Shown: positions 1 through 64,000 of the stretch, piece by piece
Numbering within the stretch: position 1 is the stretch's first letter
Layout: the number at the start of each line of letters is the position of its first letter
Assembly (NCBI RefSeq): GCF_030056815.1
Contig: NZ_JASHKR010000004.1
Coordinates: forward strand, 88,014-152,013
Length of the DNA: 64,000 bases
Reading direction: 5' to 3'
From: Rhodococcus sp. IEGM 1379
GTDB lineage: Bacteria > Actinomycetota > Actinomycetes > Mycobacteriales > Mycobacteriaceae
Made by a program: the position numbers and the translations under genes
Notes under the pieces: model-generated
The model's database searches: none
Told to the model about the DNA's origin: nothing
The model's input: only the letters and a program-made list of their open reading frames with translations

Positions 1-21
1 TGCCAATTGAGCTACAGGGGA
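1..21 (-). tRNA. tRNA-Asn, 5' portion only (cut by window edge)
   Basis: The reverse complement of the first 21 bases begins TCCCCTGTAGCTCAATTGGC, which reads as the acceptor strand (TCCCCTG), the TA at positions 8-9 and the first half of the D arm of a tRNA. This start matches actinobacterial tRNA-Asn as I remember it, and a tRNA-Asn lies next to dnaG in Mycobacterium. The anticodon is outside the window, so the amino-acid identity is inferred. Confidence 0.7.
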
Positions 22-157
22 TTATCTTGCTTGCAGCGCCCGTTCCGGCGTTGCCTGAGAAACTCTAGCGAACGCATCACCGAAGTACCAAATCGCCTGC
101 CCAGCGAGTCATCAGGCAGGATGGAGACAGGACGATCGGTGCTGGAGGGAAGCGGGA

Positions 158-409
158 ATGATGCGTTTGTTGATCGGTGTTGCAGCTGGGTACGTCCTGG
201 GCACGAAGGCAGGCCGCGCACGATACGAACAGATCAGCCGGGCAGCCAAGGCTGTGGCGACCAGTCCGGCCACCAAGAAGGTGCTGGACGCGTCGCGTCA
301 GAAGTTGGCGGACTCATTGAGCACGCAGCCGAAGCTCGAGCCTATGAAGCCGCTCAACGAGGAAACGACTATCCTGGTCCCCCACGACCAGTTGAAGAAG
401 AACCGCTAG
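158..409 (+). CDS. YtxH-like small protein (Rv2342-type)
   Basis: An 83-residue protein that starts with a short hydrophobic glycine-rich stretch (MMRLLIGVAAGYVLGTKAG), followed by a basic amphipathic region and a polar tail. The pattern of a membrane-touching N-terminus with GYVLGTKAGRARYEQI is typical of YtxH-type proteins, and a similar small gene flanks dnaG in Mycobacterium (Rv2342). A GGAGGG ribosome-binding site lies eight bases before the first ATG; a second ATG follows immediately. It converges with dnaG, leaving one base between the stop codons. No biochemical role can be assigned; it is probably a peripheral or single-pass membrane protein. Confidence 0.75.
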   Translation: MMRLLIGVAAGYVLGTKAGRARYEQISRAAKAVATSPATKKVLDASRQKLADSLSTQPKLEPMKPLNEETTILVPHDQLKKNR

Positions 410-410
410 C

Positions 411-2381
411 TCAGCCGGGTAATCCGGCGCTGGTATCGCCGACAGCTTGTTCACGCAGTTGTCGGCGATACTGCTCGAGTGCGACGAGGTCGCCGAACAG
501 CGAGTTATATTCCTCGGGTGCTGCGGCCGGCGAGATTCGTTGAAGCTTCGATTTGAGGTCCGCGACCTGTTCACCGACCCAGGCTTCCTGCAGTCGGGCG
601 AGCACGCCGGTAATGTACCGCGGAACGGTCTCTTCGTCGCAAGGCATCGGTTCTACGGCCAATTCCGAGATCACCGAGGCAACCGTCACGTCATTGACAC
701 CCTTGGTGACGACGTCGATCCATTCAGCGCCGCCAAGACCCTTACTGGTTCCTCCGACGTCTGCCATTGATTGCCTGATTGCCACGTAGGCCGGATGCGT
801 GAACGTTTCGGCAGGCAGGGAGTCGAATACTGTTCCTGCGATCCCGGGGTACTGCAGGGCCGCCTTCAGGACAGCTCGCTGGGTAGAGAGCGTCGGGTCG
901 TTGGGGCGAGGCCTCGAGATGCTGATCGGCAGGGCCAAGGCGTCGTCGCTCGGTTCCGCGATAACTTGACGACGCTTGGGCGCGGGCGACGAACCGCGCA
1001 TGGCGGCACGTTTGCGAGCTTCGTCACGAACGCGTCGGCGCACGGACGGAAGATCGTCCCAACCGACCCACCCGCACAGCAGGTTCGCGTAGCTGTCTCG
1101 CAGTGTCGATTCCTTGATCTGCGCAACGACGGGAACAGTCCGACGCAAGGCCTCGACGCGACCTTCGGCGGTCTCGAGGTCATGTTCGGTAAGTATGGAT
1201 TTGACGACGAATTCGAACATCGGGGTGCGGCGCGCCACAAGATCGCGAACTGCTGCGTCACCGGATGCGAGACGGAGATCGCACGGATCCATTCCGTCCG
1301 GCGCGACGGCGACAAACGTCTGCCCGGCCATCTTCTGGTCGCCCTCGAAGGCCTTCATCGCAGCAGCTTGTCCCGCGGCGTCGCCATCGAAGGTGTAGAT
1401 GATCTCGCCACGAAAGTAGCTGTCGTCCATCAGGAGTCGGCGCAGCATCGCAAGATGCTCCTCGCCGAATGCCGTGCCACAGGATGCGACGGCAGTCTTG
1501 ACGCCGGCCAGGTGCATCGCCATGACGTCGGTGTATCCCTCGACGACGACGGCCTGGTGTCCCTTGGCGATATCGCGTTTGGCGAGGTCGAGACCGAACA
1601 AGACCTGAGACTTCTTGTACAGGATGGTTTCCGGGGTGTTGACGTACTTGCCCGGCATGGTGTCGTCGTCGAAAAGTTTGCGTGCGCCGAAGCCGATGAC
1701 ATCGCCGGCAACACTGCGGATGGGCCACAGCAGGCGACGATGGAATCGGTCGATGGGGCCGCGTCGACCCTCTTTGGAGAGGCCGGCGGCTTCGAGCTCT
1801 TTGAACTCGAATCCCTTGGCCATCAAGTGTTTTGTAAGAATATCCCAGCCGTCGGGCGCGTAACCGCAGCCGAATTGCAGGGCAGCCGCACCGTCAAAGT
1901 TTCGCTCGGTCAGGTAATCGCGCGCAGCTTGCGCGTCGGGTTCCTTCAACCTGGCAGCGTAGAACTCCTGAGCTGCTGCATTGGCTGCGATCAATCGCGC
2001 GCGCGTCCCGCGATCGCGCTGCACCGAGGGACCGCCGCCCTCGTAGGAAATCGAGTAGTTCAGTCGGTCGGCCAACTGTTCGACAGCTTCGACGAAACTG
2101 ATGTGATCCATCTTCTGAAGGAAGGAGTAGACGTCGCCACCCTCACCGCAGCCGAAGCAGTGGTAGAGCCCGTGGTTGGGACGCACGTGGAACGACGGTG
2201 ACTTCTCGTCGTGGAACGGGCACAGGCCTTTGATGGAATCGCCGCCTGCGCGCTTGAGCGAGACGTACTCACCGACGATGTCTTCGATTCGTGTGCGTTC
2301 GCGAATGGCCGCGATGTCTCTGTCAGAAATTCGGCCCGCCACGTCTGTCAGTCTAGGCGGTCGACGAACCGCACCTGACAC
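411..2381 (-). CDS. dnaG: DNA primase DnaG
   Basis: Bacterial DnaG primase, which makes the RNA primers for replication at the fork with DnaB helicase. The N-terminal CHC2 zinc finger is visible (GLCPFHDEK followed by YHCFGCGEGG), then the primase core and TOPRIM domain with the acidic motifs VVVEGYTDVMAM and YTFDGDAAG. The C-terminal third is variable, as expected for the DnaB-interacting region. The longest frame starts at 2381, but related actinobacterial primases begin at the GRISDRDIAAIRE segment, so a GTG start at 2342 (643 residues) is more likely. It is transcribed away from the AraC gene and converges with the small YtxH-like gene. Confidence 0.95.
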   Translation of the reverse strand: MSGAVRRPPRLTDVAGRISDRDIAAIRERTRIEDIVGEYVSLKRAGGDSIKGLCPFHDEKSPSFHVRPNHGLYHCFGCGEGGDVYSFLQKMDHISFVEAVEQLADRLNYSISYEGGGPSVQRDRGTRARLIAANAAAQEFYAARLKEPDAQAARDYLTERNFDGAAALQFGCGYAPDGWDILTKHLMAKGFEFKELEAAGLSKEGRRGPIDRFHRRLLWPIRSVAGDVIGFGARKLFDDDTMPGKYVNTPETILYKKSQVLFGLDLAKRDIAKGHQAVVVEGYTDVMAMHLAGVKTAVASCGTAFGEEHLAMLRRLLMDDSYFRGEIIYTFDGDAAGQAAAMKAFEGDQKMAGQTFVAVAPDGMDPCDLRLASGDAAVRDLVARRTPMFEFVVKSILTEHDLETAEGRVEALRRTVPVVAQIKESTLRDSYANLLCGWVGWDDLPSVRRRVRDEARKRAAMRGSSPAPKRRQVIAEPSDDALALPISISRPRPNDPTLSTQRAVLKAALQYPGIAGTVFDSLPAETFTHPAYVAIRQSMADVGGTSKGLGGAEWIDVVTKGVNDVTVASVISELAVEPMPCDEETVPRYITGVLARLQEAWVGEQVADLKSKLQRISPAAAPEEYNSLFGDLVALEQYRRQLREQAVGDTSAGLPG

Positions 2382-2391
2382 GGCAAGTTCG

Positions 2392-3186
2392 TCAGGGGCT
2401 GTCCGGATCCTGTCGGTAGGAGTTCGGCGTGAAACCGAGGACGTTGCGGAAGTCGGCGGACAGGTGAGCGTGATCTGCGTAACCGAGATCGGCCGCCACG
2501 TGCGCTATCGTCATCGTCCGATCTTCGCGTAGCCGCTGCGCGGCTTCCTGGAGTCGGTAGCGCCGAATGATCGCCAAGGGTGGTAGCCCGACATATCGCT
2601 GAGCGAGGCGCTGGACACCGCGAATGGAGGTACCGAGATGTTCAGCGATATCACCGATGCGAACCACTGTCCGGTCCGAGGCGATAAGGTCTTCCATGGC
2701 ATTTGCTAGTCGGCCGCTCTCGTCGTCCGGAGCAATGTGCTCGGCCGCCCACTCGGAGAAAGCCGCAATCGCGCGCTGCCTGCCCACCTCGTGGTCGCCC
2801 TCACCCATCGCGGACATGACAGCCACGTGCAGATCCGGCGCGTCGATATGCACTTCGAGGTCCTGAATGGTCTGCGGATCAACTCGAAACGACGCGAGTC
2901 CCGCCGGCCGCAACAGTGCACCCACCGCCCAGCCACTGCCGCGCAGGTCACGGTACGACGCCCCCGTCGACGGGCCGACCAGGGACACCCCGTCTGGTTC
3001 GACCACCAGATTGGAAGCGGGAAACGGCAACACTTCCTGGCGAACCGTCCGGCCGGGGGCCAGCTGCCATCGAGGGACCCAGAACCACCGGATGCGTCCT
3101 TCCAGCGTGGCGTCGGCCGGTTCGCGGTGAAAGGTCGGGAGCTTGGTCGGGTACAGAATTCCGCGACTGTCGCCGAGCGTGGCCAT
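2392..3186 (-). CDS. AraC-family transcriptional regulator
   Basis: A 264-residue AraC/XylS-type regulator. The C-terminal ~100 residues hold the two helix-turn-helix motifs (IGDIAEHLGTSIRGVQRLAQ and MTIAHVAADLGYADHAHLSADF) ending in the usual GFTPNSYRQ signature. The N-terminal part, with many Trp and Pro residues, is the likely effector-sensing domain (DUF6597-like), unassigned. It is divergent from the VOC-family gene that starts 67 bp away, and the shared intergenic region suggests that it controls that neighbour. Both genes sit between dnaG and dgt, which are adjacent in Mycobacterium as I recall, so the pair looks like an insertion into a conserved block. Confidence 0.88.
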   Translation of the reverse strand: MATLGDSRGILYPTKLPTFHREPADATLEGRIRWFWVPRWQLAPGRTVRQEVLPFPASNLVVEPDGVSLVGPSTGASYRDLRGSGWAVGALLRPAGLASFRVDPQTIQDLEVHIDAPDLHVAVMSAMGEGDHEVGRQRAIAAFSEWAAEHIAPDDESGRLANAMEDLIASDRTVVRIGDIAEHLGTSIRGVQRLAQRYVGLPPLAIIRRYRLQEAAQRLREDRTMTIAHVAADLGYADHAHLSADFRNVLGFTPNSYRQDPDSP

Positions 3187-3253
3187 GTGCCGTCCTCCTC
3201 ATTCGTCGCGAATCTTCAAGCCGCACCCCACCTGGCCGCGCTACCTTCGATTC

Positions 3254-3769
3254 ATGAACCCAGACAACATTTTCCAGCACGGCGTGACCGGCGAGTACAC
3301 CACAGACGGTGTCCCTCACGGCTCGACGAGCCTGACCCCATTTCTAGCCATCAAGGGGGCCGCCGACGCGATCGAATTCTATCGGTTGGTGTACGGCGCA
3401 CACGTGGTCGACGTGACCGAGTTCAGCGGCGTCGTCGTTCACGCCGACCTCGATTTCGGCAACGGTCGGCTCCAACTCGGCGAGCCCAGTCCCGATTACG
3501 GACTGACCGCGGCGCCTGCGGGCGACGCCGACTGCTACTCGATCGGACTGTACTGCTCAGATGTCGACGCGGTCGTCGAGCGCGCAGTCCAAGCTGGTGC
3601 GATCGTTCGTGAACCTGTGGGCACGTTCGTCTCCGGCGACCGGTTCGCCTCGATCCGTGATCCTTTCGGCGTGCGCTGGTCGATCATGACCCGCGTCGAG
3701 GATCTCGCCGAAGCCGAGAGCGCACGGAGGGTCGCGGAATGGGCGCTGACGCAGACGCCCTCGAACTGA
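3254..3769 (+). CDS. VOC-family (glyoxalase/bleomycin-resistance-like) protein
   Basis: A 171-residue protein with the vicinal-oxygen-chelate fold: an N-terminal TPFLAIKGAADAIEFYRLVYG segment, a central VHADLDFGNGRLQLGE strand pair and a C-terminal RFASIRDPFGVRWSIMTR segment that matches the PhnB/glyoxalase-like pattern. Family members bind a metal and act on small metabolites or antibiotics; the substrate cannot be read here. The ATG at 3254 is chosen because the domain begins soon after it; the open frame extends upstream to 3143, overlapping the AraC start, without similarity. Divergent from the AraC regulator, which may control it. Confidence 0.82.
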   Translation: MNPDNIFQHGVTGEYTTDGVPHGSTSLTPFLAIKGAADAIEFYRLVYGAHVVDVTEFSGVVVHADLDFGNGRLQLGEPSPDYGLTAAPAGDADCYSIGLYCSDVDAVVERAVQAGAIVREPVGTFVSGDRFASIRDPFGVRWSIMTRVEDLAEAESARRVAEWALTQTPSN

Positions 3770-3773
3770 GCGG

Positions 3774-5075
3774 TCAGCCCCAGCTGGCTTGAGCGCCGAG
3801 ACTCGCCTTGTCGACGCGCTCGAGCCGGCTCTCGGTGTACGACGCGATCTGATCGACGATGACGCGGGTGCGCGCGCCGTCGTCGTCGTCGGCTCGTTCC
3901 CACGCCGGAACCAAGAGGGGATCCAATCCTGCAGGCGCGGTTGCCAGTAGCCACTCCGCGACTCGGTGAACCCGGTCACGTTGACGGTCTTGTCGTGCCT
4001 TGTGTCCGGCATCGGACATGACGTAATACAGCGCAACGGTTTTCAGCAATGCAACTTCGGATGCGACAGCTTCGGGCACGTCGAGATCCGCCTGGTATCG
4101 GGAGAGCGGACGGTCCCCGTTGGTCAACCGAGTCTGAGCGATCGCCGCAGTCGCGAAGCGTCCGACCAATTCGCTGGTCAAGTTCTTCAGCGCGACGGAA
4201 CTGTGCAGTGTCCCGTCGTAGCTTCCGACGCCTTGGACTACGGGCAGTTCCGACAGACGTTGCGCCGCTTCGATCAGATCGTCGACGACGAGGCCCCGAA
4301 ACTCCGACGCACCCAATTCGGCGAGAGCTCGCTGTTCGATCGGATCGGCCAGTGAACGCAGGTCGATACGACCGGCAATCACGCCGTCTTCGACGTCGTG
4401 CACTGAATAGGCGACGTCGTCCGCCCAGTCCATGACCTGCGCTTCCAATGCTTGTCGATGCTCGGGTGCGCCCTCGCGCACCCAGGCCAACACGTCGGCA
4501 TCGTCGTCGTAGGCACCGAATTTGGCTCCGGGTTCGGGCCTCGTCCACGGGTATTTGATTGCGGCGTCGAGGGCCGCACGGGTGAGGTTGAGGCCGGCGC
4601 TGAACCCGTCGGGTCGCAGAATCTTGGGTTCGAGGCTGGTAAGTATGCGCAGGTTCTGGGCATTGCCCTCAAAACCGCCGCAATTGTGAGCTACTTCGTC
4701 GAGCGCTTTCTCCCCATTGTGCCCATATGGCGGATGCCCGATGTCGTGGGCCAAACCCGCAAGGTCGACGAGGTCGGGATCGCACCCGAGCCCGTCCGCG
4801 ATTCCGCGGCCGATCTGGGCAACTTCCATCGAGTGCGTCAGCCGGGTGCGTGGGGTGTCGCCGTCGCGAGGACCGACGACCTGCGTTTTGTCGGCGAGGC
4901 GTCGTAGCGCTGCGGAGTGCTGCACGCGGGCGCGGTCACGCGAGAAGTCCGAACGGTGCTGTGCCGCAGGAATCTGCGAGCCCGGCAATCCTGCTCGTTT
5001 CGGTGTTTCGACGACGCGACGTTCCAGATCGTGCTCGGAGTAGGTTCCGCCGCCGTAGGTGGTGTGTGCCGTCAT
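3774..5075 (-). CDS. dgt: Deoxyguanosinetriphosphate triphosphohydrolase-like protein
   Basis: A 433-residue HD-domain dNTPase that hydrolyses dGTP or other dNTPs to the nucleoside plus triphosphate, tuning nucleotide pools. The metal-binding motif is complete: [14 protein letters not shown] followed by [16 protein letters not shown], then the later [16 protein letters not shown]. Length is normal for the actinobacterial type. It lies 11 bp downstream of the DUF218 gene on the same strand, so the two are probably cotranscribed. Its stop codon is only five bases from that of the converging VOC gene. Confidence 0.93.
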
Positions 5076-5086
5076 GATGGATGCTC

Positions 5087-5803
5087 CTATTGCCCTGCGG
5101 TGTAGGGGAAGTCAGCGGAGAAGTGTGTGAGCTGGTACCAGAGCAGCGCGCCGGTTTCGCGGGCGATTCCGTGCAGTTGGGATTCGCGAGTGAACACAGC
5201 GGGGCCTTGCCTGGTGGGAGCTGTCCAGGCCTCGAGGCCGGTGTCGCGGGCCATCGTTCGGGTGCGTAGCGAATGCCAGGGGTCACTGACCAGAACTGCG
5301 GAATTGATTCCCTGTGAAGCCATTTCGGAACTGACGGCGTCGATACTGAGCAGGGTATCGGAACCCGTTTCGACTGCGGTGATCGCGCTGGACGGTATCC
5401 CCCGGTCGCTCAGATACATCTTGCCCGAGGCAGCTTCGGTGTACTCGTCGCCTTCCTGCTTGCCGCCGACGGTGATGATCTGGGGGGCGACGCCGCGCTT
5501 GTACAGCTTGTACGCCTGCTCGAGCCTGGCTTCGAATACCGACGACGGAGTTCCCGAATACTGAGCCGCCCCGAGAACGACAATCGCGTCGGCGGGGGTG
5601 GTGTCGTCGATTCGCGCAACCTGCCACACTCGGGCCGCGGTCCCACCGATCAGAACAAACGTCATGAGGATGGCCCCGGCAATGAACCGTCGGGTCCATC
5701 GCGCCAGACCCTCGCCGAAGCCGCCACCGGCCCGTGAGGGCGTGGAGTTGCGGGAGCGGTTGCCGAAAGCTGGTTTCACTCCCGCAATTGTGCCAGTTCG
5801 CAT
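5087..5803 (-). CDS. SanA/YdcF-type DUF218 membrane protein
   Basis: A 238-residue protein with one N-terminal membrane helix (about residues 38-58) after a basic cytoplasmic segment, followed by an extracytoplasmic DUF218 domain: [41 protein letters not shown] and [15 protein letters not shown] are the hallmark strands. Proteins of this family (SanA, ElyC, YdcF) are linked to envelope integrity and lipid-carrier metabolism, but their chemistry is not settled. It precedes dgt by 11 bp and is divergent from the TPM-domain gene. Confidence 0.85.
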
Positions 5804-5848
5804 CGGTCACCTGCGCTGCCGACTCGCCACAACGGTTAGATTTGCGTC

Positions 5849-7924
5849 ATGGCCTTCGCAGCACACATCGAGCAGTCGTCCCCGACAGATCGCGGCCGGG
5901 CGTATCTACGCCCGATTCGTCGTTGGGGCGCTATGTCAGTAGTCGCGGCACTCTTCGGGATTCTCGCGCTGATCTTCAGCCCGGCCACCGCGTCGGCAGA
6001 TCCGCCGTTGGTGCTTCCCAACCAGATCACCGATACGGCCGGTGTTCTCAGCAGCGGCGAAAAGAACGACATACAAACCGCGATCGACCAACTCAGCGAA
6101 GACCATCAGATCAATCTGTGGGTCGCGTTCGTCCCCGATTTCAACGAGATGGGTGGCCAGTCGTGGGCCGACAAAACTGCAACGAAGTCGACTCTCGGCA
6201 GCAAGGACGTGTTGCTGGCCGTCGCGACGACGGAACGTGCGTACTACCTCGACGTTCCCCCCGGCCTCACCAATATCACGCAAGCCGATATCGACTCGGT
6301 CAAAAGCGATGCCTTGGAACCCGCTCTCGCCGACGGTGATTGGGCGGGCGCAGCGATTGCGACTGCCGGCGCCCTGGGCGACGCAAATAGCAAGAGCGGC
6401 GGCATGTCCGCGAGCACACTGCTCATTGCCGGCGGTGCGGTGATCGTCGGAACCGGCGGCGTGGTTCTGTACTCACGCAAACGTAAGAACGATCACAACA
6501 AGGCAAGCCTCGAGGCTGCCAAGCACATCGCGCCCGACGACATTGCCGGACTGAATGCTCTTCCGTTGCCGACCCTCGACGAGCGGGCCAAGGCGATTCT
6601 CGTCGAGACCGACAATGCGATCTCTTCTAGCCAGGAAGAACTCGAACTCGCACGCAGCGAATTCGGTGACGCCGCCGTCGCACCTTTTGCTCAGGCATTC
6701 GACAAAGCCACGTCGACGCTCGCCGGGGCCTTCGGGATCAGGCAGAAGCTTGACGACGCCATCCCGGAGTCACCGGAGCAGCGGCGTCAGATGCTGATCG
6801 ACATCATTTCGTCCTGTGGTCGTGCCGATCAAGAATTGGAAGCGCGGGTCGAAGAGTTCGACGCCATGCGTGACCTCCTCATCAATGCACCCGCGAGGCT
6901 GGACGCTCTGACGCAGAGCGTCGTGGCACTCAGTGTCCGCCTGCCCGAGTCCGAGGAAGTCCTGACAACGCTCAAAAACCAGTTCCCGGCTCCGACGTTG
7001 GCGCCGGTGGTCGGCAACGTGACCATGGCCGGTGAACGGTTGACACTTGCCGAACAATCCATCGAAGCGGGCCGCGACGCCGTTGCCTTGCCGGCCGGCA
7101 AGCAGGGCGGCGCTGTGACAGCGATCCGGACTGCGGAAGCCGCACTGGATCAGGCGCGCAAACTACTCGACGGTGTGGATCACGCGGCCGACGACATCCG
7201 CAACGCCATCGCAACCTTGCCCGCCGCTATGGAGGACGTGCAGCAGGGAATCACGGCGGCGGATTCGCATCTGGCGCAGGGCGGGGAGCAGTTGGCTGCA
7301 GCCAAGGCCGCAGCGCAAGCGGCACTGGCTCACGCCCAAGCGTCGAAGGACACCGATCCGCTCGGTGCCTTCAATCAAGTCGTGGCGGCCGACGCACAGT
7401 TGGACGCACTTCTCGCAGCGGCCCAGGAACAGAAGCAGCAACTCGAACGTGCGCAGCAGCGGCTCGCGCAGGACATCCTGGCTGCGCAGGCCCAGATCAC
7501 CGCTGCCGGCGACTTCCTCAATACCCGTCGGGGAGCGATCGGCGCCGAGGCACGGACCCGCTACGCCGAGGCTCAGCGTCACCTGCAAGCAGCTCAGCAG
7601 TTGCAGACCTCCGATCCGTCGAAGGCCCTGCAACACGCGCAGGCCGCTACCGCGTTGGCCACACATGCTCTGCGTGCCGCTCAGAACGACGTCAGCGCCT
7701 GGGAAGCGAGCCAGCGTCCTCGCGGCGGGGGCGGTGGCAACAACGCTGCCGGCGCGATCCTCGGCGGAATTCTGATCAACAGTGTTCTGCGCGGTGGCGG
7801 CGGTCCGCGGTCGTACGGCGGCCCGAGCAGTAGCGGTCGAGGCGGCGGTTTCGGCGGCGGCGGGTTCAGCGGCGGGGGCGGCGGGCGAGGCAGTCGTGGG
7901 GGTGGCGGCGGCGGCCGGTTCTGA
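5849..7924 (+). CDS. TPM-domain membrane protein with coiled coil and Gly-rich tail (Rv2345-like)
   Basis: A 691-residue exported protein. A hydrophobic segment near residues 30-50 acts as signal or anchor (cleavage-like ATASADPP), then a TPM domain (TDTAGVLSSGEKNDIQTAID to YYLDVPPG) at about residues 55-150, a membrane helix near 190-210 (STLLIAGGAVIVGTGGVVLY) followed by basic residues, a long alanine/glutamine-rich predicted coiled coil from about 230 to 620, and a glycine/serine-rich C-terminus (GGGGFSGGGGGRGSRGGGGG). TPM domains occur in phosphatase-like and photosystem-repair proteins. A homologue occupies the same place in Mycobacterium. Its envelope role is unknown. Confidence 0.85.
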   Translation: MAFAAHIEQSSPTDRGRAYLRPIRRWGAMSVVAALFGILALIFSPATASADPPLVLPNQITDTAGVLSSGEKNDIQTAIDQLSEDHQINLWVAFVPDFNEMGGQSWADKTATKSTLGSKDVLLAVATTERAYYLDVPPGLTNITQADIDSVKSDALEPALADGDWAGAAIATAGALGDANSKSGGMSASTLLIAGGAVIVGTGGVVLYSRKRKNDHNKASLEAAKHIAPDDIAGLNALPLPTLDERAKAILVETDNAISSSQEELELARSEFGDAAVAPFAQAFDKATSTLAGAFGIRQKLDDAIPESPEQRRQMLIDIISSCGRADQELEARVEEFDAMRDLLINAPARLDALTQSVVALSVRLPESEEVLTTLKNQFPAPTLAPVVGNVTMAGERLTLAEQSIEAGRDAVALPAGKQGGAVTAIRTAEAALDQARKLLDGVDHAADDIRNAIATLPAAMEDVQQGITAADSHLAQGGEQLAAAKAAAQAALAHAQASKDTDPLGAFNQVVAADAQLDALLAAAQEQKQQLERAQQRLAQDILAAQAQITAAGDFLNTRRGAIGAEARTRYAEAQRHLQAAQQLQTSDPSKALQHAQAATALATHALRAAQNDVSAWEASQRPRGGGGGNNAAGAILGGILINSVLRGGGGPRSYGGPSSSGRGGGFGGGGFSGGGGGRGSRGGGGGGRF

Positions 7925-8023
7925 GTCGAGCTCTCGAGGTAGTAAAATTCTGTCTTTGTTCGCGACCGACCTCGTCGTACGCTCCATCCGGCAAGTCGGG
8001 ATCACAGATCATACGAAGGTGTT

Positions 8024-8761
8024 ATGGAAAGCGTCGCCCCGCAGATAACCGTGGTTGTACCTACGTACAACGAGCGTGAGAACCTGCCCAAGCTCGTCGA
8101 TCGCCTTGCCGCGTTGAAGATCCCGAACCTGCATGTCCTCGTGGTAGACGACAACTCTCCCGATGGAACGGGTGACGTTGCCGACAAATTGGGCATCGAC
8201 GGACCCATCCCGGTAGGTGTTCTTCATCGCACCGTCAAGGACGGACTCGGCCGCGCCTACGTCGCCGGAATGACGCGCGCTCTCGCCGAGAATGCGGACA
8301 TCGTCATTCAAATGGATGCCGATCTCTCGCATCCGTCCGAGGTAATCCCCTCGATGATCGAGATCCTCACCACAACAGACGCTGCCGTGGTGCTTGGATC
8401 ACGCTACGTCGAGGGTGGCGCAGTCGCCGGAGACTGGCCGTGGCACCGCAAGGCACTGTCGGCCTGGGCCAACTTCTACGTCAACGCGATCCTGCGACTG
8501 CACGTCAAGGACGCGACTGCTGGATTCAAGGCCTGGCATGCAAAGACTTTGCGTGACATCGATGTGGAATCGGTACAGAGCAACGGCTACGCATTCCAGG
8601 TCGAGATGAATTACCGAGTTGTGCAGCGCGGCATGAAGATCGCCGAAACTCCGATTCGTTTCGAGGAGCGCACCGAGGGTGTCTCCAAGATGAGCCTGAG
8701 CGTTCAGATCGAGTCGGCGCTGGTTCCGTGGAAGCTCAAGTTCGGCAAGAAGTCCCGGTAG
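8024..8761 (+). CDS. ppm1: Polyprenol monophosphomannose synthase
   Basis: A 245-residue family 2 glycosyltransferase that transfers mannose from GDP-mannose to polyprenyl phosphate, giving the donor used outside the membrane for lipomannan, lipoarabinomannan and protein mannosylation. Motifs are clear: VVVPTYNERENLPKLV, VVDDNSPDGTGD, the DXD-type QMDADLSHP, and SNGYAFQVEMNYR with the C-terminal KMSLSVQIESALVPWKLK. There is no N-terminal acyltransferase domain, as in split actinobacterial Ppm1 systems. The 3' end overlaps the converging decayed regulator by 58 bp. Confidence 0.9.
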   Translation: MESVAPQITVVVPTYNERENLPKLVDRLAALKIPNLHVLVVDDNSPDGTGDVADKLGIDGPIPVGVLHRTVKDGLGRAYVAGMTRALAENADIVIQMDADLSHPSEVIPSMIEILTTTDAAVVLGSRYVEGGAVAGDWPWHRKALSAWANFYVNAILRLHVKDATAGFKAWHAKTLRDIDVESVQSNGYAFQVEMNYRVVQRGMKIAETPIRFEERTEGVSKMSLSVQIESALVPWKLKFGKKSR

Positions 8762-9310
8762 ATCCAACCGACAGATCTGGAGAACTCCGCGGTCGCGGGA
8801 TCTGAGGGATAGAAAGACTCGATCGCGATCTCGGCCAAGGTGACGTCGCGCGGCGTACCGAACACGGTGGTGGTACTGAACATCGCCAGTTCGGTGTCGC
8901 CGGCGCGAATCCGTAAGGGCACCAAGAGGGAACTCAACTCGTCTTCATGCCATTCGCCGCCGCTGGGATAGGTCCGCAGTTCTTCGAGCAGCGCGCCCAG
9001 TTGTGCGTCCGGCGTCACCTCGAGACGCAGCACATTCACCGGTGGCTCCAGGAGAAATGGCGCGACCCCTTCGGGCAGGATGCCCACCGCCCGGTTGCCG
9101 GCAACCAAATCCCAATGGTGATCGACCACGACGGCAGGAAATGTGTCGTGCGCGTCGATGATGCGATTGATGGCATCACTGACCGCAGCCATCGGCGCCT
9201 CGACCAATGCGCTCTGCGAGTAGGCCGGTACATGCCCGCCGGCCAATAGCAACGAATTTCTTTGACGCAGAGGCACGTCCAGACATTCGGACAGGTGGAT
9301 GACAAAGTTC
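8704..9310 (-). pseudogene. XRE/MmyB-type regulator lacking its DNA-binding domain
   Basis: The frame from about 9310 to 8704 encodes the C-terminal ligand-binding domain of an XRE-family MmyB-like regulator (HLSECLDVPLRQRNSLLLAGG, then FPAVVVDHHWDLVAGNRAVG). In normal members roughly 70 residues of helix-turn-helix precede HLxECLDVPLRxRN. Here that place is only ~76 bp long before the divergent MepB gene, and the frame upstream of 9310 is simply the antisense of MepB. No convincing start codon precedes the conserved part. I therefore read it as a 5'-truncated gene. A short ligand-binding protein started from an internal codon cannot be excluded. Confidence 0.7.
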
Positions 9311-9385
9311 CGTCTGCGTGAACACCGCTGCACCGGCGGCGCCCTGCCTGGGCGCTGTCGGTGGCGTGTGCAATTATTTTTGTCG

Positions 9386-9808
9386 ATGAACTCACACGAA
9401 TGCACGTGGTCCACACCGGTTCCCGAACCCGAGGGTGCGGAATACGGCGCGCATACCCTGACCGTCAACGGGTCGAGCGCGGTGTTTCGAATCGCCAAGA
9501 CCACGCCCACCAAACTCGGCCAGTTCGTGACGCTGTGGCGTCGTTCCGATGCCGGGCCCATCCGCCCGTTCGATACCAGCGACGGCGTCGAGATATTCAT
9601 CGTGCGGGTCAGCGACGGAAAACAGTTCGGGTACTTCACCTTTCCCGTCTACGCTCTGGTCAAGCGCGGCGTAGTATCTACTGATTTCACAGGCGGAAAG
9701 CGTGCCATTCGCGTCTACCCGCCGTGGGTCACCACTACCAGCGCACAAGCATCAAGAACGCAAAAATGGCAGGTCGAGCACTTCACGCCAGCTGATATGT
9801 CGCGATGA
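9386..9808 (+). CDS. MepB-family protein
   Basis: A 140-residue protein carrying the full MepB core: PEGAEYGAHTLTVNG, VFRIAKTTPTKLGQFVTLWRR, the FGYFTFPVYALVKRGVVST segment and GKRAIRVYPPWVTTTSAQASRTQKWQ. The family is named after staphylococcal mepB, next to the MepA multidrug pump; its biochemical role is unknown. The ATG at 9386 is preferred because the upstream extension of the frame (to 9299) shows no similarity. It is divergent from the truncated MmyB regulator and its 3' end overlaps the RibD-like gene by 26 bp. Confidence 0.8.
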   Translation: MNSHECTWSTPVPEPEGAEYGAHTLTVNGSSAVFRIAKTTPTKLGQFVTLWRRSDAGPIRPFDTSDGVEIFIVRVSDGKQFGYFTFPVYALVKRGVVSTDFTGGKRAIRVYPPWVTTTSAQASRTQKWQVEHFTPADMSR

Positions 9809-10364
9809 TGACTCCCGTTGTGGTGGAGATACTTTCGACCAGGGTGAATTGAGCCAGAGCTGACCCGTCGGGAAACAACTTTCGTCCCGTCCCGAGCACC
9901 AACGGATGAATGAGCAGTATGTAGGTGTCGATGAGGCGGCGGCATGCCAGAGCCGAAATCAGTTCACCGCTCCCGAGAATCACCACATTCGGGCCGGGGG
10001 TTTCCTTCAGCGCCGCGACCGCATCGCCTGCATCTCCGGGCAGAAGCGTGGAGTTCTTCCACAGCAACGGTTCGGTCAGTGTGCGTGACGCAACGTACTT
10101 CCGGGTGTTGTCGAGCACCTCGGTAAACGGATTACCGGTCTGGAATGGCCAATACGATGCAAACTGCTCGTAGGTGCGCCGCCCGAAAAGCAGATCCGAT
10201 TTCTCGGCGATGCCCTCCCCCATTTTTCGGGCCATCACCAGATCGCTGAACGGCGCTGCCCAGCCGCCATGTTCGAAGCCGCCGCGGCGGTCTTCGTCGG
10301 GTCCACCGGGAGCTTGCATCACGCCGTCGAGGGTCACGCTGTTTGTCACCGACAGGTTTCTCAT
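9783..10364 (-). CDS. Dihydrofolate-reductase-like (RibD C-terminal domain) protein
   Basis: A 193-residue single-domain protein of the RibD-C/dihydrofolate-reductase-like family: LSVTNSVTLDGVMQAPGGPDED at the start, LLFGRRTYEQFASYWP, NVVILGSGELISAL and IDTYILLIHPLVLGTGRKLF. These are NAD(P)H-binding reductases common in multiple copies in actinobacteria; the substrate is unknown and folate or riboflavin synthesis should not be assumed. Transcribed toward MepB, with overlapping 3' ends. Confidence 0.85.
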   Translation of the reverse strand: MRNLSVTNSVTLDGVMQAPGGPDEDRRGGFEHGGWAAPFSDLVMARKMGEGIAEKSDLLFGRRTYEQFASYWPFQTGNPFTEVLDNTRKYVASRTLTEPLLWKNSTLLPGDAGDAVAALKETPGPNVVILGSGELISALACRRLIDTYILLIHPLVLGTGRKLFPDGSALAQFTLVESISTTTGVIIATYQLA

Positions 10365-10400
10365 ACTTCGATCCTGCGCCTTCGTGACCCGCCACGCCAG

Positions 10401-10442
10401 AAAAAAAGGGGCGGCCTCCCTCAGCGAAGAGGAAGGCCGCCC
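10401..10442 (-). terminator. Rho-independent terminator of glyS
   Basis: The arms GGGCGGCCT and AGGCCGCCC pair perfectly and are extended by CCTC/GAGG across one mismatch, with loop AGCGAA. On the minus strand the hairpin is followed directly by a run of seven T (bases 10407-10401), a textbook intrinsic terminator 16 bases after the glyS stop codon. Confidence 0.9.
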
Positions 10443-10457
10443 GGATTACACCTACGG

Positions 10458-11864
10458 CTAGGAACCGATCAAACGTGCTGCCAGGTAGCTTTCGACCTGA
10501 TCGAGTGCGACGCGTTCCTGTGCCATGGAATCGCGCTCACGCACGGTGACTGCATGGTCTTCGAGGGTGTCGAAGTCGACCGTGATGCAGAACGGTGTAC
10601 CGATCTCGTCCTGACGACGGTAACGACGACCGATAGCACCGGCATCGTCGAATTCGACGTTCCAGTTCTGACGCAGCTGCGCTGCAAGGTCTTTCGCCTT
10701 CGGCGTGAGGTCAGCGTTACGCGAGAGCGGCAACACTGCAGCCTTGACCGGAGCCAGACGACGATCAAGACGCAGCACGGTGCGCTTGTCGACGCCACCC
10801 TTGGAGTTGGGCGCCTCGTCCTCGGTGTACGCGTCGACCAGGAAGGCCATGAGCGAACGGGTGAGGCCGGCTGCCGGCTCGATGACGTACGGCGTGTAGC
10901 GCTCGCCGGTCGTCTGGTCGTAGTAATTCAGATCTGTACCCGAATGCTTGGAGTGCGTCGAGAGATCGAAGTCGGTGCGGTTAGCAATGCCTTCGAGCTC
11001 GCCCCATTCGCTGCCCTGGAAGTGGAAGCGGTACTCGATGTCGGTGGTGCCCTTGGAGTAGTGCGAAAGCTTCTCCTGCGCATGCTTGTACAGACGCAGG
11101 TTGTCCGCGTTGATACCCAGGCCGGTGTACCAGTCCATGCGGTAGTCGATCCAGTACTGGTGCCACTCGTCGTCTTCACCGGGCTTGACGAAGAATTCCA
11201 TCTCCATCTGCTCGAACTCGCGGGTGCGGAAGATGAAGTTTCCGGGCGTGATCTCGTTGCGGAAGCTCTTGCCGATCTGGCCGATGCCGAACGGCGGCTT
11301 CTTGCGCGACGTGGTGAGCACGTTGGCAAAGTTGACGAAGATGCCCTGCGCGGTTTCGGGACGCAGGTAGTGCATGCCCTCTTCCGTCTCGACGGGGCCG
11401 AGGTGCGTCTTGAGCATCATGTTGAAGTCGCGCGGTTCGGTCCACTGACCGATGGTGCCGCAATCGGGGCAACCGACGAGGTCCATTGTGACGTCGTCCG
11501 GGTTGTCCATCTTCTTCTTTGCCGCGTACGCCTCCTGCAGGTGATCCTGACGGTGACGCTTGTGGCAGTTGAGGCACTCGACAAGCGGGTCGTTGAAGAC
11601 ACCGACGTGACCGGAAGCAACCCACACCTCGCGGGGCAGGATGACGGAGGAGTCGAGGCCGACGACGTCTTCGCGGCTGGTGACCATGTTGCGCCACCAC
11701 TGACGCTTGATGTTGTCCTTGAGCTCGACACCCAATGGGCCGTAGTCCCACGCGGACTTTGTACCGCCGTAGATCTCACCGCACGGGTAGACCAGGCCCC
11801 GCCGCTTGGCGAGATTGACGACGGCTTCGATCTTGGACTTCGGTGCCACTGGATTGCTCTCCAT
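10458..11864 (-). CDS. glyS: Glycyl-tRNA synthetase (alpha2, eukaryote/actinobacteria type)
   Basis: A class II aminoacyl-tRNA synthetase that charges tRNA-Gly. Seen: [26 protein letters not shown] near the N-terminus, class II motif 2 region [19 protein letters not shown], motif 3 [14 protein letters not shown] and the C-terminal anticodon-binding domain ([13 protein letters not shown]). The ATG at 11864 gives 468 residues, close to the mycobacterial enzyme; the frame is open upstream to 11951 but that part is unconserved. Two Cys pairs (CLNCHKRH and CPDCG) suggest a structural zinc site. Divergent from the smtB-zur operon and closed by the terminator at 10401-10442. Confidence 0.94.
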
Positions 11865-11960
11865 CTGGGTAATAGATGCACGGTTTTCCTGCGCTTTTTG
11901 CCTACCTAGCCTAACTGGCCACAGAAGCGGACTTCCCGCCACGGTTGACATGCGTACTTA

Positions 11961-11987
11961 TGCATATCAAAATGAATGTGATTTGCA
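11961..11987. promoter_or_regulatory. Inverted-repeat operator candidate upstream of the smtB-zur operon
   Basis: TGCATATCA and TGATTTGCA form an inverted repeat matching at eight of nine positions around a 9-base spacer. It lies about 60 bp ahead of the ArsR/SmtB gene in AT-rich sequence between the divergent glyS and smtB genes. SmtB-type repressors bind AT-rich imperfect palindromes in their own promoter, so autoregulation is the natural reading. Binding itself is an inference. Confidence 0.6.
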
Positions 11988-12047
11988 ATAGTGTGGTCTG
12001 ATGGCTACACCAGAACGTCGTGATAGATCCCTCGAAGGAGCCTCGCT

Positions 12048-12416
12048 GTGAGCATTGCGGATACCGGCGATCTCCATAACACCCGGGATCACGCGCATAG
12101 TCCTTTCGACGCCATTCCACCGGCCGTAGTTCCCCCGAAGGAAACCCTGGCTGCAGCAGGCGAAATCCTGCGCGCCCTCGCCGCTCCCGTGCGCATCGCC
12201 ATCGTGCTCCAACTCCAGGAATCGCAGCGATGCGTTCATGAACTCGTCGGCGCACTCGGCGTCACTCAACCGCTCATCAGTCAGCATCTCCGTGTCCTCA
12301 AAGCTGCCGGAGTAGTCCGCGGCGAGCGTCACGGCCGCGAAGTTCTCTACCGACTGGCCGACGACCATCTTGCTCACATCGTCGTCGATGCTGTCGCCCA
12401 CGCAGAAGAAGGATGA
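12048..12416 (+). CDS. smtB: ArsR/SmtB-family metal-sensing repressor (Rv2358-like)
   Basis: A 122-residue winged-helix repressor: LRALAAPVRIAIVLQLQE, the recognition helix region VTQPLISQHLRVLKAAGVV and the wing GERHGREVLYRLAD. The C-terminal helix DDHLAHIVVDAVAHAEE carries the D-x-H-x(10)-H-x(2)-E spacing of the alpha5 zinc site of SmtB/CzrA sensors. The GTG start has AAGGAG eight bases upstream. A 16-codon ATG reading frame (12001-12051) ends in a TGA that overlaps this GTG, so a translated leader is possible. It overlaps zur by four bases (ATGA), so both zinc sensors are translationally coupled, as in Mycobacterium. Confidence 0.9.
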   Translation: MSIADTGDLHNTRDHAHSPFDAIPPAVVPPKETLAAAGEILRALAAPVRIAIVLQLQESQRCVHELVGALGVTQPLISQHLRVLKAAGVVRGERHGREVLYRLADDHLAHIVVDAVAHAEEG

Positions 12417-12862
12417 TCACCACCACCATGAACAACATCGGACCGACAGCAGTCAAGCGCAGCTCTGCCACCGTCGGCATTCGTTCCACCAAGCAGCGCA
12501 GCGCGATCTCCGCGCTGCTCGACGACATCGACGAGTTCAAGTCTGCCCAGGAACTTCACGACGAACTGCGCAAGCGCGGTGAGGGCATCGGACTGACCAC
12601 CGTCTACCGAACCCTGCAAGCACTTTCCGACGCCGGAACCATCGATGTTTTGCGCACCGACAGCGGTGAATCCGTTTATCGCCGTTGCTCTTCCGGCCAT
12701 CACCACCATTTGGTCTGCCGCACCTGCGGGTTCACCGTGGAGGTCGAGGGCCCGATCGTCGAGCTGTGGTCACAGACCATCGCCGACGACAACGGTTTCA
12801 CCGACGTCAGTCACACCGTCGAGATTTTCGGTACGTGCCGCGATTGTGCCGCTGCTGTTTAG
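12413..12862 (+). CDS. zur: Zinc uptake regulator Zur (FurB)
   Basis: A 149-residue Fur-superfamily repressor that shuts zinc-import and alternative-ribosomal-protein genes when zinc is plentiful. Seen: RSTKQRSAISALLDDIDEFKSAQELHDEL, the recognition helix GLTTVYRTLQALSDAGTID, the regulatory metal region RRCSSGHHHHLVCRTCG and the second structural cysteine pair GTCRDCAA. The start overlaps the smtB stop; an internal ATG (MNNIGPTAVKRS) six codons in is an equally possible start. The pairing of smtB and zur lets zinc excess and zinc shortage be read from one transcript. Confidence 0.93.
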   Translation: MITTTMNNIGPTAVKRSSATVGIRSTKQRSAISALLDDIDEFKSAQELHDELRKRGEGIGLTTVYRTLQALSDAGTIDVLRTDSGESVYRRCSSGHHHHLVCRTCGFTVEVEGPIVELWSQTIADDNGFTDVSHTVEIFGTCRDCAAAV

Positions 12863-12871
12863 TCGGCCCGT

Positions 12872-13110
12872 TCAATCGGCCATTGAGAACCGAAGCAAAT
12901 TAGATTCACGCAGCTCGAAACCAAGTTTCCGGTAGAGCTGATTCGCGGCTACCCGCGAACTTCGGGAGGTCAGATCCACGGTGCGGGCACCGAGTTCGCC
13001 GGCGCGGCCGAGCGCTGCTGTGGTCAGCGCGGATCCGACCTGTCGACCTTGGGCTGCCGCGTCGACCACGACTCCTCGAACGAAGGATGCCGACCGTCTG
13101 TTCGGCGGTT
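12872..13110 (-). pseudogene. C-terminal remnant of a GNAT acetyltransferase
   Basis: The minus-strand frame encodes VVVDAAAQGRQVGSALTTAA, LGARTVDLTSR and VAANQLYRKLGFELRESN: acetyl-CoA-binding motif A plus the C-terminal strands of a GNAT protein, about 70 residues. The N-terminal half is absent because the region further upstream is occupied by the end of the Rv2360c-like gene, and no start codon with a ribosome-binding site is seen. I read it as a decayed 5'-truncated gene. Confidence 0.65.
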
Positions 13111-13128
13111 GTGTTGTCGCGTTCGGAC

Positions 13129-13551
13129 TTAGGGAAGTAGTCCCTGCCGAGCCGTATCTGCTCCGGTGAGCGCCAACAGCAGCATCGTGGTAAGTGCTTC
13201 GTCGGCCAATCCGGCCGCTGGAAAGGTATAGCGCAGAATCACATCAGCGAGGCTGCCGTGACCGAACACCGCAATCGATCCGAACTGGATGGTGCGATTG
13301 CGCTCGGCCACCTTGCGGTGAAGCGCAGCGCTGACGGGGCGATCCCACGCCAGCACGCAGGTCATCGACAGAACATCGAGGCCTTCGGAAAGATTCATCG
13401 CCTGGACCGAGCACAGGGCACCGGAGTACTGAAAACCCAGTGAGCCGTCGTCGGCTACGTCGACGGTCACAAAATGCGCCAGTGCTTCGGCAGCACGTTC
13501 CTGCAATTGCGCGGCATGGTCGGTTGTCTCGGTCATGTCTTCACCTGTCAT
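13129..13551 (-). CDS. Conserved hypothetical protein (Rv2360c-like, YbjN-type)
   Basis: A 140-residue soluble acidic protein with regular alternating strands ([60 protein letters not shown]) and a hydrophobic C-terminal helix. The layout resembles YbjN/type III chaperone-like sensory proteins. A hypothetical gene with the same position next to uppS exists in Mycobacterium (Rv2360c). Its ATG overlaps the uppS stop by four bases, so it is the last gene of the recO-uppS operon. Function unknown. Confidence 0.8.
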
Positions 13552-14366
13552 TTCACGCCACCAAATCGGCGGTCGCGGGATGCATACTCAACGCACGCGG
13601 CCCAGAGGTCACGGCGATCAAAATCGGGAAAAAGCTTGTCCTGGTACACCATTTCGGCGTAGGCGGACTGCCAGATCAAGAAGTTCGACGTCCGCTGCTC
13701 CCCCGACGGTCTCAGGAACAGGTCGACGTCAGGCATGTCGGGCTCGTCGAGATACTTGGCAACCGTTGCCTCGGTGATCTTTTCGGGATTGATCTGTCCC
13801 GCGGCGACCCGTCGGGCGATTTCCTTGACTGCATCGGCGATTTCGGCTCGTCCGCCGTAGTTGACGCACATCGTCAGGTTCATCACCGTGTTGTTCTTGG
13901 TAAGTTCTTCGGCGATTTCGAGTTCCTTGATGACGCTGGCCCACAACCGCGGCTTCCGTCCCGCCCAGCGGACCCGCACCCCCATCTCGTTCATCTCGTC
14001 GCGTCGACGACGGATGACGTCACGGTTGAAGCCCATGAGGAACTTCACCTCGTCGGGGCTTCGCTTCCAGTTCTCGGTGGAGAAGGCGTACGCGGAGAGC
14101 CACTCGACGCCCATTTCGATGCACCCGCAGACGGAGTCCATCAATACTGCTTCACCGCGTTCGTGACCGGCAGTTCGCGGTAGTCCGCGTTCTTGCGCCC
14201 AGCGCCCGTTGCCGTCCATCACCAGCGCTACGTGGCGCGGGATCAGTTCGGTTTGCAGGATCGGCGGTTTGGCTCCGGAGGGATGGGGGTCCGGAGGCCG
14301 GATCACCCGATCTGCGGAGGAGTCAGGCAGAGTGCGCGGTTCGCGTCGTCGAATCACGCGTTCCAT
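13548..14366 (-). CDS. uppS: Decaprenyl/undecaprenyl diphosphate synthase (cis-prenyltransferase)
   Basis: A 272-residue cis-prenyltransferase that extends an allylic diphosphate with isopentenyl units to make the polyprenyl carrier for cell-wall synthesis. Motifs: [20 protein letters not shown] with the catalytic Asp, [10 protein letters not shown], and [20 protein letters not shown]. The ATG at 14366 is selected because the upstream extension to 14672 is antisense-like and unconserved; with it the gene overlaps the recO 3' end by 44 bp. It feeds lipid carriers to enzymes such as the polyprenol monophosphomannose synthase at 8.0-8.8 kb. Confidence 0.93.
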
Positions 14367-15138
14367 CCTGCCCCACTGCCGCGGCAACCTCGACTGCCGC
14401 ATGCGGCCGGGAGCGTTCGATGAGCGGCAAAGTGCGCAATTGCCGCTCGAGATGCCATTGCAAATGTGCGGCGACCAGGCCACTGGCCTGGGTTCGCAGC
14501 GACATCGGGGCCTCGTCGGTCCCCTCCCATTCACCGCGCACGAGCGCATCCATGAGATCAAGAACACCGGGCGACGGCGTCGCCGAACCTGGCGGGCGGC
14601 AGTACGTGCACACCGCTCCACCGGCCGCGACGTGGAACGCACGATGCGGGCCGGGAGCCGAACACTTGGCACATTCTTCGAGGGCGGGCGCCCATCCGGC
14701 GTAGCCCATGGCTCGGAGTAAAAAAGCGTCGAGAACGAACTCGACGGGACGTCCCTGCTCCGCGATGGCCCGCAATGCTCCGACAGTCAGTCGCTGAAGT
14801 TGCGGCGCGGGTGCACGTTCTTCGCCGGCCAACCGCTCCGCAGTCTCGAGGATCGCGCAGGCCGTGGTGTACCGGCTGTAATCATCGACTATGTCGGTGG
14901 CAAAAGCGTCGACCGTCTGTACCTGCGTGATGATGTCCAGGTTTCTGCCCGGCAACAGTTGGACGTCGACGTGCGCAAACGGTTCCAGCCTGGCACCGAA
15001 CTTGGACGTGGTTCTACGGACACCTTTGGCCACGGCACGCACCAACCCGAACTGATTGGTGAGCAACGTGACGATGTGGTCAGCTTCGCCCAGCTTATGC
15101 AGGCGTAGCACCACCGCTGTGTCTCGATACAACCTCAC
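14323..15138 (-). CDS. recO: DNA repair protein RecO
   Basis: RecO loads RecA on SSB-coated single-stranded DNA together with RecR. The N-terminal OB fold starts [20 protein letters not shown]; the C-terminal zinc-binding part shows [32 protein letters not shown] start at 15138 is chosen because it places the conserved OB fold at the N-terminus; the frame is open to 15240 but the extra residues are unconserved. It is the first gene of the recO-uppS-Rv2360c-like run. Confidence 0.92.
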
Positions 15139-15202
15139 CGAACCAGTCTCCCACGTTGCACCGACGCGGAACCGCAACCTTAGATCGAACACATACCTGC
15201 GG

Positions 15203-15535
15203 CTATTTCGCACCGGCCACTGCACCGATGCCGCCGACATCGGTGATCTGCCAGTTGTCGCTCCGATCCAGGGTGATGCTGTAGGTAGCCGTCGACTGCA
15301 GGCCGTCGGGAGCCTGCGCGTTCTTTGTCATAACGCTGACGAAGGAGTCGACGACGTACATGTCGCCTTCGTGTGAGCGAACCTTCGCGGAGAGCGGGGT
15401 GGACGTCGACACCCATTGCACCGGAACGATGATCTGTTCCATGGCCGTCGCCGCTTGATTCAGCTTGTTCGTCATGTCCGGGCTGGTGCCCTGCACCAGA
15501 TTCTTGTGCCAGGCCGCCAGGTCTTGATAGTTCAT
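15203..15535 (-). CDS. Fragment resembling C-terminal part of a Mce-associated membrane protein
   Basis: About 110 residues (MNYQDLAAWHKNLVQGTSPD to WQITDVGGI) that resemble the extracytoplasmic half of Mce-associated and SnoaL-like membrane proteins, which normally begin with a transmembrane helix. Here there is no signal or membrane segment; the frame runs upstream only to 15616, where the diiron oxygenase gene ends. It may be a soluble product or, more likely, a 5'-truncated leftover. The family call is weak. Confidence 0.45.
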   Translation of the reverse strand: MNYQDLAAWHKNLVQGTSPDMTNKLNQAATAMEQIIVPVQWVSTSTPLSAKVRSHEGDMYVVDSFVSVMTKNAQAPDGLQSTATYSITLDRSDNWQITDVGGIGAVAGAK

Positions 15536-15615
15536 CTGGCGGGGTCTCCGGCGGAGTCCTGACCGATCAGACGATCGCAGTGCTGGCCGATCGAAGGACT
15601 CGTCAGCTCCGCCCA

Positions 15616-16608
15616 CTAAGTGGCTCGCACCTTCTCCGATCGTCTCGGCTCACCGCGATACCGGGCCATATCGCCGGCAATACCGAGCTTTCGCCACGCC
15701 CGCCTCGACACAGGATTCATCAAACCGAGTTCGTCTGCCAACGTTCGCATTTCACCGAAGTAATTTCCCAGAATCCGACGCGACTGCGGGCTGCGCCAGA
15801 ATGCCTCCCTCATCACCGACTCGGGAATGTCGAACTTCTTCGCAAATTCCTTTGGCGGTGACATTATTTCGCCGGACAACCACCGCATTGCACCGGGAAA
15901 TGCAACGGACGTCATCGCTCGACCGAAAGGACTCAGCGCGGGAACATGCTGGCGCAAGAAGTCGTGAGCAAAGGAGATGTGCCGGGCCTCCTCGGCGATG
16001 TGAATCTCCATGGTGCGCAGCATGACCGGCACCGTGTCCTTACCTTCACGGATAAGGTCTTTCTGAAAATGGTCGATAGGCTCTTCACCGGCTAGGATGC
16101 CGATGAAGAAGATGACCGGGAACTTGGCGCCGAGCAACCCGACAAACGGTGACAAGCGGCGGAACAACGGACGCATCCCCGGCACGTCGATATCCACCCG
16201 ATTGACGAATTCCTGGAACATCTGAATGTGGTTGCACTCTTCGGTCATCTCGTGAAGGCAGTACCGAAACTCGGGCGATTTGTTGGGCAGCGCCATGATG
16301 TACTGCAGCATTCCTCGGATCAGGATGCTCTCGAATGCCGAACCCACCTTGGTCACGTTCGCCTGACGCCATTTACCCATCTCGATACGACGTTCCAACG
16401 GTTGATCCTGATACCAACATGTGGCACCGAGTGGATCCGACACTGCCGAAAGCACCCACCGCGGATCATTCGGGTCTATCGCGAATTCCGTTGAATCCCA
16501 GTCGATATCGAGGTAGGGATCGAACCGTCTGTGCACGGACCCATCAGACAGTGTTGCGAGCAACTCGCGGTAAGGCTGATCCATTTCGATAGACGTTGAC
16601 CGAACCAT
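15616..16608 (-). CDS. AurF-like diiron oxygenase
   Basis: A 330-residue helical protein with a diiron carboxylate signature: a Glu in SAFESILIRG, HEMTEECNHIQMFQEF (E-x2-H type), GEEPIDHFQKD, and EIHIAEEARHISFAHDFL. This pattern fits the AurF/p-aminobenzoate N-oxygenase family (DUF3066), which use O2 and two irons to hydroxylate or oxidise amines or unactivated carbons; the substrate is unknown. Sequences around the start give no strong ribosome-binding site. Its neighbours are a monooxygenase remnant and the KAS III operon, so a role in lipid or secondary metabolism is possible. Confidence 0.8.
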   Translation of the reverse strand: MVRSTSIEMDQPYRELLATLSDGSVHRRFDPYLDIDWDSTEFAIDPNDPRWVLSAVSDPLGATCWYQDQPLERRIEMGKWRQANVTKVGSAFESILIRGMLQYIMALPNKSPEFRYCLHEMTEECNHIQMFQEFVNRVDIDVPGMRPLFRRLSPFVGLLGAKFPVIFFIGILAGEEPIDHFQKDLIREGKDTVPVMLRTMEIHIAEEARHISFAHDFLRQHVPALSPFGRAMTSVAFPGAMRWLSGEIMSPPKEFAKKFDIPESVMREAFWRSPQSRRILGNYFGEMRTLADELGLMNPVSRRAWRKLGIAGDMARYRGEPRRSEKVRAT

Positions 16609-16825
16609 CGGTGTCTCCTCCAGGCGCCTGTTCGTCGATCGCGATCAACGAACTCGATTGCGCCTAAACTTAGTGTGACACCACGTCTCACGCAACCCCT
16701 CCGCGGCCTATATTTGACCCGAACCTCCGCCATCACGTCCCACCGCCGCGATCGCGTCCTCCTGGAGGGCCCCGCACGAGCGCGAAGTAGGCACCGGAGT
16801 TACCGATGTCTCGGCATCCATGATC

Positions 16826-17000
16826 TGATCCGCAAGGGCTGGAAGATTTTGTCGACCTGGTGATTCCGGTACTTCACACTCGGGGTCTGTTCCGACCCGA
16901 GTACGAGGGTGCGACCCTGCGCGAGAATCTAGTCGGTCCAGAGTCTGCAGTACCGACACCGGTCGCGACACAGGAAGACTCCGCAGGCAAGGACAGCTGA
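16826..17000 (+). pseudogene. 3' remnant of an NtaA/SnaA/DszA-type flavin monooxygenase
   Basis: The 398-bp gap between the diiron oxygenase and the KAS III-like gene is not empty. On the plus strand a frame reads QGLEDFVDLVIPVLHTRGLF then RPEYEGATLRENLV and ends at TGA 16998-17000. This is the very typical C-terminus of nitrilotriacetate/pristinamycin-type FMN-dependent monooxygenases (LEDFVDLVVPELQRRGLFRxEYEGxTLRExLG). An in-frame TGA just upstream breaks the frame and no other part of the enzyme is found. It ends seven bases before the stop of the converging gene. Confidence 0.75.
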
Positions 17001-17005
17001 ATCCC

Positions 17006-17896
17006 TCACCGCGCAGTGCGGTTCGGCGGGGCGTTGTACAGAGCGGCACCGGCGGTCACGCCGGCGCCCACTGCGACAAGAATTGTCCGTGCACCCGCAG
17101 AGCGTCGGGGTTCGTCCCTCTCCAAACCTGCGATCAGTGCAGCGGTATGTATGTGCTCGTCTTCGGCAACGGTGACGCGTGAGCTGGGTATCCCCAGCTT
17201 TGTTGCCAATGCCGAACGAAAACCGGGGCAGGCGGGGGCGGCCACGATCGAATCGACCTCGGCCAGATCGAGTTCCGCCTGCTGCAGACAGGCGGCGACT
17301 GCTTCGTAGCCAGCTGCGGCGTAGTCGTCGTCGAGCGAATCGGACTCGTTGAAACGCAGGACGTTTCGGTTGTCAGCTTGACTGACCGTTGCCCGGAAAG
17401 AATCACCGCCGTCGAGATTGTTCACCCACTGCACCGGGCCGAGCCCGTACTCATCGTCGGTCCAGCGACACAACGCGGCTCCCCCGACTGCCGAAAACGG
17501 AAACCGCTCACTGAGCCGATGTCCCGGGTCCGCATCACTGGCGACAACGAGGGCACGTTCGATCACGTGAGAGCGAAGAAATCCGTCGACAATCTGCAGT
17601 GCGGTCAGCACGCCACAGGTGCCGTTCGCAATATCGAAGGAGAACGTGCCGTGCTCGCCGGTGTGCGGGTCCTCCGGATGAGCGCCGATGTCGTCTTGGA
17701 TCAGCGCGGCAAGGGCTGGCTCACCGAGGTTGCGGTCACGATACAGACCGGCGTTCAGGAGCAGGTCCAGTTCGTCCGGGCGGCAACCGGCCTGTTCGAG
17801 GCAAGACTTCGCCGCCGCTACCGCAAGGTGGAGTGCACTGTGCCGACTCAGCCATCCAGCCCGAGTGACGTACAACTGCTCAATGATCGTTCCCAT
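17006..17896 (-). CDS. KAS III-like protein with incomplete catalytic triad
   Basis: A 296-residue thiolase-fold protein related to 3-oxoacyl-ACP synthase III. The nucleophile region is kept (FDIANGTCGVLTALQ, Cys94), but where KAS III enzymes have the His of the HQAN/HQTS motif this protein reads VAAPACPGFRSA, and where they have the GNTxxAS Asn it reads EDEHIHTAALIAG. It is also shorter, lacking the N-terminal strands. It overlaps the upstream complete KAS III by 17 bp, so the two are cotranslated and may form a heterodimer, as in KS/chain-length-factor pairs. An acyl-transferring or acyl-binding role is more likely than independent condensation. Confidence 0.75.
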   Translation of the reverse strand: MGTIIEQLYVTRAGWLSRHSALHLAVAAAKSCLEQAGCRPDELDLLLNAGLYRDRNLGEPALAALIQDDIGAHPEDPHTGEHGTFSFDIANGTCGVLTALQIVDGFLRSHVIERALVVASDADPGHRLSERFPFSAVGGAALCRWTDDEYGLGPVQWVNNLDGGDSFRATVSQADNRNVLRFNESDSLDDDYAAAGYEAVAACLQQAELDLAEVDSIVAAPACPGFRSALATKLGIPSSRVTVAEDEHIHTAALIAGLERDEPRRSAGARTILVAVGAGVTAGAALYNAPPNRTAR

Positions 17897-18983
17897 AGCG
17901 CGCCACCAGTTCTTCGTCGATTTCCACCAGCACTACCCCGATCTCCAACCCGGAAGCCAACGAGATCAACGCGACAGTCTCGCCCGGCTTGATCCGGCCC
18001 GCCTCGAGTTCTTCGACCAACGCCACGGTGTGGGTTGTCGATGCTGTGTTCCCATATCGATCGACGGTGATGACGGCGTCATGCCGCGGACTGTCACCGA
18101 ACGACGCCTCCATCTCAGCCATACCCTTCTTGATTGCCCGTGCCGAAGTTTGATGGGTGATCACATGGTCTATCTCGTGTATCGACAGCCCGAGTGTGTC
18201 GAGTACCTCGTGCAGCAGTAACGGGGTATCGGCGATAGCAGCCTTCTGGATGGCTCGTGAATTAGTGAACATCCGAGCACCCGGCGCACTGCCCTTCGGG
18301 TAAGCGAGGCACAAACGGCTGTAATCGGCGACAGTCGTAAATCCGGCGAGGCGGATCCCGGCCGTACCGGTGGGCGCCCGTTCGAGGACAAGTGCCGCGC
18401 CCGCATCGCCCAAGGTCAGAGACGCTAATTCTTTGCTCATGATGTTGTGAATATGCTTCGCTGCATTCTGACCGAGCTGCGAAATGTACTCACCGCTGAC
18501 GACCAGTGCCCGCTCGATTAGGCCCTGGCGAATCCAGTTGTTCGCCACCATCACACCGGTGAGCATCCCAGCGCAAGCATTCGAAAGATCGAAAGTCATA
18601 GCCTTGTCAGCGCCGAGGGCCTGCGCGACGGCACTACTCATCGTCGGCTCGAGCCACTGAGTGAGGCCGCCACGGAACTTGGTGATACTACAGCTGATCA
18701 CCACGTCTATCGACGCGGCAGCACAACCCGACCGTCGCAATGCGTCCTGCGCGGCTGAAATCGCAAGAGTGTAAGAATCCTCGTCGCCTACACTGACCCG
18801 ACGCTCGTGGATTCCTGTCAGTCGTTCGAGATCGACATGAGTCTCATGGCGGGTTGTCGCCATCAGATCCTCGGTTGTGAGTCGTGTGACGGGAAGGTGC
18901 CGACCGGCCCCGGCCACCCTCGTCCGGTACGGCTCTCGTGTGTCGTCGCATTCCGCGTCCGTCACCAGCCAGTGCTTGACCAT
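17880..18983 (-). CDS. 3-oxoacyl-ACP synthase III family protein
   Basis: A 367-residue KAS III homologue with a complete triad: Cys137 in DLSNACAGML, His277 in VITHQTSARA and Asn312 in RYGNTASTTH. Such enzymes condense an acyl-CoA with malonyl-ACP or make beta-ketones and esters; FabH-like housekeeping and OleA-like or secondary roles cannot be separated from sequence alone. GAGGA lies about nine bases before the ATG. It is third in a minus-strand run: SHOCT protein, Met-rich peptide, this gene and the incomplete-triad homologue. Confidence 0.85.
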   Translation of the reverse strand: MVKHWLVTDAECDDTREPYRTRVAGAGRHLPVTRLTTEDLMATTRHETHVDLERLTGIHERRVSVGDEDSYTLAISAAQDALRRSGCAAASIDVVISCSITKFRGGLTQWLEPTMSSAVAQALGADKAMTFDLSNACAGMLTGVMVANNWIRQGLIERALVVSGEYISQLGQNAAKHIHNIMSKELASLTLGDAGAALVLERAPTGTAGIRLAGFTTVADYSRLCLAYPKGSAPGARMFTNSRAIQKAAIADTPLLLHEVLDTLGLSIHEIDHVITHQTSARAIKKGMAEMEASFGDSPRHDAVITVDRYGNTASTTHTVALVEELEAGRIKPGETVALISLASGLEIGVVLVEIDEELVARYGNDH

Positions 18984-19022
18984 GTCGCTCGATTCCTCGC
19001 TCTGGGATTCCTCACTCCGGGG

Positions 19023-19112
19023 TTACATCATCGGCATCATCTGCATGGGCGGCAGTATGCCCATGCCGTGGAGAAACATCATGAACATGTGGAACACCTG
19101 CATCGCGTCCAT
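19023..19112 (-). CDS. 29-residue Met-rich peptide
   Basis: A small reading frame with a near-perfect ribosome-binding site (AAGGAGGT, bases 19127-19120) seven bases before ATG 19112, ending at TAA 19025-19023. The product begins MDAMQVFHMFMMFLHGMGIL and ends PPMQMMPMM: 11 of 29 residues are Met, with two His. It sits 35 bp after the SHOCT gene and 39 bp before the KAS III gene, on the same strand, so it belongs to the operon. Methionine clusters can bind Cu(I) or form a hydrophobic helix at the membrane; which applies is unknown. I do not recognise a family. Confidence 0.6.
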   Translation of the reverse strand: MDAMQVFHMFMMFLHGMGILPPMQMMPMM

Positions 19113-19147
19113 TGCCATCACCTCCTTCGGAAATCGCGGCGAATTAT

Positions 19148-19438
19148 TCAGGGGGACGGCTCTGTTCGTAATACAGTCAGGCGGCTCCGGTATTCCGTCT
19201 CGTCGATCTCCCCACGTGCGAAACGCTCGGCGAGCAGTTGCTCCGCGCTGTGACGCGGCGGCGGAAACCTTGCCGACGGACTGCCCCCGAACGACTTACT
19301 CCCCGACTCTGCGGGTCCATGTCCGGCATAGCGAATCAGCAGAAAAATCCCCAAGATCAGCAGGCCCCAGAACAAGGCCATACCAACGAACATCAATACG
19401 TAGCCCCAACCCCAACTACCCGAATAATGGTCGTACAT
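19148..19438 (-). CDS. SHOCT-domain small membrane protein
   Basis: A 96-residue protein: a Trp/Tyr-rich N-terminus, one membrane helix (YVLMFVGMALFWGLLILGIF), a linker and a C-terminal SHOCT motif (AEQLLAERFARGEIDETEYR SRL). SHOCT domains are short C-terminal helices of unknown oligomerising function that recur in actinobacterial membrane proteins. The ATG at 19438 has GGAGG about ten bases upstream; a longer frame to 19486 is less likely. First gene of the KAS III operon. The 289 bp upstream to the serine hydrolase gene hold only promoters and a short hairpin at 19684-19704. Confidence 0.85.
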   Translation of the reverse strand: MYDHYSGSWGWGYVLMFVGMALFWGLLILGIFLLIRYAGHGPAESGSKSFGGSPSARFPPPRHSAEQLLAERFARGEIDETEYRSRLTVLRTEPSP

Positions 19439-19727
19439 CACAACGGGCCTCCAAGTTCTCCATGCGGCCGTGCGCACTCCCGACAACGGAGCGTCTCACG
19501 CGCCTTCCCTCAGGATGCACTGTTCCACGACACATCCACAGGGTCTTTCTGCTCGACTTCGACCCGCAAAAAGTGTCATCCGGCCTGCCGCAAGTCCTTG
19601 TCTTAGAGCACTTCTGCTCCATCTGTCCCAATAGCCCCAACCGTGGAATCCTGCGGGTTTCCGTAGCGTTTCAGAGAAGTAGCGGGGTGGTAATCAGCCA
19701 CCCCCGGTTGAATGAGAAGTGCACATT

Positions 19728-21005
19728 ATGACGAGCCCACGTGAGTTCGAGGAGTTACTCCCGACCGATGTTGCACCCAAGATTCGTCGCGATCTTCCGA
19801 CGGTCGGTCGCAGTGCGTCGCCCGTGAGTCCCACGCTTTCCACTCCACGCGTCATGCTCGTCGATCCGCGGTTCGGTCAGCTTGCCGCACAGTTCTTTCG
19901 CCTCTTCGAACGCCCATCCAGCGGCGGCGGCGCACTGGCGGTCTATCTCGGTGGGGAGCCCGTCATCGATATCTGGTCCGGGTGGTCGACCCGGGACACC
20001 CGCTGGCTACCCGACACCGTGTCTGTGTCCTTCTCCACCGGAAAGGGTGTTGCCAGTACGGTTTTGCACCGTGTCGTGGAACGTGGACTGATCGATTACG
20101 ACACGCCTGTCGCCGAGTATTGGCCCGAGTTCGCAAGCTCAGGCAAGGAAACAGTGACTGTGCGGCAACTGTTGACCCACCAGGCCGGGTTGCATCGTGT
20201 ACGCAGCCTGGTTCCGGGCCGTTTGGCGCTGCTCGATCACGACAGCATCGTCGACGCCCTCGCATTGGCCACACCGGACCGTCGCCGCCTCACCACACCC
20301 GGTTATCACGCAGTCACATTCGGTTCGCTGGTCGCCGAGCTGACAACTCGCGCAACTGGTTCATCGTTTACCGACCTGGTCCGGACAGAGATTGCAGAGC
20401 CTCTCGGAATTCCGGAATTCTGGTTCCAGGTGCCCGAGGGCGAACGCCATCGCATCGCAAAGTTGTTCCCCCGCATCAATCAATTCAAGGTGCCGTGGGA
20501 CACCGCTTCCTTCGCGTTGACCCGGTTGCCTGCGCTCAGGAATATCGCGGATGCCGGCATGCCGGCGGGGTTCGACCAGTTGGTCCGCAATCCCTCGATC
20601 CACGATTACGTCATGCCCGGCTGGAACGGCGTTTTCAGTGCTCGCGCCCTCGCCCGTATGTACGCAGCACTGGCGAACCAGGGAGTGGTAGGAGGAGACA
20701 GGTTCCTGAGCGAAGAAACCCTCGAACAGATCGGCGAGGTACAGACCACTGCACGCGATTATGTGCTCGGAATCCGCATGAATTGGCGACTCGGATATCA
20801 CTCGGCCTTTGTTGCCAGCCGCAATTCGTCTCAGCAGGCCTTCGGGCACTACGGACTTGGTGGATCAGGGGCATTCGCTGACCCTGAGACCGGCCTGTCC
20901 GTGGCATTCGTAACCAACCGAATGGGTGGTGCACTCACTCCGTTTGCCGACCTGAGGTTGGCCAAACTGGGCGCCCAGGCGGAATCGATCGCCCGCAGAC
21001 TGTGA
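19728..21005 (+). CDS. Serine hydrolase of the beta-lactamase class C / esterase EstB family
   Basis: A 425-residue protein with the S-x-x-K nucleophile motif (VSFSTGKGVAS), the Y-x-N-like region around TPGYHAVTFG and a C-terminal FGHYGLGGSGAFADPETGLS segment. This is the pattern of actinobacterial serine hydrolases (lipase LipD/LipE-type esterases) rather than true beta-lactamases, because there is no signal peptide. The likely substrates are esters or lipids. ATG 19728 is used; a GTG three codons upstream at 19719 is also possible. A hairpin with arms GGGGTGG/CCACCCC lies just before the start. Confidence 0.85.
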   Translation: MTSPREFEELLPTDVAPKIRRDLPTVGRSASPVSPTLSTPRVMLVDPRFGQLAAQFFRLFERPSSGGGALAVYLGGEPVIDIWSGWSTRDTRWLPDTVSVSFSTGKGVASTVLHRVVERGLIDYDTPVAEYWPEFASSGKETVTVRQLLTHQAGLHRVRSLVPGRLALLDHDSIVDALALATPDRRRLTTPGYHAVTFGSLVAELTTRATGSSFTDLVRTEIAEPLGIPEFWFQVPEGERHRIAKLFPRINQFKVPWDTASFALTRLPALRNIADAGMPAGFDQLVRNPSIHDYVMPGWNGVFSARALARMYAALANQGVVGGDRFLSEETLEQIGEVQTTARDYVLGIRMNWRLGYHSAFVASRNSSQQAFGHYGLGGSGAFADPETGLSVAFVTNRMGGALTPFADLRLAKLGAQAESIARRL

Positions 21006-21154
21006 ACTGGCAACGCAATGTCAGCGATTGGCCTGGGAACCCTGCACCAAAGGTGAACGGCCGTTTAGCGTAGTCAGTATGCGCTCGAGTCCGCACCCCT
21101 ATGCTCGAGTCTCAACCACAGCTTTGCCACAGACTCCACGAACTAGGAGTAGCA

Positions 21155-22084
21155 ATGAGCGCGATCATCGAAGTTCACGAGTTGGTGAAGATATTCGGAC
21201 GAACTCGGGCGTTGGACGAGCTCGAACTCACCGTCGACGAAGGACAGGTACACGGATTCCTCGGCCCCAATGGCGCGGGTAAATCGACCACTCTCCGGGT
21301 CCTGCTCGGCAGCCTGCATCCGGACAGCGGCGAGGCCACCGTTTTCGGACGCAACCCTTGGCGAGATGCCGTCGAACTGCACCGAGACATGGCTTATGTC
21401 CCAGGCGACGTGACACTGTGGCCGTCGTTGTCGGGTGGGGAAACAATCGATCTCCTGGCGCGAATGCGAGGGGGGGTGGACAGCGCCCGCAAGAAGGAGC
21501 TGATCGAGCGTTTCGACCTTGATCCGCGAAAGAAGGGTCGCGCGTATTCCAAGGGCAATCGCCAGAAAGTCACGCTGATCTCGGCGCTCTCCTCGAATGC
21601 CCGACTGCTCCTTCTCGACGAACCGACTTCCGGCCTGGATCCTTTGATGGAAAAGGTCTTTCGCGAGTGCGTCTCCGAGGCCAGCAACCGCGGAGTGACG
21701 GTCTTGTTGTCCAGCCACATCTTGTCCGAGGTAGAGGCTCTCTGCGAGCGCGTCACCATCATCAGGTCCGGACGGACAGTTGAATCCGGAACACTCGAGT
21801 CCATGCGACATCTGAGTCGCACCTCCATTACCGCCGAACTTCTCGGGGACCCCGGCGATCTCAGCCGAATCGACGGTGTGGAAGACATCGAACTCGACGG
21901 ATCGATGCTGCATTGTCAGGTCGACAGTGAGAATCTCGGAACACTGATCCGTGTTCTCGGAGATACCGGTGTTCGCAGTCTCATCAGTGCGCCGCCCACT
22001 CTCGAGGAACTCTTCCTGCGCCACTACGGGATCGACGACGCGACATCGACGTCACCCGACCGAGCCGAGGAGGTGAAGGCATGA
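21155..22084 (+). CDS. ABC transporter ATP-binding protein (exporter)
   Basis: A 309-residue ATPase with Walker A ([10 protein letters not shown]), an unusual signature region ([14 protein letters not shown], consistent with the YSKGN variant of drug exporters), Walker B ([14 protein letters not shown]) and the H-loop (SSHILSE). The C-terminal extension follows the antibiotic-exporter DrrA style. AGGAG precedes the ATG. It overlaps the permease gene by four bases, so the two form a coupled half-transporter pair. The exported compound is unknown; families of this type move polyketide-like drugs or lipids. Confidence 0.9.
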
Positions 22085-23718
22085 GCACCCCCACGATCTC
22101 GCGCCCACAATTCAGCGAGCACGAACCAGTCTCGAATACGAATTTCACAGGAACCCTTCACTTTTTGCGCCTGTACCTCCGCCGAGATCGAATTGCACTC
22201 CCCTTGTGGATTCTGATCTTCGCGTCTGCGCCCGGACTGTACGTTGCCAGCATCTCCGGCATTTACACTTCCCCGGAGCAACTCGCCGCGTTCGCGGCGA
22301 CAACAGCGGCAAGTCCGGCCGAGATCGCGATGTACGGCCCGATCTTCAACTCCAGCCTCGGATCGGTCGGGGTCTGGAAGGCTGGAATCTACTCCACCCT
22401 GATCGCAATTGCGGTGATCCTCACGGTTATTCGCCATACTCGAGCCGAAGAGGAAAACGGCAGAACCGAGCTTCTCGACTCCACCTCCGTCGGACGATAC
22501 TCGAGCCTGACGGCGGCGCTGATTGTCGCCGGCGGCGCATCGATCGTCACCGGAATTCTCTGTACCGCATCACTTCTCACACACAATCTTCCTACCGCAG
22601 GTTCGGTCGCATTCGGCGCCGCACTCGCCGGTTCAGGTCTGGTTTTCACTGGTGTTGCAGCCGTCGCGGCGCAACTGACTCCCAGTTCCCGAGTCTCCCG
22701 CGGGATCGCGATGTCGGTGCTCGGCGTCGCGTTCGCGCTGCGTGCCATCGGTGACGCAGGATCGGGGACGCTCTCATGGTTTTCACCCTTAGGCTGGGCC
22801 CTGCAGATTCGCGCCTATGCGGACGAACGTTGGTGGGTCTTACTACCCACCCTCGTTACTGCTGCCGCACTTACCTGGAGTGCCTACGCGCTCCTACGCA
22901 GACGCGACGTCGGCGGAGGACTGATTGCCGAGCGCGAAGGCCCGGCGGTTGCATCTTCAAGCCTCACGGGAACTCTGGGGCTGGCGTGGCGAATGCAGCG
23001 CGGCACACTTGCAGCGTGGACTGTCGGTCTGGGGTTGTACGGTCTGCTCATCGGTAGTGCCGCAAAGGGCGTCGGCGGACAAGTCGGTGACAGCCAAGCC
23101 ATCCGCGACATCATCACGCGTATAGGCGGATCCCCATCACTCGAGAAATCATTCATCGGCTACGCATTCATCATGCTGGGAATAGCAGCTGCGGCCTACA
23201 CGGTGTCTGCGTCGCTACGCCTGCACTCCGAGGAAACTGCCCAACGCGTCGAGCCCGTAACCGCCGGCTCGGTTGGCCGTATCCGCTGGGCGTCGAGCCA
23301 CATCGTGTTTGCACTGCTCGGGCCTGCAATCGCACTCCTCGTTGCCGGACTTGCAGCAGGAATGACCTACGGAATGGCCATCAACGACGTGGGAGGCACT
23401 GTGCCGTCCATTCTCGGTGCTGCGCTTGTGCAACTGCCGGCGGTCTGGGTGCTCACCGGAGTGACCGTCTTCCTATTCGGAGTCATCCCGAGATTCACGC
23501 CGGTCGCGTGGGGCGTCTTCGTTGCTTTCCTCTTCATCTTCCTGGTCGGCTCACTCGCGCGACTCCCCCAATGGGCACTCGACCTCGAACCGTTCACCCA
23601 CGCCCCGAAACTGCCCGGCGCACCATTCCAGGCAATTCCTCTCGTGTGGTTGACCCTCGTCGCGGCCGCGCTGATCACGGTGGGCCTGTTCGCCTTCCGG
23701 AGACGGGATCTGCGCTGA
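22081..23718 (+). CDS. ABC transporter permease (polyketide-exporter-like)
   Basis: A 545-residue integral membrane protein with about twelve predicted helices in two similar halves, for example [54 protein letters not shown] in the first half and [40 protein letters not shown] in the second. This duplicated ABC-2 layout is typical of the permease called exporter of polyketide antibiotics. It starts in an ATGA overlap with the ATPase gene and converges with the wax ester synthase gene, five bases away. Confidence 0.88.
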
Positions 23719-23722
23719 CGGG

Positions 23723-25135
23723 TCAGCATGCCACCGTCACTGTGGCGTCGATTTCCTGCGGACATACGGCCAACACCGCACGGAATCCATCGGAAACCGC
23801 CGCGATCAGCGCCGACAGATCAGGAATTGCACCCGCATCGGCGTTGATTCCGACACACACATGCGTGGTGTACGACATCAACGTCACGTTGAATGCCGAA
23901 CCGAGAGTGGGACTGAACGCACATTGCCGGGTAATCTCTGCGCCCGCAAGATACCGCGGCGTCGAGGAACCGACCACGTCCGAAGCGACAAAATCCATGT
24001 GCTTGAGCATGTTGCCCGTCACCCCGACCGGCAGCAGATTCAGCATCCCGGCCAGGTGGGGAGACAGCGGAATTGCAGGTTCGTTCCGCCAACTGCCGAC
24101 TATGTCGTGGACTCGGTGCATCAGTTGATCCGGACCCTCGACATCGAGCGGCAGCGCAAATCTCGCCAATGTGATGCGGTTGCCACCCAAGGGATCTCGA
24201 TCAGTGCGCAAACTGATCGGCAAGGTCACCATCAGCTTCGGCGGCACGGCACCAAGGCGTTCGTGGTACTCGGCCATTCCGAGAAGAACTGCAGCCAAGA
24301 ACGCATCGTTGATCGAGCATTGTGTGGCAATCGCGGCAGCCGCAAGGGCCGCAACCGGAAGTTCGAGCACGCCGAAACTACGACGCGTACTACGCGCAGC
24401 CATCACCGGCGACAATGTGGTTGTCGCCGGTCGGACCATACGCAATGTCGAACCCAGGATTCGGGCGGCGCCTCGGCCGGTATCGACAGGATGGCGCAGC
24501 GTACGCGCACCCGCTCGGACAGCAGACCCCGCTGCCGTCCCCACCGAGTGTGCCACAGCATTCGCTCCCGTCAGATGGTCGATAGGCGTCACCGCGGCCG
24601 GTGCGGACCGACTTGATTCGCCGTCTCGTGACACGCCTTCTCTTGTCTCGTCTGTGATTTCACGTGTCAGTTGCATTCCCCCGACACCGTCGGTTAGAGA
24701 GTGATGGACCTTGACCACCAGTGCCGCGGCGCCGTCGGCCAGTCCGTCGAGCATTGTGAACTCCCAGAGCGGACGATCCTTGTCGAACGCGGCCATCCCG
24801 GCTGTGCGAGCGAATTCCAGAACCTCATTCCAGGTACCGGGCTCCTGCAGCGTCATCCGACGCAGGTGCCAACTGAGGTCGAAGTCGCGATCGTCCACCC
24901 ATCGAGGCGGAATCCAAGGAAACGAACTCGCAACAGCTCGACACTTGAACATCGGCACCGCGTCGATGGCGCGATGCATGACATCGATAAATCGATCTTG
25001 GTCAGGACTCTTGTCCAGCAACACAATTGAGACGATTGTCGAGCGAAGGATCGGATCCTCCTCCATCCGCCACGACATCAGATCCGTCTGCGTCATCGAT
25101 CGCACATCCGCTGCGCTCATCGCCACTCGATTCAC
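23723..25135 (-). CDS. Wax ester synthase/diacylglycerol acyltransferase (WS/DGAT)
   Basis: A 470-residue acyltransferase that joins fatty acyl-CoA to a fatty alcohol or diacylglycerol, building storage lipids. The catalytic motif is present as VVKVHHSLTDGVGGMQL (HHxxxDG), together with PLWEFTMLDGL, a VMVTLPISLRTDRDPLGGNRI-type segment and the late VVGSSTPRYLAG. The 25135 start is GTG; ATG 25120 is an alternative. It lies 16 bp after the CBS-BON gene, so the two are an operon. In M. tuberculosis a WS/DGAT (tgs1) belongs to the DosR regulon, in keeping with the island. Confidence 0.9.
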   Translation of the reverse strand: MNRVAMSAADVRSMTQTDLMSWRMEEDPILRSTIVSIVLLDKSPDQDRFIDVMHRAIDAVPMFKCRAVASSFPWIPPRWVDDRDFDLSWHLRRMTLQEPGTWNEVLEFARTAGMAAFDKDRPLWEFTMLDGLADGAAALVVKVHHSLTDGVGGMQLTREITDETREGVSRDGESSRSAPAAVTPIDHLTGANAVAHSVGTAAGSAVRAGARTLRHPVDTGRGAARILGSTLRMVRPATTTLSPVMAARSTRRSFGVLELPVAALAAAAIATQCSINDAFLAAVLLGMAEYHERLGAVPPKLMVTLPISLRTDRDPLGGNRITLARFALPLDVEGPDQLMHRVHDIVGSWRNEPAIPLSPHLAGMLNLLPVGVTGNMLKHMDFVASDVVGSSTPRYLAGAEITRQCAFSPTLGSAFNVTLMSYTTHVCVGINADAGAIPDLSALIAAVSDGFRAVLAVCPQEIDATVTVAC

Positions 25136-25151
25136 TTGTCGTCACCAATCC

Positions 25152-25730
25152 TCAGGGCTGTAGCCATATCTCGTCCACTCCCGGCACCGACGATGCAAGT
25201 GCAATGACAACTCCTCGCTGCGGATCATCCTCGGAAACACCACTGATAGTGAGTGTTCCGTCGGCAAACTCCACCGCCCACAGATCCGGCCCACCGTAAA
25301 GGTCAAGTCGATGCCGCACTTCGTCGACAATGCGATCAGGGTCCAGCGCCAAGACCCCGATCAGATCCTGGCGCGTCACGATTCCGATGACGTCCCCCTC
25401 ATGGACGATCGGCACCGCACGCAAGCCGGAGCGGAGCATCGCCGAGGCGACAGCGTTGATCTCCGCATCTGCGGTCATCGCAATCACCGGCTTGGTCATG
25501 ACGTCTGCGACCGAGTCGGCACCGGAAACGGGCTGATCCTTCTGCGACAAGTCTTGAAACCTACTCCGGAGAAGGTCGCCCTCCGAAACGATCCCGACAA
25601 TGTGCTTCTGTTCGTCGATCACGGGAAGCACCGAAAATCCTGACCGTGAAATCACCAACAGACATTCGTCCGTACCGGTCGCCTGATCGATCGTCGTCAC
25701 AGGACTACTCATGATGTGTCGTGCAAGCAT
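25152..25730 (-). CDS. CBS-pair protein with C-terminal BON domain
   Basis: A 192-residue cytosolic protein: two CBS domains (IMSSPVTTIDQATGTDECL to IVGIVSEGDLL, and VMTKPVIAMTADAEINAVA to VIGIVTRQDLI), then a BON-like domain (VDEVRHRLDLYGGPDLWAVE with VPGVDEIWL). CBS pairs bind adenine nucleotides; the DosR-regulated Hrp1 of Mycobacterium has the CBS pair only. ATG 25730 is set by AAAGGAG seven bases upstream, although the frame is open further. It precedes the WS/DGAT gene by 16 bp. The upstream region contains AAGGAC (25773-25778), see findings. Confidence 0.9.
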   Translation of the reverse strand: MLARHIMSSPVTTIDQATGTDECLLVISRSGFSVLPVIDEQKHIVGIVSEGDLLRSRFQDLSQKDQPVSGADSVADVMTKPVIAMTADAEINAVASAMLRSGLRAVPIVHEGDVIGIVTRQDLIGVLALDPDRIVDEVRHRLDLYGGPDLWAVEFADGTLTISGVSEDDPQRGVVIALASSVPGVDEIWLQP

Positions 25731-25959
25731 GACGATTCTCCTTTGGCTGCCCGGTTGAGGCAGCCGACGTCGAAGGACTGATGTATCCAGCGTGACAAAC
25801 TCCCATCCCGCGGCGGAAGGGTCATGGGCACCGTGCGTGTACTGGTAATCGACCTCGAGTGCAGTGACTTCCGCCTCTGGCGACCCGACCCGCATCAGCG
25901 TTCGCTGAACACTGTCGGCCGCGATCCGGTGTGCGGCCCCACTCGGATCGGGACAGTCC

Positions 25960-28259
25960 ATGAAGACGAGTCGTTCAGCCGCCACACATCCAGTCGCCGC
26001 ATACCGGTGGGTTGTACCGATCGATGCCGTCGGCCCCGTCGATGCACCTACTATCGGTGGCAAAGCCGCCAACCTCGGCGAGTTGATTCGGTCGAAGTTC
26101 CCGGTTCCGCCGCGGCGTTTGTGATCAACACTGCGGGCTATCTTGATGCAATGGATGCTTCCGGCCTTCGAGAAACACTGAAAAGGGGACCTTTGCCGCG
26201 AGCCGACAGCACCGAGGACGCAGTCTGCTCCGCCGTCGTTCCCGACGCGATGCGCGCGGAGATTATCGACGCCTATCGTGAACTGGGACCTTCGACCACA
26301 CGCGTCGCCGTCCGTTCGTCAGCGCCTGCCGAAGACGCGGCCGACACGTCGTACGCCGGTATTCACGAGAGCTTCACAAACGTGTCCGGAGACGGAAATC
26401 TGATCGATGCGGTCCGAAGGTGCTGGGCATCGCTGTGGTCTGATCGAGCGTTGACGTATCGCAGTCTCCAAGGGGTACAAGAAGAACCGTCGTTGGCCGT
26501 TGTTGTGCAACGCATGGTGGACGCCGACCAGTCTGGTGTCGTATTCACTGCCGATCCCCGCACCGGCGCGAGGGATCGCATCGTGATCGAAGCTGCGACC
26601 GGCCTGGGTGAAGTCGTGGTGGGCGGAGAGGTGGAACCAGACACATACGTGGTGTCGAAACCGGATTTCTCCGTACTCGATGTGCATATCGGTTCGCAAT
26701 CCTTCGCGATTACACTCTCCGCTGGGACTGAGCAATCGTCGGAAATCCCTCTGTTGCAACGCGAAAAACAGATACTCACCGAGGATCAGATCCACCGGCT
26801 CGCGGTACTCGCCGCGGCGATGGAAGAGCACTATCAACGACCCCAGGACCTCGAATTCGCCTACAGTGGAGAGCAACTGTGGCTTGTCCAAACACGCCCG
26901 ATCACAACGCTCGGACAGCACGCAGAAACGAAACTGCCTGAAACACAATCAGGTGGTTCGAGTGCACAGATCCTGGCCCAGGGACTGGGCGCCGGACCGG
27001 GAACAGCCACCGGCCGGGTACGGGTCCTGCGCTCGGTAGCCGACGGCCGTAATCTTCTCGAGGGCGAAATCCTGGTGGCCCCGATGACCCGACCGGACTG
27101 GCTGCCGGTTCTCCGGCGCGCTGCCGCAATTGTCACCGACGGCGGCGGCATCACGTGCCACGCCGCCATCGTGGGCCGCGAGCTCGGTCGACCCGTTATC
27201 GTCGGAACACGCACGGCAACAACAGATCTTGTCGACGGAATGCTGATCACTGTCGACGGCACCGCGGGAACGGTCCGGGAAGCAGATGCGGCGACTGCCG
27301 TCACTACCAGCGCACCCACGACTCCAACCCCGCCTTCGGCGGCGTCGACCCGCGGACCGACCACGGCAACATTCGTCTACGTCAACCTGGCAACACCGGA
27401 AGCTGCAGAGCGAGTGGCCGCCACGGACGTCGACGGTGTAGGTCTCCTTCGAGCGGAGTTCCTGATCATGGACGCCCTCGAAGGTCTGCATCCCCGCACG
27501 ATGATTTCGCGTGGCCTGCATGAGAAGTACGTTACCGAAATGTCTTCGGCTCTCTCGCGCATCGCTGCCGCGTTCGGAACAAGGCCCGTGATCTATCGCG
27601 CAATTGACCTACGTACCAACGAATTTGCACACCTCGAAGGCGGCGAAGTCGAGCCACACGAAGACAATCCGATGATCGGCTACCGCGGATGTTTCCGCTA
27701 CATCCGGGAACCCGAATTGTTTGCACTCGATCTCGATGTCATCGCCGAAACCCGAAAGCGCCACCCGAACGTGCATCTCATGATTCCGTTTGTTCGTACC
27801 GGCTGGGAACTGTCCCAGTGCCTGGCGCAGTTGGATGCCCATCCCCTCGGGTCAGATCATCGAATGCTGCGGTGGGTCATGGCCGAGATACCTTCGGTGG
27901 CGTATTGGATTCCCCGTTACGCGGCAATGGGAATCGACGGAGTATCCATCGGCACCAATGACCTCACGCAATTGGTTCTGGGCGTAGACCGGGATTCGGA
28001 GATCTGCAAGGAACTCTTCGACACCATGGATCCTGCTGTACTCGACGCCATCGACACGATCATCGAACGTGCCACAGCCGCCGGTATGACGACCTCACTC
28101 TGCGGCCAAGCGGTATCCACGGATCCTGCACTGGCGGAACACCTGGTAAGACAAGGAATCACGTCCGTCTCCGTGACTCCCGATGCGGCCGATACGACTC
28201 GGCGCGCAATTGCGGTGGCCGAGCGTCGAATACTTCTCGGTCAGGCTCGCGCCGGGTAA
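25960..28259 (+). CDS. ppsA: PEP synthase/PPDK-type enzyme, disrupted by a frameshift near 26104-26118
   Basis: Phosphoenolpyruvate synthase-like protein: an N-terminal ATP-grasp domain, the swivelling phosphohistidine domain (DGGGITCHAAIVGRELGRP, His phosphorylated in the cycle) and the PEP/pyruvate barrel (DGVGLLRAEFLI, VSIGTNDLTQLVLGVDRD, SLCGQAVS). The first ~50 codons, MKTSRSAATHPVAAYRW then TIGGKAANLGELIRSKFPVP, are in one frame; the rest, AAAFVINTAGYLDAMDASG onward, is in another, and the first frame hits TGA at 26122-26124. One missing base restores the usual FPVPxxF junction. Either a real inactivating mutation, a sequencing error, or translation restart downstream. Function would be gluconeogenic PEP supply. 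Confidence 0.8.
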
Positions 28260-28281
28260 ACGCGCCTCTGAGAAACCGCCG

Positions 28282-29130
28282 TCATGCCAGTACCTCTTGG
28301 GGGCACTTGTCGAACGCTGTTTTCATTGCCGTACCGAAGCGTTCTGGATCGTCGATCAGCCAACTGTGGGCTCCCGGAACCGTGATCACGGGCGAATCCG
28401 TCAATACCGATCGCATCGATTGGAAACTGGCCTCGGGAATGATCCGATCGTCTAGGCCCCAGAGCAGTGCGATCGGCACCCTCCGCAGCACGAGTTGCTC
28501 GAGTTCAGCGGTGAAATCGGCGGTGCGCGCCAGATGGCCGACACGCCAGAACGCACCGGGATTGCCGAGAACATTGGATATGGCGCAGTCTGCAATGGTC
28601 GCTGTCATCCCCAGGACCGACCGGACTGCAAAGGCCTCACCGACAGCGGCGGCGCCCCATTTCCACAACGGTCGCTCGTGTATAGGTCGTGCACCGTTGT
28701 CATCGGTCGACCAGGCACCGCCGCCCACAGCATTGACCAGCACGAGCTGCGACACCCGGCTCGAGAACTCGTGTGCGGCCGCGATCGCGACACCACCGCC
28801 GAACGAATGTCCGACGATGGTGACCGGCTCGTCGATACCGATCGAATCGAGAAAACGCTCCAGCCAGTGCGCGTAGCCAACAAAGCTCCGCTCGCCCGGT
28901 GGTAGTTCGGCGGTCCCGCCGAAGCCGGGAAGCGCCGGCGCGAATACCCGCCTGCCGTGCGCCGCCACTTGCCGCAGCGCGTGGGTATAGGACCGCGGAG
29001 TCAATCCCCATCCATGAAGGAACACGACCAGAGGACCTTGCCCAACAGCACCGTAAGACACGGTTCCGGCGCCGGTATCCACCTGACGCCACGCGACGCG
29101 GCCGACTCGGTGAAGATCGTGTTCTGGCAT
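28282..29130 (-). CDS. Alpha/beta-hydrolase
   Basis: A 282-residue alpha/beta-hydrolase: oxyanion-hole segment LVVFLHGWGLTPRSYTHAL, nucleophile elbow VTIVGHSFGGGVAIA (Ser), acid region ALLWGLDDRIIPE and final His in VPGAHSWLIDDPERF, so the Ser-Asp-His triad is complete. The substrate is unknown. ATG 29130 is preceded by GAGGA about ten bases upstream; the frame continues to 29196 without similarity. Same strand as, and 129 bp after, the PfkB gene, so possibly its own transcript. It converges with the PEP-synthase gene. Confidence 0.87.
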   Translation of the reverse strand: MPEHDLHRVGRVAWRQVDTGAGTVSYGAVGQGPLVVFLHGWGLTPRSYTHALRQVAAHGRRVFAPALPGFGGTAELPPGERSFVGYAHWLERFLDSIGIDEPVTIVGHSFGGGVAIAAAHEFSSRVSQLVLVNAVGGGAWSTDDNGARPIHERPLWKWGAAAVGEAFAVRSVLGMTATIADCAISNVLGNPGAFWRVGHLARTADFTAELEQLVLRRVPIALLWGLDDRIIPEASFQSMRSVLTDSPVITVPGAHSWLIDDPERFGTAMKTAFDKCPQEVLA

Positions 29131-29259
29131 AGGTGGGCATTCCTCGAAATAGCAGTGGCTGGATCGAGTCACAGCCTCTCGCGAATACCGGCGCACGACG
29201 ACGGCCGAACTACCCGGGACATACCTGTTTTCGGCCCACAGAGTTGAATTGCCCCCTGG

Positions 29260-30225
29260 TCAGGACGGATATACTCCCAGTTCAGACAGTTCTTGTATCC
29301 GCGCGTAGTACATCTCGACGTCGGCAGGTTTACACGGCGCAGTACCTGGCGTCTGCAGCATTGCGGCCCCCGCCGCAACACCGAACTGCACCGCTTCCAC
29401 CAGGGAACGCTCATGCACGAGCGAATACACAATGCCCGCAACCATGCTGTCACCGGCGCCGACTCCACTGATCACCGCAACATCCACTGACGGGACGTAC
29501 TCGCAGATGTCAGCGGCGACCACCAGCGCGCCGTCGGCACCGAGCGAGACGACCACCACCTCGGACACGCCTTGTTCGACGATGCTTCTCGCCGCAGCGA
29601 CTTGTTCCACGCTCGTCTCGAGAGGCCTGTCGACCCATTCACGGAGTTCTCGAATACTCGGCTTGACGAGGTAGACGCCTCGCCGCAAAGCACCCAGCGC
29701 GCCGCCGGAGGTGTCGACAACCAGCAACGCATCGGTGTCTGTAAGCAGATCAGCGAGACGCTGACAGAAATCGGCGCCGACTCCCGGTGGCAGGCTGCCA
29801 CTCACGACGACAAAGCGGGATCCGGTTGCGAATTCGCGCACACGCGCGAGACACGAATCCACCTCTGCATCGGTCAGCGTCGGCCCCGGCAGAACAAAAC
29901 GGTACTGCTGACCCGTCGAGATGTCGTCGACGGTGAAACTCTCGCGGGTGGAACCGGAAATCGGCTGGGGAGAAAACCTCACTTGTTCACCGTTGAGCAG
30001 ATCCGCTATCGCCCGTCCGCAGTGACCGCCCGACGGAAAGACCGCTGTCGCGTCTTCCCCGAGCGAGTGCAGAACTCGGGCGACGTTCAATCCGCCGCCT
30101 CCGGGGTCTCGACGGGGAGCAGTGCAGCGCACCTTGTCCGTGGCACGCACCGCGGGCGCACTTGTCGAGATATCGAGCGCCGGATTCATCGTCACCGTCA
30201 CGACACGAGAACTATTCTGCGACAT
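29260..30225 (-). CDS. pfkB: PfkB-family phosphofructokinase (1-phosphofructokinase/Pfk-2 type)
   Basis: A 321-residue sugar kinase of the ribokinase fold: VTVTMNPALDISTSA near the start, the substrate-binding DPGGGGLNVARVLHSLG and the catalytic GVGAGDSMVAGIVYSL anion hole with its Asp. This fits the FruK/Pfk-2/tagatose-6-phosphate kinase group that phosphorylates fructose phosphates at the expense of ATP. Rv2029c, a PfkB-type kinase, is in the mycobacterial DosR regulon, consistent with the surrounding genes. It overlaps the upstream GNAT gene by 14 bp. Confidence 0.9.
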   Translation of the reverse strand: MSQNSSRVVTVTMNPALDISTSAPAVRATDKVRCTAPRRDPGGGGLNVARVLHSLGEDATAVFPSGGHCGRAIADLLNGEQVRFSPQPISGSTRESFTVDDISTGQQYRFVLPGPTLTDAEVDSCLARVREFATGSRFVVVSGSLPPGVGADFCQRLADLLTDTDALLVVDTSGGALGALRRGVYLVKPSIRELREWVDRPLETSVEQVAAARSIVEQGVSEVVVVSLGADGALVVAADICEYVPSVDVAVISGVGAGDSMVAGIVYSLVHERSLVEAVQFGVAAGAAMLQTPGTAPCKPADVEMYYARIQELSELGVYPS

Positions 30226-30712
30226 GCAGTTTCACCTCAAGGTGAAGTGTGGATCCGTCACGACGGAGTGAATGTGCCCAGCCTCGTTCCCGAATGACTT
30301 GAAGCATGGGTGCGTTCTCCCCCATCACCTCGGCCACCATGCGTCGCGCACCGTATCGGTAAGCCTGAGTCTCGAGCCGATCCAAGATCAAGGTACCGAT
30401 TCCGTGCAACCGCTCGTCCTGCGCGACTACGAGGGCGAACTCCACTGTGGTCGGTGAAACCCCGTCCAACAGGACGAAGCTTCCGACACCCACCAATTCA
30501 TCGCCGATGAACGCGCCCAGAGCGCATCGCCGATCATTGCACTCGCACAACTGATCGGAAAAGGCGATGAGCTGTTTCGGCTGCGGCCCGAACCACCGCA
30601 TATACGAATCATGCTGGTCGAGACGCGCATGTAACCGTTGCACCTCACCGGCGTCATGTGCGCCGAGGCACCGAACTGTTGTCGTGCCGATTCCGCTGCC
30701 CGTCACGGCCAT
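30212..30712 (-). CDS. GNAT-family N-acetyltransferase
   Basis: A 166-residue acetyltransferase: VEFALVVAQDERLHGIGTLI is the acetyl-CoA-binding motif A, RLETQAYRYGARRMVAEVMGENAPMLQVI the motif B region and the end RERGWAHSLRRDG completes the fold. It most resembles the GNAT module found in the Pat lysine acetyltransferases of actinobacteria, though here it stands alone with no cyclic-nucleotide domain. Fourteen bases overlap with pfkB indicate coupled expression. It is divergent from the hydrogenase operon; the 172-bp region between them carries the 32-bp repeat. Confidence 0.85.
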   Translation of the reverse strand: MAVTGSGIGTTTVRCLGAHDAGEVQRLHARLDQHDSYMRWFGPQPKQLIAFSDQLCECNDRRCALGAFIGDELVGVGSFVLLDGVSPTTVEFALVVAQDERLHGIGTLILDRLETQAYRYGARRMVAEVMGENAPMLQVIRERGWAHSLRRDGSTLHLEVKLHVAE

Positions 30713-30785
30713 CGATCATCACCTGATTCGGCTGGAGGGTTACCTCCCGATTGAACCGTGGAATTGCCTGCAGTGGGCAGAGCCT

Positions 30786-30817
30786 TTTGTCATCGAATAT
30801 CGTCCTTCGCCTCTACC
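30786..30817 (+). repeat. 32-bp promoter-region repeat, copy 1 (hydrogenase side)
   Basis: The bases TTTGTCATCGAATAT followed by CGTCCTTCGCCTCTACC recur at 51256-51287 with a single difference (T here, A there, at the 15th base). Here the repeat lies 67-99 bp upstream of the first hydrogenase gene and downstream of the divergent GNAT start. Conservation across 32 bp between two unrelated genes in the same orientation points to a shared operator or promoter, not to coding sequence. Confidence 0.85.
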
Positions 30818-30884
30818 CCCGCCGGCAGCTCGCGCGCGAAGCTGGATCGTGGAGGAATACGGATGTCGCCCGCAAGGAGGATCC

Positions 30885-32039
30885 ATGACCGGTGCCGGAC
30901 TACCCACCGACCTCACGCGCGATCACGTTGTCATAGACCGAGGCGGGCTCGACAATCTGATCTCGGTGTTGTGTGCGGAGGGCTATCGCGTCATCGGACC
31001 GACGGTCCGTGACAGCGCGATCGTCCTGGACACTCTCGAGTCCGGTGACCAATTGCCGGCGGGATGGGGTGTGGAGACCGGCCCAGGCCGGTATCGACTG
31101 CGGAAGAGAACAGATTCTGCCGTCTTCGGTCACTCCGCCGGACCGCAATCCTGGAAGCAGTACCTCCACCCATCGCGTCAACAACTCTGGAGCGAATCCA
31201 GGGACGGCACATTCCACGCGCCGCCGACCGAACCCGTGAAATACGCATTTCTCGGCGTACGTGCGTGCGACCTCGCAGCGATCGGAATACTCGAGACGGT
31301 GCTCTCGGCCGGCGGAAAGTCTGCGACAAGTCTTTTCGAAAATCTGTTCGTGATCGCAGCCAACTGCACGGAACCCGGCGGGGTGTGTTTCTGTGCGTCG
31401 ATGAATACCGGCCCGGAGGCAAAAACCGGGTACGACCTTTGTCTGACCGAAAGAATCGACAACGACGGCCACCGATTCGTCACCGCGGTGGGCACCGCGG
31501 AAGGATCCCGGATACTCGCACTCGTCCGTCGCAGACAAGCGACGGACGAGGAAACTGCCGAGGCCGCCCACGCTGTTGCCGAAGCAGCACACCACATGGG
31601 CCGCGAAATGCCTGATGTCGATCTTCGCCGCATGCTCCGCGACGCACGGGACGCCGATGTCTGGGAAGACGTCGCATCACGGTGCTTGACGTGCGGAAAC
31701 TGCACGATGGTGTGCCCGACGTGCTTCTGCACAACTACCGAGGACGTCTCCGATCTCACGGGCGACAATGTCGAGCGCTGGCAACACTGGTCGTCATGTT
31801 TCGACCTGGACTACTCACAATTGCACGGCGGCGCGGTGCGCGTCAGTGGTGAAAGCCGGTATCGACAGTGGATTACTCACAAGCTGGGCACCTGGCACGA
31901 CCAATTCGGCTCGTCCGGCTGCGTCGGTTGCGGTCGATGCATCGACTGGTGTCCGGTGGGCATCGACATCACGGCGGAAGCGGCCCGTCTGACTGGTGCC
32001 TTGAATGTGGAACCCGAGCGCGATGCTGGTGGTCACTGA
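30885..32039 (+). CDS. hyhB: [NiFe] hydrogenase group 3b iron-sulfur subunit (HyhB-like)
   Basis: A 384-residue electron-transfer subunit. The N-terminal part ([31 protein letters not shown]) is the sulfhydrogenase-beta/AsrA-like domain; the C-terminal third has two 4Fe-4S cysteine sets, [16 protein letters not shown] and [16 protein letters not shown]. Together with HyhG it passes electrons between the hydrogenase active site and NADP(H). AAGGAGG lies five bases before the ATG. The next gene starts inside the stop codon (TGATG). Group 3b enzymes are cytosolic and bidirectional and in mycobacteria are induced under low oxygen. Confidence 0.9.
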
Positions 32040-32503
32040 TGAACGATCACGCCGGCGAGCACTGTCCGGGAGAAATCGAAGGTCTGACCGACGATCAACG
32101 GCACAAGCTCGCGGCTATCTCGCGCGAGGTCACGTTCGCGGCAGGTACCGTGGTGTTCCGCGAAGGCGACTCCGCTGACAGATGTTGGTTTCTTCGAACT
32201 GGCCGGATTGCGCTCACCACAAGGATTCCCGGACGCGGCGAGGAAACAATCGAAACACTTTCTGTCGGTGAAATTCTGGGCGTGTCCTGGTTTCACCCAC
32301 CTCGACAGTGGCAGTGGACAGCAACTGCGGCCACTCCCGTGACAGCAGTCGAGATCGATGCCACGGTGCTGCAGTCCGTCGCCGAGAGCGATCCGGACCT
32401 CGGACGGGCGATCTACTCGATCCTGGCGCACACACTCCTCCACCGATTGCAGGCTACGCGCGCACGCCTGCTCGATCTCTATGCACGCGAACATGTTCGG
32501 TGA
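32039..32503 (+). CDS. Cyclic-nucleotide-binding-domain protein without DNA-binding domain
   Basis: A 154-residue protein made of a single cNMP-binding beta roll: VTFAAGTVVFREGDSADRCW FLR..GRIALTT, GEILGVSWFHPPRQWQW and the end of the C-helix (LLHRLQATRARLLDLYA). Crp/Fnr proteins would continue for about 80 residues with a winged helix; here the gene stops. It is embedded between hyhB and hyhG, overlapping both, which points to a structural or allosteric part of the hydrogenase complex rather than a transcription factor. It could also gate the complex by nucleotide or redox state; neither can be read from sequence. Confidence 0.82.
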   Translation: MNDHAGEHCPGEIEGLTDDQRHKLAAISREVTFAAGTVVFREGDSADRCWFLRTGRIALTTRIPGRGEETIETLSVGEILGVSWFHPPRQWQWTATAATPVTAVEIDATVLQSVAESDPDLGRAIYSILAHTLLHRLQATRARLLDLYAREHVR

Positions 32504-33317
32504 TCGACTCGTCCCGACGCCGTGCACGGTTGTTGCCCGCCGAGACGAGAACAGCGATACCTCGACCCTGACCCTCGCCGCACCTGCGCAGTGGTATCCC
32601 GGGTTCCGCCCCGGCCAGTTCATGATGGTCTATGCGCGGGGGGTGGGCGAGATTCCACTGTCGATCAGTGGAGACCCGACTCACGCCGATCATACTGTGG
32701 TCCATACCGTTCGGGCTGTCGGTTCCGTCAGCCGCGCGCTGCACGAAGCCTCGGTCGGAGACGTCGTCGGTGTGCGAGGGCCTTTCGGAACGGGATGGGA
32801 TCTGGATTCCGCGAAGGACGATCTGGTCGTCGTCGCGGGAGGGGTCGGCTTGGCGGCAGTACGTTCCGCAGTCCTGGAGGCGCAGGCCTGCGGCCGATTT
32901 CGTCGAGTTGTCCTGAGCGTGGGTGCTCGCCGACCGTCCGATCTCCTCTACCGCCCAGATCTCGACGCGTGGAGCCAGGGAGACCTGGTCGACCTCGAGT
33001 TATCCGTCGACGTGGCGGAACCTGACTGGCAGGGCCATGTCGGCTTTGTCACGCAGTCCCTGAACCGCCTCGTTCTCGAGCCCGGACGTACAACGGTACT
33101 GCTGTGCGGTCCCGAGCCGATGATGCGGATGTCGGCTCGTACCATGATCGGCAAAGGCGTTGGGCGCGAGAATATTCGAGTCTCGCTGGAACGGAACATG
33201 CAGTGTGGGACTGGGCTGTGCGGGCATTGCCAACTCGGCGAACTTCTACTCTGCCGTGACGGTCCGGTAGTCGACTATTTCGTGGCCGAGCCCCTCCTCG
33301 CAGTGAAGGAGTTGTGA
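32493..33317 (+). CDS. hyhG: Hydrogenase FAD/NAD(P)-binding subunit with 2Fe-2S site (HyhG-like)
   Basis: A 274-residue ferredoxin-reductase-type subunit. FAD-binding [23 protein letters not shown](P)-binding [18 protein letters not shown], the [14 protein letters not shown] loop and a C-terminal cysteine set [17 protein letters not shown] for a 2Fe-2S cluster. It connects hydrogen oxidation with NADP(H). ATG 32493 aligns best with related subunits; ATG 32481 is possible, and either start overlaps the cNMP-domain gene. Its stop overlaps the start of the small subunit gene (TGATG). Confidence 0.9.
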
Positions 33318-34084
33318 TGAGCACACCCACCATGGCGGTCTGGAAGTTCGCATCCTGCGACGGATGCCAGCTGACGCTGCTCGACTGTGAGGACGAATTA
33401 CTCACTTTGACCGACGCCGTTCACATCTCACATTTCCTCGAGATGTCGAGCGCTGTGGAAAGTGGGCCCTACGACCTCTCTCTGGTCGAGGGATCGATCA
33501 CCACTGCGGCCGATGTCGAACGCATACACATGATCCGGGACAACTCACGGTACCTGGTGACGATCGGCGCCTGTGCGACTTCTGGTGGGATACAGGCCCT
33601 CCGAAACTTCGCGGACATCACCGAGTTCATGTCCGTGGTCTATGCGAGCCCCGAGTACATCGATACTCTCGCGACGTCCACACCGATCGCCGCCCATGTC
33701 CCGGTCGATTTCGAACTACGAGGCTGCCCGATCGATCGTCGACAACTCCTCGAGGTGATCTCGTCGTATCTGGTGGGACGGAAGCCGAACATCCCGGACA
33801 CCAGTGTCTGCGCCGAATGCAAGCGACGTGGTCTCACCTGCGTCATGGTCGCCGACGGCACCCCGTGCCTGGGACCGGTGACCCATTCCGGCTGCGGCGC
33901 ACTGTGTCCCGCGCATTCGAGGGGCTGCTACGGATGTTTCGGCCCGTCGTCCGATCCGAACTTGACCGCAATGTCCGGGTGGCTGCGAACCTGCGGGATG
34001 ACCGACGAGGGTATCGGTCGGGTCTTCTCGACGTTCAACGTCGCCTCCCCCGAGTTCGACGGGATCAGGCGAGATGGACAGTGA
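33317..34084 (+). CDS. hyhS: [NiFe] hydrogenase group 3b small subunit
   Basis: A 255-residue small subunit holding the iron-sulfur relay. The proximal cluster ligands are in [13 protein letters not shown], with IGACATSGG and [10 protein letters not shown]; the medial and distal clusters in [11 protein letters not shown] and [20 protein letters not shown]. There is no twin-arginine signal, so the enzyme is cytosolic, as expected for group 3. AAGGAG lies six bases before ATG 33317, which overlaps the hyhG stop. The end overlaps the large-subunit start by 11 bp. Confidence 0.93.
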
Positions 34085-35366
34085 AACCACCCGGCTTACG
34101 CTGGGTTCCCTCGCCCGTGTCGAAGGGGAAGGCCGTCTGGCATTCACGGTCAGACACGGCCGAGTCGAATCCGCAGAGTTGAATATCTACGAACCCCCAC
34201 GGTTCTTCGAATCATTTCTCCGGGGACGCGATTTCCGCGAGCCTCCCGACATTACCTCCAGGATTTGCGGAATCTGTCCTGTCGCTTATCAAGTCAGCGC
34301 TTGCAACGCAATCGAGCAGGCCTGCGGCACACACCTCACACAACCGATTCTCGATCTGCGACGACTCCTCTATTGCGGCGAGTGGATCGCCAGTCACACA
34401 CTGCATATCTACCTGCTGCATGCGCCTGATTTCCTGGGCGCCGCCGACGCCATCGAACTGGCCCGAATCGCGCGTCCCGACGTCGAACGTGGGCTCGCAT
34501 TGAAGAAGGCGGGAAACGCGATACTCGAACTGATCGGTGGCCGATCGATTCACCCGGTCAACGTCCGACTCGGCGGGTTCTATCGAGCGCCGACGCCGAG
34601 TGAACTCGAACCCCTCGCCGAACAATTGCGCACAGCGCTCGACGACGCTCTCGCGACCGTGCGCTGGGTATCGCACTTCGAGTTCCCCGATACCGAGATC
34701 GATTCCGAACTACTCGCACTAGCGCAGCCGGGCCGCTACGCGATCGAAGACGGCATGCTGACAACCACATCCGGATTGTCCTTCACACCCGAGGAATTCT
34801 CCGATCACGTCGAGGAACGTCAGGTTCCCTATTCGACCGCACTGCATGCACATCTCGACGGCCAGGCCTATCTCGCCGGGCCGCTGGCGCGATACAGCCT
34901 CCACTCCGCCGAACTGTCGGACATCGCTCGTCAAGCGGCGACCGAGGCAGGCCTGGGAACAGTGTGCCGCAACCCGTTTCAGAGCATTGTGGTGCGTGCC
35001 GTCGAAACAGTATTTGCCGTGGACGAGGCGCTACGCCTGATACGCGAGTACCAACGCCCCGATCGGCCGTTTGTCGACACCTCGCCCCGTGCCGCAACGG
35101 GATACGGCGTCAGTGAAGCCCCGCGAGGCATGCTGTACCACCGCTACGAACTCGATTCCGAGGGCCACATCCTGCGCGCGACAATCATTCCGCCCACCTC
35201 ACAGAACCAGGCAGCAATCGAAATCGACCTCCGCAACACCCTTGCAGCGAACCTGAGACTGACAGACACCGAGTTGGCAGCACTGTGCGAGCGGACCATC
35301 CGGAACTACGACCCCTGCATCTCGTGTGCCACTCATTTCCTCGACCTGACAGTCGACCGCGGATGA
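34074..35366 (+). CDS. hyhL: [NiFe] hydrogenase group 3b large subunit
   Basis: A 430-residue catalytic subunit with all four nickel-binding cysteines: L1 motif [10 protein letters not shown] (Cys65, Cys68) and L2 motif DPCISCATH (Cys415, Cys418, with His421). After His421 follow nine residues (FLDLTVDRG), the C-terminal extension removed by the maturation protease encoded next. It reversibly oxidises H2; with the partner subunits it can dispose of reductant as H2 or scavenge H2. The other nickel-iron maturation genes (hypABCDEF) are not in the window, so they must be elsewhere or shared with another hydrogenase. Confidence 0.95.
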
Positions 35367-35845
35367 CTGTCACGGTGGTCGGGACCGGGAACGAATTCCG
35401 CCGAGACGACGGCATCGGACCTGTTGTGGCGCAGACGATACAACGCATGCACCCGGCCGGCGTAGACGTGGCGATCGATAGCGGGGAGGCTTCGACACTG
35501 CTCGATACGTGGGCAGGCTCGGATCTGGTGATCATCGTCGACGCTGTAGTCGGCACTACTTCTGCCGGTAGCCCGGCGCAACCCGGGACGATCCGTCGGA
35601 TCACGGATTGGTCGAGTGAGAACTCCGGAAAACTCACCAACTCACATGGACTGGGCATCATGGAGGCGCTGGCCTTGGCCGCCGCACTCGGCCGAGAACC
35701 CCACCGCGTGGTGATCTACACGATCGAAGCGCACGACACCGGCTACGGCATCGGGCTTTCACCATCCGTTGCAGCTTCCGTCCCCGCGGTCGTGTCCGCG
35801 GCCGTGGCCGATATCACCAAACATACGAGTTCACGGCAACTCTGA
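35363..35845 (+). CDS. Hydrogenase maturation protease (HycI/HybD family)
   Basis: A 160-residue endopeptidase that clips the C-terminal extension of the large subunit once nickel is inserted. Typical parts are [19 protein letters not shown] (nickel-sensing Glu and Asp), VIIVDAVVG with the second Asp and [13 protein letters not shown] with the His. The ATG overlaps the large-subunit stop (ATGA), so protease and substrate are translated together. It converges with the V-ATPase subunit D gene, nine bases away. Confidence 0.9.
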
Positions 35846-35854
35846 CGAATCTCG

Positions 35855-36472
35855 TCACGTGTGAAGCGTTCCTGCAGCCCAGCGCAGGCCTACAGCTTCG
35901 GTTCGGTCTTGTTCTTCCAGTGCGAGTTCCAGATCGGACAGCGCACCCTCGAGCAAGGGAATCCAACGTTCGGTAATCGCTCGAAGCCGGCGACGCGTCG
36001 ACAACTCTTCGGCCTGCACCACCCGCAGAGCCGCGTCGGCGGCCGCATGTCGCACGGCAGCAGCAACCGCGTCTCGATACGCATTCGTAGCCAGAACAAT
36101 CGCTGTATTGCCGGGCGGTGGAAGGGTTTCCGCGCGGTCACCGATCATGAAATTCACCTCTTCGGGAACTCGAACGCCCATCAACCATTCCCAGATCACC
36201 TCGACGTCTGCCGGACGGCCGGTGCTTGCGAGTCTCACGGCTCGCTGCCCGCCGAGCAATTCACCGCGCAGCAGCCAGACATCGGCACCGCGACACGCCG
36301 ATTCCCACTGCTGGGCTGTACGCTCGGCACGTTGGCGGCACTCGTCGAGTCGCGTGTGCAGAATGCGCAACTTGCGATCCAACAGGACAGCGCCGTGCCC
36401 GGCCACCCCCAGCCGATGCCGAAGCCACAGCCGCCCGGCCCGCCCCGGAGGCATCCCGTGAAGTCGAGTCAC
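35855..36472 (-). CDS. V/A-type ATPase subunit D (central stalk)
   Basis: A 205-residue, largely alpha-helical coiled-coil subunit that forms the rotating shaft in the A3B3 head. Seen: GRAGRLWLRHRLGVAGHGAVLLDRK at the N-terminal helix and TRRRLRAITERWIPLLEGALSDLELALEEQDR at the C-terminal helix, matching V-type subunit D length and pattern. The ATG overlaps the subunit B stop. It is the last gene of the operon. Confidence 0.85.
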   Translation of the reverse strand: MTRLHGMPPGRAGRLWLRHRLGVAGHGAVLLDRKLRILHTRLDECRQRAERTAQQWESACRGADVWLLRGELLGGQRAVRLASTGRPADVEVIWEWLMGVRVPEEVNFMIGDRAETLPPPGNTAIVLATNAYRDAVAAAVRHAAADAALRVVQAEELSTRRRLRAITERWIPLLEGALSDLELALEEQDRTEAVGLRWAAGTLHT

Positions 36473-37944
36473 CTGCCCTCACTCCGCTCGACCGTGCCTG
36501 AATAACCCTCACTCCGCTCGACCGTGCCTGAATAACCCTCACTCCGCTCGACCGTATCGTCGTAATAGGTATCGAGCAGATCATTCGCCATCATGGTCAA
36601 CTCCCGGCGTGGCAGTACGGCCAACGCCTCCCAACATCGGTCGAGGGTGTCGTCGAGCGAACGTGCCTCGTCAGGTCTCTGATTCAGCAGGTGTTGCTCC
36701 ACTCGATCGGCAAACACGAGGTAGTCGTGGTCCGTTCCACGCAATGCCTCCTCACCCACGAGATCGGCGAATTCGCGTGCCTGACGAGCCCGAGACAGGG
36801 ACGCGATTGTCTGTGCCGCCAAGTCGAGGTGGTCGGCACGTGTCTGTCCGGGGCCGGCGCCCTTACGCATGAGCCGAGACAACGAACTCAACACGTCCAA
36901 CGGGGGATAAACACCCGCCGCGTGAAGCTCCGGGGAGAGGACCACTTGACCCTCGGTGATGTATCCGGTGAGGTCGGGCACGGGGTGCGTGATGTCCCCT
37001 CCCGGCATCGTGAGAACGGGCAGGACGGTGACCGAACCCGGCAACCCACGGATTCGACCGCAACGCTCGTACAGTGACGCGAGGTCGCTGTACAGATAGC
37101 TCGGATACGCACGGCGACCCGGGATCTCGCCGCGCGCGGCCGAGACTTCTCGCAGAGCTTCGGCATACGCCGTCATATCCGCCATGACAACGAGCACATG
37201 GCGCCCCACCTCGAACGCCAGATGCTCGGCGACGGTCAGAGCGAGTCTCGGAGTCAAGATCCTCTCGACTACCGGATCGTCTGCGGTGTTCAGGAACAGG
37301 ACGAGTTCGCCTGCGGCAGATCGCTCGTCGAGCGCATCGCGGACGCTTGCCGCATCGGGATGCGTCAGCCCCATGCCCGCGAACACAACACAGAAAGCCG
37401 CATCCCCTACTGTCGCCTGCGCGGCCACCTGGGTTGCGAGCGCGAGATGTGGCAAGCCTGGAGCCGAGAACACGGGCAACTTTTGCCCCCGCACCAACGT
37501 GGTGAGCGCGTCGATACCCGAGACACCGGTGAGTACCGGTTCGTTGGGTGACGCACGGTGTATCGGATTGAGCGGGTATCCGGACACCGGTGCGCGGCGA
37601 TCAGCGCTCACCGGGGGTCCCCCGTCGATCGGCTCACCGCGCCCGTTGCACACCCGACCGAGCCAGTCGGTCCCCACGGGAATGTGCAGCGACTCCCCCG
37701 CGAAGATGACGCGTGTGCCTTCAGGGCTCATTCCCTCGGTCCCCTCGTGTACCTGCACGACTGCGAGATCCCCGTTCACTTCGAGAACGAGCCCGTGACG
37801 AATCTCGCCGTTGCCGAGGGAGATCCGCACTGACTCGTCCCAACCGACACCACTGACGTCCCGAACCACCAGAAGTGGGCCGCGTAGTTCTGTGACGTTC
37901 GAGTACTCGACAGCACCGAAACGTGTCTCCCCTGAAGCACTCAC
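36469..37944 (-). CDS. V/A-type ATPase subunit B with repeat tail
   Basis: A 491-residue non-catalytic nucleotide-site subunit. Typical segments: RGPLLVVRDVSGVGWDE, VGTDWLGRVCNGRGEPIDGG, YPSYLYSDLASLYERCGRI and VLTMPGGDITHPVPDLTGYI. The C-terminus is unusual: after TYYDDTVERSEGYSG the decapeptide TVERSEGYSG repeats, ending TVERSEGR, encoded by a 30-bp direct repeat. The GTG start at 37944 overlaps the subunit A stop as GTGA; the longer frame to 38016 is not conserved. Confidence 0.93.
   Translation of the reverse strand: MSASGETRFGAVEYSNVTELRGPLLVVRDVSGVGWDESVRISLGNGEIRHGLVLEVNGDLAVVQVHEGTEGMSPEGTRVIFAGESLHIPVGTDWLGRVCNGRGEPIDGGPPVSADRRAPVSGYPLNPIHRASPNEPVLTGVSGIDALTTLVRGQKLPVFSAPGLPHLALATQVAAQATVGDAAFCVVFAGMGLTHPDAASVRDALDERSAAGELVLFLNTADDPVVERILTPRLALTVAEHLAFEVGRHVLVVMADMTAYAEALREVSAARGEIPGRRAYPSYLYSDLASLYERCGRIRGLPGSVTVLPVLTMPGGDITHPVPDLTGYITEGQVVLSPELHAAGVYPPLDVLSSLSRLMRKGAGPGQTRADHLDLAAQTIASLSRARQAREFADLVGEEALRGTDHDYLVFADRVEQHLLNQRPDEARSLDDTLDRCWEALAVLPRRELTMMANDLLDTYYDDTVERSEGYSGTVERSEGYSGTVERSEGR
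36481..36555 (-). repeat. 30-bp tandem repeat in the subunit B tail (2.5 copies)
   Basis: The unit ACTCCGCTCGACCGTGCCTG plus AATAACCCTC occurs exactly twice (36481-36510, 36511-36540), followed by a half unit ACTCCGCTCGACCGT. The unit is a multiple of three, so each copy adds ten residues (TVERSEGYSG on the minus strand). Copies are identical, which suggests recent slippage or expansion. Confidence 0.95.
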
Positions 37945-39665
37945 GGGAGTTCGCCCAGCCGCGCAAGCATGATCTGCTGATGTCCTCGGACTCCCTCGGC
38001 GTCGTCGGACGCACACTCCTGTGCGGAACGGATGAGAGGACCGAAGTCCGCATCACCGATCACGGCCGCCGAAACCCCCGCTGTGACCAACTCCGAACAC
38101 CGCTCGACAACCACCAGAACCGCATCGACCAGCGCCGCCCCCTTCTCTGCCGAGCAGAACGCGTCATTCGCACTCAATGCGTTCTGCTGCAACACCGATT
38201 CGCGCAAAAGTCGCCCGGCAAGGATGGCAATACGCTCCGCGTCGGGCAGCGACTCCACGCCGACCAGTTCGGCCAGACTGGTGAGCCTGTCGGACTCGGC
38301 CAGCATCGCGGTGATTCGCGCGCGCCGACGACCCCAGTCGGGATCACCGCGACGACTGTGCCACAGCCCGAGCGCCTTTGAGTCGAGCGAGAACGACACC
38401 GCCCACGTCACCGCCGGATAGTGACGCGCGTAGGCCAAGTCGCGATCGAGCGTCCACAGGCAACGCACAAATCGCTGAGTATGCGCCGTCACCGGTTCGG
38501 TCATGTCACCGCCGGACGGCGACACTGCACCGATGATGGTGACGGACCCACGGCGACCACCCAGGGTAACCACGAGGCCCGCTCGCGCGTAGAAGTCTGC
38601 CAGTGCGGATGCCAGCCCGGCCGGGTATCCCTCTTCGACCGGGAGAGCCCCTGTCCGCGAGGAGAACTCACGCAACGCCTCGGCCCAGCGGGATGTCGAA
38701 TCAGCAATGACGACGACGTGATACCCCATGTCACGGAAGTACTCGGCCACCGTGACCCCGGTGTGAATACTGGCCTCACGGGCCATCATCGGCATGTTCG
38801 AGGTGTTCGCGATGACTACGGTTCGCCTGGTCAGCTTGTCTCCGGTACGGGGGTCCTCGAGTGCTTCGAGATCGTCGACGACATCAGCCATCTCGTTGCC
38901 ACGTTCGCCGCAACCGACGTAGACGATGACGTCGGCGTCGCACCACTTCGCTATCTGTTGGAGCAGCACGGTCTTCCCGGTCCCGAAACCGCCAGGCACC
39001 GCCGCGGTACCGCCACGCGCAACGGGAACGAGTAGGTCGAGGACGCGCTGACCGGTATGCAACCCTTCGACGTCGTCGATTCGCAGGCGAAAGGGACGGA
39101 CCCGACGAACGGGCCACGTGGTGACCATCGTGATGTCGACGCCGCCCACGCTCGCGATAACCTCGTCCTCCGGATACGTTCCGGCGGCGATGATCTCGGC
39201 GAGTCCGTGCACCCCCGGCGGCACGAGTACCCGCAGTGGTAACGCATCTTCTCCCCCGACAACGCCGATTTCGTCACCCGATTTCAGGCTCGTCCCCGAA
39301 CTGGCCGACGGTGTGAACGACCAACAGTGTTCCGTATCGCGCACCTGCCGCTCTCCCCCGGGCACGAGCCAGGTTCCGGCGTCGGTCAACGGCCGAAGCA
39401 GGCCGTCGAAAATTCCGCCGAGCAGACCCGGCCCCAACCTGGCCGACAGCGGCGCTCCCTCTGCCACCACGGAAGCACCCGGAGCCAGCCCGCCAGTGTC
39501 CTCGTACGCCTGGATCGTGATGCGCCCATTAGTGATCGAGACGATCTCACCCCGCACTCGACGCTCGCCCAGCGCAACGACGTCGAACATCGACACGTTC
39601 GAGAGGTCCTCTACTTCGACCAATGATCCGGAAACCCGAGTGACCCGAGCGCTCACGGTTCCCAC
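37941..39665 (-). CDS. V/A-type ATPase catalytic subunit A
   Basis: A 574-residue catalytic subunit. N-terminal barrel [20 protein letters not shown], the V-type bulge region, the P-loop [19 protein letters not shown], the catalytic glutamate region [15 protein letters not shown] and [20 protein letters not shown] with [23 protein letters not shown] are all present. The active site therefore appears intact. Its start overlaps the end of subunit E by 13 bp. Gene order and content show a genuine rotary V/A-type enzyme, separate from the housekeeping F-type ATP synthase expected elsewhere in the genome. Confidence 0.95.
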
Positions 39666-40177
39666 AACCCGGCGATCCGCGCATCGAGCCGCTCGACTGC
39701 ATAATCGGCGAGCGCCTCGAGAGAGAGCACCGCGCGGTGTCCCCGAGTCTGTGCGACGACGCCTCCGGAGAAGTGCTCCAGTACCGTTGCATCGGGTCCG
39801 AGGAGTTCTCGGGCGCGGCGATCCAGTACCGCGCGCATGTTCGGGTAGTCAATGTCATCGATCAGTGCCACGACAGCGGCTCGGACGCGGGTGCGCAGAT
39901 CCTCCTCCACTTCTCGTTGTGCGTTCAAGACGATGCTGCGCGCTTCCCGCCGCGCCCGCCCGCGTTCGGCGCCGAGGATCTCTTCGGCATCCGCTTCGCC
40001 GCGCGCCCTGGCCTCGGCTCGGCTATCGTCCGCTTGCATCTGCGCCAGTGCGAGCGTCGCTGCGGCATCCGAACGTGCTTGCTTTACAAGTCGATCCGCG
40101 TCGCGGCGGGCGTTGGCCAGCAATTCTGCTCTCACGGGCCCGAGAGCATCGGCCACCCGACTCGAAACCTCGGTCAT
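39653..40177 (-). CDS. V/A-type ATPase subunit E (peripheral stalk)
   Basis: A 174-residue alanine/arginine/glutamate-rich protein. The N-terminal two-thirds is one long helix (DRLVKQARSDAAATLALAQM and RARREARSIVLNAQREVEED), the C-terminal part a small globular head contacting subunit B (EHFSGGVVAQTRGHRAVLS). This is the architecture of the subunit E stator. It overlaps subunits F and A by a few bases on either side. Confidence 0.82.
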   Translation of the reverse strand: MTEVSSRVADALGPVRAELLANARRDADRLVKQARSDAAATLALAQMQADDSRAEARARGEADAEEILGAERGRARREARSIVLNAQREVEEDLRTRVRAAVVALIDDIDYPNMRAVLDRRARELLGPDATVLEHFSGGVVAQTRGHRAVLSLEALADYAVERLDARIAGLWEP

Positions 40178-40395
40178 GCTGGAATCACCACCATGAGGTG
40201 TTGCAGCGAGGCGCTGCGTTCCGGCCCGAGAGCCGCGGCGACGCGTGCTGTCACGATGACCACTGCCACGTCGTCACCCAATTCGTCCCACACGGCACGA
40301 ACGGTGTCGTCGTCTTCTGCAGGCATCACCACGGCTCCACCGAGCGCGAAGCCCTGTATGTCTGCGAGCTCACCCAGCGCAACGACCCTGTCCAT
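40174..40395 (-). CDS. V/A-type ATPase subunit F
   Basis: A 73-residue Rossmann-like protein: ALGELADIQGFALGGAVVM, a short acidic helix and VAVVIVTARVAAALGPERSA ending HLMVVIPA. This is the compact domain of V-type subunit F, which sits in the rotor next to D; it is shorter than the usual ~100 residues because the mobile C-terminal helix is missing. ATG 40395 follows the K stop closely; the end overlaps subunit E in ATGA. Confidence 0.78.
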   Translation of the reverse strand: MDRVVALGELADIQGFALGGAVVMPAEDDDTVRAVWDELGDDVAVVIVTARVAAALGPERSASLQHLMVVIPA

Positions 40396-40402
40396 CTGAC
40401 CG

Positions 40403-42212
<1,810 letters not shown>

Positions 42213-42234
42213 GCGCCTCGGCTCCCCACCGATG

Positions 42235-43197
42235 TCACGCCACCCCATCGAATGCCTCTGTCACCGTTTCGTATTCGCGAACCACACCGGCACCACCTCC
42301 GCGCGCTGCAGATTCGAGTGCTGCGCGCACGCGCCACGCATCAGCAGCCAAGACCGCCAGCACACCCACAACCGGCGGACGGGAGAATTCGGATCGACGC
42401 ATGAGTTCGAAACCGTCACTTTCGATCCGCTGCCACCACCTACTCTCCGCACGCCACAAGTCCGTAGGTTCATCAACATCACGCAGCACCCATTGCGTGT
42501 CTCTCGGCAGACGGGAAGACAGTCCCGACACGGTCGTGGATCGAGCTGTCGCCGATACGAATTCCGACCCGAGAATTCGAGATGCGCGATAAGCGAGGGG
42601 CTTGGGAAAATCGCGAGTTCCCAGTACGGATTCCCGAACCACTAGCAGCGCCGACGCCGCCCGCGCCCATCCGGCGGCCTCGGGAATGAGCGCAGCAACT
42701 CGATCTGCCCACGCCAACCTAATACCGACTTCAATCCCCCACGCCGTCTCACCGCCGATGTCCTTCCAGCGAGACGTACTGAGCGCCAATCGAATGCCCT
42801 TCGGCGAGGAGGCTCCGGCCAGCCGAGACCACGCCGTATCGAGCGCACCCAAACTGTATGTCGGGCCTTCCATCTCGCCGCCGATGCCATACAGACGTTC
42901 ATCGATATTGGCAATTTCGAATCCCCGGGCAAGGAGACGAAGAGCATGCACACCCGCGCTGGGCAACCAGCCGGCGAGCACTCGCAGGTGCCACAGAAGT
43001 GTTGCCCCGACACGGTGTTGTGCTTCCCCGAGCGTGTCGCCGACTCGAACATCATGTCCGTACGGCGTCGAGGCCAGAACGGACAGTGCCGCAGGAAGAT
43101 CGGGACACAGCGCAAGATCGTGTGCGCCGGCCGCGCCGAGACGCCTCCGGGCGAGCGCGCGGGCCCGAACCGTACCCGCCACCCACGACGCACTCAC
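42235..43197 (-). CDS. V/A-type ATPase subunit C
   Basis: A 320-residue soluble subunit, about the normal length, that sits as a socket on the membrane rotor ring and holds subunits D and F. Seen: VAGTVRARALARRRLGAAGA, LLARGFEIANIDERLYGI, WGIEVGIRLAWADRVAAL and the C-terminal FELMRRSEFSRPPVVGVLAVL, which match the three-lobed subunit C/d family (N-x-x-L..R repeated helical layout). The start overlaps the end of the G/H gene by four bases. Confidence 0.8.
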   Translation of the reverse strand: MSASWVAGTVRARALARRRLGAAGAHDLALCPDLPAALSVLASTPYGHDVRVGDTLGEAQHRVGATLLWHLRVLAGWLPSAGVHALRLLARGFEIANIDERLYGIGGEMEGPTYSLGALDTAWSRLAGASSPKGIRLALSTSRWKDIGGETAWGIEVGIRLAWADRVAALIPEAAGWARAASALLVVRESVLGTRDFPKPLAYRASRILGSEFVSATARSTTVSGLSSRLPRDTQWVLRDVDEPTDLWRAESRWWQRIESDGFELMRRSEFSRPPVVGVLAVLAADAWRVRAALESAARGGGAGVVREYETVTEAFDGVA

Positions 43198-43628
43198 GAA
43201 TGCGCCCCCTTCAACACATTTCGAGCTAGGTCAAGGGCTCTATCGACGTATGCCGGAAGTCGATCCGCAGCTCGACTCCGCACCGCAGCCGCGTCCAGCT
43301 CCGCCGCAGCCAATGCTGCCTGGGACACCTGCTGTGCCCGTTCTCCGGCACTTGCCATCGCAGCGGCACGTACATCCTCGAGTTCGTTCCCGGCTGATTC
43401 GACGAGGACATGCGCCTTTTCCTTTGCTTCACAACGGATTTGATCTGCATCGAAACTAGCCTGTTCACGAATTCGGCGAGCATGCGCCACAACACCGGAA
43501 AGCTCACCGAAAACGGGTTCAAGCTCCGCCGCGAGTTCCAAAGGCCGATCGGCCGGTACACCCACAGCGGCCGCTGCGCCGGGGGCACCCGCAGGCCGGA
43601 AGCGCTCGAGAAAGTTGTCGAACCTCAA
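43194..43628 (-). CDS. V/A-type ATPase peripheral-stalk subunit G/H-like
   Basis: A 144-residue, alanine-rich protein that is almost wholly helical from residue 40 onward (VVAHARRIREQASFDADQIR, EDVRAAAMASAGERAQQVSQ). It lies first in the operon, where subunit G/H belongs, and such right-handed coiled coils pair with subunit E. The assignment is from position and heptad-like pattern, because these subunits share little sequence. The operon promoter must lie in the 194-bp gap to the divergent kdp genes. Confidence 0.65.
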   Translation of the reverse strand: MRFDNFLERFRPAGAPGAAAAVGVPADRPLELAAELEPVFGELSGVVAHARRIREQASFDADQIRCEAKEKAHVLVESAGNELEDVRAAAMASAGERAQQVSQAALAAAELDAAAVRSRAADRLPAYVDRALDLARNVLKGAHS

Positions 43629-43759
43629 CGCCGAGCACCTCCCGGAATTGTCTGCGATCTATCCATACTCGCAATGTCTGAGTCAATTGGGAAGGACGAT
43701 CGGGCAGGACGGCGGTTCCCTAAAGCGTTGGTGAAGGTGCACGATGGGAAGTGGCACCC

Positions 43760-43788
43760 AAAACCCTCGAGGTGGGCGCGAGGGTTTT
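43760..43788 (+). terminator. Hairpin with T tract in the kdp leader (attenuator candidate)
   Basis: AAAACCCTCG and CGAGGGTTTT form a perfect 10-bp stem around a 9-base loop, with the 3' arm ending in four T. It lies 35-63 bp upstream of the first kdp-operon reading frame. No gene ends here: the V-ATPase operon leaves to the left and kdp to the right, so a normal terminator has no customer. It is best read as a leader terminator that can stop kdp transcription, although a relic or a boundary for antisense transcripts is possible. Confidence 0.6.
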
Positions 43789-43822
43789 CGTGAATCCTCA
43801 CAGCCTCCGACAAGGAGCAAAA

Positions 43823-43906
43823 ATGCCTGTTCTAGCGTTCGTTGTACTGACGGTGATGATCTTCGTCGTGCTGGTCTTGGTGCAACGAGCGGTGGAGCGA
43901 TTGTGA
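43823..43906 (+). CDS. 27-residue single-helix peptide preceding kdpF
   Basis: [20 protein letters not shown] followed by QRAVERL. AAGGAG lies five bases before the ATG. The product is a single hydrophobic helix with a positively charged C-terminus, so it should insert with its C-terminus inside. The stop codon overlaps the kdpF GTG start as GTGA. It is not KdpF itself, which follows, but is probably another small subunit-like stabiliser of the pump or a leader peptide for coupling. I recall similar unassigned peptides ahead of actinobacterial kdpF genes but cannot name a family. Confidence 0.65.
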
Positions 43907-43992
43907 GCATCTCCAACGTCGTCGGCCTGATACTCGCGGTGTCGCTTGCCTGCTTCCTGATCGTCGCGCTTCTCTTCCCAGAGAGGTTCTAG
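43903..43992 (+). CDS. kdpF: KdpF, small subunit of the high-affinity K+ pump
   Basis: A 29-residue single-pass protein reading [20 protein letters not shown] then ALLFPERF. The [23 protein letters not shown] pattern is the recognised KdpF signature; it stabilises the KdpABC complex in lipid. The start is GTG 43903, overlapping the stop of the preceding peptide. The TAG stop shares a G with the GTG start of kdpA at 43992. Confidence 0.88.
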
Positions 43993-45662
43993 TGTCGACC
44001 GCGACCTCCGGGATCCTGTTCGCGGCATCCCTTGTGCTCGCGTTGGCGCTGGTACACGTACCGCTGGGCGATTACATGTACCGGGTGTACAGCGGGACAA
44101 AGCATTCCCGCGTGGAACGAGGAATCTACCGTGCGATCGGTGCCGACCCTGACCGTGAGCAAGCCTGGCCGGTCTATACCCGCAGCGTGCTGGCGTTTTC
44201 GGCAGTGAGCATTCTCTTCCTGTTCGGACTTCAGTTGGTACAACAGCATCTGCCACTGCATCTGCCTGATCCGGCCACCGAGATGACGCCGTCACTGGCG
44301 TGGAACACCGCTGTCAGCTTCGTGACGAACACGAACTGGCAGGCATATTCGGGCGAATCCACGATGGGGCACGTGGTCCAGATGGCCGGTCTCGGAGTTC
44401 AGAACTTCATGTCGGCAGCGGTGGGCATTGCTGTGGCGATGGCACTTGTTCGCGGATTTGCCCGCAAACGCACCGGCGAACTCGGAAATTTCTGGGTAGA
44501 TCTGATCCGCGGCACCCTGCGCATCCTGCTCCCGATCGCCGTGATTGCCTCCATAGTGCTGATCGCCGGCGGCGTCATCCAGAACTTCCACCTCGGCACC
44601 GAGGTCGTCAATCCCCTCAGTGGCACCGCACAGACCATCACCGGCGGACCGGTGGCCAGCCAAGAAGCAATAAAGTTGTTGGGCACCAACGGCGGTGGAT
44701 TCTACAACGCAAATTCTGCCCACCCCTTCGAGAATCCGACCGCCTGGACGAACTGGGTCGAGGTCGTCCTGATGCTGGCGATAAGCTTCTCGCTGCCACG
44801 AACCTTCGGCCGGATGGTGGGCAGCAAAAAGCAGGGGTACGCGATTGCCGCGGTGATGGCCACCTTGTCCATCGTGAGCGTCACCATCATGAACCTTGTC
44901 CAACTACAGCACCATGGATCGGTACCCACGGCGGTCGGAGCGTCGATGGAGGGCGTGGAACAGCGGTTCGGCGTCGCCGATTCGGCGGCTTTCGCAACGT
45001 CGACGACATTGACCTCCACCGGCGCCACCAGTTCGGCCCACGATTCGTACACCAGCCTGGGCGGATTGATGGCGATGTTCAACATGCAACTCGGCGAGGT
45101 CGCACCGGGCGGCGCAGGCTCTGGCCTGTACGGGATGCTCATCCTCGCCGTCATCACCGTCTTCATAGCCGGGCTCATGGTCGGCCGCACCCCGGAGTAC
45201 CTCGACAAGAAGATCACAGCACGCGAAATCAAACTTGCTGCGTCCTATTTTCTGGTCACCCCTCTCATCGTCCTGGTCGGAACTGCCACTGCCAGCGCGT
45301 TTCCGGCCCAACGTGCGGCCATGCTCAACACAGGGCCGCACGGCCTGTCCGAAGTCCTCTACGCGTTCACATCGGCAGCCAACAACAACGGCTCCGCCTT
45401 CGCCGGACTGTCCGCAAATACCTTGTGGTACAACACCGCTCTCGGAATCGCAATGGTGTTCGGCCGGTTCCTGCCGATCATCCTCGTGCTGGCACTGGCC
45501 GGTTCACTTGCCAGGCAAGGCACCATTCCGAAATCGATAGGCACCCTGCCGACACACCGACCACAGTTCATCGGCATGGTCGTCGTCGTCACCCTGATCC
45601 TGGTCGCGCTCACCTTCCTCCCCGCGCTTGCACTCGGACCCCTGGCGGAAGGGATCCACTGA
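43992..45662 (+). CDS. kdpA: Potassium-transporting ATPase subunit KdpA
   Basis: A 556-residue membrane protein with ten predicted helices and four pore-loop repeats that select K+: [55 protein letters not shown] and [16 protein letters not shown] carry the selectivity-filter glycines. Length is normal. GTG start overlaps the kdpF stop; the kdpB ATG overlaps its TGA. This is the K+-binding part of a P-type pump used at low external K+. Confidence 0.96.
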
Positions 45663-47812
45663 TGTCCACAACGACGATTCCGGAGTACTCCGGTCCATCG
45701 AAACCACCGAACCCGGCCAGTCGGGTGCGCAGTGGTGTCGTGGATCCGAAAATGATGGTTAAAGCACTGCCCGACGCGGTACGCAAGCTCGACCCGCGCA
45801 CTCTCTGGCGCAATCCCGTGATGTTCATCGTCGAGATCGGAGCAATCTGGAGCACAGTTCTGGCCGTCACGGATTCAACGTGGTTTGCCTGGTCGATTGT
45901 CTTCTGGCTCTGGCTGACGGTGATTTTCGCCAACCTCGCCGAGGCTGTTGCCGAAGGCCGAGGGAAGGCTCAAGCAGACACTCTCCGCCGTGCCAAAACC
46001 GACATGATCGCGCGCCGCCTGAAGAATTGGCGTCCCGGAGCTGCCGTCACCGAAGAGCAAGTGCCCGCGCCGCAACTCCAGCAAGGTGACGTCGTGCTCG
46101 TGACAGCGGGGCAGACCATTCCCGGCGACGGAGATGTCGTGGAAGGCATTGCATCCGTGGATGAGTCGGCGATCACCGGTGAATCCGCCCCGGTGATTCG
46201 CGAATCGGGAGGCGACCGATCCGCAGTTACGGGCGGCACTCAAGTGCTCTCGGATCGTGTCGTCGTCAAGATCACTCAGAAGCCTGGTGAGAGCTTCATC
46301 GACCGGATGATCGGGCTCGTCGAAGGTGCGAACCGGCAGAAGACACCGAACGAGATCGCCCTCAATATCCTGCTGGCAGCATTGACAATTATCTTTATTT
46401 TCGCAGTGGCTACCTTGCAGCCTCTGGCCATCTATTCCAAAGCCAACAATCCCGGCGTTCCCGACACGTCAGCCTTGGACACAAACGGTGTCACCGGCAT
46501 CGTCATGGTGTCACTGCTGGTCTGTTTGATCCCGACCACGATCGGGGCCCTGCTTTCAGCTATCGGCATCGCCGGAATGGACCGCCTGGTGCAACGAAAT
46601 GTCTTGGCGATGTCGGGACGTGCGGTCGAGGCGGCCGGCGATGTCAACACTCTGTTATTGGACAAGACCGGCACCATCACGCTGGGCAACAGGCAGGCCT
46701 CACAGTTCTTTCCGGTGTCGGGAGTGACCGAAAACGAACTTGCCGATGCGGCGCAGCTTTCGAGCCTCTCGGACGAAACCCCGGAGGGGCGATCGATCGT
46801 GGTGTACGCCAAGTCTGCGTACGGGCTGCGCGAACGCAGTCCAGGCGAACTCGCACAGGCGAATTGGGTCGCATTCACCGCACAGACACGGATGTCTGGT
46901 GTCGATCTCGCCGACGGGCGCCAACTGCGGAAGGGGGCTGCTGCTGCGGTTGCGGGTTGGGTCCGTCGCCTCGGCGGCGAGGTTCCTGCGCACCTCGGCG
47001 AGCTCACCGATGGTATTTCCGCGGCCGGTGGAACACCGCTGGTCGTCGGCGAGGTCAAGGACGGTCGGGCTGCGGTACTGGGCGCCATCTACCTCAAGGA
47101 CATCGTCAAGCGGGGCATGCGGGAGAGGTTCGACGAGATGCGCCGGATGGGTATCCGCACTGTGATGATCACCGGCGACAACCCGCTGACAGCGAAAGCA
47201 ATTGCCGAGGAAGCCGGCGTCGACGACTTCTTGGCCGAGGCAACACCCGAGGACAAACTGGCGCTCATCCGACGTGAACAGGGTGACGGCAAGCTTGTCG
47301 CGATGACGGGTGACGGCACCAACGATGCGCCTGCATTGGCGCAAGCCGACGTAGGTGTGGCCATGAACACCGGAACCTCAGCGGCAAAAGAAGCCGGCAA
47401 CATGGTGGATCTGGACTCCGATCCGACCAAGCTCATCGAGATCGTGAAGATCGGTAAGCAGCTGCTCATCACGCGCGGCGCTCTGACGACGTTCTCGATC
47501 GCCAACGACATCGCCAAGTACTTCGCCATCATTCCGGCCCTGTTCGTGACCATGTTCCCCGGACTCGACCGACTCAACATCATGCGGTTGCACAGTCCTC
47601 AATCGGCGATCCTGTCGGCCGTCATCTTCAACGCCATCATCATCGTCGCTCTGATCCCGTTGTCACTGCGAGGTGTGAAATACCGACCGAGCAGCGCCGC
47701 ACAACTACTGAGCCGCAACCTGTACATCTACGGCCTCGGTGGAGTCATCGCCCCGTTCGTGGGGATCAAGCTCCTCGACCTGATCGTCCGATTCCTCCCT
47801 GGGATGTCATGA
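45662..47812 (+). CDS. kdpB: Potassium-transporting ATPase ATP-binding subunit KdpB
   Basis: A 716-residue P-type ATPase that energises KdpA. Phosphorylation motif [17 protein letters not shown] (Asp), the TGES motif [15 protein letters not shown], and the hinge motif [20 protein letters not shown] are intact. The frame is open far upstream inside kdpA, but the overlap of ATG 45662 with the kdpA stop and the conserved N-terminus ([20 protein letters not shown]) fix the start. Confidence 0.96.
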
Positions 47813-47813
47813 C

Positions 47814-48752
47814 ATGCGTACCTCACCGTGGATTCGACAGCATCTCGCCGCGGTACGGGCCCTGCTCGTATTGACCGTGATCACCGGCATCGTCTACCCG
47901 CTCGCGATCTGGGCGGTTGCCTCACTTCCTGGCCTACACGACAAGGCCGAGGGCTCGATTGTCGAGATCAACGGGCAAGCTGTCGGCAGCGCGCTGGTCG
48001 GTCAACTGTTCACCGATTCCGACGGCAATCCCCTCCCACAGTTCTTCCAGAGTCGTCCGTCCGAAGCCGGCGACGGATACGACCCGACCTCGACCGGCGC
48101 GAGCAACCTCGGCCCCGAGAGCGTGGTGGATACCCCGGGCGATCCGGCACTGATCAGAACTGGAGTCACCCCCGCCGAGTCGGGGTACAAGGCGAGTCTG
48201 CTCACCTCCGTGTGTTCCCGCAGTCGGGCCGTCGGAGCACTCGAAGGCGTTGACGGCACTCGGCCTTTCTGCACACCGGGCGGGGTCGGGGCAGTGCTCT
48301 CGGTGATCGGCTCCCGGGACTCCCTCGGAAACGTCGTCCATCCCACCCGGGTGATCAGTGTCAACGAGCAGTGCTCCACCGACTCCTACACTCCGAGAAC
48401 GCCGTTCATCACGGAGTACGAAGGCGTGCCGGTGGAGTGCGCCACGTTCGGCGAAAACTATTCGATCGGCCAGATCGTGCCGATCCGCGGAGACGGCCCG
48501 GCTGATCCAGTTGTCCCGGCCGACGCTGTCACGGCCAGTGGCAGCGGATTGGACCCACATATCTCGCCAGAATATGCGGAAATTCAAGCCTCCCGGGTGG
48601 CGAGTGCGCGCGGAGTCACCGTCGACCAGATCAGAGCGCTGATCCACGACAACCAGGACGGACGGACACTGGGTTTCCTCGGAGAACCAGGCATCAATGT
48701 TCTTCTCCTGAATATCGAACTGGACCAACGGTATCCGCCGGCCACCCGCTAA
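47814..48752 (+). CDS. kdpC: Potassium-transporting ATPase subunit KdpC, long form
   Basis: A 312-residue KdpC. The core is seen at both ends: one membrane helix (ALLVLTVITGIVYPLAIWAV), IVEINGQAVGSALVGQLFTD, QFFQSRPSEAGDGYDPTSTG ASNLGP, and the C-terminal DPHISPEYAEIQASRVASAR GVTVDQI. Between them is about 100 residues (roughly 115-225) absent from the ~190-residue enterobacterial protein and containing four Cys; long KdpC proteins are known in actinobacteria. It stabilises KdpAB and raises nucleotide affinity. 26 bp separate it from kdpD. Confidence 0.93.
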   Translation: MRTSPWIRQHLAAVRALLVLTVITGIVYPLAIWAVASLPGLHDKAEGSIVEINGQAVGSALVGQLFTDSDGNPLPQFFQSRPSEAGDGYDPTSTGASNLGPESVVDTPGDPALIRTGVTPAESGYKASLLTSVCSRSRAVGALEGVDGTRPFCTPGGVGAVLSVIGSRDSLGNVVHPTRVISVNEQCSTDSYTPRTPFITEYEGVPVECATFGENYSIGQIVPIRGDGPADPVVPADAVTASGSGLDPHISPEYAEIQASRVASARGVTVDQIRALIHDNQDGRTLGFLGEPGINVLLLNIELDQRYPPATR

Positions 48753-48778
48753 AGGAACACAACACACGCAGGAGACGA

Positions 48779-51253
48779 ATGAGAGGCACCTTACGCATTT
48801 ATTTCGGAGCCGCACCTGGCGTAGGAAAAACCTACGCAATGCTGTGCGAGGGTCAACGTCGGCGCGACCGCGGGACAGACGTCGTAGTGGGGTACGTCGA
48901 CTGCCATCAGCGTCCACGCACCATCGACATGCTGGACGACCTCGAAGTCATTCCGAGCAAAACTATGAAATATCGGGACGCGACGTTCACCGAGATGGAC
49001 ACCGATGCCATCCTCGAGCGTGAACCTCGAGTAGCCATCGTCGACGAACTCGCCCACACGAACGTCCCAGGGTCGCGACACGAAAAGCGTTGGCAGGACC
49101 TCGAAGAACTCCTCGATGCGGGGATCGACGTCATCACCACGGTCAACATTCAACACCTCGAATCGCTCAACGACGTCGTCGCCGAAATCACGCGGGTGCC
49201 GCAGCGTGAAACCGTCCCCGACGAAGTTGTCCGGCGGGCCGAACAGGTTGAACTGGTCGACATGGCACCCGAAGCTCTCCGACGGCGGATGGCTGACGGC
49301 AATATCTATCCACCGGAGAAAATCGTTGCGGCACTTGGCAATTACTTCCGCGTCGGAAATCTCACCGCGCTGAGAGAACTGGCCGTGCTCTGGTTGGCCG
49401 ACAAGGTCGACGACCAACTCGACAGGTACCGGGCCGAACACCACATCACCGGCCCATGGGAAGCCAGGGAACGAGTCGTCGTCGGATTGACCGGCGGCCC
49501 GGAAGGAGAAACGCTCATTCGTCGTGCCGCGCGGATTGTCGACCGATCGCAAGGCGCCGATTTGTTCGCAGTCCACATCACCCGCGACGACGGACTGACC
49601 GCCGCCAGTCCCGCCCACCTCCTACAGCAACGAACGCTTGTGGAAAATCTCGGTGGCACCTTCCATCAAGTGGTCGGTGACGATGTTCCCAGCGCACTTC
49701 TTGCTTTCACCGGCGGTGTCAATGCAACGCAACTGGTATTGGGCGCGTCAAGTCGGGGGCGGATCGGTCGGGCCGCCCTCGGCAGTGTCGGGATGAAGGT
49801 AGTCGCTCGGTCCGGTGGCATCGACGTCCACATCGTTACCCACGAAGCCACCAAACAGGATCACTACTCGCGACTGCCGACTCTGGCCGGATACCGACAG
49901 ATGATCGGCTTTGCGGTCGCGCTGGTCGGCACGCCGCTCCTGTCGATCGCGCTCGCAAATACACGTCGACAGCTGACTTTGCCCAGTGAGATCCTGATCT
50001 TTCTCATCGGAGTCGTGGGCGTCGCATTGGTGGGAGGTTTGTGGCCTGCGTTGGTCGCTGCCGTGTTGGGGTCTGCGCTGCTGAACTACTACTTCACGCC
50101 CCCGCTGCATCGGTTCACGATTGCCGAACCTCAGAACATCCTCGCCCTGTTCGTCTTCATCGTCATCGCGATTGCGGTCAGTGCAGTCGTGGACCTCGCC
50201 GCCCGTCGCACCCGTGAAGCCGCACTGGCTGCTGCCCAGGCGACTATTCTGTCCAACCTGTCCGGCAGTGTGTTGCGCGGAGACCAGTCGCCAGGCGCCA
50301 TCCTCGAGCGACTTCGCGAGACTTACGGCCTCGACACAGTCACCTTGCTCGAACGTCCACCCGGCATTCCCTTGGCACCCGGACGTCAACAGGATCCGCA
50401 GAGATGGCGGGTCGCCGCCAACGTCGGCGGACAGCCATGCGACAGCCCGGACGACGGCGACATGGCCGTGGCCGTCAACGAGGATCTGTCACTTGCGCTG
50501 CGCGGCCGAACGCTCGCTGCCGCAGATCAGCAAGTTCTCGAAGCGTTCGCCGCCCAATCCGCGATGGCATTGCGCCAGATACAACTGGAAGAGGAAGCGG
50601 AACAGGGCCGAACACTTGCCGAGGCGGACCAAGTCCGTTCGGCGATTCTCCGAGCTGTCGGCCGAGACCTACGCATCCGCCTTGCAGCACTCGAGGAAGC
50701 AATCACGCAGGTCCAGGGCACTACCCGAGGACACAGTGGGGTGGCGGCGGAAAACTCGTTCCCGAACTCCGTATCTCTGTCGCTGCAACGACTCGATCAG
50801 CTTGCCGAGACACTGCTGGAGATCAGCCGACCACACGCCGGCTGGATACTGAGTACCACTGTCCAGCCGGTCGAGTTGGATGATGTTGTTCCTCGCGCCT
50901 TCGACGCTATCGGTACGGGCGCCGACGGCGTGCGCGTCGACCTTCCCGACGATCTGCCCGCCGTGCTTGCCGACTCCCGCCTGCTCGAACGTGTTCTCGT
51001 CGATCTGCTCACACACGCTCTGAGACGTAGCCCTCCCGATCAGGATGTTCGTGTCACAGCGCGGCGAAGCTCAGGTGACGCCGTCGAATTGCTGGTCACC
51101 GACCGGGGTCCCAGTACCCCCCGCGACTACCAGAAGGATCTCGGAATCTCCTTGTCGGAGAGTATCGCCGAAGCAATGGGTGGCGTACTGACCTCCGAGC
51201 ACACTGCCGACGGGTTGACGATGATCCTCGCTCTACCTGCGGCTGGGCAGTGA
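48779..51253 (+). CDS. kdpD: KdpD-like sensor with degenerate kinase domain
   Basis: An 824-residue KdpD. The cytoplasmic N-terminus is intact: Walker A FGAAPGVGKTYAML, Walker B AIVDELAHTNVPGS, then a Usp-like domain; four clustered helices (IGFAVALVGTPLLSIALA to FVFIVIAIAVSAVVDL), and a GAF-like region. The kinase part is not: the phospho-acceptor box reads RAVGRDLRIRL, with Arg629 where KdpD has the His of VGHDLRTPL; the N box Asn is replaced (DLLTHALRRSP) and the G2 box lost (LGISLSESIAEAMGG). No kdpE follows. It probably senses K+ or nucleotide without phosphotransfer. Confidence 0.9.
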   Translation: MRGTLRIYFGAAPGVGKTYAMLCEGQRRRDRGTDVVVGYVDCHQRPRTIDMLDDLEVIPSKTMKYRDATFTEMDTDAILEREPRVAIVDELAHTNVPGSRHEKRWQDLEELLDAGIDVITTVNIQHLESLNDVVAEITRVPQRETVPDEVVRRAEQVELVDMAPEALRRRMADGNIYPPEKIVAALGNYFRVGNLTALRELAVLWLADKVDDQLDRYRAEHHITGPWEARERVVVGLTGGPEGETLIRRAARIVDRSQGADLFAVHITRDDGLTAASPAHLLQQRTLVENLGGTFHQVVGDDVPSALLAFTGGVNATQLVLGASSRGRIGRAALGSVGMKVVARSGGIDVHIVTHEATKQDHYSRLPTLAGYRQMIGFAVALVGTPLLSIALANTRRQLTLPSEILIFLIGVVGVALVGGLWPALVAAVLGSALLNYYFTPPLHRFTIAEPQNILALFVFIVIAIAVSAVVDLAARRTREAALAAAQATILSNLSGSVLRGDQSPGAILERLRETYGLDTVTLLERPPGIPLAPGRQQDPQRWRVAANVGGQPCDSPDDGDMAVAVNEDLSLALRGRTLAAADQQVLEAFAAQSAMALRQIQLEEEAEQGRTLAEADQVRSAILRAVGRDLRIRLAALEEAITQVQGTTRGHSGVAAENSFPNSVSLSLQRLDQLAETLLEISRPHAGWILSTTVQPVELDDVVPRAFDAIGTGADGVRVDLPDDLPAVLADSRLLERVLVDLLTHALRRSPPDQDVRVTARRSSGDAVELLVTDRGPSTPRDYQKDLGISLSESIAEAMGGVLTSEHTADGLTMILALPAAGQ

Positions 51254-51255
51254 CC

Positions 51256-51287
51256 TTTGTCATCGAATAACGTCCTTCGCCTCTACC
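51256..51287 (+). repeat. 32-bp promoter-region repeat, copy 2 (ANTAR side)
   Basis: Second copy of the element at 30786-30817, same orientation relative to the next gene, 31 of 32 bases identical. It begins two bases after the kdpD stop codon and lies 69-100 bp before the ANTAR-like gene, a distance almost the same as in the hydrogenase promoter. It indicates that the genes from 51.3 kb onward have their own promoter and are not simply the kdp tail. Confidence 0.85.
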
Positions 51288-51355
51288 TGACAACCGTTGA
51301 CCCGAGAAAGCTGAAACCACAGCACTTCCGAAGACTGCGTCAAGAAGGAATATGC

Positions 51356-51613
51356 ATGTGTCCACTGGTATCCAGCGAAAGCGAAGCCGTGGCGACCGCA
51401 CAACGAATCTTGGTCGCCAAGCGCAAATTCGACGAGCGACAGGCCTTCGACGAGCGACAGGCCATCGACGAGCCAATGGACATTGCCCGGCGTCGTCATG
51501 TGTCGGTTGTGTCGGCGGCTCGACAACTGATCAAGGCGGCACAGGGAACGACGGTGACACCCCCGACCACACCCCCGACCGAGTTGACAAGTAAACCTCC
51601 ACAGTCGAATTGA
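51356..51613 (+). CDS. Small ANTAR-like protein with an internal duplication
   Basis: An 85-residue basic protein. AVATAQRILVAKRKFDERQA and RRRHVSVVSAARQLIKAA resemble the three-helix ANTAR RNA-binding domain (A-x-G-I-L-M-x-R ... A-x-x-L). Between these helices an exact 18-bp tandem repeat (51428-51445 and 51446-51463, TTCGACGAGCGACAGGCC) duplicates FDERQA. The C-terminus is Thr/Pro-rich. ATG 51356 has AAGGA six bases upstream. ANTAR proteins act as RNA antiterminators; the call is tentative because the domain is short. Confidence 0.5.
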   Translation: MCPLVSSESEAVATAQRILVAKRKFDERQAFDERQAIDEPMDIARRRHVSVVSAARQLIKAAQGTTVTPPTTPPTELTSKPPQSN

Positions 51614-51647
51614 CTGTCGGCAACAATTAACGAGGAGGAATCGGATC

Positions 51648-51926
51648 GTGAACGAGAAGCACTGGTCAGTGGACATCACCATCGACGAGCATACTTCCGA
51701 GGAAGGCAACCGCACGCGGGCAATCGCGCGACTTCGGTCGAGGGACGATACTCACATTGTCGGGGCAGGTTTCGCCCGCTGTAATCCCTCGGATCGAGAT
51801 GTACCCGAGATCGGCGATGAACTTGCCGTCGCGCGTGCGCTTTCCGAGCTGGCCCATCAACTGATCGAAGCCACTGCTGCGGACCTCGAAAGTGTCACGC
51901 ACGAAACTATTCACCTGAACGCCTAG
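51648..51926 (+). CDS. DUF1876-family protein
   Basis: A 92-residue protein starting KHWSVDITIDEHTSEEGNRT RAIARL and ending DVPEIGDELAVARALSELAH QLIEATA. This is the full DUF1876 domain (dsRNA-binding-like fold), found in the dormancy regulons of Mycobacterium (Rv2632c-type proteins). GAGGAGG lies about ten bases before the GTG start. Between the ANTAR-like gene and the second WS/DGAT gene on the same strand. Function unknown. Confidence 0.88.
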   Translation: MNEKHWSVDITIDEHTSEEGNRTRAIARLRSRDDTHIVGAGFARCNPSDRDVPEIGDELAVARALSELAHQLIEATAADLESVTHETIHLNA

Positions 51927-51987
51927 TCACTTCTCGAGACGCAGGTGACCTGAATTCGAGATGGCGGTGTCGAACAAGGAGATAGCG

Positions 51988-53358
51988 ATGCCGGAAAAAT
52001 TGACTCCCTTGGATGCCGCTTTCCTCGAGATCGAGGACTCCGATCGTCACGCGAGCCTCGCAATCGGTGCGGTAATGGTTGCCGAAGGGCCCGCACCTAC
52101 CGATCACGATTTGATCGAGAGGTTGAACTCGCGGATACGATCCCTCCCCCATGCCGCGGATCTCATTCACACTGTTCCGTTCGATCTGGCTGCACCGACG
52201 TGGGTGGCAGATGCGAATTTCGACCCAGCCCGCCATTTCACGAGGGTCGGGGTGCCGACACCAGGCCGAATGCAGGACGTGACGGAAACCGTCGCATGGA
52301 TCATGTCCGAACGACTCGATCGCGATCGTCCACTCTGGCAGTGCTGGTTGATCGAGGGCCTCGAGGACAATCGGTGGGCAATCCTCATCAAGGCCCACCA
52401 CTCGCTCATGGATGGCATCACGGGCGCCCGGTTGTTCGACGTCATGTTCGACGCACCTCCATCCTCCAGTTCGCCAACGGAGAAAGCTGCACCGGCAGAA
52501 CCGGAGTCCTTGTACGGCAGGATCGTCGGCGCCTACTGCTCGGTTCTCGAGACACCTCAGCGGTTGGCGCGCCGATCTGTGCGGATCGTGGAAGGGACAG
52601 CTCAGTTGGCCGGCGACCTGCTGATCCCGAGTGCAAACACGTCATTGAACGGGTCCATCGGACGCCAACGGCGTTACGGTGCCGCGCAAGTGCGAATGCA
52701 TGACGTGAGGACCATCTGCTCAACCTTCGACGTCACCGTGAACGACGTTGCGCTGGCCTGTGTCACCAGCTCGCTGCGCTCACTTCTCCTGCACCGCAAC
52801 GAAGATCCCAGCCGAAATGCCGTGCGGACACTCGTGCCGGTCTCGGTTCGATCGTCGAACAACGGCACGTCGCCACACAACGAAGTCTCCCTCATGCTTC
52901 CCTTTCTCCCCGTCGACACGGAGGATCCGCTGGACCGCCTGCAGTTGATTCATCGCAGACTTTCACGGCACAAGAGAGGAGGGGAATCGGGCAGTGGACA
53001 GTCCATCACGGCTGCTGCTCAGTACGCACCGTTCATGTCCTCGGCCTGGTTCGTTCGCCTCGCGATGCGCGTTCCGCAGCGCAGCATCGTCACCGTTGTC
53101 ACAGACATTCCCGGGCCGACCGACAAACGCCGACTGATGGGACGAGACATCGTCAGCATCTATCCGTACGTCCCGATTGCAGTGCGCTTGAGGCTCGGTT
53201 TCGCAATCCTCAGTTACCACGATCAACTCACGTTCGGAATCACCGCAGACTACGACTCTGTTTCCGAAATCGATCTTCTTTCACAGTCGCTGGAACAGGA
53301 AGTCGACGTCCTACTTCGGTCGACGCGGACACCATCTCCCCTCGCCGAACCTCACTGA
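51988..53358 (+). CDS. Wax ester synthase/diacylglycerol acyltransferase (second copy)
   Basis: A 456-residue acyltransferase beginning EKLTPLDAAFLEIEDSDRHA, the standard WS/DGAT opening. Catalytic motif AILIKAHHSLMDGITGARL (HHxxxDG) and the second conserved segment PHNEVSLMLPFLPVDTEDPL are present, with the later TVVTDIPGPTDKRRLMGRDI. AAGGAG about eight bases before ATG 51988 favours this start over 51961. It differs from the copy at 23.7-25.1 kb in N-terminus and length, so it is a diverged paralogue, not a recent duplicate. Storage lipid formation under stress is the probable role. Confidence 0.92.
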   Translation: MPEKLTPLDAAFLEIEDSDRHASLAIGAVMVAEGPAPTDHDLIERLNSRIRSLPHAADLIHTVPFDLAAPTWVADANFDPARHFTRVGVPTPGRMQDVTETVAWIMSERLDRDRPLWQCWLIEGLEDNRWAILIKAHHSLMDGITGARLFDVMFDAPPSSSSPTEKAAPAEPESLYGRIVGAYCSVLETPQRLARRSVRIVEGTAQLAGDLLIPSANTSLNGSIGRQRRYGAAQVRMHDVRTICSTFDVTVNDVALACVTSSLRSLLLHRNEDPSRNAVRTLVPVSVRSSNNGTSPHNEVSLMLPFLPVDTEDPLDRLQLIHRRLSRHKRGGESGSGQSITAAAQYAPFMSSAWFVRLAMRVPQRSIVTVVTDIPGPTDKRRLMGRDIVSIYPYVPIAVRLRLGFAILSYHDQLTFGITADYDSVSEIDLLSQSLEQEVDVLLRSTRTPSPLAEPH

Positions 53359-53393
53359 TCGAATCCTCGGTAATCCAATCTCATGGCCACCTG

Positions 53394-53454
53394 CCGTCCA
53401 ACTAGTGACATTCGGCCATGTAGACGACCAGCTTGTGGGCGCAAAGTTGGACGG
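53394..53454. other. Long-range inverted repeat upstream of the slipin gene
   Basis: CCGTCCAACT (53394-53403) and AGTTGGACGG (53445-53454) are perfect inverted repeats ten bases long, 41 bases apart. With the following hairpin they fill most of the 180-bp gap between the second WS/DGAT gene and the slipin gene, suggesting either an RNA structure or a regulator site. Confidence 0.55.
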
Positions 53455-53463
53455 TAGACGGGA

Positions 53464-53503
53464 CGTGCCTCGCGACCTGACTTTCGTCAGGACGCGAGGC
53501 ACG
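53464..53503 (+). terminator. Strong hairpin between WS/DGAT and slipin genes
   Basis: CGTGCCTCGCG-A-CCTGAC pairs with GTCAGG-A-CGCGAGGCACG: 17 paired bases with one A/A mismatch and the tetraloop TTTC. It lies about 105 bp after the WS/DGAT stop and 35 bp before the slipin start. There is no T tract, which is common for actinobacterial terminators. It may instead be the 3' end of a small RNA or a 5'-UTR structure. Confidence 0.75.
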
Positions 53504-53538
53504 CCGGTAGTCCGTTCCGCACAGAATCGAGAATCACC

Positions 53539-54399
53539 ATGAACGTAACCATCATCATCATCGTCGTGGTCGTGGTCGTCGTATTGCTAATTTTCGCAAT
53601 GGCAATACGAGTCGTCACCCAGTACGAGCGCGGAGTTCACTTCCGGCTCGGAAAGATCATCGCGGTGCGCGATCCTGGTCTGACGCTCATCATTCCCGCG
53701 ATCGACCGGATGACCAAAGTCTCCATGCGTATCGTCACGATGCCAATCCAGTCGCAGGGAATCATCACCCGCGACAACGTCAGCGTCGACATCGCGGCAG
53801 TCGCCTACTACCGCGTCATCGACGCCGAAAAATCGGTGGTGACGATCGAGAATGTCAGTTCCGCCATCAATCAGATCGCGCAGACCACTCTCCGCAATGT
53901 AGTAGGTCAACATTCTCTCGACGAAGTCCTGTCGGAAACAGCGGTGATCAACACCAGCATTCGTCAGATACTCGACACCACCACGCTGGACTGGGGTGTG
54001 GAGGTAACGCTGGTCGAACTCAAGGACATTCAGCTGCCTGAGAGCATGAAGCGAGCGATGGCGCGCGAAGCCGAGGCCGAGCGGGAGAAGAGAGCAAAGA
54101 TCATTGCGGCCGAAGGTGAAGCCCGTGCCGCCGCCGGCCTCGGCGAAGCATCGGACACCATGATGGCCCACCCGTTGGCACTCCAACTGCGCAACCTGCA
54201 GACCCTTGCCGAACTCGGTGTCGAGAAGAACACCACCGTCGTATTCCCCGCACCTCTGATGAGCGCAATCGGCGAACTGGGTTCGTTCCTGCAACGGGAG
54301 GGTATTTCCGCCGAAAAGCTCGCCAGCCACAGCTCGAATGAAAACACGGTCAAAGGAACAACATTCGACGAGAGCGTCCTCAGCGTCAGCCGCTCGTGA
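53539..54399 (+). CDS. Slipin (stomatin/prohibitin SPFH-domain) protein
   Basis: A 286-residue membrane-anchored SPFH protein: one N-terminal helix made almost only of Ile/Val ([20 protein letters not shown]), the SPFH domain with [20 protein letters not shown] and the conserved [20 protein letters not shown], then a helical coiled coil with [24 protein letters not shown]. Such proteins form large rings that organise membrane microdomains and proteases. The usual partner NfeD is not present next to it. The stop overlaps the start of the Rv1733c-like gene by four bases. Confidence 0.92.
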
Positions 54400-55064
54400 A
54401 GTTTCCCCGGCAACCACGTCCCCTGCAACCACGCCGCTCCGGAAGGCGGACCACCATGCGCAACGATCCGGTTCGCACGATCTCCCGGCCCAGTCGTTGG
54501 TGGCGGCAGGCACCGTGGTCCTCCAATCGATTGATGCGCACCTCGGACCGACTCCTGTCCGCCTTGATCATTGCCGCCATCGCTGTCGTGGCTCTTGCGA
54601 TACCAGTCTCGGCAACGATCGGAACGTCCGTCTATTCATCTGACCGAGCTCGAATCGAACAAGAGCACAGCACGTACCAGGAGTGGAACGGCACGGTCGT
54701 GAGTACCCCGCCGGAGCCACCGGCGATTCCCGATATCACGGCGACAAAAGACGTCGGCGCTGCACAGAACGCCGTGACGTGGACGATGAACGGAGCGCCG
54801 CGCACCGAACCGTTGATTGCCCACTACGGTGTGAAAATCGGTGACACGATCACAGTCTGGACGAATGACAAAGGTGGTCAGGTTCGGCCACCCACCGAAA
54901 CGTCGACAGCAGCTGTCGACGGCGTCGCGGCTGCCGTCGTGCTGTGCGGCGCGATCGCCGTGACGATGTACCTCATGGTAGCGGTGGCCCGCAATCTGAT
55001 CGGTCGGCACAATGCTCGAATGTGGGACGCGGAGTGGAAGAACAAATTTCAGCAACACTCGTGA
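54396..55064 (+). CDS. Rv1733c-like two-helix membrane protein
   Basis: A 222-residue protein: basic N-terminus, a first membrane helix ([20 protein letters not shown]), an external ~110-residue loop with [32 protein letters not shown], a second helix ([20 protein letters not shown]) and a basic tail with WDAEWKNKF. This is the layout of the DosR-regulated antigen Rv1733c of M. tuberculosis. The GTG start at 54396 overlaps the slipin stop; ATG 54456 is an alternative. Function unknown, probably envelope-related. Confidence 0.85.
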
Positions 55065-55087
55065 AAGCTGAACGAGGCCGGAACGGG

Positions 55088-57430
55088 TTACTCTCGCGAA
55101 TCCACGCCTTCGGTCTCCGACTGGTCGGCCAACACGAAATAGCTTTGCTCTTCTTGGCGGAAATGCAACGTCAGTACGGCATACAAGCCGTACAGGCAGG
55201 CAAGGAGATCTTGTACCTGCTCTGCTTCCACCCCACCATTGCGGTCGGCGGTTCTCACGTGGTGTTCCAATCTCCGACAGAGGCGCTCGATTTCGGCGTG
55301 CGCACCGGCCATTGTAGCAATCGAATCTGCGCCGCCCAGCGAATGTTCCAGCGCCGGATAAAGATTCGCCCCCTCGGTACGCTCGTGGGGAAGAATCACT
55401 TCTTGGAGGAATCTATCGGTTTCGTGAAGTCGACGCAGGGCCGACACACGATTTCCACTCGCCACTGCCTCGGCGGTGAGGCGGATGATTTCCAGTTCGT
55501 CCCGCATCTTTCGATGGTCGGCGGAAAACCCTCGGAGCATCGTCAACAGCGTCGGATCGAGTGCCGGAACCGTGGATTTTCCGCCGTTCACTGCACGCAA
55601 CGCGTTAAGTATCACGGCAACATCGATTAGCTCCTGCAACAGCGCACCCACTGCGGGAATCAAGAATCCGAAGGCAGCAAATATCATCGCGACGAGCGAA
55701 AGTGCGGTTCCGAGTATCGCGCTCTGCAACGCGATCCGACGGGACCGACGTGCAATGTCCATCGCGTCGGCTACCCTCGACAGCCGATCGGTTGTCAGAA
55801 CCACGTCGGCTGCCTCCGAAGACGCGCTCGCGCCCCGCGCCCCCATCGCAACTCCGACCGACGCTGCCGCCAAGGCCGGCGCGTCGTTGATCCCGTCGCC
55901 GACCATCATCGTCACTGCCTGCGCCGATTCTTCACGGACTCGCGCAACCTTGTCGTCCGGTTCTTGTTCCGCCTGAACGGAATCCAGCCCCAACGCGCAT
56001 CCGACCTCGACTGCCGGCTCCGGTCGGTCACCCGTCAGCATGACGATCTTGCGTATGCCGGCGGAACGCAGTCGTCGTATCGTCCACGGCGCGTCCATCC
56101 GCATCGGGTCGACCAGAAGAATTGCGCCACTGAGAATCCCGTCGATACCTACCCAAGCGATCACGGCGCCGTCGAGACGCGCACGATTCTCCACCGAGGC
56201 AACCCACTCGGGACGAGCGACGCTCCTGTCGATCCTGCCGACGGTGACGGTGTGCCCGTCCACCGTGGCAACAACTCCGTAGCCAGGACGCTCGGTCACC
56301 ATTTCGGGTGTGCTCAGAGACAATCCACGCGCTCGGGCACTCCGAACGATCGCTTCGGCCAAGATGTGTGACGAGACCTGATCGGCCGACGCTGCCAAAC
56401 GAAGAATCGTCGCACTGTCATCCCCGCCGCCGCACACGACATCCGATTGTGTCGGCCGTCCTGTGGTCAAGGTGCCGGTCTTGTCGATCACCAGAGTCTG
56501 TGCACTTCCGAGCTTCTCGAGCGCCCCACCCGACCTGACGATCACCCCGATGCGCGACGCGCGCGAAAGGCCGGAAACTATCGCCACGGGAGCGGCCAAC
56601 AACAACGGACACGGCGTCGCGACAACCAATACGGCGACTGCCCGTGTGAGGGAATCGCTCAGCGCCCACGCCGAACCGGCAACGATCAACGTCGCCGGAA
56701 GAAACCAAGCCGCCACTCGATCGGCCAGGCGCACGACAGGGGCGGTCTCGGCTGCGGCTTCCTGCGTCAACCGAACGATTCCCGCGTAGGTGCTCGACTC
56801 CGCATCTCGACTCGCCTCGATGCGGCAGGCCCCACCCGCATTCACCGCACCGCTTCGAACGGCATCACCGACAGGCCTTTCCACGACGGTGGACTCACCG
56901 GTCAGAGCAGATTCGTCCAACACCGCCGACTCTCCGACGACCCACCCGTCGATGGGCACCACGGTGCCGGGTCCGACGAATATCAGGTCTCCGGGGCCGA
57001 TCTCGTCGAGCGTCACCGTCTCGAGTTGTCCGTCGCGGTCCCGTTGCGCGGTGCCGGGGACGTGTTCGCGGAGAAAACGCAGATCACGTGTCGCTCGGCG
57101 GTTGGCTGCCGCGTCAAGAGTGCGCCCGGTCGCCAGCATGACTGCGATCAACGCTCCAGCGAGATACTCCCCGATCCGGAGTGTTCCGAGCAATGACAGG
57201 ATAGCGATGACGTCTACGCCGACCCGCCCCCGCCGCAACCCGTCGACGACCCACCACGTCGCGGGCATCAATGCCACGATGGTCGCCGCAGCCCACAGGG
57301 TCGCCGCTGTCGAATCCCGGTCGAGCAGCCAGGCGAGAGCACCAGCTGTCAACGCAGTCACCGTGACAGCCAGAAGAATCGACTCGGCGTTGGATACGAA
57401 GCGCCGGAGCAGGTCTCGAATCAGCGGCAT
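55088..57430 (-). CDS. P1B-type metal ATPase fused to a hemerythrin domain
   Basis: A ~780-residue protein. The first ~600 residues are a heavy-metal P-type ATPase: DESALTGESTVVERP, ion-site motif VVATPCPLLLAAPVA (CPx class, CPL variant), DKTGTLTTGRPTQ and VGDGINDAPALAAASVGVA. There is no N-terminal metal-binding domain. The last ~170 residues are a hemerythrin-like four-helix bundle with the expected HRKMRDEL, HETDRFLQ, PHERTEGANLYPALEH, AHAEIERL and LHFRQEEQSYF histidines and acids that bind two irons. The domain could sense O2, NO or iron and gate transport. ATG 57430 is used; the frame runs to TTG 57460. Confidence 0.85.
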   Translation of the reverse strand: MPLIRDLLRRFVSNAESILLAVTVTALTAGALAWLLDRDSTAATLWAAATIVALMPATWWVVDGLRRGRVGVDVIAILSLLGTLRIGEYLAGALIAVMLATGRTLDAAANRRATRDLRFLREHVPGTAQRDRDGQLETVTLDEIGPGDLIFVGPGTVVPIDGWVVGESAVLDESALTGESTVVERPVGDAVRSGAVNAGGACRIEASRDAESSTYAGIVRLTQEAAAETAPVVRLADRVAAWFLPATLIVAGSAWALSDSLTRAVAVLVVATPCPLLLAAPVAIVSGLSRASRIGVIVRSGGALEKLGSAQTLVIDKTGTLTTGRPTQSDVVCGGGDDSATILRLAASADQVSSHILAEAIVRSARARGLSLSTPEMVTERPGYGVVATVDGHTVTVGRIDRSVARPEWVASVENRARLDGAVIAWVGIDGILSGAILLVDPMRMDAPWTIRRLRSAGIRKIVMLTGDRPEPAVEVGCALGLDSVQAEQEPDDKVARVREESAQAVTMMVGDGINDAPALAAASVGVAMGARGASASSEAADVVLTTDRLSRVADAMDIARRSRRIALQSAILGTALSLVAMIFAAFGFLIPAVGALLQELIDVAVILNALRAVNGGKSTVPALDPTLLTMLRGFSADHRKMRDELEIIRLTAEAVASGNRVSALRRLHETDRFLQEVILPHERTEGANLYPALEHSLGGADSIATMAGAHAEIERLCRRLEHHVRTADRNGGVEAEQVQDLLACLYGLYAVLTLHFRQEEQSYFVLADQSETEGVDSRE

Positions 57431-57605
57431 GCTTCCAGCGTGACGACGCCGATCGAACAACCGATAGTGCCATTATGCCCGCTTCGATCATCGGAATACC
57501 CCATGACAGCGGGCCCGACTTCCGACCACACTTGAGAACGAGGCACACAAGCTACCGCAAGCCCGTCTCAGCAGACTGTCTCGACAAGTCGAGGAGCGAA
57601 TTCAG

Positions 57606-59072
57606 GTGGACACCCAGGACTCCTACGTCGATGTACGCGAGACGACTACCGGCGTCGTCATCCTTGTGCGTGACCGCGCCTACAAGATCAAGAAGGCGAT
57701 ATCGACCGCCTACCTGGATTTCGGAAGCCCGGCGCAACGCGAGGCTGCGCTGCTCCGCGAACTCGAATTGAATCGGAGGATGTGCCCGGACGTGTATCTG
57801 GGCGTGACGCACCTGAACGATCCGCTCGACGAGTCCATCGAGCCGATTCTGGTGATGGCCCGCATGCCTGACGATCGACGACTGTCGTCGATGATCACGT
57901 CAGGTCAGGATGTGACAGACGAATTGCACGACATCGCTTCTGCAGTGTCCGAGTTCCACCGCCGTGCGGCCCGCGGCACTTGGATCGACGAACGTGCAAC
58001 AGCCGACAGTGTCGGCGCGCGGTGGAAGACCAACCTTGCCGAACTACGAAAGTTATGTGTGGGGACCGTGCCCGGTGACACCGTCGACGAACTCGAAAAC
58101 CTGGCCGAGTCGTTCATACTCGGCCGAACAGCACTGTTCGACAAGAGAATTGCCGCGGGGCACATCGTCGACGGACACGGCGATCTGCTGTCCGACGACA
58201 TCTTCGTTCTCCCCGACGGTCCCAGAATCCTCGACTGCCTCGACTTCGACGACCGACTCAGATTCGTCGATACTGTAGACGACGCGAGTTTCCTCGCCAT
58301 GGATCTGGAATTTCTCGGGCACGAGGACTTGGCAGGCGCATTTCTCACGTCGATGGCGACGATGTCGCAAGACCGGCCACCGCGAGCGCTGATCGACCAC
58401 TACATCGCCTACCGAGCGACTGTCCGCGCAAAAGTCGACGCATTACGTATGCGTCAAGGCGACAGAGGCAGTGTCGCCCGACTCGAACGTCATCTCGCTC
58501 TTGCCTATTCCCACCTTCGACGTGCCGAGGTGCGGTTGTGCCTCGTCGGCGGACTCCCGGGTTCGGGTAAGTCGACTCTGTCGGCAGCACTCGCCGAATA
58601 TACCGGCGCAGTTGTTGTTTCGAGCGACCGTGTGCGCCGCGAGTTGGTCGACAACGGCACACTCACCGGCAGCGTCCGGGAGTACCGGGAAGGCCTGTAC
58701 TCTCCCGTTGCCATGGATACGGTCTACTCCGAGATGCTCACCCGCGCTCACGAGCAATTGACCCGGGGACAATCTGTGATTCTGGACGCGACGTGGTCTG
58801 ATTCCAAGCATCGACAGCAAGCAGAGGCACTGGCGGCGTCCACTTCCTCTAAGTTGATCGAAATCTACTGCAGTGCAGCGCTACCTGTTGCAGTGCAACG
58901 AATAGCGATGCGCACGGAATCGCTCTCCGACGCCACCGCAGCAACTGCAACGGCCATCGAGCGAGACCACGATCCGTGGCCGGAAGCCGTCTCGATCGAT
59001 ACCAATGCGACTGTCCACGTAAGCGTCGATGCCGCTCTGGACGTGTGGAACTCGGCTACGAAAGGGCCGTAA
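57606..59072 (+). CDS. Rv2004c-like aminoglycoside-phosphotransferase/AAA kinase protein
   Basis: A 488-residue two-domain protein. The N-terminal part is aminoglycoside-phosphotransferase-like (ILDCLDFDDRLRFVDTVDDA, HIVDGHGDLLSDDIFVL with the catalytic HGD) and the C-terminal half a P-loop kinase (LCLVGGLPGSGKSTLSAALA, VVSSDRVRRELVD, VILDATWSDSKHR). The arrangement and length match Rv2004c, a member of the mycobacterial DosR regulon; substrates of either half are unknown. The GTG start at 57606 is chosen by the domain edge. Divergent from the P-type ATPase gene. Confidence 0.88.
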   Translation: MDTQDSYVDVRETTTGVVILVRDRAYKIKKAISTAYLDFGSPAQREAALLRELELNRRMCPDVYLGVTHLNDPLDESIEPILVMARMPDDRRLSSMITSGQDVTDELHDIASAVSEFHRRAARGTWIDERATADSVGARWKTNLAELRKLCVGTVPGDTVDELENLAESFILGRTALFDKRIAAGHIVDGHGDLLSDDIFVLPDGPRILDCLDFDDRLRFVDTVDDASFLAMDLEFLGHEDLAGAFLTSMATMSQDRPPRALIDHYIAYRATVRAKVDALRMRQGDRGSVARLERHLALAYSHLRRAEVRLCLVGGLPGSGKSTLSAALAEYTGAVVVSSDRVRRELVDNGTLTGSVREYREGLYSPVAMDTVYSEMLTRAHEQLTRGQSVILDATWSDSKHRQQAEALAASTSSKLIEIYCSAALPVAVQRIAMRTESLSDATAATATAIERDHDPWPEAVSIDTNATVHVSVDAALDVWNSATKGP

Positions 59073-59076
59073 GGGT

Positions 59077-60096
59077 TCAGTGCACGATCGTCAGAACATC
59101 CTCGATCGCGCGGCGTCCCGAGGCAATCGGTTCGTTGGCACCTGAGTCCGCGTCCCCCGTGTCCGTCTCCGTACCGTGCGGTTTCAGTCCGATCCGGATC
59201 ATGACCTGTGGATTCTGAAATGTCTCACCGGACCTCGATGCGACGTCGCGCACGATCTCGCGACTCGCCTCCACCTCTGTCAAATGTGTCAGTGGACAAC
59301 TCGCCAGGTGCGATGCCGTTGCGTGCAGCAACACCGAGGACAGCGCCTGTCCCGCATTCAACCAGTCGATCGGCGCGTCCGAAGGCGTGCTGAGCAGAAC
59401 CAGCGCAGCGTGGTCCCGAGCATCACGTTCGATTTTCAGATGCCCGGAAGGGAACGCTCGGGCAGAGGCAGACTCGTGCGACGACAGCACATCCGGCAGT
59501 GCATCCCGCGGAATTCCCTCGTCGGATCCGGCTGAACGAATCCACTCCTCGAGCTCATTCCAATAATCGGGATCATTGCGATGCTCTTGCGTAGCGATAG
59601 CCGACGCGTGCTCCAGCATGGATCCGTACTGCCGCGCCAGGATGGTCATCGACGCGCCGAATTCCTTCGCGCCGTGTGCGAGTGCCCCCATTGATCCGAC
59701 CGGAGGCGCATCGAACTGACGCCGGTCGGTCCGTCGGCGCTCCAAGGACGAGAACAGAGCAGCACTGGAGCCTTCCGGATGCGCCCGCCCCCGGAACGTG
59801 ATCGAGGCCAACAAATCCGGTTCGGAATGGTCCGGAAGTATCGTGACGATCGGTTCGAGGAGATTGTGTTCCAGGGCAATTCTCAAGTGATGGAGCGCGC
59901 CGCCGCAACTGATGATCAATTGCCGACCGTCTGGATCCTCGACCGGAATCGAGCGTCGACGATCGACGTACAAGCTGAGTTGACCGCGTTGCAGTCGCCA
60001 CGACCACGGCTGAACGTTATGAACGGACGGTGCCGCGCATGCGTACTCGACTGCACTGGTGATTGTCTCGGGACATGCGCTTGCATAGTGCGCCAT
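59077..60096 (-). CDS. Acg-family FMN-binding nitroreductase-like protein (copy 1)
   Basis: A 339-residue protein with two nitroreductase half-domains. The FMN-binding start is AVEYACAAPSVHNVQPWSWR, followed by GRQLIISCGGALHHLRIALE, the RRRTDRRQFDAPPV segment and DWLNAGQALSSVLLHATASH with the late PQVMIRIGLKP. This pattern defines the Acg family (Rv2032, Rv3127, Rv3131), DosR-regulated FMN-sequestering proteins in Mycobacterium. ATG 60096 is used because the longer TTG frame to 60132 is unlikely. Same strand as devR-devS, 196 bp downstream. Confidence 0.9.
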   Translation of the reverse strand: MAHYASACPETITSAVEYACAAPSVHNVQPWSWRLQRGQLSLYVDRRRSIPVEDPDGRQLIISCGGALHHLRIALEHNLLEPIVTILPDHSEPDLLASITFRGRAHPEGSSAALFSSLERRRTDRRQFDAPPVGSMGALAHGAKEFGASMTILARQYGSMLEHASAIATQEHRNDPDYWNELEEWIRSAGSDEGIPRDALPDVLSSHESASARAFPSGHLKIERDARDHAALVLLSTPSDAPIDWLNAGQALSSVLLHATASHLASCPLTHLTEVEASREIVRDVASRSGETFQNPQVMIRIGLKPHGTETDTGDADSGANEPIASGRRAIEDVLTIVH

Positions 60097-60292
60097 TACA
60101 GACCGCTCTCGTCGGAAATCCTCCGCAGGCAAGCCTGCCGCGATATCTCAGGCCGATCTGCCGCAGGTGCCTCTCTCGATTCTGCAATGGCAGCCCGGGT
60201 TCTCGCTACGGTCCTTGGTCATCACGGAGCCACCAGCCGACACCATCGGCTCAAGCCGAGTCGGATACTCCACCGTGACATCCGCGTCGTCG

Positions 60293-62628
<2,336 letters not shown>

Positions 62629-62701
62629 CAAGACGTCCATTCTCCACGCAGGTAGACAAGAATACCCACACTCCACGACTACCCATCGGCGAACGAACCA
62701 A

Positions 62702-63673
62702 TCAACTCGTCGAGAAAACGTCGGCCACCGACCTGCGGGCCGTCAATACCGGCGGAGTACCGTTCGGGGCACGTCCGATGCGCACCAGCATCTGCGGAAC
62801 CCCGATCTCGGGCACAATCCGGTGAATCACCGAACGACTCCTCGGCACCTCGGTCACGTGGGACAGCGGGCAGGTCGCCGCCCCACACACCGTCGCTTCG
62901 AGCAAGACAGCGGACAGCGCCCGCCCACAGTGCAGCCAATCGGTTCGGGTGTCAGTCGGCGTTCCGAATGCGAGCACAGTCGACTCGTCAACCGAACCGG
63001 ATTCTTCCGGCGGCGCATTGTGCCGTGAGGGGAAGGTACGACCGATCGGAACTCCTGCCGCACCCGAAACGAGCGACGTCTCCGGGATACCACCTGATGT
63101 CAGGGAATGCCCCGCCCACCAATGCAACTCGGCCTGATACTCCGGATCGTAACGCCGTGCCGACGCTGTCGATTCAGTCGCCTCGAGAAGTCCTTCCCTC
63201 TGAACCGGATCCAGTGCGACAACACTGACCCCCAATTCACGGGCCTGACCAACAGCACGCTCGACCAGAGCGTCCATACCTTCGAAGACCCCGAATGCGC
63301 GACGATCTGTCCGTCTGCGACGGATAGCTGTGAGCATGTCGAAATCATGTGAGCGCGGACGCGCATCACGCCGAAAGCTGATCGTGGCAAGCAGGTTCGG
63401 GGACACCGAACGCTCTTCGTATCGAATGTCGGTGCTCCAGCGCAGTCCCAGGAGTCCCACGCTCAAGTGGTGTAGCGCGGCGCCGCAACTGATATGAAGC
63501 TGTCGACCGGTCGGGTCTGTCGCCGGCAAAAGTCTGGTGTGGTCACCGAGAAGCTGCAGCTGACCGTCGACGTACTTCCATCGCCACGGCTGACTGTTGT
63601 GCAACGAGGGGGCTCGGCACGCCAGATCAACGGCGAGCTGTAGAACGCTCGAGTCGGGTCGGGTGAGGTCCAT
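62702..63673 (-). CDS. Acg-family FMN-binding nitroreductase-like protein (copy 2)
   Basis: A 323-residue protein built like copy 1: [72 protein letters not shown] and a C-terminal [16 protein letters not shown]. It lies 73 bp upstream of devR on the same strand, where M. tuberculosis carries acg-like genes near its own regulon. Sequence differs clearly from copy 1, so they are old paralogues. Predicted to bind FMN; reductase activity may be absent, as proposed for Acg. Confidence 0.9.
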
Positions 63674-63914
63674 TTCTACTCCGGTATCGACTGATGAACG
63701 GCCCGGATGCGGCTGTCAGTTGAAGCGTCGCAGCACTCGGCCATCCGCAGAAGTGCCGATTGTCACCGCTTTACCGAAATCTGGAATCGAGAACACCCAC
63801 GAAAAAGAAGGTGACAACGGAAAGGACCTTTTCCTCTGCTAGTACACCCGCCGCTGTCCGACGATTCAAAGACAGTCCCACTACTCGTGTCTCGAATACC
63901 GAAGGAGAACAGTC

Positions 63915-64000
63915 GTGAGAATCAATCCACCGGTAGTCGTCGGATTCGACGGATCGACGCAATCGTGCGACGCCGTGTGGTGGGGTGCACGTGACGCCGC
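63915..64000 (+). CDS. Universal stress protein (UspA family), cut by window end
   Basis: GTG 63915 has AAGGAG eight bases upstream and opens RINPPVVVGFDGSTQSCDAV WWGARDA before the window ends. PVVVGxDGSxxSxxAVxWAxxxA is the N-terminal strand-loop-helix of a Usp domain. Tandem Usp proteins are the most abundant members of the DosR regulon. Divergent from the second Acg gene; the 241-bp intergenic region contains AAGGAC (63822-63827) inside a short near-palindrome GGAAAGGACCTTTTCC (63820-63835). Confidence 0.85.
   Translation, partial: MRINPPVVVGFDGSTQSCDAVWWGARDA

Follow-up and report, generated by a model that had tools for sequence, protein, structure and literature searches.

A near-identical sequence precedes two operons

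Why should two operons of Rhodococcus sp. IEGM 1379 be preceded by almost the same 32 bases? Within the 64,000-nucleotide stretch of DNA analyzed here (the window), positions 30786–30817 and 51256–51287 match at 31 of 32 bases, with a single T/A difference at the 15th base, and have the same orientation. The two copies lie 67 bases from the start codon of a hydrogenase gene (30885) and 68 bases from that of an ANTAR-like gene (51356), as a first-pass annotation of the sequence had reported. We propose that the repeat most probably comprises two binding sites for DevR (DosR), a regulator that responds to low oxygen, ahead of hydrogen- and storage-related genes. The genes that this proposal concerns are:

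29260–30225, minus strand: PfkB kinase, after the GNAT gene (Pfam)
30212–30712, minus strand: divergent GNAT acetyltransferase (Pfam)
30885–32039, plus strand: first gene of the [NiFe]-hydrogenase operon, 4Fe-4S protein (Pfam Fer4_22)
32039–35845, plus strand: remaining hydrogenase operon, encoding a cyclic-nucleotide-binding-domain protein, NAD/FAD subunit, small subunit, large subunit and HycI protease (Pfam, gene calls)
51356–51613, plus strand: ANTAR-like small protein, 85 aa (Pfam ANTAR E 0.0024, 18 bits, under the curated cut-off of 27.3)
51648–51926, plus strand: Rv2632c-like/DUF1876 protein (Pfam PF08962, E 2.2e-31)
51988–53358, plus strand: wax ester synthase/diacylglycerol acyltransferase (WS/DGAT; gene call, with Pfam WS_DGAT_cat on the longer frame 51961–53358)
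60293–61984, minus strand: DevS/DosS-type sensor kinase (Pfam GAF, HisKA_3, HATPase)
61981–62640, minus strand: response regulator DevR/DosR, which we propose reads the boxes (match to M. tuberculosis DevR, 3c3w, at E 1.6e-98)

The window holds a dormancy (Dos) type cluster that includes the hydrogenase operon, a PEP-utilising enzyme, WS/DGAT enzymes, nitroreductase-family proteins, the DUF1876 protein and the DevR/DevS pair. A P-type ATPase with a C-terminal hemerythrin domain (55088–57430) is encoded beside these Dos-type genes, and the cyclic-nucleotide-binding-domain protein (32039–32503) is encoded within the hydrogenase operon.

The 32-base match is a truncated view of an element of ~40 bp that extends ~10 bases further to the left. 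A repeat search lengthens the match to 44 nucleotides at 91% identity (30774–30817 and 51244–51287, 40 of 44). No match to the 32-mer with up to three mismatches occurs in 100 dinucleotide shuffles of the window. The genome search that the annotation had recommended, run with up to three mismatches over 6,136,602 bases in 230 contigs, identified exactly the two known places (backward control, 0), and the 21-base core at the same tolerance identified the same two places alone.

Relatives carry counterparts of both copies in Dos-type clusters

The annotation had also held that a lack of further copies before genes would count against its proposal; this genome contains no more of them at up to three mismatches, but copies do precede genes in its relatives, and the proposal stands. 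We searched 401 genomes of the family and identified matches in 11 genomes at 15 places, all inside Dos-type clusters (backward control, 0). Together with G003_hyd, G003_2 and G013_2, which carry 4–5 substitutions, these places make up an 18-copy alignment.

The element also precedes the hydrogenase operon in the relatives G003, G013, G016 and G022. A diverged copy lies directly behind hycI in the same four genomes, before DUF1876 and WS/DGAT genes; an ANTAR-like gene is called between this copy and the DUF1876 and WS/DGAT genes in G016 and G022, and none is called in G003 or G013. The genes served by the two copies had been described as unrelated. Their context in these four relatives shows instead neighbouring operons of one Dos-type cluster.

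In the window, hycI and the second element are separated by a 15.4-kb block (35855–51253), which is missing at this position in the four relatives. The block consists of a V/A-type ATP synthase operon (35855–43628, minus strand) followed by kdp genes, among them kdpA, kdpB, kdpC and kdpD (43751–51253, plus strand). The 3′ end of an ATP synthase alpha/beta-family gene contains three head-to-tail 30-nucleotide units (36476–36565). The KdpD-like protein (48779–51253) matches the Pfam families KdpD, Usp, DUF4118 and HATPase_c, with no HisKA family matched at E 0.001.

Forms near GTCMYCGACTACGGTCCTTCGCCTCTA are present at similar junctions in the genus genomes G004, G005, G006, G008, G010 and G017 and, according to the search, in one genome from another genus of the family (G130). 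Of the 18 core sequences, 16 are intergenic; the remaining two belong to the second copies of G022 and G003, which overlap the hycI frame at its 3′ end. Placement at random coding positions, which the annotation had held to count against its proposal, was checked in the copies, and the DevR reading withstands this check.

The near-identity of the two copies could also have arisen if a short tract was copied between the promoters, by duplication or gene conversion, in addition to or in place of selection at each site. This explanation is compatible with a role for DevR, and we consider it unlikely. Over 32 bases the second copy indeed shares more with the hydrogenase copy (31 matches) than with its G013 counterpart (26 by a count made by eye). 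Over 47 bases, however, it shares 39 with the hydrogenase copy and 39 with the G013 counterpart, and a comparison across species, between G000_hyd (G000 being the window’s genome) and G016_ant, gives 38 over 47. The flanks of the two copies are unrelated. Moreover, four relatives have counterparts of both sites, and both are therefore old.

The element contains paired DosR-type boxes

Searches with preset motifs did not suffice: a version of the M. tuberculosis 20-mer consensus has no match in the window at up to three mismatches, and GGGACNNNNGTCCC at up to one mismatch has 3 matches in the window, compared with 4.7 expected by chance. We therefore learned the motif from relatives. An unsupervised EM motif search with random seeds, covering 159 intergenic regions of non-convergent type drawn from the window, from its flanks and from 17 stretches of relatives, identified a DosR-type palindrome, cAGGG.C.WW.G.CCCTg. 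Its log-likelihood was 201.6 in palindromic form and 290.1 in free form, compared with 23.8, 32.5 and 26.4 in three shuffles. The motif precedes genes in 51 of the 159 regions at a score of at least 11 bits. The resulting full matrix, which includes the element in its training, also recognizes published M. tuberculosis boxes (hspX probe, 15.7 and 14.3 bits; fdxA, 15.6 bits) and assigns 18.8 bits to a DosR EMSA oligonucleotide.

To avoid circularity, we retrained the model on the 141 regions without the element (log-likelihood 161.5, compared with 23.9–25.4 shuffled). This leave-out matrix still detects both boxes in most copies, with means over the 18 copies of 8.3 bits for box 1 and 6.3 bits for box 2, and its median box levels are reached by ~0.02% and ~0.05% of window positions. 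Half-sites are nonetheless frequently weak, and some copies fall short at one box: box 2 scores −3.6 bits in G022_ant and G016_ant, and box 1 scores −1.8 bits in G004 and 0.8 bits in G003_2. The full matrix underlies the 11-bit counts, the box spacing and the published-box scores, and the leave-out matrix underlies the 80-locus test described below. Boxes and promoter-like hexamers of the window are located as follows:

30750–30755, minus strand: TTCAAT, −10-like hexamer predicted for the divergent GNAT promoter, with a predicted start at ~30743
30777–30796: DevR/DosR-type box 1 of the hydrogenase-side element (centre 30786.5; 15.6 bits full matrix, 9.4 bits leave-out matrix; 9 of 12 consensus positions)
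30797–30816: DevR/DosR-type box 2, hydrogenase-proximal (centre 30806.5, 20 bp from box 1; 7.3 bits full, 4.7 leave-out; 9 of 12)
30838–30843, plus strand: GAAGCT, −10-like hexamer predicted for the hydrogenase promoter, with a predicted start at ~30850
51247–51266: DevR/DosR-type box 1 of the second element (centre 51256.5; 16.9 bits full, 11.8 leave-out; 9 of 12)
51267–51286: DevR/DosR-type box 2 of the second element (centre 51276.5; 9.4 bits full, 6.3 leave-out; 9 of 12)
51307–51312, plus strand: predicted −10-like hexamer AAAGCT of the second element, predicted start ~51319

Box 1 of the second element overlaps the end of the kdpD frame (48779–51253) with its first 7 bases. Box 2 ends 68 and 69 nucleotides before 30885 and 51356, respectively, and thus within 150 nucleotides of the start codon. 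Each box combines a strong outer half (AGNGNC or GNCTCT) with a weak inner half. The spacing of 20 bp is the commonest in the set, with 10 pairs among 60 primaries; the next is 41 with 4 pairs, and 20 shuffles yielded no pair at 20. A middle register, centred between the boxes (GANTANNGTCC), was dropped, its mean under the leave-out model being −0.4.

DosR/DevR boxes have been predicted in Rhodococcus equi 103S with the consensus NNNGGGHCNWWNGNCCCBNN and a cut-off of 85% (PMC2947987). The window boxes, from the same genus, keep G6 and C8 of this consensus and their mirror bases; G6, C8, G13 and C15, the invariant and mirror bases of the DosR/DevR box, are present in all four. Each window box matches 9 of the 12 specified positions (17 of 20 when N is counted as a match), which is just at the 85% cut-off. 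At 9 of 12, the two elements are the only pairs spaced 20 bp apart in the window, though 20 shuffled windows contained 13 such pairs by chance, or ~0.65 each. Single consensus sites at this level are not enriched in the window (100, compared with a mean of 158.3 in block shuffles), and the strict palindrome with up to one mismatch is not enriched genome-wide (107, compared with 341 in the backward control). A central C-G-A is invariant in 18 of 18 copies, and the box model accounts for only part of it.

DevR-type boxes also occur elsewhere in the window. Two of them (63750–63769, 15.9 bits; 63820–63839, 11.8 bits), with centres 70 bp apart, lie between a nitroreductase-like gene and the next plus-strand gene. 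Another (53402–53421, 14.2 bits) lies 117 nucleotides before a SPFH/Band 7 gene at 53539.

Promoter-like hexamers flank the boxes

Promoter-like hexamers were picked after the alignment had been viewed. An nAnnnT hexamer whose T is base 36 or 37 counted from the box-2 centre is present in 18 of 18 copies, a count that overstates independence because the copies are related by descent. On the box-1 side, a mirrored TTSANT hexamer is present in all 13 copies that have a divergent gene and in none of the 5 that lack one. Among 56 non-redundant box flanks of the training loci, offset 36 accounts for 19 occurrences of nAnnnT, and no other offset for more than 5.

If the T is taken as position −7, the centre of the proximal box falls at ~−43, in the −35 region. 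An overlap of the proximal box with the −35 region has been reported for DevR promoters (PMC3029386). Given the paired boxes and conserved hexamers, we read the element as a putative cooperative two-dimer operator. The element at 30.8 kb looks bidirectional, with predicted starts that would also serve the GNAT and PfkB genes leftward from 30712.

A cluster-encoded DevR is the probable reader

The DevR encoded in the window shares 160 of 210 aligned residues (76%) with M. tuberculosis DevR (3c3w) and keeps D54, K179, K182 and N183. The last three residues are core DNA contacts of DevR (PMC5999986). We identified a DevR homologue at E 1e-60 in 27 of 28 genomes of the genus and a close one (at least 72% identity) in 17 of 28. 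Within the genus, 10 of the 11 genomes that carry the element encode a cluster-type DevR, as do 7 of the 17 that do not (Fisher p 0.016, with no correction for relatedness). The one carrier that does not, G017, has an assembly that is 74% complete. At the sensitivity used, no element copy was found in 7 of the 17 genomes of the genus that encode a close DevR.

The first-pass annotation had suggested a shared promoter or operator, possibly read by DevR. Two boxes 20 bp apart, conserved promoter-like hexamers placed where DosR-activated promoters would have them and a DevR with intact DNA-contact residues in the same cluster lend sequence-based support to this idea. The sequence, the boxes, their spacing, their conservation and the hexamers are seen directly; from them we infer DevR binding, phosphorylation, cooperativity, start sites and induction, and we consider it highly probable that each copy forms the core of an operator at a promoter activated by DevR (DosR).

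A different protein, such as another LuxR-type regulator, a second DevR paralogue or an unknown factor, might read the element instead. A DevR paralogue with 64% identity is encoded at G000:C230, and a DevR box explains the invariant CGA centre only partly. Several observations nonetheless make another reader quite improbable. First, the motif is widespread before genes of these loci, as the 51 of 159 regions at 11 bits indicate. Second, it fits both the published DosR boxes and the consensus. Finally, most element carriers have cluster-type DevR.

ANTAR proteins are RNA-binding antiterminators, and one of the served genes is ANTAR-like, but action of the element as RNA, for example as a leader structure targeted by the ANTAR-like protein, is extremely improbable: Rfam matched nothing in the window at gathering scores, four folds over both copies were no better than shuffles (z +1.50, +0.94, −0.09 and +0.38), and the predicted starts lie downstream of the element, which would thus not be transcribed with these genes.

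DevR-type boxes precede many other hydrogenase loci

The occurrence of boxes was also examined in a largely separate set of hydrogenase loci in named genomes, the best 80 of 205, scored with the leave-out matrix. Three Rhodococcus loci of this set (L090–L092) come from genomes already represented, G022, G013 and G003; the element regions of these genomes are outside the matrix training. A box of at least 7 bits lies within 350 nucleotides upstream in 42 of these best 80 loci, compared with 2 of 80 coding stretches of equal length. By genus, as assigned from record titles, such boxes were found in Mycobacterium in the wide sense (22 of 47), Rhodococcus (5 of 7), Nocardia (5 of 5), Lentzea (4 of 4), Streptomyces (3 of 10) and others (3 of 7). 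No 7-bit box was found at 38 of the best 80 loci, including 2 of the 7 from Rhodococcus.

Second boxes lie 20–23 bp away in 14 of 23 cases from the same best 80 of 205 loci. Their 33 non-redundant flanks contain the A-T pair 9 times at offset 58, 5 times at 57, 6 times at 36 and 3 times at 37, and we tentatively read the peak at 57/58 as distal boxes ~22 bp further up. In 18 hydrogenase loci from the genome search, a set that excludes the partial matches L046–L048, the full matrix, partly trained on these loci, finds a box scoring 11 bits or more within 300 nucleotides at 13, compared with 1 in 15,858 coding positions.

Known Dos systems and proposed mechanism

In M. tuberculosis, tgs1, Rv3131 and Rv1738 are of the WS/DGAT, nitroreductase and DUF1876 types, respectively, all of which the window also contains. 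The tgs1–Rv3131 promoter resembles the hydrogenase-side arrangement in its closely packed DevR boxes, a proximal box overlapping −35 and divergent genes (PMC3029386). Judging from a title cited in the same paper, narK2–Rv1738 is likewise a DosR/DevR-regulated divergent promoter (PMC3029386). The Rhodococcus boxes differ from both in lying 20 bp apart, in their weak inner halves and in serving hydrogenase and ANTAR-led operons.

In M. smegmatis, a hydrogenase cluster near devR/devS rises at low oxygen (PMC2799521). Like the window, this dos cluster (msmeg_3926–3955; hydrogenase msmeg_3931–3927) brings together a hydrogenase operon, a P-type ATPase and a gene related to phosphoenolpyruvate near devR/devS (PMC2799521); unlike it, the Rhodococcus window has the V/A-ATPase and kdp block inserted. 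The M. smegmatis hydrogenase Hyh has been named dos-regulated and is not induced by CO (PMC8125079). The window operon appears to correspond to the M. smegmatis hydrogenase, an assignment made by gene type and setting.

DosR boxes in Rhodococcus (PMC2947987) and the control by dos of an apparently corresponding M. smegmatis hydrogenase (PMC8125079) are thus already in print. In the R. equi 103S paper, the word ‘hydrogenase’ is absent from the main text and the 20-bp tandem architecture is not among the passages available to us (PMC2947987). Among the papers listed in a literature search by titles and abstract openings, with few subscription papers covered, none showed DosR control of a Rhodococcus hydrogenase.

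We propose that the GAF kinase beside DevR would sense low oxygen and that both elements would then be switched on. Phosphorylated DevR dimers would bind the two boxes cooperatively, their centres lying 20 bp, or about two helical turns, apart. Bound DevR would recruit RNA polymerase to a weak −10 element 31–37 bases from the proximal box centre. The element at 30.8 kb would drive the hydrogenase operon one way and the GNAT–PfkB genes the opposite way, and the element at 51.3 kb would drive the ANTAR-like/DUF1876/WS-DGAT group in one direction only.

The CGA centre and the near-perfect 32-mer identity are the least explained feature of the element. Strong selection on two boxes, together with possible short-tract copying, would cover both. 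A bolder proposal, which we hold only tentatively and think rather doubtful, is that the 40-bp element may be a fixed higher-order operator in which an invariant CGA, flanked by half-sites that are strong on the outside and weak on the inside, holds two DevR dimers 20 bp apart. Such an operator would function only as a cooperative unit, forming one bidirectional low-oxygen switch that links hydrogen metabolism to storage-lipid and ANTAR genes in Rhodococcus, and its centre might add a contact absent from ordinary DevR boxes.

These observations point to a compact DevR operator in Rhodococcus that is open to testing. They suggest that the hydrogenase operon and the ANTAR-like/DUF1876/WS-DGAT operon are members of one Dos regulon. 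They also offer a positional rule, with a box centre ~43 bp before the predicted start and paired boxes 20–23 bp apart, by which other actinobacterial Dos promoters may be found.
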